Assembly: GCA_009760855.2 (NCBI GenBank)
Contig: WPIO01000073.1
Location: forward strand, 1,601,501 to 1,665,500
Direction: 5' to 3'
DNA length: 64,000 nt
DNA from: Cristatella mucedo
Lineage: Eukaryota > Bryozoa > Phylactolaemata > Cristatellidae
Part shown: positions 1-64,000 of the stretch, in pieces
Numbering within the stretch: the first letter of the stretch is position 1
Layout of the letters: the number at the start of each line of letters is the position of its first letter
The notes under the pieces: generated by a model
Database searches by the model: none
The model's input: only the letters and a program-made list of their open reading frames with translations
What the model was told of the DNA's origin: nothing
Translations under genes and position numbers: made by a program

Positions 1-1158
1 TCTTTTCACGGTTTATACTCTGCCTCTTGCTGATGTGATTGCCAAGCACAATCTAGACTTTCACTTCTATGCAGATGACACTCAGTTGTACCTTTGCTTT
101 GATCCCTCCCAGCCTTCGAGCACCTCAAATTCTCTCAACTCACTAGCTGCATGCATTGATGACATCCGCACATGGATGGCAGCAAATTTTCTAAAACTAA
201 ACGATGATAAAACTAACTTACTTGTAATGGGTAAACCCAGTGTGATTCAGAGATTGGAAGGCTAACTCTCAAAATTGGCTCTGCCAGCATATCTCCAGTT
301 GAATCAGTTCGAAATCTAGGTGTCTTGCTTCAAAGCGACCTCTCGTTAGACGACCGTATCAGCTCCACAGTCAAATCCACCTATTTTCAGCTTCATAACA
401 TTGCTAAAATTCGGCCTTTTTTAGATAAAGATACCACGTCCAAGTTGGTCCATGCATTCGTGACATCCTGTCTCGATTTCTGCAACTCACTGCTTACTGG
501 CCTACCAGCATGTGCAATCAGGCATTTGCAGCTGGTGCAAAACCCTGCAGCTAGGCTTGTCTGTCGTGAGCGTCGCAGTTGCCACATTAAACCACTTCTC
601 GCCGACCTGCACTGGCTACCAGTCAAGCAACGGATTGACTTCAAGGTTTTGTCGCTCACTTTTAGGTCCCTTCATTCTTTGGCTCCAGCCTATCTCTCAG
701 ATCTACTCCCCCATCAGGCCAAGCATCGTACCACCCGCTTTTCGGAATCCAACAGTCCACAAATACCTCGTTCAAACCTTTAATCCTTTCGAGACCGTAC
801 ATTTAGTGTGCTTCCAAAGCCTTGAACTCCCTCCCGACTTGCGTCAAAACATCCCCCGACCTGACCACATTTAAAAGGAACCTAAAAACACACCTATTTA
901 GGACAGCATTTAGTGGGTCCCTGTGATTCGTCCTTGATGTGCTTATGTGTGCTGACACTGTGCATGCTGCCACTAACCACATTCACATGCTGACCCTGTG
1001 CATGTCACCCCTAACCATATTATTCATTTTGTTTGTTTTTCAAGCACGATTTTACTCACCATTCAATTGCTTTTCACTTTGCAGCAAATGTAAAGCGCCT
1101 AGAGAGAGATTAAGTTCTCTGAGGGCGCTTTATCAAGTGAATTATCATTATTATTATT
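1..1158 (+). mobile_element. LINE-A (L2/CR1-group) retrotransposon, 3' part, decayed
   Basis: The fragment enters inside the reverse transcriptase and runs to the element's 3' end. The catalytic motif FYADDTQLYL is read near 68-97, the thumb/connection region follows at 325-783 with LHWLPVKQRIDFKVLSLTFR, and the 3' UTR ends in a TTATTATTATTAT tail at about 1140-1158. Such products copy the element RNA at a nicked target. The frame is broken between the RT core (35-265) and the downstream part (325-783), and again after about 783, where the C-terminal end is in another frame. The same late break occurs in the copy at 45030-45985, so both belong to one already defective subfamily. Confidence 0.9.
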
Positions 1159-2800
1159 ATACAGTGATCTGAGAAAGTAAGTGTAATTTACACCGATGAA
1201 AATATTCCAACCTCTGCACGAAACTTGTGAATGACTATCGAATCCACGGAACGTCAATTGCATCGCTAAGTTAATCCACTCCTCTTCATAGGAGTTTGTA
1301 ATCCAAGAGGGAAAGAAGCACCGAGCTCCAATCGTCCAATGGCTGTTCTGACTGCTGGATTCCTTCTTCAAGTATCTTTTTCAAGGCTCTACCTATTAAA
1401 ATCATCGATGGAGAGTAAGCACAGTGCATGCAATCAGCTCGATGTGAACAATGAGGCCGTATGGATATCAAACACACGCTTTCAGCGAAAGCAACGAAGA
1501 TTTTGATGGTAGCTCCGTGAACGAATTTCAGAATCGTGTCCAGCATGGTTTTCACAAGTTTTAAAAGGCTTGCGTTTTTCTTCTTGCAAAGGCATGTGAA
1601 GCTGGCAACACATGTAGCATTAAATAATAAATTATAACTATTGTCTGACCCAAAAGCCTTATTTTGTTAGTGGCACAAGACCCTTAATGGCTTTAACCGC
1701 CACTTGCAGCTGGCAATAAAGGATTGCCCGCTGCCTAATTCAAACCCACGACATCAGTTGTGAAAAGAGAGCCCCCTTACCTTCTTGGCGATCAGGGCTC
1801 ACTATCATAATACAAATAATATAGCGTGAAAACTACTTGCTCTGAAATATTTCGCACCGATGTTATGTTTTAAGGATTGAGCGGCATCACATAAAGATTA
1901 GATAGAGTTTGAAAAGCGACCACAGTTTAATTAAAACAAATTCTCAAATGATTGAATGACATGGAAACCAAGGTACTTAACGATTAGCTTAAGTCATGCA
2001 GATCTAATTGAACAGCTTGCAGTTATTCTTCTTATGCTACATGATGAATTATACCAAGAGGTAGAGCCAGAAGTGGGCAGTGGAATTTGGCCTCCCATCA
2101 AGATCCCGGGCGGTGGGACACTACCGCTCGTTGGATCAGGACAGAATAGGATCGTGGTAGGAGCAGCTGTCTAGGAGTCTCTTCGGAATGGGCTTTTTCG
2201 CATATCCACTTCCTTCAGTTAAGCTCTCACACACTGTAATTGCAAGCTATAACTTTTTCAAGACTTTCGGAACTCGTCATACATTATAATCTTGGCGCTC
2301 CCTTGTAATTCTTCATAAAATGTCGGTGTCTGATAGCTATGCCAATAATGATTACAAATATGTCATCTCTTTCGCTTTTGAATTGATTACATTAATAAAA
2401 AGGATGGCATACATTTTCGCATTTTGTAAAACATACGAACGGTTGGAGTGAGCACGACCACTTCAATCTTACGCAAAGATTATCAATGGTTCTTACTCTT
2501 ATATATTGTCAAACTTGACATTTCTAATTTCGTAAAGATGATGTCCTCATAAACACTGATGATACTAAAATTACCGGATTTGAAGCTTAAGTGCTAGCTA
2601 TCAACTTGGAGGACGAAGTCCTTCGTCGGATCGACGTCACGAGAAGCTCGCAGCTACGTCAAGTGAGTACTTTATGAAGTACTCCTGCAACGTTAACGGT
2701 ACTTCACTGGCAACTAAAGAAAACTCGTGAAACCGGCAAGGCTTAGTAGTCGGCGTCTTGTCACGCCAATAAAAAAACCTGTACGGTAGCGAATTTACAG
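1159..2800. repeat. Block D, unit 1 copy (start of the large tandem unit)
   Basis: This block is repeated at about 23470-25380, 38400-40330 and 59700-61255, always directly after a LINE-A 3' tail and in the same orientation. It carries the 3' exons (E7, E6, E5) of the minus-strand gene and an old SINE at the same internal position in all four copies. The unit 1 copy lacks about 200 bases that follow the LINE tail in the other units. From about 2690 to 3250 only unit sequence shared with 25340-25860 is seen, with no gene beyond the listed exons. Confidence 0.75.
1685..1806 (-). mobile_element. tRNA-derived SINE, old copy in block D
   Basis: Read on the minus strand there is a tRNA-like head (A-box region near GCCAAGAAGGTAAG, B box like GTCGTGGGTTTGAA), then the family body with the CTTTATTGCCAGCTGCAAG stretch. 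The same insertion is found at the matching place in all four D blocks (24245, 39180 and 60685), so it predates the tandem duplication. Confidence 0.7.
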
Positions 2801-3462
2801 TTAGAGTTTCAAGTAAACCGGTCGCACTGAACTATTGGAGATGTTTGGAAAACATGATGCCCTGTTAGAGTGCAAAATGGAAAATTTCACTATGTCAGTG
2901 TGTTTGCGACTGCAAGAAGGTATATTTTTACGATCTATTGAGCATTCCTTCATTGAGTATTTTTCTATACAAGAGTTTTCCAAAAAAAGTTTAATTGGCA
3001 ATTACTCGGCATTCATTCTTGCATGTGAACATCTGATGAATCTTTTTCGGTTAATTACAAGCAGGCTTGCTAATTTAAGCCTGGATGCTTAGATCGTTCC
3101 CCAACACCACCGGTAGCGGCGATCTATTCTGTCTATCGGACAGTAAAAGGGAGCTTCGAGTGGCCATATTTGAAGTTTAGCTACAAGTTTGTCGCACTGC
3201 GGGCCCTAATGCATGAGCAGCATCTATCGAATCCTTTGAAATGACCCAAGTGGTCTGCTCACCGTGGGCACGAATCACGGCTAAAAATTATCGCAAAGCC
3301 TTGGGATACTTGCCAGTGACAGCCACTGTAGGTAGATCGGCCCTAACAATTTGTGCAGTAGTTCCTCGTAGATCGACGTGGTCTAATCACAAATCTGTTC
3401 GGGCTCATCTGAGATCCGCAATGTTTCTCGTGCGACGCTATGCCCACTACAGATAGCACGCC

Positions 3463-3845
3463 AGCAGCAGCGTTAGAAAGCTCTGCGTTGGGCTGCTGCT
3501 CTTGAATCTCAGCAGATTGATCCAGGCTATTGGCAGATCGATCCAGACTCCTCGAAAATTGAGGCGGTCTCGGCATAGATCGAGCCGAGCTCTTCCGAGA
3601 TCGGTGCTTCCTCTCAACTGCCGGGGTGCACATTGCCAGGGAGAGTGGTGCAGGTGTCTCCTCGGCGACGTTGCTTTGTCCGGACAGTCCACAAGCAGCA
3701 GCAGCGTTACAAGGCTCTGCATTTGGCTGCTGCTCTTGTATCTCAGCAGATTGATCCAGGCTAGTGGCAGATCGACTCAGACTCCTCGAAAATTGAGGCG
3801 GTCTCGACACAGATCGAGCCGGTCTCGTCCGAGATCGATCTAAGC
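3463..3845 (-). repeat. In-frame 234-base tandem duplication inside exon E3 of copy 1
   Basis: Positions 3463-3610 and 3697-3845 are nearly the same sequence, 234 bases apart, equal to 78 codons, so the frame is kept. Each repeat encodes the peptide RPPQFSRSL followed by a serine/arginine-rich stretch with SLDQSAEIQEQQPNAE. Copy 2 (26600-26800) has a single version. Confidence 0.75.
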
Positions 3846-4746
3846 TTGTCAAAGATCGATCCATGCTCGTTGTCGATGGTTGTATTCTTTCCTGTTTTCT
3901 TTGCCGAGATTGGTCAGTGCCACCTCTGCTGCAACTACTTCCGCTTTCCTGCCTAGCTTTGGCGGAAATCTCAAATTTCCTGTAATATTCCTGATCAGGA
4001 AAAAGCTGGCCTTGCTTAAAGTAGAAATTATCCAAACTAATTCTGTGCTCTTCTATATCTGTCACTGCAAAGATAACTCTCTCTAGGTTTCGTGGCCCTG
4101 CTCATGCATGCATGCCTACTGACAAATATTTATGCTGCAGCAGAGAGATCGTACTCACGGTGATTTACGACGTCTACTTTGGACCTCTGAAATACGGAAG
4201 AAACCGCAGCCAATCATAACGTACAGATATAACTTTTATAACGAATTATAACACATGACGCTCTGTCGCATGCTAATATCATTTGCTATGGGCTACTGAA
4301 TGCTATACCTTAGAGAAGTACAGTCACTCTCTTGCAAAATTACGCACAGATAGATGCACACTAAGTTAACAGATTACTCATCATTCTCTTTTTCTCTCCC
4401 TTTCTCTGTATATTTCTTGCTCTCCCCCCTTTCTTTATACCTATATTTGCACTACAGGTAGATATAAATATGCATACTTCCTCCTCAGAACTTACCAACC
4501 AAGTTTTCGAGTTAGGCGGCAGATAATATATGTCAATACGTCTGCCTTCGCTTCGAAGGCTAGACTTTCTAAGCCATCCTAAAATTGAATGCATCTCAGT
4601 TAGCTTTGTGCAGTAATCTTGAAAGAGATTTACTGGAGAGAGCCTCATTTTACCATATGCAAATGGAAGCAGGTAATTTTCATCGACAGTAGGTGCTCCA
4701 TCTGAAACGCACAAACAAATTACTAGTTTTTACTATATATATAAAT

Positions 4747-4748
<2 letters not shown>

Positions 4749-4785
<37 letters not shown>
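4749..4785. repeat. (AT)n microsatellite
   Basis: About 18 AT dinucleotides in the intron between E1 and E2 of gene copy 1. Unit 2 has a shorter AT tract plus a LINE-B insertion at this place (27704-28085). Confidence 0.95.
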
Positions 4786-4787
<2 letters not shown>

Positions 4788-5404
4788 TACATGCTTGGAT
4801 GTATATATAAGATTACTTATCAGGACGAGGTTAAATTTAAATGTATATAAATTATTAAAATATCTAATGCTTAATGAATCGATAATGAACCTTTGGTTAT
4901 ACCACACTCCTCTAAAAGTGGAATATGTTAACAATCTTGTCCTACCTTTTTGCAATTGCGAAAGTATTTCGCTAATCAAGGCCCGAGATTCAACGCTCTC
5001 TTGATTTTCTGAACCGGTTCCACCTGTAGGATTTGGAGCACCGGCTCTGCTTATCACAGCAGCATTCCGAGTTGCCACTCTAGTTTCGCCTGTAGCATTT
5101 GGAATTGCAACGCTGGTTCCAGGCGATGCTTGCTGCCGATGGTCGCTCGACGGTCGATCGTCGGTTAAATCTGCTTCAATCTTTTTCTTATTTTTATGCC
5201 TTTTCTCCTTCGTTTTCGTTTCGTTCTTATCGTTGGCCTTTCGTTAGAGGCCAAGTCTCTGGTTACTGGACTGTCGCCAAATGGTGTGGCTCCGTGCCGG
5301 ACAACCTCTGGTTTGATGTCGGGTACCAGCTGCGCCTCATTGGTACGAGAAGAGTCGCCGTCCATAGCGGTCGATGCATGGCTGAGCTGTTTATCGCCGC
5401 TCAT

Positions 5405-5979
5405 TGCACTCGACCCACTACCGTCACTTGCCTTTTGCTTCGACTTGACCAGAGATCAAGCAGATGGAGTGAACAAGGAATAGTTCACGGGAAAAGAGTG
5501 GCTCTTCAGCTATCTCTGTAGGCTCGAGGAAATGTAGCTCTTCTGCCCGACGTTTGCTGCGGACAATATGTGAAGGTAGTGGCTATCCCCAACCCTAATC
5601 AGGCTTCTAAAATAAAAATTGCAACGTAAACTATTGATAGAAGCAACCGTAGTATCGTTCGACATTTTTGCCACTAGTCTACAGAGATATCTTAAACGTC
5701 AAGAGCTCAGCAATCTGCCTCTGCCTTCACCTCCTCTCAGTCAGCAATCAGACCACATACTGTACAGCAGAGCTGCCGGCATAGCACGCCTAATGCTAGC
5801 AGCTACCTAAGCACGAAACTGTCGGAAACAGAAGTTGGAGGCCTGCTGGTAATGGTCAGTCGTTGACCGCTCATCGCCAACTGACAATCTAGCTGAGGCA
5901 ATTTAAACGCTGCAGTTACAAGCACATACGAATTTGAGCAGACCGTAAAGCAGACGATTGAGATTTCTAGTAGTCTCCG
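5405..5979. repeat. Unit sequence upstream of gene copy 1, shared with 28715-29285
   Basis: This stretch is almost the same as 28715-29285 and more distantly resembles 43110-43620. It would be the 5' flank of the minus-strand gene and may hold its promoter or further 5' exons, but I see no recognisable promoter element. Short ORFs in it are not conserved in a way that supports coding. Confidence 0.5.
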
Positions 5980-6440
5980 AGAAAAATGGTCGTGCCTAAG
6001 TCATTCAAATTGACCGTCGTTAGGCAGAAACCAAAAGAGTCTAGATTTTATACTAAAGTCCGCGAAAACAATCGTCCAATTTTCCTTCTTTTTTTTTGGA
6101 AGAAAATCCTTGAAAGAATTTCCGCTTAGTTTCAGCTGTAGTTCATCTTGAAACGAATGAAATTCTTATAGTATTTCAATCGGATTCAAGCGACAACACC
6201 ACCTAGAAACTGCTCTCCTCTTTACAGCATATTACATGAGATTCAGCAATGATGACATGAATGCCACTGCCCCAGGGCTGTAAGATCTATCAGCTACCAA
6301 CAATACTATCGCTAACAATATCCTGCTTGAACGAGTGAGAACAAAACTTGGCCTTACAAAAGAGGCTCTATCTGGTTTAAATCGTACTTGTTAGCTCGCG
6401 TCGTGTCAAGACCAGGTTCGTCCATTAGAACAGAAACCCG

Positions 6441-6600
6441 AGGCATCCCACAAGGGCCCATGACATCCCACAAGGGCCCCTGGCATCCCACAAGAGCCCC
6501 TGGCATCCCACAAGAGCCCCTGGCATCCCACAAGAGCCCCTGGCATCCCACAAGAGCCCCTGGCATCCCACAAGAGCCCGTGGAATCTCACATGGGCCCG
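6441..6600. repeat. 20-base minisatellite, 8 units, inside the RT coding region
   Basis: Eight exact-length 20-base units of the type TGGCATCCCACAAGAGCCCC. The unit is made from the codons for the conserved RT motif G(I/V)PQGP, and 20 bases shift the frame at each repeat. Unit 2 has four units at 29735-29814; the copies at 44290 and 57425 have no array. Confidence 0.95.
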
Positions 6601-6826
6601 TTTTCGATATTTTGCTGTTTCCCGTTTATAATCAACCTCTGGGTAAAGAGATTTGGATCCATGGAGCACGTGATACCATTTATGCCGACGATACTAAGCT
6701 GTATTTTCTGTTTCAACTGTCTGAACATGCTACGGAGATTTATAATCTGAATGCTTGCCTTGCAGACATTCGATCCTGGATGTCGTCAAATTTCCTTAAA
6801 ATCAACGAGGATAGAACGAACCTGCT

Positions 6827-6998
6827 AATGGCTCACTTGGTAAGGTGATTGCTTTTCACGACCTCGGCCCCGAGGTCATGGGTTCGAATCCTGTGGTGGC
6901 GATTCTTTGTCGCCACTGCAAGCGGTGGTGATAGCCGTACAGGCTCTTCTGTCGCTATACAAAAAGAGGCTGATAAATCAGCTAGGATTTTTTTTTTA
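6827..6998 (+). mobile_element. tRNA-derived SINE inserted in LINE-B, unit 1 only
   Basis: A box TGGCTCACTTGG at about 6829, B box GGTTCGAATCC near 6884, then the body with GGCGATTC, a TCGCCACTGCAAGCGGTGG hairpin, and a T-rich tail after AATCAGCTAGGA. Between the boxes lies GACCTCGGCCCCGAGGTC, a near-perfect palindrome in the place of an anticodon arm. Units 2 (about 30025) and 3 (about 44535) show the uninterrupted target GCTACTTA. Confidence 0.85.
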
Positions 6999-7540
6999 CT
7001 TGCAAAACACCCCAAGTGTATCGGGAGGCGGCTCTTCAAATGTAGCTGCTGCGTTGACCATCAACGGAATGTAGCTGTCGGTTGATCAACGGTTACAGAG
7101 CAAACTTCTTAGGTTGACGCACGAGGCCCGCTTTGGCTTTGCTTCTTCATTCCTATCTGAATTGCTGCACTAGTTTAAGCCTCAGATCCAGAATGGAAAA
7201 GAAAGCAGTCATTCCATTGCTTCGCTTTTAGACGACTATAGAAAGATACTATAGCTCGACAGGTCTAAGACATTTGAACTTCTGTAATTCTTACCCAGCT
7301 GTCTGGAGCTGCTAATACAGTGCGACTCACTACCTTAACTGCTCTCCTGACTCAGCTAGGCTTCTCACTTTCTCTTTGATGCGTAAGATGAAATGTGTTA
7401 GCAAGCAATTGCTTACCGAAAGCGGTTTTGGCTCAGAGTGCCCTATACAAAACTCTCCCGCATAACATCACACAGGTTTTTGTGGCTTTGTGTAGATGCA
7501 GATGGAGATACGTTAATTTCTGTTTCACGTTCTTCTTGGT

Positions 7541-8988
<1,448 letters not shown>

Positions 8989-9576
8989 TGTCTCCGGCGG
9001 CGGCTGTTCTAGTGGGAGTTTCGCGGAGACACACCGGGCGCACGTCCGCAGTAAACGAGACTTTTCTTTATTACTATCAACGGGCGCATATATGGGCACC
9101 CCATCAATCGCTGAAGACAACACGACGTACGATTCGTAGTAGAGGCCTGATGCAGCTCCGCTTCAACGGCTTAACTATTGGCCACAGGTGAGGCATGTAT
9201 ATTAATGTCAGGCGCTTGGTTAATTACAACAGCAGTAGCCCCAGGCGCACACAACATCCCTTTCCCATGGAAAATAGATTTCCTAGTCCACCTGCGTAGC
9301 TGAGGAGGAGACGGCACTCGCAGTTAAAAATTCATGCAGCCATTGGCTCCCGGCGTTCTCTTATTCTGCCTGCTCAGGCGGTGCCCTGTCCAGCGGTTTG
9401 TCGTTCTCGCTCTGTCAGGATATTAATTTAACGCGAGCCAGCTCTGACCGGCTTGCATGGGGGGGGGGACTATATGACAGCCACTAGCAGGAATCGCACA
9501 ACAGCTTTGCTTCTCACGAGCAGCCGGTTATAAATGCTACCCAACGTTAGGCAAAGCTGGGGCACCGATCCCACAG

Positions 9577-10411
9577 TCAGGCGGTTCCTGCTGGCCACAT
9601 CCGTGCGAGCCCCGTTGGCCGGTCTCTTGAGCTCGTGGCTGGCCGATCGATCTCGCGCTGTGAGAAGCATTCCGGCTGATCATTATGGCCTCGCCGTTCT
9701 CTGATTCCCTCCGAGTCGATCCGTGGTTGTGCTGCTCTGCGCCTGGAACTATCGCAGGGAACTATCGCCTCGCCGCTGACCACTACCGTCTTGCAGCCGG
9801 AAGCCGTCACGTGCTGCTTCTCCTTCGTCTCCGGCTGCTACCACACTTGTATTGTTCTGGCTCTTTTCGGCTTAATGGCCGCTATGTCGGAAGTGGTTTC
9901 ATATCGGCTTCCTCCGACGGTGTCGCCATCGCTGCTGCAGCTGAGTGAGTTCCCCTCGTCTGTCTGACTCTTGCTGGCAGTTGCCGGTGGGATCGACGTC
10001 TGATAAAGCTGACTAGTCGCTTAGTTTTGTCTAGGTCTCGGCTCCGGCGAGCTGCTCCTTTTCCTGCCGAAACCTCTCGGCCTCAAGCTCGGCATCTTCA
10101 TCCGTCAATCACGTGAACGTCATAATTAACTCATTTCGCAACTTGTGGTAGTCTTGCTTTACTTTAGCCAGCCGATCACCCCTACCGTATATCGAGTTAT
10201 TGCCCAGACACACTGCCACAGCATGTTTTACCGGCATCGCATTGTTTTGCCTTGCTACGGCCTTCTCAAGCGTTAGAAGCCAAGGCATAAAGTACGGTCC
10301 GCCTCTAAACATTTCTTAACTCAGTATTTGCGTCCCATCTAGACCATAGAAGGTCCAGTACTCTTTTCGGCTCAAGTAAACTATTCTCTGCTGCCACTTG
10401 ATGTAAGCCAT
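9577..10411 (-). pseudogene. LTR-1 internal ORF remnants, function unknown
   Basis: Starting directly inside the terminal repeat at 10411 a frame reads MAYIKWQQRIVYLSRKEYW, crosses a TAA, then continues with GGPYFMPWLLTLEKAVAR and a coiled-coil-like DAELEAERFRQEKEQL; a separate ORF lies at 9577-9810. Unit 2 (33380-33674) keeps the same frames with different stops, and has AGGTAAGA where unit 1 has AGTTAAGA. It may be a gag-like product of LTR-1, but no zinc knuckle, protease or RT is seen. Confidence 0.35.
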
Positions 10412-10594
10412 TGTCTACGGCGGCGGCGGCTGTTCTAGTGGGGCTCTCACGGAGACACAGCCTTCGCAATAGCACGGTGAACGAGACTCCCCTTTATTAC
10501 TCTTAATCTCCTATAATGCTGTCCCTCGATTACTGGCTGAACCTCGATGTCTACATTTAAGCAGGTCACCAGTGATCTCGTCCTGAAGTTCTTT

Positions 10595-10780
10595 GGTGAG
10601 CCGTGATGGCACACTAGGTAAGGCGGTTGCTTTCACGACCTTGGTCCTGAGGTCGTGTTTTTTGATTCCTGTGGTGGGCGATTCTTAATTGCCACTGCAA
10701 GCGGTGGTGATGGCCGTAAAGGCTCTTCTGTCGCTATAAAAAAGTGGCTGTTTAATCAGCTAGGATTTATTTATATATAT
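10595..10780 (+). mobile_element. tRNA-derived SINE in LINE-A, unit 1 only
   Basis: Head GTGATGGCACACTAGGTAAG, palindromic middle CACGACCTTGGTCCTGAGGT, weak B box, body with GCCACTGCAAGCGGTGGTGA and end AATCAGCTAGGATTTATT. In unit 2 (about 33860) the LINE runs through this point without it (AGTTCATATCCCAATCAAAG). Confidence 0.8.
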
Positions 10781-11834
10781 CCCATTCAAAGAAGACAATT
10801 AGTCCTTCGGATTTTATCCTAACTATCCTGCTCCTACGTTTAGCCTCAGGTCATGTCTCAGCACCTTTCAAAAAAGCTGTAGTCAGTACACTTCTCAAGA
10901 AAGCGCCAGTAGACCAAGAGAACTTGAACAACTACCGCACAGTCTCCTTCCTACCATTACTATCAAAGACACTAGAACGGGTCGTGGTGGACCAGCTAAA
11001 CGTATAAATTGAAACTTCCAGCCTTGTTAGTAAGCTCCAGTCTGGCTGTAGAGCTAATTACTCCACAGAATCAGCATTGCTTAGGGTGTACTACGACCTA
11101 CTTAGGAATGCCGACACAGGTAGAGTATCTCTGCTTGTTTTGCTCAATCTTTCGGCAGCTTTTGATACTTTTGATCACCAAGTTCTTCTAGAGCGCTTCT
11201 CATCTCGCCTCGGCATCACTGGCACTGCTCTGCAATAGTTCAGATCCTATTTGAATGGGAGACTCCAGCGTATTGACTTGAATGAACAAAGATCATCCGA
11301 GGTACCTCTGAAATATGGGGTTCCTCAGGGCTCTGAGCTAGGTCAGGATCTTTTCATGGTTTATACTCTCCCTCTTGCCGATGTGATTGCCAAGCACTAT
11401 CTAGGCTTTCCCTTCTATGCGGATGACACTCAGTTGTACCTTTACTCTGATCCTTCGAGCACCTCTAATTCTTTATATTTCCTTGCGGCACGTGCTTATG
11501 ACATCCCCACATTTATGGCAGAATACTATATTAAAATAAATGATGTAAAACTAACTTACTAGTTATCGGCAAACCAAGTGTGATTCAGAAATTGAAAGCC
11601 GAACGCTAAAAACTGGCCGTGTCAGCATATGAACTGTTGAATCTGCACGAAATCTAGGTGTCATGCTCCAAAGTGACCGTCCGTCAGATGGCCACGTTAG
11701 CTCCACAGTCAAGTCTGCTCATATTTAGCTACACGTCATGACTATAATTCGGGCTTGTTTAATTATGGATACCACATCTAACTGGGTCCGTGCATGTGCG
11801 ACATCCCGTCTTGACTTCTGCAACTCACTGCTTA

Positions 11835-12182
11835 TAATAATAGTATTAATAATGTACTTGATAATACCCCCTCAGAGAGCTCAATCTCTTTCTAGGCGCT
11901 TTACATTTGCTGTAAAGGAAAACGTAGTTAAACAGTGAGTAATACCATTTTTGATAAAAAAGCATGAATAACAGGGTTAGGGGTGACATGCACAGGGTCA
12001 GCATGCAAGTGTGGTTGGTGACACCATGCACTGTGCCAGCATGCATTTGCACACGAAGGATGAATTACAAGGACCCACTAAATGCTGTCCTAAATAGGAG
12101 TGTTTTAAGTTCTTTTTAAATGCGGTCAATTCAGGGGATGTTGAGACGCAAGTTGGGAGTGAGTTTCAGGCTTTGGGAGCAG
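11835..12182 (-). mobile_element. LINE-A 3' end inserted in another LINE-A
   Basis: A short 5'-truncated copy in minus orientation: its AATAATA tail is on the left at 11835 and the 3' UTR runs rightward to about 12182. The host LINE reads CACTGCTT before it and GCTTGCTGGCCTACC after it, giving a probable GCTT target duplication. Confidence 0.75.
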
Positions 12183-12208
12183 CTTGCTGGCCTACCGACA
12201 TTTGTAGC

Positions 12209-13520
12209 TGTCATTTGTTCGCACAACAGAGAGCCAGATGCCTAACACTGATAGTTTATTACAACGCAGGGAGCCGAAGAGTGCACGGCTCACTTCGGCC
12301 CCTACTCTCACTCGACTCCCCACTCCTCCACTCTCCAGTCCACCATCTTCCCACCAGTGGCTTACCGGCCTGTGTCCATACCACATCACAGGTGGACCAC
12401 AGCTGTGCACCGTCCGACCCAGATGGTGAATCTACCATCTGGCCACCAGCGGGTTACAAGCCTGTGTCCATGCCACATCACAGGCTCATCAGAGGAGCCG
12501 GCATACAAGACATACATGTGCACATTCATACGAACTACACGCCCCCTTGACCTTAAGGTCACAAGTCAGGAGCCGGCATAGAATACATACATACGTACAT
12601 ACGAACTACACGCTCCCTTGACCTTAAGGTTACAAGTTTGCATCACCAACACGAACGGTCACAAGTTTGAAGCACCAACACATGTAGCTACAAGGTACAG
12701 AGCAGCAATAAGCAAGCCTATACGCCTCTGCCGATTCTGCCGTCACGTCTCCGACATGTGCAACAGCTTCTCAAGGCTGCACAGCCTCTCAAGCCTTCCC
12801 AGTCCTGTGCAGACTATTCGATCTGCACACTCCGGACTGGGCCAAGTCACAGCCCACCGGCTGGTCGCCGGCCAACGTCACCGTCATGGCTTGCTCTGCA
12901 TCGCAGGCCACCGACTCTGTCGCGGACGCCGCCAACTCTGTCGCGGACGCCGCCGACTCTGTCGCAGGCCACCGCCGACTCTGTCGCAAGCCACCACCGA
13001 CTCTGTCGCGGACGCCGCCAACTCTGTCGCGGAAGCCGCCGACTCTGTCGTGGACTCCGCCGCCTTCCTCGCGGACGCCGCCGCCTTCTTCGCGGACGCC
13101 GCCGCCAACTTCCTCGCGGACGCCGCCGCCGCCTTCCTCTCGGACGCCGCCGCCGCCTTCCTCGTGGACGCCGCCGCCGCCTTCCACGCGGACGCTGCCA
13201 CCCTCCTTGGTGCGCAGTCTCACTGTCTGTCGCCTCGCACAATACCGCTGCTTCGCAAGGAGCAAAAACAAGTGCAACTCACTTGGTTCATAGCCACTTT
13301 TCTTGGTCTCCGCCTCGAAGTTCAGCAGCCTGTTTACACAGGCCACAGTCGCTCCCGCCGAGAAATAGCTTGTCGTTTGTTCGCACAACAGAGAGCCAGC
13401 CGATGCCCAACACCGACAGTTTATTACCAACCCTCGGAGCCGAAGAGCGAACGGCTGCCGTCGGCCCCTACTCTCACTCGACTCCCCACTCCTCCACTCT
13501 CCCGTCCACCACGAACTACA
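12209..13520 (+). mobile_element. LTR-2 retroelement with degenerate interior
   Basis: Two direct repeats begin TGTCATTTGTTCGCACAACA at 12209 and TGTCGTTTGTTCGCACAACA at 13371; they end CGAACTACA at about 12539 and 13520. The left one is longer because it carries about 190 bases of an internal tandem motif (GTGTCCATGCCACATCACAG). The 830-base interior (12540-13370) is mostly GC-rich minisatellite and codes for no recognisable retroelement protein. Related solo copies lie at 15860, 46301 and 52285. Confidence 0.6.
12885..13205. repeat. GC-rich minisatellite inside LTR-2
   Basis: Variable units built on GACTCTGTCGCGGACGCCGC and a later GACGCCGCCGCC form. All three plus frames are open, giving alanine-, arginine- or proline-rich peptides, and minus frames are open too; this comes from composition, not coding. 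Confidence 0.85.
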
Positions 13521-14399
13521 GTAGCATCCTGTCTTGACTTCTGTAACTCACTGCTTGCTGGGCTACCCGCACGTGCAATCAGGGGCTTACAGCTGGTGCA
13601 AAGCTCTGCAGCTAGGCTTGTGTCGTGAGCGTGGCAGTTGCCACATCACACCACTTCTCACTGACCTGCACTCGCTACCAGTCAAGCAACAGATCGACTA
13701 CAAAGGTTTTGTCACTCACTATTAGGTCTCCTCATTCTTTTTCTCAAGCCTATCTCTCAGATCTACTGCCCCAAATTTAGTAGTACCATCGTACCACCCG
13801 TTTTACGGAATCTAGCAGTTTACCACCACCTCGTATAAACCTCAAATCCTTTAGTGTCCGTATATCTAGTTCGTATGCTCCCAAAGCCTGGTAATCAATA
13901 CCACCTTGCGTCACAACATCTCCCGACCGCATTTGAAAATAACTTCAAAGCGAACCTATTTAGCACAGCATTAATTGGGCCCCTGTAATTCGTCCTTTAT
14001 GTGCTTCTCCGTGCTAACACGATGCATTCAGCCACTAACCACACTTGCATGCTGACCCTGTGCATATCACCCCTAAATATGTTATTAATAGTGTTTATCA
14101 AACACGATATCATTCACCATACAATGGCGTTTCCGTTGGCAGCGAATATAAAGAGCCTAGAAAGAGATTGAGTTCTGAGAGAGCGCTTCATCAAGTGTAC
14201 CGTTATTATTATTAATAATAATAACGTTCACATATATAAGAGCACAATCAACCTCCACAGACGAAACGAAATATAATCTGCCTTGGTGGCCTGAGGCTGC
14301 TCAGTTTCAACTGTTTAACTATTGGCTACAAGTGAGGTATGTACTTTAGTATCGAGCACTTGGCTAATTACAACAGCAGAAGCCTCAGATGCACACAAC

Positions 14400-15130
14400 G
14401 GGATGCATGTACGATGTTGAAATGGTGGTGCTAGCTAGACCGTCCGGATTATGGCTAATTATTATTATCAGATATTATGTGATTGTACGATAGCTTATCG
14501 CAGAATCCTCATAAAAACTCGGCAGACTGCGATTAGCGGGATGTCAGGATTCGAGATTTAGGACATTGGCATAGGACCTTGTCGGAGCGATAGGCGACAG
14601 TTTTATGTTATGGCCACTGTTGAACGCCAGTAACCGTCCGCTGCTGCTAAATAGACTCATCTGCATTTTGGATACGAACTTGGCAAGCTAAGGTATAAGC
14701 TTTCATGGTCGCTTCCATATTTCTGCCTCTGCAGGCATACCTGCATGCATTGGTGCAGCACCAACAAGTAACTAGCCGTGTAACATGGTTTCGGAGTCGC
14801 AAGTATTTATCGCACACCGTCTGAGACTAGCACCGGTACGAGCGAGCCCTGCGTTTGCATCCCAGCTCTAACCAGACGCGGAAGCCGCACGCCACGTTTG
14901 TAACCATGTATACTAGCTGAGCGTCATTTTCATCACTATAGACTATATGAGCCACTGTTTGCTTCCACGAAATTAGCAAATGGTCAAAGAAGCTTGGAAG
15001 AAACAGTGCTTGAAAACGAGTGCAAAATCTGCATGCTCTAGCCTCGTGAGCAACAAGTATATGCAGACAACAAGTATCGCGGCTTCGTTAGAAACTCATG
15101 CAAAATGCCCAAGTATATTCTACATGCACT
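14400..15130 (+). repeat. Block G (left part), unit 1, with a conserved ORF remnant
   Basis: Closely related to 50250-50985. Near 15000-15120 the plus strand reads KLANGQRSLEE, then EQQVYADNKYRGFVRNSCK, matching the open frame at 50706-51047. Stops and shifts interrupt the unit 1 copy. No family is recognised, and the similarity to unit 3 stops abruptly after codons for MPKYI. Confidence 0.45.
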
Positions 15131-15858
15131 TTTGTTTCTTCGGACACTCTGACTATTAATACATTGTCTTCACTGACGATGTCTTTTTTAGGAGTAGTTA
15201 AGATGACAACCATGACAAAGAAGTAGTTTAGATAGGCAAGTGTAAGCATGAAGGTAAAGGGACCGAAACGTTAGTAAAAGAAACTTAAAATCGATGCTAT
15301 CGAATTTTGGTAAGACCCAGTACAGCTTACTACAAAATGGTGTAATGTGACAGCTGTGACGTTCCATTTACACACACCTGGTTCCAACGTGTTCTATTTA
15401 TTGGGTGTGATTACAATTCAGTTTTATAAGTCACTAAATTTCAGACGAGATGTCATGAAAACATGTGAAAATTTGGCTTCGGTGTTCTTACCTGCCAGAA
15501 ATCCTTCCGATCTATAAAATCTATTAGAGCATTGGATTCCAAGTGTTATGTTTAGTGAGAACCATACGTTGGCATAAGGCCGAATGTAATTTTACTGCTA
15601 TTATCATTGAATGTGAAATTAATGTGCATTATCATTCTTACTCTTCCGCGAAACTCTAGTTCGCCAATAGAAGGAGGCTCAGGCGAAGAAAACCTCGGCT
15701 GCTAAAGAATTGGTTGCACAGGAGTAAATAAACAGCTTTGGTAATCAGTCGGCGGTCTGCACTACATGCGACGGTAATTTAACTACAAGCTAATTCTCGC
15801 GATGGAGCCAGTGGCATCACTTGTGACAGTCGCATTTTCGATGGCAGAGCAGACTGTA
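15131..15858. repeat. Unit 1-specific stretch with a dispersed repeat
   Basis: This sequence replaces what unit 3 has at 50990-52280. Its part 15290-15640 is repeated in inverted orientation at about 62450-62700 (both contain CATGTTTTCATGACATCTC on one strand). No ORF or terminal repeat is recognised. Confidence 0.5.
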
Positions 15859-15859
15859 T

Positions 15860-16235
15860 TGGCTCCGATGTGGCTTGGATACATGCAGGTGTTATTACAC
15901 TGGAAACCCGCCGAATAGCGGCTGTTGGATGTATCGTCGAGACGAGCCAGTGCGGCTGTTGAAAGCATCGTCGGTGCAGGTCGGTGCCCAACTGTGGTCC
16001 GCCTCCCTCCGATGTGAATTATACACAGATCGATATTGTTACTTCGACAAACCGACAGTGAACAGATTTGGTTGTATCGTCCGGACGGGCCGGTGTACAA
16101 CAGTGGTCCAATGGGACTCCAATGGGCGAAGAAAGTCGCGCAAAGCCCTGCTCCGTCCGTAGAGTAATTAACTAGTGGTGCCGGTCATCGGCGGGCATTC
16201 TGTGCTCTGAGTGATGGCAACCAAAAGCCTAAAGA
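15860..16235 (-). mobile_element. LTR-2 solo repeat, minus orientation, old
   Basis: On the minus strand it shows the LTR-2 block GCCGATGACCGGCACCACTA and then the internal tandem motif with GGACCACAGTTGGGCACCG and AAGCCACATCGG. The same insertion is at 52285-52690 in unit 3, so it predates the split of the units. Confidence 0.55.
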
Positions 16236-16494
16236 GAAGGTCAGAAACATGTGCCCACTGACATGGTCTATTCGCTGCGAGTAATACGTACTAAATGCGG
16301 CAAGTCACCTGTCTGTCCTTGTATTCCAGACCTTATTTTACGATAGAATGTGTGCAATGGCTACCACAAGGGTACCTAAAGCCTTCTAGACTGAGAGCGC
16401 TATTGCAAACTCTGAGCATTAAAATCACTAGCCCCGACAGCTTTTCAGAGTTGTAGATTCTATCTGATTTAACAACCTCATTTGTGTAGCAGCC

Positions 16495-16615
16495 AGAGAT
16501 CGGCTGGTACTAATGCTTGCAAATGGCAATAAGGAGTCACTCAAATATAGAATTCGAACCCACGACCTGGGTCTTAAAAAGAGAGCACTTTACCTTTTGG
16601 GCTATCCCGACCTAG
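16495..16615 (-). mobile_element. tRNA-derived SINE, second subfamily
   Basis: On the minus strand: tRNA-like head with GGTAAAGTGCTCTCTTTTTA, then CCAGGTCGTGGGTTCGAATT (B box) and the family body. The middle is less palindromic and nearer to a lysine-type tRNA than the copies at 6827 or 21481. Shared with unit 3 at 52945. Confidence 0.7.
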
Positions 16616-17120
16616 ATGGATATACATACTTACACACATGAATGCATTCGAGCATGCATTTATTCATTCAAACATACATTAAAATGTACGTACGAAGTCA
16701 TGCATGCACGCACATCTGCCCATGCTAAAGATGTTTTGAACTCGTTTTAACTAGCCGGTGCCGGGGGCTTTCTCGAGCTGAGTTTTTATTCTACCGGGCT
16801 GTAGAATTCGCTGGGAATGAGCCAAGTGTGCCTATTTAGGTTTACGCCTGCTTTGATATGTGTCTATGACTACTTAGTCGGACTTTTGTTACTTAGCTGG
16901 ATGGTAATACGTTGGCCATTAAGTGATCCTTAGACGTCTGCTCGGTGCCGAGCCTGTATTTTGGCTTACCATGTAGGCGAATGCCCGTGATGTCCGCCCA
17001 AGATCCGGAAGATCAACGTGCATTAATAGTCCGATAGGTCAGGTGCATTCATAGCTTGGTCGATTCGGGAGCTTGAAATAGCTTATGAGTGGAGGCAACA
17101 GTTAAATAAAGAGACAAAGG

Positions 17121-17153
17121 GAGAGAGAGGGGGAGAGAGAGAGGGAGAGAGAA

Positions 17154-17229
<76 letters not shown>
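17121..17229. repeat. (GA)n microsatellite
   Basis: About 109 bases of GA with a G-rich left end. At the same place unit 3 has a GA/CAGA mixed tract (53590-53715). Confidence 0.95.
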
Positions 17230-17231
<2 letters not shown>

Positions 17232-17540
17232 GGGTGGGGTAAGATGCTGAATGCAGCTGCACTGCACCATGAGGCTCGTCGGCGCCTAAATGGACGTTGC
17301 ACATCGCTATGGCGACCAGGCAGCCTACAATTAAAATTAGCTGCTCGCACCGTTGCCTCTAGAGATCGGCCATGGGAAACGAGTCGACTGCCATGAACGG
17401 ACGGGGCCAAGTTTAGCTGCTCCTCCCCGGTTGGCACCGGCAGGTTTGATAAGGGCAGCCACTTATTCCAGCCTTGAGGTGTCTGTCGTTCAAGGTACCT
17501 ATCGCTTTACACAGCACTTTCATCCGAGCCTCCTACCGTG

Positions 17541-19648
17541 CGTGTGACAGGCAAGGCTGTACAGAATAATAATGGTATTGTATTCGATGTTATAATATTA
17601 AAAAATAAATAAATTTCAATATTAAATTCCAAAAATACAGGATAAGGCAATATTCTATGCCACCAGTGCAATATATTGCACATCTTACGCATCACGTATT
17701 GCAATTTATTGTCTAGGATTGTATCAATCCTCTTCATATTCGTCTTCGTTCTCTTCCTTATCATCAGCTGTCTCTGAGTCATTTTTATTCAATATCAAGG
17801 CGACCAGGGCCAAACTCCACAGTAACTTTTTTTGATTCAGAGAAAGCCGTGCCTGCAACATTTTGGGTTGCAAACTACGACGTTGATGACAGAACACTCG
17901 CTTTGCCATGGAGAAAAATCTCTCTAACTCACATGATGTTGGAGGCAAGAAGCGAGTGCTGATGTACTCGCTGCATGCTTTTTTCTCTTGAGCACGCTGT
18001 CGCTTGAATGCTCGCTCAGCAAAAGACAATTGAGCATCATCATCTACTTCATCATCTGAGTTCTGAGCTACAGGTAGCAACAATTGTTTAATAGAACGTT
18101 TTTTCATGAGTTGTAAGAGTGTTCTCCATTTTTGCTTGTATCTTGACGTTTGCCGTCTTCAAATCTTTGCTGTGAATAATATTTGCATCGTTGCCAAGAT
18201 AGTGGTCGAAGCCAAACTCTGGATATGAGTCCATGATCGATCGGAATAAAACACCCGATTCTTTCAAGGACATGTAGCGTTGCTGCAGCCCTATCGTAAC
18301 AGATTGCTTGCGATCCAGAATATTCCTTTTCTGCCCAGCTGTGGGAACAAGTTCTATTATTGGATCATCTGCTTTATCAAGATTTAGGAGTCTTTCGAAG
18401 TGCTGAAACATATAAGGAACGCTTCTCCAGCGGGTGAAGTTGCATTTGACTGGGCACAGCGATGTCGTCAAGCCCATTCGTCCTGACTGTTTGAGTGTTG
18501 AAAACTTTGTTGACAACGTTGACATGAGCTTCCCAATCAACTCCGATTCGATCGCGTTGAACATGCTTATGTATGCCTCAACAGCAAAATTAAAACGGTG
18601 ACTGTGGCATCTAAGAAGTGGCACACCAAGAAGGTCCACTGTTGCCTTGTTGGTTCAGCAGTTGTCCCCAATCAAACAGAAAAGGCAGCCGAAAGACAAG
18701 GAGTACCACTCAAGTAACGATTTAATTAAATTCGCATGGTTTTTGGCAGTGAAACTCGTCTCGTGAAGAAGAAGTTCGAAGGCCAGCAGATGAATTTCAT
18801 GATCAGCAGCATGTCTAGCCAGGGTAGACGACAAAATGACCAATAAAGTGTTTTGAATCCTCAGACCAGCCATAAAACGCAAGAGCGAAGGTTGTAGCAG
18901 TAGCGACCTTGGCAGACATATTTTTTCCACCGCCTCTAACAGCTTGAACATATATTTCTCGAGTGTTTTTACAGAGATAGGCAGCAGTTTTGTATTGTTT
19001 TGGGTGAGCTCTTCATCGCAAACGATCAATTAGAGCTCACCCATACCGATCCATTCCAGCTATTTGAATAACTTGCTTTATCGAATATCAAGCGTGTAGC
19101 CGAGGAGGTCTGTCCAAATGCTGATTTACCAGTTCCGGTGATGACACTTGCTGTTTCGGATTTGCCGTCTCCATGTGCTTGCTGCGCCAAGTGAAACATT
19201 TCTAGATGATTCGGGTGCTTTTCCTGGATGTGGGTTATCAGATTATTTTAGCCGACCTTAATTTTATGTTTGCTAACAGTTCCACAAGTGCATCTCCACG
19301 TATTGACTTAGAACTAACAGTATTCTTGCCAAAGTAAAGCTGACAGAACATCTTGTCGTCAGATGAGACTGCACGACGAGAACTTGAACTCGACATCCAA
19401 AGTTAGCGACCTCTGAGGCATAAAATGGCACCACCACGACTGTACATGGTTGTGCACTTGGACAATTGTGATAGTTCAAAAATGATTTATACTGATATAT
19501 GTCCAGATATGATTTCAGTTGGATCTTTTCAAATATGAAAAGTTAATTTATGTATTTTTACTTAGTTGGTATCGCGTGACAGAAACGAAGAGGTTAACAA
19601 TAATACCTTAATCTATAACAATTTATTGTTCAATATAGTGGTACTGTC
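17541..19648 (-). mobile_element. hAT DNA transposon relic
   Basis: Unit 3 runs through this point without the insertion (about 54005-54050), so the block 17541-19920 was inserted in unit 1, or lost from unit 3. It holds a hAT-type transposase pseudogene and, at its right side, a SINE. I could not define matching terminal inverted repeats or an 8-base target duplication by eye. Confidence 0.65.
17724..19300 (-). pseudogene. hAT-family transposase, broken
   Basis: The protein would catalyse cut-and-paste transposition. Segments in order: BED-finger-like remnant near 19200-19300 (LITHIQEKHPNHLEMFHLAQ), then 19029-18655 ending at GDNC, 18639-18088 (starts MDLLGVPLLRCHSHRFNFAV), and 18107-17724 with the C-terminal dimerisation motif TSCELERFFSMAKRVFCHQR followed by LQPKMLQARLSLNQKKLLW. 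The GDNC and CHSHRFN pieces are typical of hAT proteins. Defects: in-frame TGA at 18655-18657, a frameshift near 18100, and stops in the N-terminal finger region. An acidic tail (DEYEED) closes the ORF. Confidence 0.85.
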
Positions 19649-19820
19649 CGTAATGGCTCGCTAGGTAAGGCGGTTGATTTTCACGACCTCTGCCTCGAGG
19701 TCATGGGTTCGAATCCTACGGTAGGCGATCCTTTATCGCCACTGCAAGCGGTGGTGATAGCCCCAAAGGCTCTTCTGTTGCTATATAAAAAGAAGCTGTT
19801 AAATCAGCTAGCATTTCCTT
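19649..19820 (+). mobile_element. tRNA-derived SINE
   Basis: Head TAATGGCTCGCTAGGTAAGG, middle CACGACCTCTGCCTCGAGGT, B box GGTTCGAATCC, body ATCGCCACTGCAAGCGGTGG and end AATCAGCTAGCATTTCC. It sits beside the hAT relic in the part of unit 1 that unit 3 lacks. Confidence 0.85.
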
Positions 19821-19945
19821 TACTGTCAACCGATCCCGTACAAACTATTCGTAGTGTCAAACGAATCAATACATTATATTATGGCTAATATATTGCAGTA
19901 TGTTTATCCACAATATATTATTGCCTTGGCAACAGGCCGCTGCTT

Positions 19946-20340
19946 CTACACTTCGGAGTCGGCCACATCCCGACGCCTCTTCACGGAAGGGACCGTGCTT
20001 CTGCATTCGCTCTGCCACGGTTTCGACGGGTCAGAGCCAGACATGGCCTGGTCCTGACCCGTCTGTATCGGATCGCATTCGGCAGAGGACGAAGATGCAC
20101 CGACGCTCGTCAACTCAACAATAGCCCGCTGCAACCAGACCGTGCCGTCGCTGACGGGACCTGTGCCATTGTTACTGACTTTCCGTCACGTTCGGTAGTG
20201 ACGAGAATACCCTGACAAAGGCAGCGAACCTTAAAATCACCCAAGTATTCGGGCATTGCTAGCCAATTCTTGGCTCAGTTGCGAACGGCAGCCTAGGTCC
20301 CATCGTTCGTTGCAGGAGTGTTCAGGTCGTGGTACCCGGC
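19946..20340 (-). pseudogene. Conserved frame in block C, unknown protein
   Basis: On the minus strand a frame reads NTPATNDGT, then MPEYLGDFKVRCLCQGILV, then RDGKS and ARSG; the equivalent in unit 2 (35356-35015) is one open frame with AYLGDFKVRCPRQGILVAA. In unit 1 stops interrupt it. Conservation of YLGDFKVRC and GILV suggests past coding. No domain is recognised; it could be an upstream exon of the minus-strand gene or a separate small gene. Confidence 0.35.
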
Positions 20341-21480
20341 AACAAGCTTTGCTTGGAAGCAAACCTCAGTAAGGGAGAATACTGCATACGGTGGAGGGAT
20401 TGAGAGTTATGTCCCCACCCGAATTGATATATCTCAACCAAGAGCACATTTCTTTTTTCTCTAATACCAGTGGAACGATTAGCATCAAAATTGGCAGAAA
20501 CAAAAAAGTAGCAAAAGCTGTCTTAGGATGCAATCTTTGCTGTAGTGTTGACCTTCTGTTAGCCTCTAAACCTTAAGGTCACGTTTTTCAGCTGACATTG
20601 GCCACACATGGCTGTCGTGAGATTCAAAAGATTTGATACCATGAACAGCAAACATATACACAACCTCATTAAAGATGCATGACACCTTTTGAAAATAGGG
20701 AACGTGTAAAAAAATAAAAATTGTTGACATGTCAAAGGTAACTGCAATCAGTAAAATTTAATTATGCGAAATTCATAGACATTGGCGCTATATCTACTTG
20801 ACAAATATCCCAGCTGATGCAAACCTCGTGTTCAAAAATTCTACGAGAGAAAATATTCCAAATTTCAAGTTGATACGGTCAGAATTGAATGAACGGTAGG
20901 ATTTTGCATGTACTACCACGTTTGGGAAAACCGTCTTATAATTAGGTGATGATGCAATGCGTGCGAACGATTCACAAAGGGCCCCAAGTCACTTCGTGTA
21001 CTGTCATACAACTTTGAAAGACCTAATAAGGAACACATACTTCAAGTTTCACTTTGATTATATCATTAATAGCATACCTGGACATTTGCATGACTTCTTG
21101 GCATCACTCTGACAAAACATGTTCGATGGCAAAATGGGAGGTCACCATAAATATATGCTTGTCTAATAAGGTACACAATGCAAACGAGACGGCTGGAATA
21201 AGGGGTAAGCACAGACGAACACAGATTCCGAATTTCGATTTGATCGGATCACTAGTAACGGAGATACGACATAAAAAGGATTCCTTGAGCTGGCATCTTA
21301 CTCAAACTTTTTGGAAAGCCCCTGAGAATGGTAAGCTATAAAACACGCCGGTGCTATGCATAGAAAATAATTTAATACATTGAAAAATGCAGAAGCTGAG
21401 CAATACGTCAACCTTATATGACCCTTATTACCTAATAAAGCATCAACGGAGCATACACTCGATAAGTAAACATAAATAAT

Positions 21481-21656
21481 ACTAGCTAATTTAACAGCCT
21501 TCTTCTGTATAGCGACAGAAGAGCCTTGACGGCTATCAGCACCGATTGCAGTGGCGATTAAGGATCACCCGACACAGGATTTATACCCACGACCTCGGAG
21601 CCGAGGTCGTGAAAAGCAATGGCCTTACCTAGTGACCTATTATGGCTCACCACTAT
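21481..21656 (-). mobile_element. tRNA-derived SINE in block C, unit 1 only
   Basis: Minus orientation, with the tail at the left (21481) and the head at the right. It contains CACGACCTCGGAGCCGAGGT, part of a perfect 11-bp-arm palindrome at 21590-21613. Units 2 (about 36530) and 3 (about 55575) lack it and read CTAGCATTA(T/G)GCAG through the site. Confidence 0.85.
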
Positions 21657-22739
21657 GCAGAGTCAGACCAGCCAGCCAGACCTGCGATGGCTGAGACTCG
21701 GGTGTTTAACCTGAGTTCGCCAGCAAAAATCGCAGCGTATAAATGGCCATTCAGAGAACTTTAAATCCTTTCCATTTCCTTTAAATAGAATTGAATACAA
21801 ATTTTCAATTAATACCCAGTGAACGACACCCTAGTTTAATAGAAGTCACCACGCCGTTGAGCGACCGCCTACACGGCTTCACAGTCGGCGTCTTTGCTCG
21901 TTAGATGACTTCTAGGTGAATTGATCAGCGGTCCCAGGATTTGGCAGGAGTGATACTAATGGGCTTCGTAGTAAATGCAGCCCCTGTGGGAGTAAATTTT
22001 CGATACCTTATCCCTATTGATAGTCTGGTTGCCGAACAGTGGACACTTCCAGTTTGTGTGCCAATGTGGAAATACTAATTTAAATGCATGAATGGTCAGG
22101 ATAAAGGGATTTACAGCCAAATGAGCCAAGTGGATGGTCGTTTGGCAAACATGAGCCACAACCGACAGAGGCGTGGCTACAAGTTGCGCCAGCAAGTTTT
22201 AGCGTTTTGATTGTTACTACGTCCGATCGGACGAATTGACCTCGAGACGGCGTGTAATCATTTTGAAAATTATGCGTTCATTTCATAAGTTAAGGTGATT
22301 TTCTGTGCATCAGCTTCGAGCTGAGTGGGTTATGTTTACAAATTTCCCCCAAAAACGGATTTCGGGTACAGTAATTTTTCAAGGAAATCTCGTAATTGAG
22401 CTCAATGTAATATTTCTAATGTAATTAGATCATACATGATATTTTCTTTTCTATTATCCCTTCATTTTTCAATCGCAAAAACTTTTGAATGCATCTACAA
22501 CTGATTTTTTTTTATCTTAAGACGGGCACACATTCAAAAGCTAAGAGTTTTGACTATTATTAGACATTCCTACAAAAAATTATTCCATACATTGTTCGTG
22601 AGTGACGTTGTGTATTTTAGTATGTCAGCCCACTACGTCAAGAAAGGGAAGCGATGGTACTCTTGATCTGGACGGACACGATCGACCCGCGAGAAATTAT
22701 TTAAATCTTAAATGCTTTACCCTCATCTGGGGAACATGC

Positions 22740-23465
22740 CTTTAGTTCCTATTCTCCCAAAGCCTGCAACTCAATTCCGACTGGCATCGTGACATCCCTC
22801 ACATGACGACATTTAAAAGAAACTAAAAGCGCCACTACTAATCATTGCATTTAGCTGTTCCATTGGATTTGCCCTTTGTAGGTTCCTGATGGCTAACACT
22901 GAATGCTGCTACTAACAATATTTGTGTGCTTAACCTGTGCACACCACCTCAAACTTGCTATTCTTGCTGCAGCCAAACGTGCTACTACTGACCATTTGAT
23001 CATGCTTTCTTACAACCAATTTAAACTGCCCCGAAAGAAATAGGGTCATCTGAGGGCGCTATGCAATTACTTCATTATTATCAATACTTTAGTTCTGCAA
23101 TTAAATATAGACTTTTAGTTCGTATATGCTCCTAAAGCCTGGAAGTTAATCCCAACTTGCATCACGACATATCCTGCCTTGACCACGTTAAAATGAAACT
23201 AAAAATGGATCTATTTATTACAGCATTTAGTCAATCCCTGTTATTCGTCCTTTATATGCTCGTGGGTGCTGACAGTGTGCATGCTGCCACTAACTCAACT
23301 TGAATGCTGACTCCGTGCATGTCACTCCTAACCACGGTAGTCCTGTTTTCATTGAGCATGCTACCACTAACCATTCGATTGTGTTTCCCTTGTAGCAAAT
23401 GTAAAGTACCTAGAAAGATATTGAGTTCTTGGAAGGCACTGTATTATATGCACTATCATTACCAT
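22740..23465 (+). mobile_element. Two LINE-A 3' ends in tandem
   Basis: Two 5'-truncated 3' ends, about 22740-23090 and 23095-23465, each with the C-terminal ORF trace (CTCCCAAAGCCTG / CTCCTAAAGCCTG), the pseudo-repeats TGCATGCTGCCACTAAC and a TTATTAT-type tail. The same tandem pair stands in front of block D of unit 3 (37675-38395). Confidence 0.7.
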
Positions 23466-25700
23466 TATTGTGATTGTTGTTATGAAGGCCATGTTCGTAA
23501 TGGCCGCTTGCACAGTTGGCCGGAATTACTTCGTATTGACAAATTTTTTTCTGCCATGTTCTTTTTTTCGGAGCTTCGCAGCTGGCACGTTTGTGCCACA
23601 ACTTGAAAGATCTACAAACTCGAAATGTATTCGAATTGTAACATCAAACCGACAGGCTCTTAAGTTAAGATCATTCGTACGATGTAAGAGATGCTTAGAT
23701 AATTATTTACATTAATTCAAATCTAGGGAAATCTGACAAACAAAGTTTAATGTAAGATGATGAAATTATGCCAACCTCTACATGAACTTTGTGCATGGCT
23801 AGCGAATTCACAGATCGTCAATAGCAATGCTAAGTCAATCCACTCCTCTTTAGGAAAATCTTGTATCCAAGATGGAAGGAAACTTGAGCACTGTGCCCAA
23901 TTGTCAAATACCTGCTCTGACAGCTGGATTCCTTCTTCAAGTACCCCTTTGCAAGGCTCTGCAAATTTAAATCGTAGATGGACAAGCTAGTAAGCGAAGT
24001 GGATGCAGTCAGCAAGGTGTGAACAATGAGGCCGTCAGGATATCAAAAACACGTTTTCAGCGAAAGCAACAAAGATTTTGACGGTATCTCCGTGATCGTA
24101 TTTCAGGATCATGCCTAGCATGGTTTTCACGTTGTAAAAAAGTCTGGCGTATTTCTGATTATAAAGGGATGTGAAACTGACAAGACATATAGCATTAAGT
24201 AATAAGTTATTACTATAAGCTGACGCAACAGCCACATGTGGGTAGGTGTAAAAGAGCTTTAGTAGCTTTAATCACCGCTTGCTGCTGGCAATAAAGGATC
24301 GCCTGCAGCAGAATTCGAAGCTACGGCATCAGTCGTTAAGAGAGAGCACGTTATTTTCTGGGCTATCACGGCTCACTATTATAATAAAAATACTGTAGCA
24401 TTCATAATACTTTTGCTAGAAATATTTTGACACTGACGTTATGTTTTAAGAATCGAGCAGTATTACGCTAGAAAATAGATTGAGCTTGAAAATTGACCTG
24501 CCTGTTCACCAAGATTTTAATACGATTGAACGACATGGATACCAGGGTACTTAAAGATAAGATTAAGTCGTTTACGTCTAATTTTACAGCTGGCAGTTAA
24601 ACTTCGTATGCCACACTCTGAATTATACCAAGAGGCAGAGCCAGAAGTGGGCTATGGAAATGTAACTCCCATCAAGAGCTCGGGAGGTGAAACACTCTCT
24701 GGAAGCCCGTTGGATCAGGACGGAATATGATCTTGGTCAGGAGCTGTCCTGTAGGAGTCTTCGGACCTGGCTTTTTTAACGTTTAATTCCTTTTAGCAAG
24801 CTTTCAGACGCTGTGATTGCATGCTATAACTTTTTTAACACTTTTGGAACTTGACATACATTACAATCTTAGCACTCCCCTGCACTTTTTTATGCAAACG
24901 TAGGTCTCTGATAGCTATATTAATAATGAATACAAATATATACTCCCTTCCAGGTTTTGAACTAATTACGCTATTAAAAAATTTGACATGAAATTTCATT
25001 TTTTTTAGGAAAATATGCGTGGTTGGAGTACACATGATCACTTCAACCTCATTCAAATAGCATCGATGGTTCTTACTTTTGAATGTTGACAAATCTAACA
25101 TTTCCGATTTCGAAAACCATGTTGACTTCGTTATCACTGACGATGTTAAAATCATCGGGTTCGAAGCTTCTTACATACTCGCTATCAACTTGGATGGTAA
25201 ACTCCTTCGTCGGATCGACGTCACGTAAAGCTGACGGCTTAAGCCACGTGATTACTCTGTGAAGCACTTCCTGTTGTCCTGCAATGGTAACAGTACCGTC
25301 ACGTGGACACAATAGACAGATGTAGTTGAAGGACGTGAGTACCTCATGAAACCGGCAAGGCTAAGTAATTGTCGTTTCGTCACGGAAATGAACATTACTG
25401 TACGGTAGAGAATTTCACGTTAGGGTTTCAAGTAAACCGGTAACACTGAACTGTTAGCAGTGTTTCGAAAACATTATGCTCAGTCAGAGCACAAAATGGA
25501 ACACTTCACTTAGTCAGTGTGTTTGCGACTGCAGGAAGGTATATATTTACAGACTAATAAGCGTTCCTTCATTGAGTATTTATTGATGCAAAGGATTTTT
25601 GCAGAAAGTAATTTTAATTAGCAATTATGCATTACTAATCCTTGCATCCACGTTCATCTCATAAGCCTTTACCGTAAATTAGGAGCAGGCCTGATAACTA
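23466..25700. repeat. Block D, unit 2 copy, with flanking unit sequence
   Basis: Carries exons E7, E6 and E5 of gene copy 2 on the minus strand and the old SINE. The first 220 bases (TATGAAGGCCATGTTCGTAA onward) are shared with units 3 and 4 but not unit 1. Confidence 0.75.
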
Positions 25701-27341
25701 AAGCCTGGATGGTTAGATCGTTCGTAATAGCAATCGGTAGCTGCTATCCGTTCGGTTTATCGGACCTTAAAGGAAGCTTTTCGTGTACAGGTTTGAAGTT
25801 TAGCTACACGTTTTGTCACACAGCTGGCCCAAATGCCGGAGCAGCATGCATCGAGCCCTTTGAAATGACCCCAAGCGGTCTGACAACCCCCGGCACGAAT
25901 TAAGTCTGATTCCCTCTCCATCAGATCAGCTAACAAGATGATGACTCGATCAGCAACGTACTGCAAAGAGTTAGTCTTTCTGCTCGAAGTTTAATTGCGA
26001 AGCCTAGAGATACTTGCAAGTGAGGACCATTGTACATCGACCCTAACGACTTGTGCAGTTGCACGGAGAGCAGCTTATTGCTGACATCTCTACTCTACAG
26101 CCATCTAGTGGTTCATCGCGAGCATTAATCGTTTTTCGTATTTTAAACTGCGATTCTAAGCGAAAGCGACGTCGTAAACAGGACAGCTCACAAACAGTTT
26201 TAGCCAGAAGTTCCAAGCAGATCCTAAAGCTTCATGAAGTGCTCAGGGTCATTCAGGCAAATGCTGAAGCGACTGTTAAGAATAACAAGTTTACGTTCGC
26301 ATTAAAAAGGCTATCGCCGACCGGACAGGTAAGGAAGCTTGTAAAAAAAAATCGTCACCTAAGGCATCGTCAGCTGCCGTCGAATCTTCCATCGGTAACT
26401 CCACGCGATAGGAGAGCCCGGTGGCTGCAACAGTGACTCGCTGGCTGGTGCTCCTACTTGTCCTTATAGTTTCTGACATAGGCGGAAGTGCTTCCACTGC
26501 AGAGGTGGACACAGCAGGGGTGCCAATTACGTGAAAAGAATGAGGTTCAGGTGTCTCCACTTTATCTGTGCCCACTGCCGGGATGCGCATTTTAGACGTG
26601 GCCTCGGTGGCGGATGCTGAAAGTCCGCCAGCAGCAGCCGTAGAAAGCTCAGCGTTTGGCTGCTGCACGTGTATCTCAGCAGATCGATTCTGGCTGGTGG
26701 CAGATCGACCCGGACTCCTCGAAAATTGAGGTGGTCTCGACACAGATCGAGCCTTTTTCGTCCGAGATCGATCTAAGCTTGTCGATGATCGATCCAGGCT
26801 CGATGTAGATGGGTGTATTCTTCCCTGGTTTCTTTGTGGCGATTGGTCAGTGCCACCTCTGCTACCACTACTTCCACACTCCCAAATGGCTTTGGCGGAA
26901 ATCTCAAATTTCCTGTAATATTCCTGATCAGGAAAAAGCTGACCTGGCTTAAAGTAGAAATTATCCAAACTAATTCTGTGCTCTTCTATATCTGTCACTG
27001 CAAAGAAAAATCTCTCTAGGTTGCATGGCTCTGCTCATGCATGCATGCGCACTGACAAATATTTATGCTGAAGCAGAGAAATCGTACTCACGGTGCTTAA
27101 CGACTTCTGCTTTGGACCTCTGAAATACGGAAGAAACCGCAGCCAATCACAACGTAAAGATATAACTTGTATGACGAATTGTAACACATGACGCTCTGTC
27201 GCATGCTAATATCATATGCTATGGGCTACTTAATTCTATAACTTTGAGAAGTACAGTCGCTTTCTTTCAAAATTACGCTCAGATAGATGCACACTAAGTT
27301 AGCAGATTGCTCATCATTCTATCTTTCTCTGTTCATTTCTT

Positions 27342-27387
<46 letters not shown>

Positions 27388-28714
27388 TTTCTGCATACCT
27401 ATATTTGCACTACAAGTAAATATAAATACGCTTACTTTCTCCTCAGAACTTACCAACCAAGTTTTCGAATTAGGCGGCCGATGATATATGTCAGTACGTT
27501 CACCGTAGCTTCGCAAGGTAGACTTTCTAAGCCATCCTAAAATTGAATGCATCACACTTAGCTTTGTGCAGTAATCTTGAAAGAGATTTACTGGAGAGAG
27601 CCTTATTTTACCTAATGCAAATGGAAGCAGGTATTTTTCATCGAAGGTACGTACTCCATCTGAAACGCACAAAATAATTACTAATTTTCAATACATGTAT
27701 CTATATATATATATATATATATATATACTTATATGTAATGTAATTTAATGTATCTCATTCAGTAACTCCACAAATTCATAAAGACCAAAGTGGGTGTTAC
27801 GCAGGGGAGTTTTGTATAGCGCACTCACAGCCTAAGCGGCTTTCGGTACGCATTCGGTACCCAACAGACTTCGTCTCACGCAGCAAAGAGAAAGTGGGAA
27901 GCATAGCAGAGTTAGGAGAGCAGTTGAGGTAGTGAGTAGCATTGAAGTAGCAGTTTAGGACCGCTGAAAAAGATGTGCCATAGTCGGCAGTTGGAGAGTA
28001 GATGTCGTTGCGTAAGAATTGTGGAAGCGAGTTCCACAGTCTAGGACCTGCAGAGCTAAAGCTTCTGTCGCCAACTGTATATATATCTATGCTTACTTAT
28101 CAGGACGAGGTTAAATATAATTGCATATAAATAATTAGAATATCAAATGCATAATGAATCGATTAGAAATCTGTGGTTATACCGAAATCCTTGAAAATCA
28201 GAGTCGCTGTTAGCAATCTTTGCCTACCTTTTTGCAATTGCAGAAGTATTTCCTCAATCAAGGCCTGGGATTCGAAGCTTTCTTGATTTTTTGAACCGAT
28301 TCTACCTGCAGGATTCGGAGCACCAGCACTGCTTTTCGCAGCAGCATTCGGGGAGGCTACACTGGTTAGGTCTGCTGCATTCGGAGTTGCCCGGCCAGTT
28401 TCTTCTGCAGCATTCGATGTTGCTAAGCTGTTGTCAGCCGATGCCTGCAGCCGATGGCCGCTCGACGGTCGATCGTCGGTTAAATCTGTTTCACTCTTTT
28501 TCTTTTTTTTATGTCTTTTCTCTTTCATTTTCGTTCTTAACATTGGCCTTTCGTTAGAGGCCAAGTCTCTGGTTACTGGACTGTCGCCAGATGGTGTGGC
28601 TCCGTGCCGGACAACCTCTGGTTTGATGTCGGGTACCAGCTGCGCCTCATTGGTACGAGAAGAGTCGCCGTCCATAGCGGTCGATGCATGGCTGAGCTGT
28701 TTATCGCCGCTCAT
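23780..28714 (-). CDS. Unit 2 copy of the multi-exon MBD-like gene (best preserved)
   Basis: Proposed exons in order: E1 28714-28228 (MSGDKQLSHAS start, serine/alanine-rich, KEKRHKKKKK basic patch, phase 1 end at AAAAAG^GTAGGC); E2 27659-27454 (206 nt, TTTCAG^ ... TTG^GTAAGT); E3 26997 to about 26400 (RS/SLDRS-rich); E4 25960-about 25890 (after TTTGCAG, YVADRVIILLADLMERESDL); E5 25278-25077 (acceptor CATTGCAG, donor GTAAGA; EFTIQVDSEY, NEVNMVFEIGNVRFV); E6 24176-about 24050 (acceptor TTGTCAG; KTMLGMILKYDHGDTVKIFV); E7 23958-about 23780 (acceptor TTTGCAG). Phases fit at E1/E2, E5/E6 and E6/E7. E2 and the start of E3 resemble a methyl-CpG-binding domain, so a nuclear chromatin-binding role is possible. 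At E2/E3 the strongest acceptor gives a stop; a weaker one upstream (CCTAGAG^) keeps the frame. Whether it is expressed is unknown. Confidence 0.45.
24245..24382 (-). mobile_element. tRNA-derived SINE, old copy in block D, unit 2
   Basis: Same insertion as at 1685, 39180 and 60685. It is degenerate: the B box region reads GCCGTAGCTTCGAATTC on the minus strand. Confidence 0.65.
25701..26060 (-). repeat. Unit segment holding E4, nearly the same in unit 3
   Basis: From about 25860 to 26050 this stretch differs from 40790-40980 at only a few positions, far fewer than in neighbouring parts of the same units. It includes the E4 acceptor and open frame. Unit 1 has only a shortened, diverged form (3180-3350). 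Confidence 0.6.
26155..26332 (+). CDS. Candidate plus-strand exon opposite the gene, unknown protein
   Basis: An open plus-strand frame reads KRKRRRKQDSSQ, VLARSSKQILKLHE and AEATVKNNKFTFALKRL, and is followed by a good donor (CGGACAG^GTAAGG at 26329-26334). In unit 3 (41085-41265) the same frame follows a good acceptor (GTATTTTCAG^) and ends at GCTCAG^GTAGGG, but has a stop (TAA) near the end. In unit 2 the acceptor is changed to TTTTAAACTG. It could be an exon of a second gene running opposite to the MBD-like gene, or a remnant. The basic N-terminal run suggests nuclear targeting. Confidence 0.35.
27342..27384. repeat. (CT)n microsatellite
   Basis: About 21 CT units in the intron after E2 of gene copy 2. 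The same intron in unit 1 has only a mixed pyrimidine run (4385-4435). Confidence 0.95.
27704..27729. repeat. (TA)n microsatellite
   Basis: A short TA tract next to the LINE-B insertion in the intron between E1 and E2. Confidence 0.9.
27740..28085 (-). mobile_element. LINE-B 3' end in the E1/E2 intron, unit 2 only
   Basis: Minus orientation: the 3' terminus is at about 27740 (TAATGTAATTTAATGTA tail) and the body runs to 28085. On the minus strand it encodes the family's C-terminal piece (AGGTCCTAGACTGTGGAACT, then CTATACAAAACTCCCCTGCG). Unit 1 lacks it at 4790-4810. Confidence 0.8.
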
Positions 28715-29284
28715 TGCACTCGACCCACTACCGTCACTTGCCTTTTGCTTCGACTTGACCAGAGATCAAGCAGATGGAGTGAACAAGGAATAGTTCACGG
28801 GAAAAGAGTGGCTCTTCAGCTATCTCTGTAGGCTCGAGGAAATGTAGCTCTTCTGCCCGACGTTTGCTGCGGACAATATGTGAAGGTAGTGGCTATCCCC
28901 AACCCTAACCAGGCTTCTAAAAAAAATTGCAACGTAAATTATTGATAGAAGCAACCATAGTATCGATCGACTCTTTTGCCACAAGTCTACAGAGATATCT
29001 TAAACGTCAAGAGCTCAGCAATCTGCCGCTGTCTTCACCTCCATTCAGTCAGCAATCAGACCACATACTGTACAGCAGAGCTGCCGGCATAGCACGCCTA
29101 ATGCTAGCAGCTACCTAAGCACGAAACTGTCGGAAACAGAAGGTGGAGGCCTGCTGGTAATGGTCAGTCGTTTACCACTCATTGCCAACTGACAATCTAG
29201 CATAGGCAATTTAAACGTTGCGGCTGCAAGCACATACAAATTTGAGAAGACTGCAGAGTAGATAATTGATATTTCTAACGCACG

Positions 29285-30610
29285 TCTAAAAATGGTCGTG
29301 CCAAAGTATTTCAAATTGATCGTTTTTAGAAAGATACCAAAAGAGTCTGGATTATATACTGAAATCCGTAAAAACCATCGTCCAGTTTTCCTTCCTCTTT
29401 GGAAGAAAATTCTTGAAAGAATTTCTGCTTAGCAGTTGTAGCACATCTTCAAACAAATGTAATTCTTATAATATTTCAATCGGATTTCGGCGACCGCACT
29501 CCCAAGAAACTGCTCTCATCTGTACAACATATTACTTAATAATCAGTAATGATGATAAGAATGCCACAGCTCTGTAAGATTTACCAGCTACCAGCAATAC
29601 TATCGCTAACAATATCCGGCTTGAACGAGTTAGAACAACAATTGGTCTTACAGAAGAGGCCCTATCTGGTTTAAATCGTACTTGGCAGGTCGCGTATCTA
29701 CAAAGCCAGGTTCGACCGCCAGAACAGTCACCCATGGCATCCCACAAGGGCTCGTGGAATCCCACAAGGGCCCATGGAATCTGACATGGGCCCATGGACT
29801 CTCACATGGGCCCGTTCTCGGTATTTTGCTGTTTGTCGTTTATACTCAAGCTCTGGGTAAAGAGATTTAGACCCATCGAGTATGCTATAACATTTAAGCC
29901 AACGATACCAAGCTGTATTTTTTATTTCAAATGTCTGAACATGCTACGGAGATTTAAAATCTGAATGCTTGCCTTGCAGACATTCGATCCTGGATGTCGT
30001 CAAATTTCCTTAAAATCAACGAGGATTGAACGAACCCGCTACTTACAAAACACCCCAAGTGTATGGCTGGAATGGGAGGCTTTGCTCTTCAAATAGACAA
30101 CGCTGCTGCGTGACCATCCCCTTCGCTCGGAATGTAGCTGTCGGTTGATCAACGGTTACAGAGCAAACTTCTTAGGTTGACGCACGAGGCCCGCTTTGGC
30201 TTTGCTTCTTCATTCCTATCTGAATTGCTGCACTAGTTTAAGCCTCAGATCCAGAATGGAAAAGAAAGCAGTCATTCCATTGCTTCGCTTTTAGACGACT
30301 ATAGAAAGATACTATAGCTCGACAGGTCTAAGACATTTGAACTTCTGTAATTCTTACCCAGCTGTCTGAAGCTGCTAATACAGTGCGACTCACTACCTTA
30401 ACTGCTCTCCTGACTCAGCTAGGCTTCTCACTTTCTCTTTGATGCGTAAGATGAAATGTGTTAGCAAGCAATTGCTTACCGAAAGCGGTTTTGGCTCAGA
30501 GTGCCCTATACAAAACTCTCCCGCATAACATCACACAGGTTTTTGTGGCTTTGTGTAGATGCAGATGGAGATACGTTAATTTCTGTTTCACGTTCTTCTT
30601 GGTCGGTCAA
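29285..30610 (+). mobile_element. LINE-B fragment, unit 2
   Basis: Counterpart of 5980-7540 without the SINE. The RT motif region at 29735-29814 is a 4 x 20-base array; the frame then reads GPVLGILLFVVYTQALGKEI. The YADD region is already mutated. From about 30140 onward it is virtually the same as unit 1. Confidence 0.75.
29735..29814. repeat. 20-base minisatellite, 4 units, in LINE-B RT
   Basis: Four units of TGGAATCCCACAAGGGCCCA type, the same motif as the 8-unit array at 6441-6600 in unit 1. Confidence 0.95.
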
Positions 30611-32119
<1,509 letters not shown>

Positions 32120-33825
32120 TGTCTCCGGCGGCGGCTGTTCTAGTGGGAGTTTCGCGGAGACACACCGGGCGCATGTCCGCAGTAAACGAGACTTTCCTTT
32201 ATTGATATCAACGGGCGCATACATGGGCGCCCCATCAATCGCTGAAGACAACACGACCACGACATACGATTCGTAGTAGAGGCCTGATGCAGCTCCGCTT
32301 CAACGGCTTACCTATTGGCCACAGGTGAGGCATTTACATTACTGTCAGGTGCTTCGCTAATTACAGCAGCAGTAGCCCCAGGTGCACTCAACATCCCTTT
32401 CCCATGGAAAATAGATTTCCTAGTCCACCAGCGCAGCTGGGGAGGAGGCGGCACTCGCAGTTGAAAAGTCATGCAGCCATTGGCTCCCGGCGTTCTCTTA
32501 TTCTGCCTGCTCAGGCGGTGCCCTGTCCAGCGGTTTGTCGTTCGGGCTCAGCTAGGATATTAATTTAACGCGAGCGAGCTCTGACCGGCTTGGATAGGGG
32601 AGGACTATATGACAGCCACTAGCAGGAATCGCACAACAGCTCTGCCTCTCACGAGCAGCCGGTTATAAATGCTACCCAACGTTAGGCAAAGCTGGGGCAC
32701 CGATCCCACAGTCAGGCGGTTCCTGCTGGCCACATCCGTGGCCCCGTTGACCGGTCTCTTGAGCTAGCGGCTGGCCGATCGATCTCGCACTGTGAGAAGC
32801 ATTCCGGCTGATCATTATGGCCTCGCCGTTCTCTGATTCCCTCCGAGTCGATCCGTGGTTTTGCTGCTCAACACTCTGAGCCGAGACGCTCTCGCCGGTG
32901 ATCTTTGCCCCTGAAACGCTCTCACTGCTGTGCTTCGCCTCAGCGAAGCTCTCACTGCTTTGCTCGCTGGCAGCCTGGGCCTCTTTGCAGGCTGCTATGG
33001 CCTTGCCACTGGCCGCTATCTCGAGGTGCTTCTCTGTACTCAGTGCTGAGACTCTTGTGCAGGTGCTTTACACCAACAAGAAGCTCTTGCTGCTGGGCTC
33101 CAAGGTCGAGACGTCGCTGTCTCGGGCACTCTTCGCCGCCAAAATGCTCTCCGCCACTACAAAGCTCTCGCTGCAGTGCTTCGCCGCCGATAACTTGAGG
33201 CAGCTGAGCGAGTTCCGCTCGTCTGCCTGATTCTTGCTGGCAGTTGCCGGTGGGATCGACGTGTGATAAAGCTTACTCGTCGCCTAGTTTTGTCTTGATC
33301 TCGGCTCCGACGAGCTGTTCCTTTTCTAGCCGAAACCTCTCAGCCTCCAGCTCAGCATCTTGATCCGTCAAACACGAGAACGTCAGAATTTACTCACTTC
33401 GCAGCTTGTCGTAGTCTTGCTTTACTTTAGCCGGCTGATCACCCCTACCGTATATCGAGTTATTGCCCAGACACACTGGCACAGCACTATTTAGCGGCAT
33501 AGACATCTTCAGCCTTGCCACGGCCTTCTCAAGCGTTAGAAGCCAAGGCATAAGGTGCGGTCCACCCTTAAGCATTTCTTACCTCAATATGTGCGTCCCA
33601 TCTAGACCATAGAAGGTCCGGTACTCTTGTTGGCTCAAGTAAATCATTCTCTGCTACCAGTTGATGTAAGTCATTGTCTCTGGCGGCGGTTGTTCTAGTG
33701 TTGTCAAGGAGACACAGCCTGGGTAAAAGCACGGTGAACGAGACTCACCTTTATTACTCTAAACCACCTATAATGCTGTACCTCGATTACTGGCTACCCA
33801 CTGGCTACTGAACCTTGATGTCTAC
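32120..33825 (-). mobile_element. LTR-1 remnant, unit 2
   Basis: Terminal repeat 32120-32393, interior 32394-33674 and the inner part of the second terminal repeat at 33675-33825, cut by the nested LINE-A. The interior holds the minus-strand frame GGPHLMPWLLTLEKAVARL (33575-33390) and a stretch at 32870-33230 with alanine/serine-rich frames (minus strand: EAKHSSESVSGAKITGESVS) that unit 1 replaces with unrelated sequence. The right end of the element is lost through the deletion near 35015. Confidence 0.55.
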
Positions 33826-35015
33826 ATTTAAGCAGGTCACTATTGATCTCATCCTGAAGTTCATATCCCAATCAAAGAAGACGATGAGTCCCGCGGACTT
33901 TATCCCAACTATCCTGCTCCTACGTTTAGCCCCAGGTCATGTCTCAGCACTTTTCAAAAAAGATGCAGTCAGTACACTTCTCAAGAAAACGCCAGTAGAT
34001 TAAAAGAACTTGAACAACTACTGGCCAGCCTCCCTTCTACCATTCCTATAAAAGACACAGGAACCGGTTGTAGCAGACCAGCTAAACTTATATATTGATT
34101 TTCCAACCTTAATAGTAAGGTCCAGTCTGTTTGTAGTTGTAATCACTCCACAGAAATAGCATCGCTTAGGGTTTATGTACTACGACCTACTTAGGAATGC
34201 AGACATAGGTAGAGTATCTATGCTTGTTTTGCTCGATCTTTCGGCAGATTTTGACACTGTGGATCACCAAGTTCTTCTATAGCGACTCTCATCTCGCCTG
34301 GGCATCACTGGCAGTGCTCTGCATTGGTTCAGTTGCTATCTCAGTGGAAGACTCGAGCTTATTTACTTGAATGAACAAGGATCGTCCGAGGTACCTTTGA
34401 GATATACGGTTCCTCAGGGCTCTGTGGTAGGTCAGGTTCTTTCGCGGTTTATACTCTCCCTCTTGCTAATGTGATTGCTAAGCACAATGTAGGCTTTCAC
34501 TTCTATGCGGATGACAATCAGTTGTACCTTTACTCTGATCCCTTCGAACACCTCGAATTCTTTCTACTCTCTTGCTGCATGTATTTATGACATCAGCAGG
34601 TGGTTGGCAGAATAACATCTTAAAAATAAATGATGTAAAACTAACTTACTAGTTATCGGCAAACCAAGTCTGATTCAGAAATTGGAACGCCTAACGCTCA
34701 AAATTGGCTCTGTTAGACTACCTCCTGTTGAATCTGTACGAAATCTAGGTTTCGTGTTCCAAAGTGACCATTCGTTAGACGACCACATTAGCTCCACTGT
34801 CAAGTTTCCTATATTTAGCTACATAAGATGGCTAAAATTTGGGTTTGTTTAGTTGAGGATACCACGTCTAAGTTGGTCCTTGCATTGGTAACATCCCGTC
34901 TTTACTTCTGCGACTCAATACTTGCTGGTCTACCGGCACATCCAATCTGGCACTTATAGCTGGTGCAAAACTCCTCAGTTAGACTTGCCTCTTGTTAGCT
35001 TAGCAGTTGCCACGT
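33826..35015 (+). mobile_element. LINE-A copy nested in LTR-1, unit 2, truncated by deletion
   Basis: Starts at the same RT position as unit 1 (FKQVTIDLILKFISQSKK), reads LLDLSADFDTVDHQVLL near 34220 and LAACIYDIS near 34580, with stops and frameshifts. It ends in the thumb region at about 35015, where block C begins; the 3' end, LTR remainder and block G are missing compared with unit 1. Confidence 0.75.
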
Positions 35016-37674
35016 CACACCAATTCTTGCCAACATGGCCTGGTCCTGAACCGTCTGCGTCGGATCACATTCGGCCGAGGACGACGACAGATCGACGCTC
35101 GGCGACTAGACAATTGTGTGCTGCAACAAGACCTCGCCGACGCCGACGGGATCTGGGCCGTTATTGTTGACTTTCCGTCACGTTTGGCAGCGACGAGGAT
35201 ACCCTGACGAGGGCAGCGAACCTTAAAATCACCCAAGTATGCGTGCATCGCTCGCCACTTCAGAGCATCGTTGCGAACGACTGTCCAGGTCCTACCGTTC
35301 GTCGAAGGAGTGTTCGGGCCGTGGTACACTGGAAAAAGCTTTGCCAGGATACTCACGTCATTAAGGAGGAATGCCGCCTACTGTGGAGGGATAAAGAGTT
35401 ATGTTCCCACCCCTAATGGGAATATCACCCTAAGAGCACATTTTCTTTCAAATACCAGTGGAACGATTAGCATCAAAATTGGCACGAACAACAAAAGTAG
35501 CAAAAGCTGTCTTAGGATTCAATCTTAGCTATAGTGTTGACCTTTTGTTGACCTCTAAACCTTAAGGTCACATTTTCCAGCGGACATTAGCCAAACATAG
35601 CTGTCGTGACATTCATTGGAGTTGAAACGTGAACTGTAAAAATATACCAAACCTTATAAAAGATGCATGACATCTTTTGAAAATATGGAACGCCTAAAAA
35701 AAATAAAAATTGTTGACATGTCATAGGTAACTGTAATCAGTAAAATTTAATTATGTGACATTCATGGACATTGGCGATATATTTACTTGACATATATCTT
35801 AACTGAAGTAACCCTTATGTGCAACAAGTCGACCAGAGAAAATGTTCTAAATTTCAAGTCAATATGGTCAGAATTGGCCAAGCTGTAGGATTTAACATGT
35901 ACCAAAGCCAACGTTTGTGAAAACCATGTTAAGGACAAATGACGTTGCAACGCATGCAAACAATTCAGAAAGTTTAGAAAGTTAGAAAGTTTACTGCCAT
36001 ACTACTTTGAAAGACATAATAAGGAGCATATTCTTTAAGTTTCACGTTGATTATATCATTATGATTATATAATATATATATATATAATATATATTATATT
36101 ATATATTATATATTACGATTATATCATGCCTGTGACATTTGCATGACTTCTTGGCATCACTCTGACGAAACACGTGCCATGGCAAAATCATAAGTCACAA
36201 TAAATATATGTCTATCTAATAAGGTACAAAATGCAAACGAGACCGCTGGAATAATGGGTAAGCACAGACGATCACAGATTCCGAATTTCGATTTGATCGG
36301 ATCATTACTATCGGATCTATCGGAGATACGACATAAACAGGATACCTTGAGCTAGCGTCGTACTCGAACGTGTCGGAAACCCCTTGAGAACAGCAAGCTG
36401 TAAACATACGCCAGCGTGGTGCACAGAAAATAATTCTATACATTGAAAAATCTAGATACTGAGCAATAAGTTAACCTTACATGACCCTAATAACCTAATA
36501 ACTCATCAACGGAGCGTATCCACGATACCTAGCATTATGCAGAGTCACACCATCCAGCCAGACCCGCCAAAGCTTAGACTCAGGCGTATAACCCACGTTC
36601 GCCAACACAAATCTTAACATATAAACGGCACTACTGAGAACTTTAAATCCTCTCCATTTCCTTTGAATAGAATTGAATCAAAATTTGCAAACTAATGCCC
36701 AATGACCGACGCGCTAGTTTAATAGAGGTTGCCGCGTTACTGAGCAACCGCCTGCATTGCTTGACAGTCGGCGTCTTCGCGCGTGTTAGATGACTTCTAC
36801 GTGAATTGATCAGCGGTCCCAGGATTCAGCAGGTGTGTTAGTAATGGGCTTCTTAGTAAACGCGGCCCCTGTGTGAGTATATTTTTGGTACATTATCCCT
36901 AATGATAGTCTGGTAGCCGATCAGTGGATACTCCCAGTTCGTGCACCGATGTAGAAATACTAATTGTAAGGTATGAAAGGCCAGGAAATAAGGATTTACA
37001 GCCAAGTGACCCAGTGGATGGTCGTTTGGCAAACATGAGCCACAACCGACAGAGGCGTGGCTACACTTTGAGCCAGCGGGTTTTAGCGTTTTGATCGTTA
37101 CGACTTCCAGTCGGACGAATTGACCTTGAGAGTGAGTGTAATTATTTTGAAAATTAGACATTCGTTTCATAAGTTCAGGTAATTTTCTGTGCATCAGCCT
37201 AGGTCTGAGTGGCATATGTTTACAAATTTTGCCAAAATACGCTGTTCGGGTATCGCTATTTATTCAAACAATTTGCGTAGTTAAGCTCCATGCAATACTT
37301 CCAGTGTTAATAGGTCATACATAATATATTTATTTTCTATTATCCCTTGATTTTTCAATCGCAAAAACTTGGGATTGCATCTATAACTGGTTTATCTGAA
37401 GAAAGGCATACTTTCAAATGCTAAAAGTGTCAACAATTTTTAGACATTCCTGCCGGAAACTATTCCATAAACTGTTCGGGAGTGACGTAGTGCATTTTTA
37501 ATATTTCGGCCCACTTCGTCAAGGAAGAGAAGCGATGGTGCCCTTGATATGGACGGACACGAATGGCCGTGAGAAATGTCGGCACACTTTCTGTGCCTGT
37601 TTAGAGTGGGCTTCTAAATCAGCTAATATTTATTATTTAAATCCTTAATGTGTTGTCCTTCTTTGGGGACCTTG
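35016..37674. repeat. Block C, unit 2
   Basis: Counterpart of 20037-22739. Contains the best open version of the conserved minus-strand frame (35356-35015, 113 codons: SILAKLFPVYHGPNTPS, AYLGDFKVRCPRQGILVAA), a TA tract at 36060-36115 and a SINE 3' end remnant at about 37590-37640 (CTTCTAAATCAGCTAATATT). No other gene is seen. Confidence 0.55.
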
Positions 37675-38395
37675 CCTTTAGTTCGTATTCTCCCAAAGCC
37701 TGAAACTCAATTCCGACTAGCATCATGCCATCGCTCACATAACGACATTTAAAAGAAACTAAAAGGGCAGATGCGAATCACTGCATTTAGCTGGTCCGAT
37801 GGATTTGTCCTTTGTAGGTTTCTGCATACTAACACTGCGGATGCTGCCACTAACAATATTTGTGTGCTCAAATTGTGCATGCCACCTCAAACTTTGCAAT
37901 TCTTGTTGGAATTTAGTGTGCTGCTACTAACTATTCGATCATCCTTCCTTAAAACAATTTAAACTGCCCAGAAAGAGACTTGGAGATTTAGGGCGCTATA
38001 CAAATACATTATTATTATCCATATTTTAGCTCTGCAATAACATATGGACCTTTGTTTCGTATGCTCCTAAAGTCTGGAAGTTACTCCCAATTTGCATCAC
38101 GACATATCCTGCCTTGACCACGTTAAAATGAAACTAAAAACGAACCTATTTATTACAGCATTTAGTCGATCCCTGCTATCTTGCCTTTATATGCTCATGG
38201 GTGCTGACAGTGTGCATGCTGCCACTAACTCAACTTGAATGCTGACTCCGTGCATGTCACCCCTAACCACGGTAGTCCTGTTTTTTATTGAGCATGCTAC
38301 CACTAACCATTCGATTGTGTTTCCCTAGTAGCAAATGTAAAGTACCTAGAAAGAGATTGAGTTCTCGGAGGGCACTATATCATATGCACTATTGT
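37675..38395 (+). mobile_element. Two LINE-A 3' ends in tandem before unit 3
   Basis: Counterpart of 22740-23465: CTCCCAAAGCCTGAAACTCA near 37690 and CTCCTAAAGTCTGGAAG near 38065, each followed by the 3' UTR and tail. Confidence 0.7.
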
Positions 38396-40640
38396 TACCA
38401 TTATTGTGATTGTTGTTATGAAGACCATGTTCGTACTGGCCGCTTGCACAGTTGGCCGGAATTACTTCGTATTGACATTTTTCTGGCATGTTCTTTTTTC
38501 CGAGCTTCGCAGCTGGCACGTTCGCGCCACAACTTGAACGATCTACAAACTCCTAATGTATTCCAATTGTAATATTAACTCGAAAGGTTCTTCAGTTAAG
38601 ATCGTTCATACGATGTTAGGGATGCTTAACTAATTAATTACATAAATTCAAATAAAACGAAACCTGACAGACTTTAATATAAGATGATGAAAATATGCCA
38701 ATCTCTACATGAAATTTGGGCATGGCTATTGAATCCAGGCATCTTCAATAGCGAGGCTAAGTCAATCCTCTTCTATTCAGACAAATGTTTTATCCAAGAT
38801 GGAAGGAAGCTTGAGCACTGTGCTCCCATTATCCAATGGCTTCTCTGACAGCTGGATTCCTTCTTCAAGTACCCCTTTGCAAGGCTGTAAAAATTAAAAT
38901 CATTGATGGACAAGCCAGTAAGCGAAGCACATGCAGTAAGCCAGTATGAACAATGAGGCTGTAAGTATATAAAAAACATGTTTTCAGAGATAGCAACGAA
39001 GATTTTGATGGTAACTCAGTGAACGTATTTCAGGATCGTGTCTAGCATGGTTTTCACAAGTTATGAAAACGTCTGGCGTCTTTCTGCTTACAAGGGGATG
39101 CGAAACTGACAACACATATAGCATTAATTAATAATTTATAACTATTAGCTGACGTCACAGCCACATTTGGGTAGGTGTAAAAGAGCTTTAGTAGCTTTAA
39201 TCACCGATTGCTGCTGGCAATAAATTATCGCCTACTGCAGAATTCAAAGCTACGACATCGGTCGTGAAGAGAGAGCCACTTACTTTCTGGGCGATCACGG
39301 CTCACTATCATAATACAGCAACTATTGCATGAATACTAATTGTACTAGAAATATTTCAATGCTGACGTTATGTTGTAACCATTGACCAGTATTGCATTAG
39401 ATAATAGATTGAGCTTGAAAATTGACCTGGCTTGTATTCAACAAGATTTCGATGCTGTCGAATGTTATGGATACCCGGGTACTTACGGATAAGCTTAAGT
39501 GGTGTAGATATAATTGTACAGCTGGCAAGTAAGCTTGGCATGCACAAGTCTGAATTATACCAATAGGCAGAGGTACAAGTGCGCAATCAAATTGTGCCTC
39601 CCATCAAGAGCTCGGGTGGTGGGACACTACCTGGCCGCCCAACTGATCAGGACGGACTAGAATCTTGGTCAGGAGCTGCCTTGTAGGAGACTTTGAAGCT
39701 GGCTTATTTTAATGTCTACTTCTTTTTAGTAAGCTCTCAGATGCTGTGATTGCATGCTGTACATTTTTGAAATACTTTCGGAACTTGACATACATTACAA
39801 TCTTAGCACTCCCTTGCACTTTTTATACAAGCAAACGTAGGCCTGTGATAGCCATGTTAATAATGACTACAAATACATTATCTCTTCCGGTTTTTAAATT
39901 AATTACGTTATTAGAATAGATGGCATGAAATTTCACTTTTCGGAAAATATTTTCAGTTGGAGTACGCATGATCGCTTCAATCTTATTCAAACAGCATTGA
40001 AGGTTCTTACTTTTGAATCTTGACAAATCTGACATCTCCGATTTCTAAAACGATGTTGACTTCGTTATCAATGACGATTTTACAATCATCGGGTTCGAAG
40101 CTTACGTACTCACTATCAACTTGGATGGTAAACTCCTTCGTCGGATCGACGTCAGGTAAAGCTGACGGCTTACGCCAAGTGATTACTCTGTGAAGCACTT
40201 CCTGTTGTTCTACAACGGTAACGGTACCGTCACGTGGCTACTATAGACAAACGCAGTTGAAGGATGGAAGTACCTCATGAAACCAGTAAGACTAAGTAAT
40301 CGTCGTCTCGTCACGAAAATAAACAAAACTGCACGATAGAGAACTTAATGTTAGAGTTTCAAGTAAACCAGGGACATTGAATTGTTAGAGATGTTATAAA
40401 AACATGACACCATCAGAGTGCAAAATGGAACACTTAGTTAGGTCAGTGTGTTTGAGACTGCAGGAAGATATATATTTACAGTCTACTAAGCATTCCTTAA
40501 TTAAGTATTTATTGATACAAATGAATTTTTCTAAAAGTAATTTTAATTAGCAATTAATCGGCGCTAATCTTTGCATCCACGTTCATCTTATGAACCTTGA
40601 CCGTAAATTAGGAGCAGGCCTGATAACTAAAGTCTGGATG
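38396..40640. repeat. Block D, unit 3 copy
   Basis: Carries E7, E6 and E5 of gene copy 3 and the old SINE (39180-39308, minus strand). Sequence otherwise follows the unit 2 copy closely. Confidence 0.75.
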
Positions 40641-43100
40641 GTTAGATCGTTCGTAATAGCAATCGGTAGCGGTTATCCATTCTGTCTATCAGCCACATAA
40701 AGGAAGCTTTTCGTGGCCAGGTTTGAAGTTTAGCTAAAAGTTTGCCACACAGCTGGCCCAAATGCCGGAGCAGCATGCATCGAGCCCTTTGAAATGACCC
40801 CAAGCGGTCTGACAACCACCGGCACGAATTAAGTCTGATTCCCTCTCCATCAGATCAGCTAACAAGATGATGACTCGATCAGCAACGTACTGCAAAGAGT
40901 TAGTCTTTCTGCTCGAAGTTTAATTGCGAAGCCTAGAGATACTTGCAAGTGAGGACCATTGTACATCGGCCCTAACGACTTGTGCAGTTGCTAGGACAGC
41001 AGCTTATGCTGATGTGTCTACTCTACAGCCTTCTAGCGGTTCAACGTGAGCATTAATCGTTTTGTATTTTCAGCTACGGTTCTAAGCGAAAGCGACGTCG
41101 TAAACAGGACAGCTCACAGGCAGTTTTAGCCAGAAGTTCCAAGCAGATCCTAAAGCTTCATGAAGCGTTCAGGGTCATTCAGGCAAATGCTGAAGCGACT
41201 GTCATGAATAACAAATTTACGTTCGCATTAAAAATGCTATAACGCCGATCGGACAAGAGCTCAGGTAGGGAAGCGTGTAAAAGAATCGTCACCAAAGGCG
41301 TCGCCGGCTGCCGTCGAAGCTTCCATTGGTAACTCCACACGATAGGAGAGCCCGGTGGCTGCAACAGTGACTCGCTGGCTGGTGCTCCTACTTGTCATTA
41401 TAGTTTCTGACATAGGCGGAAGTGCTTCCACTGCAGAGGTGGACACTGCAGGGGTGCCAATTACGTAAGTAAAATGAGGTTCAGGTGTCTCCACTTTGTC
41501 TGTGCCCTTTTCCGGGATGCACCTTTTAGACGTCTCCTCCTTAGCTAGGCTTGTCTGTCGTGGCGTCACAGTTGCCACATCACACCACTTCTCGCCGACC
41601 TGCAATTGCTACCAGTAACGGAACGGATCGACTTCAAGGTTTTGTCGCTCACTTTTAGGTCCCTTCATTCTATGGCTCCCGCCTATCTCTCAGATCTACT
41701 CCCCCACCAGGCCAAGTATCGTACCAACCGCTTTTCGGAATCCAACAGTTTACCAATACCTTTTACAAACCTCAAATCCTTTGGAGACCCAGCATTTAGT
41801 TCGTATGCTCTCAAAGCCTGGAACTCCATCCCGACTTGCGACAGGACGTCCCCTGACTTTACCACATTTAAAAAGAACATAAAAATACATCTATTTAGGA
41901 CAGCATTTAGTGGGTCTCTTTGATTCGTCCTTCATGTGCTTATTCGTGCTGACACTTTGCATGCTGCCACTAACCACATTTGCATGCTGACCCTGTGCGT
42001 GTCACCCCTAACCATGTTATTCATGTTGTTGATCAAGCATGATATTACTCACGATTCAATCACATTTCTCTTTGCAGCAAATGTAAAGCGCCTAGAAAGA
42101 GATTGAGTTCTCTGAATGCGCTTTATCAAGTGCATTATTATGATTATTATTTGTATATCCTTTTTTCTGCTCAGAACTTACCAACAATTTTTTATTCCCG
42201 TTAGGCGACTGATGATATATGTCAATGCGGTCGCCGCCTTTTCAAGTTTTATAGATTCTTAGCTATCCTAAAATTTAATTTGCTTCAGTTATTTTTGGGG
42301 AAATAACTTTCAAAAACATTTAATGGAGAGAGCATCACGTAACCATATGCAAATGGAAGCAGGTATTTTTCCTCGACAGTAGATGCTTCATGTGAAATGC
42401 ACAAAATAATGACTAACTTTTAATATACATAGAAATGCATATATATGTATATATACGATTAGTTATCTGGACATGGTTTAATGTAACTATATAAAAATAG
42501 TAAGAATATCGCAGACATATTTAATCAATTATGAATCTGCGATTATGCCAAAATCCTCAAAATCGAAATTACTTGTAACACTCCTAGCCTACCTTTTAGC
42601 AATTGCGAAAGTATTTCTTTAATCGACGTCCATGTTTCAACCTCTCTTGATTTCCAAAACTGGTTCCACCTGCAGCATTCGGAGCTCCAGCACCTGAGTT
42701 CTCAGCAGCAATCGGAGTGGCAACGCTGGTTTCGTCCGCTTCATTCGGAGCTCTAACACTGTTGTTGTCTGAGGAAATTGAAGTGGCAACGCCGCCGGAG
42801 TCAGGCGATGCCTGCTGCTGATGGCCGCTCGAAGGGCGATCCTCGGTTCTTTATTACCTACACTTTACCTTCTGTGTACGCTCTTTCAACTTCTCAGTCG
42901 AAGACTCTCTAGCTTAATCATCATAGGCCTTTCAATGGATACCAAGCCTTCGGTTTTTGGGCCGTCGGTGGATGGCGTGACACCGTGCTGGACAACCTCC
43001 GGTATGTCATCGAGTACCAGCTGCTCCTCATTCGTAAAACTAGAGTTGCCATCACTGGCGGTCGATGCCCGGCTGCCTTATTTATCGCCGCTCATTCCTT
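38750..43100 (-). pseudogene. Unit 3 copy of the multi-exon MBD-like gene, broken
   Basis: E1 about 43098-42593 (ATG followed four codons later by a stop: MSGDK then TAA); E2 about 42391-42182, where the acceptor AG has become AC although the GTAAGT donor is kept, and the MBD-like frame is lost; E3 about 41530-41280 only, because a LINE-A is inserted at 41532-42152; E4 from 40889; E5 40209-40011 with intact acceptor (TTGTAG), donor (GTAAGA) and frame (EFTIQVDSEY); E6 from 39105; E7 from 38884. Clearly not a functional full-length gene. Confidence 0.5.
41532..42152 (+). mobile_element. LINE-A 3' end inserted in exon E3 of gene copy 3
   Basis: A relatively young 5'-truncated copy: the C-terminal frame is open from 41606 to 41923 (LPVTERIDFKVLSLTFRSLH, AFSSYALKAWNSIPT, HLFRTAFSGSL) and ends at a natural stop before the 3' UTR and a TTATTATGATTATTAT tail. 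It shows the undisturbed C-terminus that is frameshifted in the copies at 1-1158 and 45030. Confidence 0.85.
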
Positions 43101-43103
43101 GAG

Positions 43104-43990
43104 ATTGACCTTGACCCAGCACCTTTACTCGACCTTTGTTTCGATTTCACCAGATCAAGCAGCACGACGATAGAGTCGGTCTTCAGCTCCCTCTGTAAGC
43201 TCGAGGAAATATAGCTCTTGCACAAGACGTTTTCTGTGAACAATGTATGTGAATAGTGGTTAACCCCTACGTCAACCAAGGTTCTGTAACACAAATTACA
43301 ACGTTTAAATTATTTATATAACCAGTCGTAGTATCGTTCAACTTTTTTGTCACTATCCTAAAGAGAGACCTTAGACGTCATGAGCCAAGCAATCTGCTGC
43401 TGTCTCGACCTTCACTCAGTTCGACGATAAGACCGCAGACTGTTTGGCAGAGCTACCAGTGCAGCATGCCTAATGCTAGCAGCTATCTAACGCACAAAAC
43501 TGTCGGAAACAGAAGCTGGAGACCGGCTGGTAATGGTCAGTCGTTGAGCGGTCATAGCCAACTGACTACCTAGCATAGCAATCAAAAAGCTGGGGCTACA
43601 AGGACATACAAATTCGAGCCTCTTCTTGTCTATATTGTGAATAGGCCGAGAATAAATTCTTACAACGACCGCAAAATCGCAAGCTTAAAAGCTCCTCCAT
43701 CCGCAATGGGTGAGCACTGTGTCGGGATAGACGGAAGATACTTGCTATCATAGCCAGGGGGTAAAGCAATTTTAGCCATGGGGAAAGACAATCTTAGCCT
43801 CGAGTAAGGAGCTCCCACTTCACGACCCAGGTCATGGTTTTGATTCCTGCAAGAGAAATCCCGTATTGCCCGCCGAGCCTCACAGAGGCATTCTGAAAGA
43901 TGTCGACTGGTTAGCGGGCATCAAAATTGCTCAGTCTCGTTTACTGTTCCTGCTCCAATTACACACAGGGTAACGTCGAATTTGTCATCT
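43104..43990. repeat. Unit 3 5' flank of the gene, with a possible SINE trace
   Basis: Diverged counterpart of 5405-5980. At about 43800-43930 there is a weak SINE-like stretch (CCTCGAGTAAGGAGCTCC, CACGACCCAGGTCATGG, a TTTTGATTCC B-box relic). Nothing else is recognised. Confidence 0.35.
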
Positions 43991-43999
43991 ACGAAACTT

Positions 44000-46070
44000 A
44001 AGAAGCATTGACCACGACAATTTTTTTAAATCTATGGGTGAAGCAGGTCATTTTGATGTGCACTAGAATTGACCGACACTCTCCATACCCTCACTGATGT
44101 AGCAACGACGACGGTAATGCCAGTCCAGCAGTTCTGCTACACCAATCAGCTGCCAACAATACTATCGCTCACAATATCCTGCTTGAATGAGTGAGAACGA
44201 TAATTGGCCTGCCAGAAGAGGCACTGTCGTGGTTTAAATCGTACTAGTTGGCTCGCGTCGTATCAAGGCCAGGTTCATCCACCAGAACACTCACCTGTGG
44301 ATTCACATAACTTTCTTGGTCCTTTCCTGTTCACGATTCATAGTCAACCTCTGGGTAAAGAGATTAAGACCCATCGAATAGGCTATACCCTTTATTCCTA
44401 TGATACTCAGCTGTCTTTTCTATTTCAACTGTCTAAACATACTACAGAGACTGATAAATTGATTGTTTGCCTTCCAGCCATTCAATCCAGAATGTCGTCA
44501 ACTTTTTCCTCAACTCAACGATACAACAGGACTGCTACTTATAAAGCACCCCAAGCTTGCGGCTGGATTGGTAGGATTTGCTATTCTAATAGATTATGCT
44601 CTTGTGCGACCATCATCTTGTGCTCGGAATTTAAGTGTCGTTTGATCAGCGGATACAAAGCAAACTTTATACGCAGACCCACGAGGCCCGGTTTGGCTTG
44701 GCTTCTTCATACCAAGCTGAACTGCTGTACTAGTTTCAGCCTCCTCGTGCCTCAACTCCACGTACGGACAATAAAGTAGCCGTTCCATCGCTCCGCTTTA
44801 CAACAATTGGCTCTGCAGGTCCAAGACTGATGAACCGACTCCCGTAGTTCTTACCCAGCTGTCCTAAGCTGCTACTTCCATGCTACTCACTTCCTCAACC
44901 ACTCTCCGAACTTAGCTATGTTTCTCACTTTCTCTTTTCTACTTGAGATGAAATGTGTTAGCTAGCAATCGCTTACCGAAAGTAGCTTAACTTAGAGAAC
45001 GCCATACAAAACTCTCCTGCACAACACTCTTAATAATAATAATAATAATTCACTTGATAAAGCGCCCTCGGAGAACTTAACCTCACTCTAGGCGCTTTAC
45101 ATTTGCTGCCAAAGTGAAATGCAATTGAATGGTAAGTAATATCATGCTTGAAAAACAAACGAAATGAATAATATGGTTAAGGGTGACATGCACAAGGTCA
45201 GCATGCGAATGTGGTTAGTGGCAGCATGCACAGTGTCGGCACGCATAAGCACATCAAGGACGAATCACAGGGACCCGCTAAATGCTGTCCTAAATAGGTG
45301 TGTTTTTAGGTTCCTTTTAAATGTGGTCAGGTCGGGGGATGTTTTGACGCAAGTCGGGAGGGAGTTCAAGGCTTTGGAAGCACACTAAATGTACGGTCTC
45401 GAAAGGATTAAAGGTTTGAACGAGGTATTTGTGGACTGTTGGATTCCGAAAAGCGGGTGGTACGATGCTTGGCCTGATGGGGGAGTATATCTGAGAGATA
45501 GGCTGGAGCCAAAGAATGAAGGGACCTAAAAGTGAGCGACAAAACCTTGAAGTCAATCCGTTGCTTGACTGGTAGCCAGTGCAGGTCGGCGAGAAGTTGA
45601 GTAATGTCGAAACTGCGACGCTCACGACAGACAAGTCTAGGTGCCGAGTTTTGCACCAGCTGCAATCGCCTGATCTCACATGCTGGTAGGCCAGTAAGCA
45701 GTGAGCTGTAGAAGTCGAGACGGGATGTCACGAATGCATGGACCAACTTGGACGTGGTATCTTTATCTAAACAAGCCCGAATTTTAGCAATGTTTTGAAG
45801 CTGAAAATATGTGGGTTTGACTGTGGAGCTGATATGGTCGTCTAACGATAGGTCGCTTTGGAATATGACACCTAGATTTCGAGCTGATTCAACTGGAGAT
45901 ATGCTGGCAGAGCCAATGTTGAGAGTCAGCCTGTCCAATCTCTGGATCACACTGAGTTTGCCCATAACTAGTAAGTTAGTTTTATCATCGTTTAGTTTTA
46001 TTTTATGGTATTTGCGGCTTTGTATATATACAGACGGAGATACATTACATTATATTCGACGTTTTTCTAG
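44000..46070 (+). mobile_element. LINE-B fragment, unit 3, split by a LINE-A insertion
   Basis: The body runs 44000-45028 and the last 70 bases resume at about 46000 (GGCTTTGTATATATACAGAC, GGAGATACATTACATTATAT). The RT region reads LGPFLFTIHSQPLGKEI and YDTQLSFLFQLSKHTTE at 44310-44460. There is no 20-base array and no SINE here. Confidence 0.7.
45030..45985 (-). mobile_element. LINE-A 3' part in LINE-B, unit 3 only
   Basis: Minus orientation with the AATAATAATAATAATAATT tail at the left. The frame 45965-45408 is open for 185 codons (LGVIFQSDLSLDDHISSTV, LVHAFVTSRLDFYSSLLTGL, LHWLPVKQRIDFKVLSLTFR) and then shifts, as in the copy at 1-1158. Units 1 and 2 lack it (7468, 30533). Confidence 0.9.
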
Positions 46071-46114
46071 GTCACTCAAATGAAGAACTGAGCCCTGGTA
46101 AAAATACAGAGAGT

Positions 46115-46207
46115 TGGAGTGAGAGGCTGAGACAGAGAGAAGAGAAGAGATACTGAGAGAAAAAGAGAGAGAGAGAGAAAGCAAAAGAAAGAGACTGAGA
46201 GAGAGCT
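46115..46207. repeat. GA-rich microsatellite, unit 3
   Basis: Imperfect GA stretch at the place of the GA and TA/GA tracts of units 1 and 2. Confidence 0.85.
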
Positions 46208-46300
46208 TAAAAGAAGCTATCCACGAACTCCTCCGTGCACTCGACCGAGAGCTCGCAAGCGAGGTCACAGACGGCCAGCTCTGCCATTGCGGCTGCTGCT

Positions 46301-46668
46301 TGTCGTTCGGTTCGCACAGCAAAGAGCCAGCCGATGACCAATAATAACAGTTTTTTGTACGTTCACTGAAGAATGGAGCAGAGGGGCACGCTACTCCCTT
46401 TGCCCCTTCTCTCACTTGACTCTCCTCTCCTCGACTATGGCTGTGGCCTGGCTGATCTTGATGATTCCTCCTAGACGAACCACAGCTGTGCACCGGCCGA
46501 CCCTGATGGGAAATCCGTCATCTTTTCACCAGTGGGTTACTGGCCTGTGTCCACGCCACATCCCGGGCGAACCGAAGGGAGGCACCGGCCCTCTCAGCGG
46601 TGCTCCCAACAGCTGTTTACCAGTGATTTAGCAGAGGAGCAGTTCAAACCTGCATATAATCGAACTGT
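46301..46668 (+). mobile_element. LTR-2 solo LTR with 6-base target duplication
   Basis: Begins TGTCGTTCGGTTCGCAC and ends CGAACTGT. It is flanked by GCTGCT at 46295-46300 and 46669-46674; unit 1 (8258-8280) shows the empty site GTGGCTGCTGCTTGAGTTAG. It contains the family's internal tandem motif (CACAGCTGTGCACCGG, CCTGTGTCCACGCCACATC). A solo LTR arises by recombination between the two LTRs of a full element. Confidence 0.8.
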
Positions 46669-47133
46669 GCTGCTTGCATTAGCTTTTCGTAAAGCACGAT
46701 TATGGCTGCGACCACTACCGAAAACCGCTGGACCAATCTTAGCTGAAGCCTGCCTAAAAGTTAACCTTAAGCTATGTTTTAGCGTGTGCAGGAGAAACTG
46801 TGAAAGCATTACTCTGCGTTTTGACATGTTTAAGTATTGAGAGATGCAGATACCCTTCCCATTGCTGTGTAACTCACGGTTGCTAGAGGTCCATCGTACA
46901 GGACGCTTTCGGTACCGGCCGGGCGTTAAAAAATGGGGCCTTTGCTATCTTCGTATATTATCACTCTTACCGAACTATTAACATGGTGGCGGCGGTTTAA
47001 GCGACTACCACGCTCTTCTGTGAGTTAGAGGCGAGCAATTAGTCTATTTTCCTGGTCTACGTTCGCTCAACGGTTCCGGTATACACGGATAGAGGCCACA
47101 TGGCTGACGGCAGTTTCCAGCTACCCCTGCGAG

Positions 47134-48012
47134 TTGGATGTAATGGATGAAGATCTCGGAGGGGCTTTTGCAAAATGGAAACGCCAGCTGGTGAATTACA
47201 TGCTCGAAAGCTGCGTCGCGGATAAACCAGCGGCCACATGCCCGGCTATCATTTACACTTCGCCGGCCCAGCTGTACGAGAGCTATCGGAACAGTTTACG
47301 TATGATAAGGATTCCGACAGCAATGATCAGGACAAGGGTGTGGAAAATATTGACGCATATTGCACTCTGCGGAAAAGTGAGGTACTGAAAAGTAATCGGT
47401 TCAAGAATATGTGTTATCCTGAGCCATCTGACTCGTTTCTGCCGGCGCTACGCTCCCAGACGAAACTGCAATTTTAAGGACCAAGATCGCATGATCAGGG
47501 AAAAATTGGTTTCCAGCGTAGAGAACCCGTTGCAAGAACTTCTTTTACAAGAAATTGCACTAACGCTTCAGGTGGCAAATGATATTTTCCACTTTTTTGA
47601 AACCACTCGCAAAACGGTGCATAAAATGATCGGTCAGGCTTCGAGCGTTGAGAACCATACCAGCCAAATTGAGATGGTTGCTAAGCAGTCACAGGATCGA
47701 AAGCAGTTTTCGCGAGATGTTCAATGACCGCGGGGAAACCCGAATGCTACGCTGCGCCTAGACCAATTAAGGTAGACTATCGGAATTGTGGTTGGAGACA
47801 CGAAGCGTCGCGAGCACATTGCCCTGCTCAAGGACGCAGCAGCTACAAGTGTAACGGTCTTCACCGTTTCAGTCGGCTGGGCCAGGCTGGATTGCACTAT
47901 GTGCAGGGTGTTGATGATGTTGCAGATGAAGACACGGTGCAAATGTTTTGGTCGAAGCGAGTTATCTCTGATGGTGGTCAACAATGCTGCAGTTCGTTTC
48001 CAGCTAGACACT
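47134..48012 (+). pseudogene. gag remnant of the gypsy-like element
   Basis: Gag packages element RNA. Pieces lie in different frames: 47134-47240 (FAKWKRQLVNYMLESCV), 47238-47477 (AVRELSEQFTYDKDSDSND), 47491-47727 (MIREKLVSSVENPLQELLL), and 47724-48014 with a zinc-knuckle region read as CGWRHEASRAHCPAQGRSS and YKCNGLHRFSRLG. Several zinc-binding cysteines are replaced (by Y, S or G). At least three frameshifts separate the pieces. Confidence 0.75.
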
Positions 48013-48019
48013 AGCTCAA

Positions 48020-48410
48020 ACCCCGAAATCTAAACCCCAAACCCTAAATCCTACGCCCTAACTACTCTCAACCTTAAACACCCTAAACCCCCTAAACCCT
48101 AGAAGTCTAAACCCTAAACCCTAGAAGTCTAAATACTAAACCCTAGAAGTCTAAACTCTAGAAGCCTAAACCGTAGAAGTCTAAACCCTGGAAGTCTAAA
48201 CAGCCTAAAGCCTTAACACCCGAAACCCTTAACCCTAGAAGTTTAAACCCTAAACCCTAAAAGTGTAAACCCTAAACCCTAGAAGTCTAAACGCTAAACC
48301 CTAGAAGTCTAAGTGCTAAACCCTAGAAGTCGAAGCCCTAAACCTTAGTAGTCTAAACCCTAAACCATAAACACCGTAAACTTTAGAAGTCCAAACCCTA
48401 AACCTGAAAA
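48020..48410. repeat. Degenerate CCCTAAA-type minisatellite
   Basis: Irregular array of AAACCCTAAACCCTAGAAGT, about 14-15 bases per full unit with CCCTAAA submotifs. It resembles interstitial telomere-like DNA in wording but is interrupted, variable and inside a retroelement. Confidence 0.85.
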
Positions 48411-48905
48411 TGTATACCACATATTTGAACCCAACAATCCACACGCTATAATTCCAGAAGCTATGATTCCAGAACTTGTAATTCCAAACCCTATTATACC
48501 CAACCCTATTATTACAAACCCTATCTTTCTAAACCCTATAATTTCAAAGCCTGTAATTCCAAACCCTATGATTCCAAACTCTATAATTGCAAATCCTATA
48601 ATTACAAACCCTATAATTGCAAGCACCTAATAATTCCAAACCGTAAAATCTCAGACCATTTAATTCCAAACCCTTTAATTATGCATCGTATAATCTATGC
48701 CGTATAATTCTATACCCTATAACTCTGAACCCAATCATTCTAAATCTTATAATTCCGGACGCTATAAATGCAAACCCTATAATTATATACCTTCTAATCC
48801 TATACCCTGTCATTCAAGGCCCTATAATTTTAAACCCTAGAGTTTTAAATCTTGTAATTCTAGACCCTATAATTATATACCCGAATATTTTAACCCTATA
48901 ATTAT
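48411..48905. repeat. AT-rich 15-base minisatellite (CCCTATAATTCCAAA type)
   Basis: Around 30 variable units of CCCTATAATTCCAAA. On the minus strand 15-base units give a false open frame of IIGFx repeats (48626-48360). It is adjacent to, and shares the AAACCCTA core with, the array on its left. Confidence 0.85.
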
Positions 48906-48929
48906 ATACCCTATATTTCCATACGCCGA

Positions 48930-49530
48930 AGGCAGGTACCATGACTGGAGTGCCATTCATTGTTGCTTCCGATGGCCTTACATGCTGGCTTGGTACAAGA
49001 GCCATTCAGGTCATCGGACTGATGACCATGCACTCTGACCTTCCTATTGCACAAGTAGAGAGTACTGGAAAGCATGATCTCGGCGACCTGTGTGCGGCCA
49101 GTTTGTAAACCGATTCAACGGTGCGTCCCAACTTACTACCATGGGGAACGTGCGGTGGACCGCCATCTACATCCAGTAATGGACAGACGTCTACGGCAGC
49201 AGCCTCGACAGCTAGAAGACGGGCAGTTTTCAAAAGGCCCTACGACTCCAGAGCACGAGATCTGAGCATACTCACCATCGGCCTAGCAATACTCTACAAA
49301 GAAATGCTTATGAAGAGCAGCTTCGAGAAGGTACCGTCGTGGTGACCCACAGTAACAGGTCATACGCCAACAACGATCCGCCACCGCCGGCGAAGGGGAT
49401 ATGACCTCGTTACGACGAGCAGAAACCAATACAGGCCTAGCGCCAACACCAAACAGCAAGCTCGGCAGAAGCGACCTAGCCGAGCTCCAACATGGCAAAG
49501 GGATAATGTGTGCTTCAATAAAAGGGGGAT
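48930..49530 (+). pseudogene. pol traces (protease and integrase-tail-like) of the gypsy-like element
   Basis: From about 48941 a frame reads MTGVPFIVASDGLTCWLGTR and IQVIGLMTMHSDL, like the end of a retroelement protease (F-V---G---LG--A---LGL). The last 250 bases before the right LTR have a proline/arginine-rich frame (SNRSYANNDPPPPAKGYDL) of the kind seen at integrase C-termini. RT and RNase H motifs are absent. Confidence 0.45.
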
Positions 49531-49687
49531 GCTGAGAGATACAGATGCCCTCTCCATTGCCGTGTTACTCCGAATTGCCGGAGGTTCCTTGTACCGAACG
49601 TTTCCGGTACCTGCTGACGTGATTAAACGTGGTCTCTGCTTTGCTGGTGTATTATCACTCTTACTGCGCAATCGGCAATAAGAATCA

Positions 49688-50249
49688 CTACCGCACTGCA
49701 AGTCAAAGTACGGTAGACCGCCATGCGTTCGTGCGCTACCACGCGTTCGTGCGCTACTGTGTCTTGTTGCACTTTAGTCGCAGCGCAAAATAAGGATATA
49801 AAACTATTACCGGCTCGCCCAAACTCCCCTCCTCCGTTCTCTCACTACCAGGGTACTGCTGCTGGCGAAATTTCTCATTCGCTTAGACGAAAGGCGTCCG
49901 GGTAATTTCGCAAACTAATCTTCTTTCGATAACCATACAGTCAGTTGGTCGACTCACGAGAGGTTGGTTTAAGGTCTTACCAAATACTGTACGCAACCTT
50001 GCGATAGCCAATGTTATGAAGTACTTCTAATTCGCCAGCGACACCTGGCGATTAATGCAGCGAAGCTTGAAACGCATTCAATTGGTTGAGGCTGAGAGGA
50101 CTTTATGTTGGCATTTTCCCGCATTACTTTTTATGTAGCGTAATTTTAACTCGTACCTTTTATATTTATTTTATGAAACCACTTTCGAAAATTCATGCTT
50201 CTGCTCGAGGCCTGTTACTTATTGCGGTCAGCTTATTCAGATCTGAGAA
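49688..50249. repeat. Block F (right end), unit 3; no gene seen
   Basis: Continues the unit after the gypsy-like insertion and matches 8430-8985 (TCAGTTGGTCGACTCACGAG near 49938). A direct 18-base doublet CGTTCGTGCGCTAC(C) lies at about 49725-49758. Confidence 0.6.
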
Positions 50250-51120
50250 TGGACGAACGTATGATGCTGAAATGGTGGCACCAGCTAGACCAGCCGGACT
50301 ACGGTAAACACTGTTATTAGAGATTATGTGGTTGTACGATAGTTTATCGCCGATGCCGCATAGAAAGGCAGCACCCTGAAATAAGTGGGCTGTCATTTTT
50401 CGAGATTTTGGGCATTGGTGTATGAGTTTGTCGGAGCGATAGGTGACAGAGTTGTAGGTCATGGCCGCTGTTGAACGCCGGTTACCGTCCGCTGCTGTTA
50501 AATACACTTATCTGCATTTTGGATACCGACTTGACAAGCTAAGGTATGAGCGCTCATCGTCGCTGCCGTGTTTCTGCTTCTGCACGCGTGCCTGCGTGCA
50601 TTAGTGCAGCACCGACAAGTAACTAGCCGTGCTACATGGTTTCGGCGTGGCAAGTATTCATCGCGAACCGGCTGAAAGTAACCCCGTTACGAGCAAGCAC
50701 TGCGTTTGCATTCCAGCACTGACCTAACGTGGAAGCCGCACGCCTCGTTTGTAACCATGTATACTAGCCAAGTGGCATTTTCATCACTCGAGACTATACG
50801 AGCCACGTTCGGTTCCACTAAATTAGCAAACGGTCAAAGAAGCTTGGAAGAGGCTGTGCTTGGAAACGAACGTAAAATCTGCAGGTTGTTGCCATGTGAG
50901 CACCAAGTATACGCAGACAACAAGTATCACGGCTTCCTTAGAAACTCATGCAAAATGCCTAAGTATATTCGACATTCACATGATCTGAATAAGGCCCGCT
51001 CATGCCTTCGATTGGGCAGCACTCGTACTTTATCTCTTGCTCAGTAGTCAAATCCAAACAGAAAGGATCGTCGACTTATAGCGAGAAGTAAAGAGGCATA
51101 CTAATAATGCTTAAGTGAGT
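50250..51120 (+). repeat. Block G (left part), unit 3, with conserved ORF
   Basis: Counterpart of 14400-15130. The plus-strand frame 50706-51047 is open for 113 codons: FVTMYTSQVAFSSLETI, STKLANGQRSLEEAVLG, QVYADNKYHGFLRNSCKM. Its central 50 residues are conserved in unit 1, its last 20 are not. No family is recognised; it could be an exon or an old element's ORF. Confidence 0.4.
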
Positions 51121-51146
51121 GTGAATGCCCGGGGAGAGAGAGAAAT

Positions 51147-51181
<35 letters not shown>

Positions 51182-52284
51182 AGAAGAAAGAGGGAGAGAG
51201 AGAGAAAAATTTTGTATTGGCTAAAAGCTGGTCGGATTTAGTGGGCCGACATGCGGTGATGTCGTGGTAGGCAGGTGCGGCGGAACATCAGGTCACCAAG
51301 ATCTGCCAGGTGGTGACAGCTTGCCAGGCGCCGATCGTATGTCACGAGGCAACGACGTTCTTCGAGGCAACCGGAAGCCATGGGGCTGAGGCGTACAGCA
51401 GCCAGACTAAAGCACGAGGCAGATTGGCGGCAGCGTCTTGCAATGATGATGTGGCCTGCGAGTAAGCGAAAGCCGTAAAGACGACGTTGACCTGCTATGA
51501 GCCGGTAATCTTTGGCGTAGCCAGCTCAGGTCGGAGAGTCGGCACATTTCGAAGACGCTGCACTGGTTGGCGACGCGGTCCAGAGTCTCCAAAGGTGGCT
51601 GCAGAACAGGCTGGGGCTACGGCAGAGTCGGCAGTAGCGGCTGGAGGGACGGCGGCCGACGTCGGCAAACTTTGGCTGCTGCAGTCAGCTCTGTGACGAC
51701 GGCTGTGGCACATGTGGCCGGCTGGTCGTGAAAGGCCGTGCTCCAGCGCCACTCCACCGAGCAGCTGCAACGTTGATCCTGCCTGTAAGGGTCCCTTTCT
51801 CTTACGCTTTTGCTCTCTCCGATTCGAGGCAAGATTGATCAGTACGATAGGATTGAGGAAATTGGTAGCCGCCAGCTTCGAATGCTGTCAGAACTGCATC
51901 ACCTGTGTAGGTTCTCCGACTACGTCACGCACTGATCTGTAGATCTCGCGCATGTGATTTTGCTTAAATGGTTGCACATTCCCAAATCATTTTTCGAGCG
52001 GCTGAGAAGATAACCCGCCTGCCCATGGGGGTTAGCTGCTAATGTTGGCTGCTGTAGTAATATGGCGCTCTCGTTTTCCAACGCGTTTTTCTGTACCATT
52101 TTCCCGCCAAAGGAGCTGCTCTATTATCCCTTCAGTTTTTTTGGCTCTTTGTCCTGTTTTTTTTGTTGAAGTCATGTTTTGGTTGACGTCCTGGATGTGT
52201 GGTGTTAGGAGGGTTGGTGTGCAAAATGCTGCACGCTAAGTTGCATTTTCTTGTGTTGCTGCTGGGATTTGTGATCTTAAAATC
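51121..52284. repeat. Unit 3-specific stretch, nothing identified
   Basis: Starts with a GA-rich tract (51136-51208), continues with GC-rich sequence (51240-51800) in which all frames give low-complexity peptides, and ends with unremarkable sequence to 52284. Unit 1 has other sequence here (15131-15858). No terminal repeats or motifs were found. Confidence 0.5.
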
Positions 52285-52690
52285 AAGGAGGACTATGGGC
52301 CAGCGAGCGCTTGGCTTCGATGTGGCTAGGACACAAGCCGGTATTGTTCCACTGCAAGCCTATCGATGAATGGCTGTTGGATGTACCATCGTGACGAGCC
52401 AGTGCAGCTGTTGGAAGCACCGTCAGGGCGGGCCGGTGTGCAGCTGTGGTCCGCCTTCGTTGTGGTTTGGACACAGATCGCTATTGTTAGTCAAATAAAG
52501 TGCCAGTGAACAGACGTTGGTTGCATTGTCCGGACGGGCCGGTGCACAGCCGTGATCAAGGAGCAGCACTCTTATGGGCGAATAAATCGTGCAATGCCCT
52601 GCTCCGTGCATTGTGTAATTGACTGTTGGTATTGGTCGTCGGCTGGCCTTCTCTACGGTGAGCGACTGCAACTGAAAGCCTAAAGAGAAA
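52285..52690 (-). mobile_element. LTR-2 solo repeat, minus orientation, unit 3
   Basis: Counterpart of 15860-16235. On the minus strand: CAGCCGACGACCAATACCAA, then GACCACAGCTGCACACCGG and AGCCACATCGAAGCC in the internal tandem motif. Confidence 0.6.
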
Positions 52691-54009
52691 GTCAGAAATG
52701 TATACCGACTCACCTGGTCTACTCGCTGCTAGTAAAACGTACTAAATGTGGCAAGTCGCCTGTCTATCCTTGTAACTCAGACATTATTATACGTTAGGCG
52801 GTATGCAATGGCTACCATACGGGTACCTAAAGCCTTCTAAACTGAGAGCACTACTGCAACCTCTCGGGCGTTGAAATCCCTGGCCCCTACGGATTGCTGA
52901 GTTCCTGATACTATCTGATTGAACAGCCTCATTTGTGTAGGGTCATGAGAGCCCTATCGGCTGCCATTACCGCTTGCAGTTGGCGATAAAAGGTTACCCA
53001 ACTATGCAATTCGAACCCACGACCTGGGTCAAAAAAATAGGGCACCTTACCTCCTGGGCTATCACAACCTAGATGAACTTACATACTTACACACATGAAT
53101 GCACTCGAGCATCCTTCTATTCAATTTTTCACAGGTAAAAATATACGTACAAACTCATACCTGTACACACATCTCTCCATGCCAAAATTATTATGGGCTC
53201 GTTTTAACCAGCCGGTGCCGGCTCCAGCGATCTGAGTTGTAATTCGGCCGATCTGTAGAATTCGCTGGCAATGAGCCAAGTGTACCTATTTAGGTTTAAG
53301 CTTGTTTTGATGTGTGTCTGTGACTACTCGGTCGGACTTTAGCTATTTAGCTGGATGGTCATACGTTGGCCGTTGAGTGGCTCTCAAATGTCTGCTCATT
53401 TCCGAGTCTGAATTTTCACTTTGCATGTAGACGACTGCCCGCGATGTCCTCTCAAGGTCCGGCCTTTTGACGTGCATTAATAGCCTACTTGTTCCTATAT
53501 GGTCCTATAGATTATGTGCATTTATATCTGGGGTTAAATATAGGAGCACGAAATAGCTAATGGGTGGAGGCAACAGAGTTGAAGTACGAGACAAAGGGAG
53601 AGAGAAATATAGGGAGAGGGAGAGAGACAGACAAAGACACAGAGAGAGAGTGAGAGAGAGACAGAGACAGACAGAAACCGAGACAGAGACAGACAAGGAG
53701 AGAGAGAGATTGAGGCGGTGGGATAACATGCTGAATGCAGCTGCACTGCACCGTGGGGGTCGTAGGCGCCTAGCTGGACATCGCCCCTCGCTATGGCGAC
53801 CAGGCAGCCTAAAATGATGAATTGCTGGCACCGCTGCCTCTAAAGATCGGCCGTGGGAAAAGAGTCAACTGCTATGAACGGACGGGGCCTGGTTTCGCTG
53901 CACCTACCCGGCAGACCCCGGCCGGTTTGGTAAGGGTAGCCACTTCTTCCAGCCTCGGGGTGTCTGTCGTTCAAGGCACCAATTGCTTGACACAGAACTT
54001 CCATCCGAA
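52691..54009. repeat. Block G (right part), unit 3; no gene seen
   Basis: Counterpart of 16236-17540, with the old SINE at 52945-53075 (minus strand; AATTCGAACCCACGACCTGG on the plus strand) and a mixed GA/CAGA tract at 53590-53715. Confidence 0.65.
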
Positions 54010-56254
54010 CCTCTTACCTGTGCCTTCGATATGCCGCCGCATCGACCCTTCGGAGTCGGCCGCATAACGATGCCTTTTTGGGGAAGGCGAGACGCCTCCA
54101 CATTGGCTCTGCAACTATTTCGGCGCATATGAGCCAGACGTGGCCTGGTCTTAGCCCGTCTGCATCAGATCCCTTCGGCAGAGGACGACGATGGGCCAAC
54201 GCTCGCCCGCAGAGCGATATCTCGCTCCAACCAGGCATCACCGTAGACGGACTTGGGCAGTCATTGTTGACATTGCCACCCCATTCGACAGCAACGAGGA
54301 TACCCTGACAAAGGCCGCGAAAGCTAAAATTACCAAGTATGCCGGCATTTCTCGCCACTTCGTGGCCCAGTTAAGAACTGCAGCCTAGGTGCTACCGTTC
54401 TTCAAAGGAGTGCTCAGTCGTGGTACGCGGTAAACGAACTTTACCCACAAACACTCATCATTAACGGGAAATACTGTATAAGGCCAAAGGGTAAAGAGTA
54501 TTGCCCCACCCCTACTTGATACATCTCCCTAATAGCACATTTATTGTCTTTTCGCAAATACCAATGAAACTACTTGCATGAACATTGGCACGGACAGCAG
54601 AGGTAGCATAAGCTATCTTTTGATGCAATCGTAGCTATTGCGTTGACCTTCCGTTGACCTCTAAAACTCAAAATCACGCTTTTCAGCTGACATAAGCCAA
54701 ACAACCATGGCGATCTTGAAATTCAGCAGATTAAATACCATGAACTGCAAAAATTTGCAAAAAATTAAAAAAATATGTGACATATTTTGGCAAATAGATA
54801 ACACCTAAAACAGGAAAATAAAAATAACTGACGTGTCAAAGGTAACTCTAATCAGTCAATAAAACTCGATTATGTAACATTCAAGGACTCGGGCATCATA
54901 ATTACTTGACATACAACCCAATTGAGGTAACCCTTATTTGCAGCTAGGCAACCAAGCAAATATTCCAAATTTCTAGGCGATACGGTCAGAATTGGCCGAG
55001 CTGTAAGATTTAGCATGTACCAAAGACAACCTTTGTGAAAACTGTGTCAAAGTGACAAGTGATGATGCGCATGCAAACGATTCACAAAGGACCCGAGTCC
55101 ATTGGATTACTGTCATTGAACTTTGAGACACAAATTAAGGAGTTTTTAAATCAAGTTATACGCCTATTAAATCGTTATCAGCATACCTGTGACATTTACA
55201 CGACGACTCGGCAGCACCTTAACTAAACATGTCGGACGGGAAAATGGCAGCTCGCCTATAAATATATGTCTATCTAATAAACTACAATATGCAAACGAGA
55301 CAGCCGGAATGATTTGTAAGTTAAAACATACATTCCAAATTTAGATTTGATCGGATCATTAGCATTTGATATATCGGAGATATGACGTAAACAGGATACC
55401 TTGAGCGGGAATCTTACTTGAACATGTGGGAGAGCACTGAGAACGGCAAGCTATAAAAAATATGATGGCGTTAGGCATAGCAAGTAATTTAATGCATTGA
55501 AAAATTCAGATATTGAGGAATACGTTAATCTTGCATGACCCTGATAAAGCATCAACAGAGCATTTCCAGGATAGCTAGCATTAGGCAGGTTCAGATCAGC
55601 CAGTCAGATCCACGACGGCTAAGACCCGAGCTCTAAACCCGCGTTCGCAAACACAAATATCACCTTATAAACGGCATTACTGAGAACTTTAAATCCTATC
55701 CATGCTCTATGAATAGAATTGAATCAACATTTTCAGCCTAATGCCCAGTGAACGACGCGCTAATTTAATCCGTCACAACGCCGCTTGGCGACCGTCTACA
55801 CTCCTTCACAGTCGGCGGCTTCGCTCTTGTTTAATGACTTCTAAATTAATGGATCAGCGGTCCTAGGAATCGGCAGGTGCGGTGCTAATGAACTTTTTAG
55901 TAACTGCAGGCCCTGCCGAAGTAATCTGTCAAAACATTATCCCAAACGATAGTCTAGTTGTCGAATAACGCACACTTCCATTTTGCGCACCGATGTAAAG
56001 ATATTAATGTAAACGTATGACTTGCAAGGAAATAAGGATTCGGAGCCTTGATTAGTCGTTTGCCAAAGATTAGCTACTACCGACAGGGGGCGTGGATACA
56101 CTTCGTATCAGCGGGATTACGTGTTTTGATTGTTATAACTACCAGTCGACGAATTGACCTTGAGAGGGCGCGTCATCATTTTTAAAACTCGACGTTTGTT
56201 TCGTAGCTTAGGGCCATATTCGTGCGCTCGCTTAGGGCTGAGTGGCTTATGTTT
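54010..56254. repeat. Block C, unit 3
   Basis: Counterpart of 19921-22739 and 35030-37674. It holds the empty sites of the hAT block (near 54030) and of the SINE at 21481 (near 55575). The conserved minus-strand frame is diverged here (54358-54014; MARNAGILGNFSFRGLCQGI). Confidence 0.6.
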
Positions 56255-59200
56255 ATTAAGTTCTCTAAAAAGAGTCACGGCTGACCAGCTGAATTCATAT
56301 ATAGACACTTCAAACCTTGCTAGTAAGTACCAGTCTGGCTTTAGAGCTAATCACTCAATTGAGTCAACATTGCTTTGGGTGTACGAAGACCTACGTGGAA
56401 ATTCAGACTTCTAATGTAATGCGTCTCCGTCTATAGCTTCACAAAGCCATAAAACTAAGTGGGTGTTACGCAGGAGAGTTTTTCATAGCTCACCCACAGC
56501 CTAAGCGGCTTTCGGTACGCACTTGGTAGCAGACAGATTTCATCTCACGTAGCAAAGAGAAAGTGGTAAGCTTAACAGAGTCAGAAGAGCAGTTGAGGTA
56601 GTGAGTAGCTTCAAAGAAGCAGCTCAGGACTTGAATTCCTGAGAGTCGGACCCTAAATAGATTTATAAGACAGTAAACAATTTACTGGCCAATGCTGAGA
56701 GGTCTGACTCCCCAGATATTGAGGGCTCAACCAAAAAGTTTCCTGCCTTCTTAACTGATAAAGTTGTGCATATTCGTACCTCCATAAAGGCTCCAGAGTT
56801 TTGTAAAGCAATTGTGAAATCACAACCTGCGACCTTTCTTAAAAGATTTTTCGAGGATTCTGCATGCAAAGTGGCTACTTTAATAAAGTCTAACCAAAAG
56901 AGCTGATCTTCTGAAGACCCTATACCATCATCTCTGTGGTCTTCACTGGCAGACCAACTCAGCCCTGCCATAACGGAGATTTGTAATGCTTATTTAGTAA
57001 AATGGGTCGTACCAAGTCCATCAAATCGGCAATCGTTAGACCCATACTTAAAAAGCCTGGATTAGATGCTGAGGTCCTTACAAACTATCACCCAGCTGTT
57101 CTTCCTTCTTTCTTTTCAAAGATTCTAGAAAAAATGTTACTAAGCAGCTGGTAGTACGTGTTGAAAACAATGAAACATCAAGAACATTTCAATCAGGGTT
57201 CAAGAGGCAGCACTCCACTGAAACTGCTCTCCTCCGAGTTAACTCAGCTAGATCTGTCAGCTGCCTTGGACACCATCAATCACGATGTTATACTTGAATG
57301 ATTGAGAGCAAAGATTGGTCTGGCAGACGAGGCACTGGCGTGGTTTACATCGTACTTGTCTGATCGTGTTCAATCCGTGTCGCGTGAGGGTCAGGTCTTA
57401 CACACGAGACGGGTCACCGGTGGAGTTCCTCAAGGTCCGTCCTCGGTCCCCTACGGTTCTCCATTTATATTTAACCTCTCGAAAAAGTGATTAGGGCTCA
57501 TGGAATACGATGTCACTTTTATGCAGACGATACTCAGCTGTATTTTTCATTCAAACCATCGGAATCTTCTGCAGCAACTGGTAAACTGAATGCTTCCCTC
57601 GCCGACATTCGATCCTGGATGTCGGAAAACGTCTTGTAACTAAATGACGATAAAACCTAACTGCTGCTCATAGGGCACCCGAAGCGTGTGGCTGGATTTA
57701 CAGACTTCGCTCTTCTAATGGGCGATGATGCTGTGCGACCATCACCACGTGCTTGAAATTTAGGTGTCGTTTTTGACAGCTGCCTAAACTTTAAAAGCTT
57801 CATTCTCAAGACTGCTTCTACAGCTAGCCATTACGTCCGATCTCTATCTAAGATTGGGAGCTATCTTCCACAATGGCTTCCAAAATATGTACGTAGCTCC
57901 TTAGTTTAGTTGAGGATTGGTTATTGTAATTCCGTTTGGCTGGGCTACCAACAAAGCAACTTGGCTACTGCAGTGGGCTAGCAATATGGCTGCAAGGCTA
58001 GTCTTCAAGTCCCAGAGGTTTAAGCAAATACCTCCTTCGCTAAAAGAACTAGGGTGGATGTCAGTTGATCGACGAATACAGAGCAAAGTTCTTGAGCTGA
58101 CCCACCACGGTTGGGCTTCTTCATACTTAACCTAACTGCTGCACCAGTTTCAGCCTCCTCGTACCCTTAGGTCCTCTATGAAGAATACACTAGTTGTTCC
58201 ATTCTTCTGCTTAAAGACCGTTGGAGACAGAAGCTCTAGCTCTGCAGGTCCTAGACTGTGAAACTCGCTTCCACAATTCTTGGGCAACGACAACTACAAT
58301 CCTGCTACCGACTGTGGCTCATCGTTTTCAGTGGACGATGGATAGAGTTTCTCTGCTTCTTTTGCTCGACCTTTCGACAGATTTTGGTACTATTGATCAC
58401 CAAGTCTTTCCTGAGAGTTTCTCATCTCGCCTGGGCTTCACAGGCACTGCACTGCAATGGTTTACGTCCTATCTCAGCGGGAAACTTTAGAGTATTGGTG
58501 TGAATGGACAAAATGATGATCCGAGGTACCTCTAAAATGTGTGGTACCTCAGGACTCTGTGCTAGGTCCCGTTCTTTTCACGGTTTACACTCTCGCTCTT
58601 GCTGATGTCATTGCCCAGCACAATCTAGGCTTTCACTTCTATGCGGATGACGCTCAGTAGTACCTTTTTCTGATTCCTCCCAGCCTTCGAGCACGTCGAA
58701 TACTCTCTTCTTCCTTGCTGCATGTATTGATGACATCCACACGTGGAGGACTGTAAATTTTGATGAATTAAATGATGATAAACAAACTTACTGGTCATAG
58801 AAAAACCGAGTGTGGTTTGACGATGGGAAAGGCTCACGCTCAAACCCGGCTCTGCCAGCATAATTCCTGTTGAACATGTGCGAAATTTAGGTGTCATGTT
58901 CCAAAGTCACCTTTCGCTAGACGACCACATCAGCTCTACAATCAAATTTGTCTACTTTCAGCTACATAACATTGCAAACACGGGCTTGTTTTGATAGGGA
59001 TACCGCACCTAAGTTGGTATATGCATTTGCGACATCTCGTCGTTGACTTCTGTAACTCACTCATTGCTGGTCTACCGGCCTGCAAAATCAGGCACTAACA
59101 GCTGGTGCAAAACAGTGCAGCTAGGCTTGTCTATCGTGAGCATCGCAGTTGCCACGTCACACCACTTCTCGCTGACCTGCACTGAATATCAGTCAAACGA

Positions 59201-59700
59201 TTCGACTTGAAGGTTTTATCGCTCATTTTTTATCCCTTCATTATTTGGCTCCAGCCTATCTACCAGATCTACTTCCCCACTAGGCCGAGCACCGTACCCG
59301 CCGGCTTTTCGGACACTAACTGTTTACCTATACATCGTAGAAACCTCAAATCCTTTAGCGACCCTGCCTTTTGTTCGTGTGCTCCCAAAGTCTTCAACTC
59401 ACTCCCGACTTCCGTCACGTATCCTAACTAAACCACGTTAAGAAGAAGCAAACAACACGCCTATTTATTTTAGCATTGCGTAGATCCCTGCAATTCTTAC
59501 TGTATGTGCTAATGCATGCTGACACCTTGTAGGCTGTCACTAACCAAACTTGCATGCTGACTCTGTGCATGTCACCCTAACCATGTTATTCCTATTGTTT
59601 TTAGAGCATGCTACTACTAACCATTCGATTGTGTTTCCTGTGTAGCCAATGTAAAGCTCCTAAAAAGAGATTGTTCTTGGAGGGCGAAATATCATATGCA
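56255..59700 (+). mobile_element. LINE-A copy interrupted by a LINE-B insertion
   Basis: The LINE-A RT begins at about 56275 (VTADQLNSYIDTSNLASKYQ, FRANHSIESTLLWVYEDL), stops at about 56412, and resumes at 58325 with VSLLLLLDLSTDFGTIDHQV, TGTALQWFTSYLSGKL and FYADDAQ near 58640. It continues through the thumb region and 3' UTR to the tail near 59700. Stops and frameshifts are frequent. Confidence 0.8.
56413..58324 (-). mobile_element. LINE-B with 5' inversion, inside LINE-A
   Basis: 56413-56640 is the LINE-B 3' end in minus orientation (tail CATTACATTA at 56413). 56641-58324 is the upstream body in plus orientation: KFPAFLTDKVVHIRTSIKAP region (minus-strand ORF shadow removed), WFTSYLSDRVQSVSREGQV and GGVPQGP at 57350-57440, FYADDTQLYFSFKPSE at 57520, and the C-terminal part to 58310. 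The two parts meet at the same point of the family sequence (CAGTGG / GGTCCTGA), so together they form one element whose 5' part is inverted. Confidence 0.75.
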
Positions 59701-61255
59701 TCATTAGTATGATTATTATCATTATTTTTATGCACGCACTGTTCGTGCCGGCTACTTGCACAGTTGGCCGTTATTTCGTCCCGCTGAAATTGTGTGGACG
59801 TGTTCCTTTTTTGCGGAGCTTCGCAGCTGGCACGTTCGTGCCACAACTTTGACGCTCTACAAACTCACAATTTATTCAAATTGTGATATTAACGGGACAG
59901 GTTCGTCAGTTAAGATCTTCTATAGTGTTTGGGGTGTGTGAATAATTCATTTCATAGATTCACAACCAAAGAAAATATGAAAAAAAAAGTTTAATTTGCA
60001 CTCATGAAAATATGCACACTTCTTCTTGAAACTTGGGAATTGTTATTAAATCTAAGGATCGTCAATAGCAATGCTAAGTCGATCCACTCTTCTTCAGAAG
60101 AATTTTTAATCCACGATGGAAGGAAGCTTGATCATTGTGCTCCAATCGTTCAGTGGCTTCTCTGACAGCTGGATTCCTTTTTCGAGTATCCCTTTGCAAG
60201 GCTCTACAAATTAAAATCATTGATGAGCAACTGAGTAAGCGAAGTGCATGAGGTCAGCCAGATGTGAATAATGAGGCTTTAAGGATATCAAAAAGTCCAT
60301 TTTTGCAATGGCAACAAAGATTTTTATGATAGCTCCATGAAAATATTAGTATCATCAATCAGTGGTCGAAACGAAATCTTCAAGCAGTTGCTTACCGTAT
60401 CTGCCCGCCCGCCTGTCAGCCCCTTACCCTTCGGCTAAGACCCACGGTCACTAACCACAAATTGCCATCACTGACATTGCCATAGCAGCACTTGGCACGT
60501 GAGAGCTTCCTGCACGGTGCTCTAAAGGTCGTGTCTAGCAGCTTTATACAAGTTATAAATAAACTTTGGGGTTAGTCTGCTTACTAAGCGATGTGTAACT
60601 GACAACACATATAGGACTAAATACAAAACTGTAACTATTAGCTGATCCAACTGACATATTTACATAGTGGTAGAATAGCAATAATGGCTTTAACTACCAC
60701 TTGCAGTTGGCAATAAAGAATCGCCTACGGCAGATTTCGAAGCTAAGACATCGGTCGTGAAGAGAGAGTCACTTCCTTTCTGGGCGATCACGCTCACTAT
60801 CATAGTACAGCAACGAATACTATAAACGAATACTTGCATGAATACTACTTATGCTGGAAATATTTAGATGCTGACGTTATGTTGTAACCATTGAGCAGTA
60901 TCGCATTAGAAATTAGATAGAGCTTGGAAACTGAACTGGCTTGTATTCAACAAGATTTCAATACGGTTGAATCATATGGCTACCAGGGTACTTTAAGATA
61001 AGCTTAAGTCGTGTAGATCTAATCGTACAGTCGGCAGTTAGGCTTCGTATGCCACAGTCTGATTTCTACCAAGAGGCAGAGCAAGAAGTGGGCAGTGGAT
61101 TTTTGCCTCCCTTCAAGAGCTCGGGCGATGGGACACTACCTGGCCGCCCGTTGGATCAGGACGGAGTAGGATCTTGGTCAGGAGCAGCCTTCTAGGAGCC
61201 ATCGGAGTTGGCTTTTTTGCATGTCTTCTTCCTAGTGCAGTTCCACAGGCTCTCA
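59701..61255. repeat. Block D, unit 4 copy, truncated
   Basis: Counterpart of 23466-24800. It carries the acceptors of E6 (exon from 60598) and E7 (from 60203) of a fourth gene copy and the old SINE (60685-60803, minus strand). An insertion of about 190 bases sits at 60345-60535. Similarity to the other units stops at about 61255, before E5. Confidence 0.7.
60050..60598 (-). pseudogene. Unit 4 remnant of the MBD-like gene (E6, E7 only)
   Basis: E6 begins after TGTTGTCAG at 60598 and E7 after TTTGTAG at 60203 (SLAKGYSKKESSCQRSH then a stop). E6 is split by the local insertion. The exons further 5' are absent because the unit ends at 61255. Confidence 0.4.
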
Positions 61256-62449
61256 AGAAATAAGAAGACGATGTAGCACAGAGATAAGATGCAATACGAC
61301 GAAGTAGCTTGAAGTTAAGTCGGCGTGTTGCTGGCCCGGCAGGCGCAAGCCTTTCGAACTTGAATTAGACCTCCGTAACGATCAACGTTTCAAGACGTGC
61401 TAAGGCACGGTAGGCGAGCTTCTACTGCAACGATTAATATTTGGCGCTTTAAACTTACGTAGGTTTGATAGCCGAGCTGTTAATAGGGCGAACACAGGAG
61501 AAAGGAAGATTCTCACTGACCCGCCAAAGAAGGCCCGCCGGTAGGTAGCGACTAATGGCGACATCGCACCTTGTGCTAAGCAGGTCCTGTTTTGTGTAGC
61601 ATATCCGAGATGTATGCACATCTGAGTAGTTTAGCATATCCGAGACAGCTCATTGATAATCATAGCGAAGATAGCAGCGGAATACCCAAAGGTATCGCGT
61701 AGAAATCATGTAAAGGTCCATTCCATGCTAGGAGGCGCCGAGGCCGCTCTCTAGCACTGGGAGGAAGTTAATTCTGCAGCACGGCCGAATAAATAATCAG
61801 CTCGAAAATGCCGGCTTCGACTGACCGGTTCAATAAAACCCGCCGTACCTATAGCATTAGCAAATGCGTGCACCGGCATGCGTGCATACGCATGTATATA
61901 TATATATTTACATGTGTAAGAATGCACGAGTGCCTGCACAAATGGGTACCCGTATGTCTTTATGCAGGTCCATTTATGTCGAGATAGCTCAGGAGGTAAG
62001 GTGCTCGCTCTTGAAAACCAAGGTCGTGGGTTAGAATCAAACAGTTGGATGATTTTTTATTGCCAACTGCAAGCAGTGCTGACATCCGACAAGGCACTTC
62101 TGCCGCATTACAAATGAAGCTCCTATCAAGCTTAGATCTGAAACTCCGCAAAGCCATAACGGCAAGTGGTCTCGAAGCTCGAGAGTTTGCTATAGCTCTA
62201 TCAGCATAGGAGGCTTCAGGTACCATTACGGTAACGATTGCACTACGTCTCACGTATAATAATGTCCGAGTCACGAGGGCAGACACGCGACTTGTCGCAC
62301 CTAGTCGGTAATAATTTAAGCAAATAAATAGGGGCAGTAGGTATACATATCCGACCTTTTCATTAGGCTTTCAAAATAGGCGAACTCGTTTTTGACCAAG
62401 TCGTAAGTAGCGAGGGTTTTTAAATTTTAGCACCTTGATATTGACGACG
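61256..62449. other. Sequence outside the tandem array; only a SINE identified
   Basis: No counterpart elsewhere in the window apart from the SINE at 61975-62115. A short (TA)6 tract and alternating ATGCGTGCATACGCATG-like wording lie near 61870-61915. Short ORFs have no recognised motif. Confidence 0.5.
61975..62115 (+). mobile_element. tRNA-derived SINE, tRNA-like subfamily
   Basis: A box AGATAGCTCAGGAGGTAAGG, middle GCTCTTGAAAACCAAGG, B box GTCGTGGGTTAGAATC (one change), then the body TTTTTATTGCCAACTGCAAG and ACTTCTGCCGCATTACAAAT. It belongs with the 16495 and 52945 copies. Confidence 0.8.
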
Positions 62450-62700
62450 TAGAGTGTCAACGGAGAAATTAGAATGCCAATGCATTTTTAATTTCACATT
62501 TAATGACAATGCAGTTTTGTTAGGCGTTGTACCTATGCATGATGTTCATTGACGTACCCATTAGTTGAAACCGACTGATATATCTGATTTTCTCAATTAC
62601 AATTACTACTAGCCCCAATGGATACGAAAGCCATGTTTTGCATGTTTTCATGACATCTCATCTGAAATTTAGTGAATGAAACAGCTGAATCTTAATCAGA
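62450..62700. repeat. Inverted copy of the dispersed repeat at 15290-15640
   Basis: Shares CATGTTTTCATGACATCTC and TTAATTTCACATT(T/C)AATGA blocks in opposite orientation to unit 1. No ORF; class unknown. Confidence 0.55.
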
Positions 62701-62929
62701 GCCATGCGGTAGAAGACGTTGCAACCGGATGTGCATGAATTGAACGTTGCTGCTGTCTCATTAAATTATTTTGCAGTAATGTAAAGCTCAAGAAATTACG
62801 TGCCTGTGGACATCTAAACGCTTATCGCTTCGGGCTGCTGGGTCTCCTACACCGGCGGCTGCCTTAGCTACGCCGGCGGCTAGCAACCTGCATGCTAGTT
62901 ATGATCGTCAGCAGGTGTTATCGCTTCGT

Positions 62930-64000
62930 CATCGTAGATCAAATTCATTCCTAGATATTAATGCTGGTGCTAAGATTCGTGAACTATTCCTTAACAAAAG
63001 AAAAACACCCGGAAGCCACCGAGGTGGCCGGAACCGCCAGGTCAGACCCTGCTAGCTGAGTACCCGCTCGTTTGGTATTCCCAGCATTCTCTCGAACCAC
63101 TCACCACGCTCCCCCACATACGTCTCGGTCAATCTCTCTAACTTAGTGGTCATCGGGACTGTTTTAACTCCGTCGGCCCGATTTAACGCTTGCCTTTGGA
63201 ATCCTTGCTCAATGTGCAATATACCTCTAGTAATAAGCGACCTTATTTCTGAAAACGGTATCGATGGGCTCGCCATAACTTAAACTTAGCTAAAATTGAT
63301 AAACTGCCCGACAGTTAAAGACGCTAACCCAGCTGGTTTCTCGTTCTTTCACACCCCTAGATCGATCAAAACTGGAGGTGGAGTTTCAGTTATCGTGCGC
63401 TCGAAATTCAACTTCAAGCCATTTGCAGTACCCTAAGAGTAGTCTTTTGAATCAATGGTCTTGGTCTCACCCGAAAACAAGCTACCGATAGTGGCAGTAG
63501 TCTATCACTCACCATGTACCAAGTCCTTCTTTATCTCAGGTTTCTCCGATCTCATTTCGATTCTGTGTGCAAGAAATCGACCCTTCCTCGTTATGGGTGA
63601 TTTCAACGTTCACTTTGATAACTTATCTGACGCTTTCAGCCCTGAATTTCGTGCATTGACTGACTCATTGTCTCTTGTGGCTCATGTACTTGGCCTTACT
63701 CACATCAAGGGCCACAGACTCGACCAGATTTTCTCATGCAACTGCACTTTGTCATAATCAGTTATTACCAAATCCTCCTTATCTGACCAGATGCAGATCT
63801 CATTCAATCTGCAGTGTGTGCCCACCTCCTCCTCAAAAATAACTGGTGAATCGCAAAACCTCAAGACCCTTGACATCGATGCTGTCTGTGCGAGAATATC
63901 TGCTTCGCCTCTGCTGCTCAGTCCTCCATCTGTCATCATTGGTAGATAGCTACAACACGACACTAGCTGACAGGCTCGACGAGCTTGCACCTCTGACTAA
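62930..64000 (+). mobile_element. LINE-A 5' part with AP-endonuclease domain, runs off the window
   Basis: The endonuclease nicks target DNA to prime reverse transcription. Visible in order: SDLISENGIDGLAIT near 63225-63270; TGGGVSVIVRSKF near 63375; VVYHSPCTKSFFISGF at 63500; GDFNVHFDNLSDAFSPEFR at 63590-63650; and THIKGHRLDQIFS at 63700-63740. The usual ITETWL motif is read as IT-stop-T-stop-L near 63270, and further stops follow, so it is dead. A basic KRKTPGSHRGGRNRQVRP stretch upstream (63000) fits the region just before the endonuclease. Confidence 0.75.

Follow-up and report, generated by a model that had tools for sequence, protein, structure and literature searches.

In the 64,000-nucleotide stretch analysed here (the window; C658:1601501-1665500), a block of minus-strand, exon-like segments recurs in several units, which raises the question of whether these segments form a gene and, if they do, of which kind. 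The preliminary description had read seven segments, E1–E7, as an undescribed-looking multi-exon gene amplified with the array. The comparisons below point to a real spliced animal gene of the methyl-CpG-binding domain (MBD) family, with tandem as well as inverted duplicates on C658, a reading to which we assign a probability of about 0.83 from sequence comparison. The gene is of a known kind, and its interest lies in an MBD expansion in which open and decayed copies are mixed.

Related loci on contig C658

In the searched assembly (572 Mb, 688 contigs), the protein of unit B segments E2–E7 (310 aa) gives 27 matches, all within 1.60–1.74 Mb of C658 (26 of 26 candidates scored). The cluster on C658 consists of eight loci, A–H, about half of which are decayed. 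Units A, B, C and D lie inside the window, all on the minus strand. The loci other than unit B are as follows, with window positions for A, C and D.

1210..5404, minus strand: unit A copy
5404-4946, minus strand: unit A E1, frameshifted
4701-4654, 4578-4496 and 4186-4159, minus strand: unit A E2a, E2b and E3
From 4064, minus strand: unit A E4; E2a–E4 joined score 31.9 bits for the MBD
Minus strand: unit A E5, decayed, contains stops
1600-1463 and 1389-1210, minus strand: unit A E6 and E7
38704..43095, minus strand: unit C copy, with stops in E1 and E2b and the middle missing
41545-41279 and 40207-40010, minus strand: unit C E4 (3' part) and E5; E6 and E7 of C are decayed
60021..60345, minus strand: unit D, remnants of E7 and E6 alone
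C658 1672.5-1678.0 kb, plus strand: locus E, whose 5' end falls in an N gap (1,670,001-1,672,500)
C658 1714.3-1718.0 kb, plus strand: divergent paralogue H, same middle-exon layout
C658 1731.8-1737.4 kb, minus strand: locus F, open copy
C658 1741.3-1745.4 kb, minus strand: locus G, decayed, older copy

Among the eight loci, A, C, D and G are disrupted or reduced to fragments, whereas B, H and the near-identical E and F are open, with frames of 936 codons in F, 903 in E, 428 in B and 354 in H, the last ending at a stop in E4. B is the only one of the four window units that is open through E1–E6. The wording of an amplified gene is thus too strong for the window, where three of four units are broken, but its core holds, in that splice sites and exon lengths are common to A, B, E, F and largely H.

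Loci E and F occupy one arm each of an 8.9-kb inverted duplication (97.4% identity); the pair may be real or a haplotype artefact. They differ at 1 of 1713 sites in exons E2a–E4 and at 1 of 480 sites in introns 2a–4; at the E1 end, 22 of 208 aligned sites differ, in and beside a repeat array. This near-identity reflects recent duplication or conversion, and it is uninformative on selection because the introns are near-identical too. Unit A resembles B upstream and in E1 and resembles F in E2–E4.

Two side observations concern the assembly as a whole. Under mitochondrial table 5 a COX1 piece of 600 bases gives a good reading, in which AGR becomes Ser and ATA becomes Met at what we take to be conserved places; this points to a protostome. 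The 18S copy L057 looks degenerate.

Exon structure of unit B

Unit B provides the open gene model of the window.

28714..23776, minus strand: unit B gene, multi-exon
28228..28714, minus strand: E1, 487 nt from an ATG start, lysine-rich with low complexity; donor AAAAAG/GTAGGC in phase 1
27730..28078, unstranded: repeat in intron 1, a unit-specific high-copy insertion
27612..27659, minus strand: E2a, 48 nt, MBD start 'LLPFALG'
27454..27536, minus strand: E2b, 83 nt, MBD core 'GWLRK...DIY...KTWL'
27092..27119, minus strand: E3, 28 nt, 'RSKAEVVKH'
26359..26997, minus strand: E4, 639 nt, MBD end and long S/R-rich tail
25077..25278, minus strand: E5, 202 nt, no known domain; open in B, C and F
24053..24176, minus strand: E6, about 124 nt, 3' end uncertain
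23776..23956, minus strand: E7-like segment, AG upstream in five of five aligned copies; downstream end and E6 junction putative

Joined at GT donors and AG acceptors, exons E1-E2a-E2b-E3-E4-E5-E6 of B stay in one frame, and the codon phases proposed earlier for E1/E2 and E5/E6 fit in this unit. The TTTCAG acceptor before E2 is present in A, B, E and F and lost in C, and the GTAAGT donor after E2 is found in all five aligned copies. The seven proposed segments need revision: E2 resolves into two exons, at 27659-27612 and at 27536-27454, with a 75-nt intron between them, and E3 measures 28 nt (27119-27092). Three observations argue for the division of E2. Paralogue H is interrupted at this very codon, in matching phase; the intron measures 80 nt in E and F, where the five additional, frame-breaking bases are all intronic; and removal of the intron raises the Pfam MBD score of unit A from 27.4 to 31.9 bits with a longer match.

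Copies A, B, E and F share lengths of 48, 83 and 28 nt for E2a, E2b and E3; in H these exons measure 51, 101 and 28 nt. The entry phases of E2a, E2b, E3 and E4 are 1, 1, 0 and 1 in B, E, F and H; those of unit A deviate because its E1 is out of step. The outer exons are more variable. E4 extends to 1554 nt in E and F, running into S/R-rich repeats, and E1 of the same two copies contains a long array of 11-residue repeats (minisatellite). Chance does not account for the gene structure: A, B, E and F have their splice sites and exon lengths in common, H has them too apart from two altered lengths, and spliced A and F cross a curated domain threshold that no single exon of B reaches.

The contrast drawn earlier between conserved exons and varying introns survives in part. 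The intron-1 insertion is unit-specific, and its sequence occurs at 95–97% identity in at least 35 places on other contigs, a lower bound from 40 scored candidates of 6982. Introns 2a–4, however, differ by 3–14% among A, B and F, which is not above the divergence of the exons.

The spliced middle exons encode an MBD

When E2a, E2b, E3 and E4 are joined, three of four translated pieces pass the curated cut-off of the Pfam MBD family (PF01429; 21 bits): A at 31.9 bits, F at 29.3 bits and a 135-aa piece of H at 23.8 bits. The whole E1–E4 product of F also lies above the cut-off (24.6 bits). Membership of the family is therefore assigned to the A, F and H pieces, to the F E1–E4 product and to a piece from a related gene on contig C46 (54.3 bits). 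In unit B neither the piece nor the joined E1–E6 product (537 aa) matches the Pfam MBD at E up to 1, and the joined product matches no other Pfam family within that limit. Full-length H (354 aa) matches no Pfam family up to E = 1, and the assignment of H thus draws on its 135-aa piece, its similarity to C46 and A, and its exon layout. A-type and H sequences share 30% identity (1e-9).

Among PDB entries, the matches of unit A that follow designed TPR proteins are to a MeCP2 homologue (1ub1, E 0.011) and to MBD2 (E 0.026), and all are weak. The TPR proteins come first (E 0.0005 and 0.0033), over a short stretch, and these matches were rejected. The alignment with 1ub1 shows that the R, D, Y and R of the methyl-CpG contact are kept in A; we take these four to be the methyl-CpG contacts of MeCP2. 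In a 12-row MBD alignment they read as kept in B and F too, and H is without the second arginine of the set.

The block is consequently an MBD-family gene and not one of an undescribed kind, since its spliced middle exons give an MBD and dispersed loci share E2b, E3 and E4. The earlier label of 'undescribed-looking' no longer applies to E1–E4, where A, F and the H piece match Pfam MBD, and still fits E5–E7, which match no family. For annotators, the lesson is that an MBD split over four exons, one of them of 28 nt, is missed here by scans of single unspliced frames.

Dispersed MBD relatives

A genome scan with Pfam MBD returns 18 matches, several of one exon type ('GW...KL'). Among the 12 loci examined for neighbouring exons, four (two on C46, one each on C278 and C136) carry E2b, a 28-nt E3 and an E4 with 'ENFTF'; L038 has weak E3 and E4, and in the other seven E3 and E4 were not both found within the fetched flank. 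An E2a-like piece lies upstream in one C46 copy. The C46 MBD scores 54–55 bits in Pfam, and its best PDB matches are BAZ2B and BAZ2A (7win, E 1.5e-7; 5agq, 1.5e-6). A genome search with the C46 product gives 31 matches at E up to 10, of which those at E up to 0.001 fall on eight contigs (C46, C136, C278, C319, C354, C400, C561 and C570); weaker matches lie on C376 and C60 and in the gene on C66. By motif reading, we take C66 to be BAZ2-like, C299 SETDB1-like, C111 MBD2/3-like and C222 MBD4-like. The C278 and C136 loci agree at 98% across 3.1 kb, and the two may represent the haplotypes of a single locus. On C561, frames run across exon junctions, as retrocopies would.

The link between the C658 and dispersed genes rests on pairwise similarity and exon layout, because the C46 search (E up to 10) gave no match on C658 and the tree is neutral. 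Both A and H are 33% identical to C46 through and past the MBD, with E values of 9e-11 and 4e-10, each for one single comparison. The 12-row MBD tree has one starred branch (A, B and F) and long branches and does not unite the C658 and dispersed genes; it neither supports nor rejects a single origin.

Segments E5–E7

The downstream splice signals are largely as first described. The GTAAGA donor after E5 occurs in A, B, C and F; TTGTCAG precedes E6 in B, C and D, with TTGCCAG in A and no counterpart in F; and an AG stands directly before CCTTG at E7 in all five aligned copies (A, B, C, D and F). The codon phase claimed for E6/E7 fits in B only if E7 starts at AGAG/CC. The GT near the end of E6 is a weak gtgttt, and a GTG is also found in A and absent in C, D and F. 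The E6/E7 junction is a candidate, not established. The ATATCC that follows E6 in A, B and D would suit a U12-type intron, a reading that was dropped because no fitting branch site was seen near the acceptor. A sub-threshold DUF5575_N match to E7 (E 0.12, Pfam search with the single exons of B) was treated as noise.

E5–E7 might instead be a separate, decayed neighbour gene that rides on the same unit apart from the MBD gene, which we consider somewhat unlikely. Such a neighbour would agree with the end of paralogue H in E4, with the breakage of E5–E7 in most copies and the tentative E6/E7 junction, with their occurrence on C658 only (genome search with E2–E7 of B), and with the outcome of the domain searches, in which joined E5–E7 match no Pfam family and a PDB search with a limit of E = 10 returns no hit for them. 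The E4 boundary argues for continuity: a GT donor follows E4 in B, C and F, an AG acceptor precedes E5, and in B the codon phase matches across E4/E5. Moreover, the order and spacing of the segments are kept in B, C and F, with traces in the older copy G.

Selection and decay

The dN/dS ratios for E2a–E4 and the E1 start were computed on the split E2 with the intron excluded. For B against F the ratio is 0.62 overall (CI 0.42–0.94, 272 codons), which is distinct from 1, the value that would have spoken against the original proposal, although single pairs and parts include 1. By part, the B–F values are 0.54 for the MBD core (0.29–1.15), 0.67 for the E1 start (0.34–1.39) and 0.69 for the middle of E4. 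A against B gives 0.56 (0.28–1.21), and A against F in the MBD core gives 1.22 (0.40–6.45) from few changes. The divergence of introns 2a, 3 and 4 is similar to or below that of the exons, and constraint on the C658 cluster is thus weak or blurred by gene conversion. Among the dispersed genes, the four distant pairs (C46a and C46b against C278 and C136) show dN/dS of 0.23–0.24 (lower limits 0.10–0.12, upper limits 0.45–0.50), and two recent pairs show 1.33 and 0.58 with wide limits.

These weak signals invite a somewhat unlikely alternative, in which the C658 cluster is a graveyard: a formerly active MBD gene all of whose present copies are pseudogenes that keep their frames by chance. Copies A, C, D and G are broken, unit B has no detectable MBD, and recent duplication or conversion could account for E and F. 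The chance of B having stayed free of stops neutrally is 0.118 at 5% divergence, which is not tiny, and 0.036 at 7.5%. For F the corresponding chances are small, 0.0165 and 0.0015, all four values counting stops and leaving out indels. The long open frames of F, B and H and the B–F interval below 1 likewise speak against a graveyard.

A third alternative, that the segments represent fragments of a transposon ORF with an MBD-like domain, is very improbable. In its favour, LINE-like and hAT pieces abound in the region, the related MBD gene occurs on eight other contigs and the C561 frames resemble retrocopies. Against it, even divergent copies preserve the splicing and the 28-nt exon, the dispersed branches have a dN/dS of 0.23–0.24, and Pfam detects no catalytic transposition domain, nor any such family, in the exons of B, the joined product or three antisense frames. 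The exons scanned gave no match to a transposon ORF, the outcome that would have contradicted the original proposal; the hAT match (17724-18158) lies outside the gene, and LINE-like frames adjoin it.

Proposed role

The spliced MBD gene is likely to encode a reader of DNA methylation or chromatin. The C658 protein is predicted to bind methylated CpG through its MBD; alternatively, the domain may bind chromatin or RNA in the manner of a TAM domain, by analogy with BAZ2A. Its disordered low-complexity tails may recruit partners. Unit B would represent an open copy with a diverged MBD, and A, C, D and G would be decaying by-products of array amplification. A methylation context exists in this genome and is thin. 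Exon-sized DNA-methylase matches lie on C687, C539, C64 and C306, with a weak and broken one on C570, and the CpG observed/expected ratio is 0.83 against 1.27 for GpC in a 204-kb stretch.

A broader and quite unlikely scenario would make these genes a family of MBD readers that arose in a protostome, is specific to its lineage and continues to grow, partly by local array amplification with gene conversion. Such a family, its repeat tails hypervariable, would defend the genome against a dense LINE load. Its fast copies would then form an arms-race front and its dispersed copies a conserved core.

Comparison with known MBD proteins

A partial literature search by title and abstract returned no title on the C658 MBD gene, which does not prove it unpublished. 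In two papers, MBD genes are described as few in invertebrates and annelids (PMC8857923, PMC11292947), and the first describes a single classical MBD gene, MBD2/3, as common in invertebrates. One genome here holds an eight-locus C658 cluster and related genes on eight other contigs at E up to 0.001. If expressed, the family could show what extra DNA-methylation readers do in an invertebrate and whether they track transposon load.

The MBD (TAM) domains of BAZ2A/TIP5 and BAZ2B are the closest solved relatives of the C46 MBD, and in the MBD alignment the motifs follow one order through to the closing 'NF.F'. BAZ2/TIP5 proteins combine the MBD/TAM with DDT, PHD and bromodomain. The MBD is the sole Pfam family in the F E1–E4 product, and no DDT, PHD or bromodomain appears in F E1–E4, B E1–E6 or H; exons past E4 were covered in part for F and for the dispersed genes. 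The C66 gene, presumably BAZ2-like, has exon borders that differ from those of the C658 gene. Some MBDs are reported not to bind methylated DNA (PMC2917364), and the BAZ2A TAM domain is reported to bind non-coding RNA (PMC4446428).

With MBD2/3 and MeCP2, the C658 gene shares the MBD by sequence, including the four contact residues in A, B and F. It does not belong to MBD2/3, as its introns interrupt the domain at other points and no other Pfam family, the C-terminal families of the MBD2/3 type included, is found in F, B or H; the C111 gene, which we take to be MBD2/3-like, is separate and has its intron elsewhere in the domain.

SETDB1 combines an MBD with Tudor repeats and pre-SET/SET. None of these accompanying domains is found in F E1–E4, B E1–E6 or H, the coverage past E4 being again partial for F and the dispersed genes, and the presumed SETDB1-like MBD on C299 has exon borders unlike those of the C658 gene. 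The SETDB1 proteins of bdelloid rotifers retain Tudor and SET (PMC8885841), whereas neither is found in the F E1–E4 product or H. The bdelloid proteins are likewise an invertebrate expansion of MBD-containing proteins, and their amplification is tied to transposon silencing (PMC8885841).

Repeats and possible exchange in the array

Within the window, positions 6997–9737 of unit A align at 95–96% identity with 30040–32869 of unit B, each unit carrying a minus-strand copy of the methyl-CpG-binding domain (MBD) gene; the remaining parts common to the two units share only 74–87%. This uneven identity, as read from the sequence, is a sign of patchy recent exchange between the units.

Other features of the window are as follows.

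17724–19029: hAT transposase remnant adjoining an array unit
1–1160, 41543–42151, 45031–46049 and elsewhere: 3' pieces resembling reverse transcriptase, presumably non-LTR (LINE)
48030–48921: degenerate telomere-like tandem repeat of the CCCTAAACCC type, within the array
26047–26436, plus strand: 129-aa frame antisense to exon E4 of unit B and the next intron

The hAT remnant matches Dimer_Tnp_hAT of Pfam at 17724–18158 (E 9.9e-5). The LINE-like pieces recur many times, and two of their frames were scanned against Pfam without a match. Against the 129-aa antisense frame, the winged-helix domain of MCM4 in Pfam scores 20.1 bits, below its cut-off of 24.4; this resemblance is perhaps a fossil exon or chance.

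Regions outside the window

The divergent MBD paralogue H is flanked on both sides by the arms of a large inverted repeat, which are 92.7 and 97.4% identical by piece when compared with each other.

C658:1668300–1681573 and 1728240–1740048: inverted repeat
C658:1698004–1703477: three neighbouring open frames of 153–161 aa

Because one arm contains an N gap, the inverted repeat is possibly a product of assembly. The three frames have no clear Pfam family, with Inv-AAD as the best match (E 0.013, below the cut-off).

Several long intronless cytosine-methylase frames were observed on contig C3, which looks bacterial and is perhaps a symbiont or contaminant within the assembly. At C561:336873–339717, a genome protein search found several frames matching the dispersed MBD gene, with matches that cross its exon junctions. 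The majority are interrupted by internal stops, and the frames look as decayed intronless copies of that gene would.
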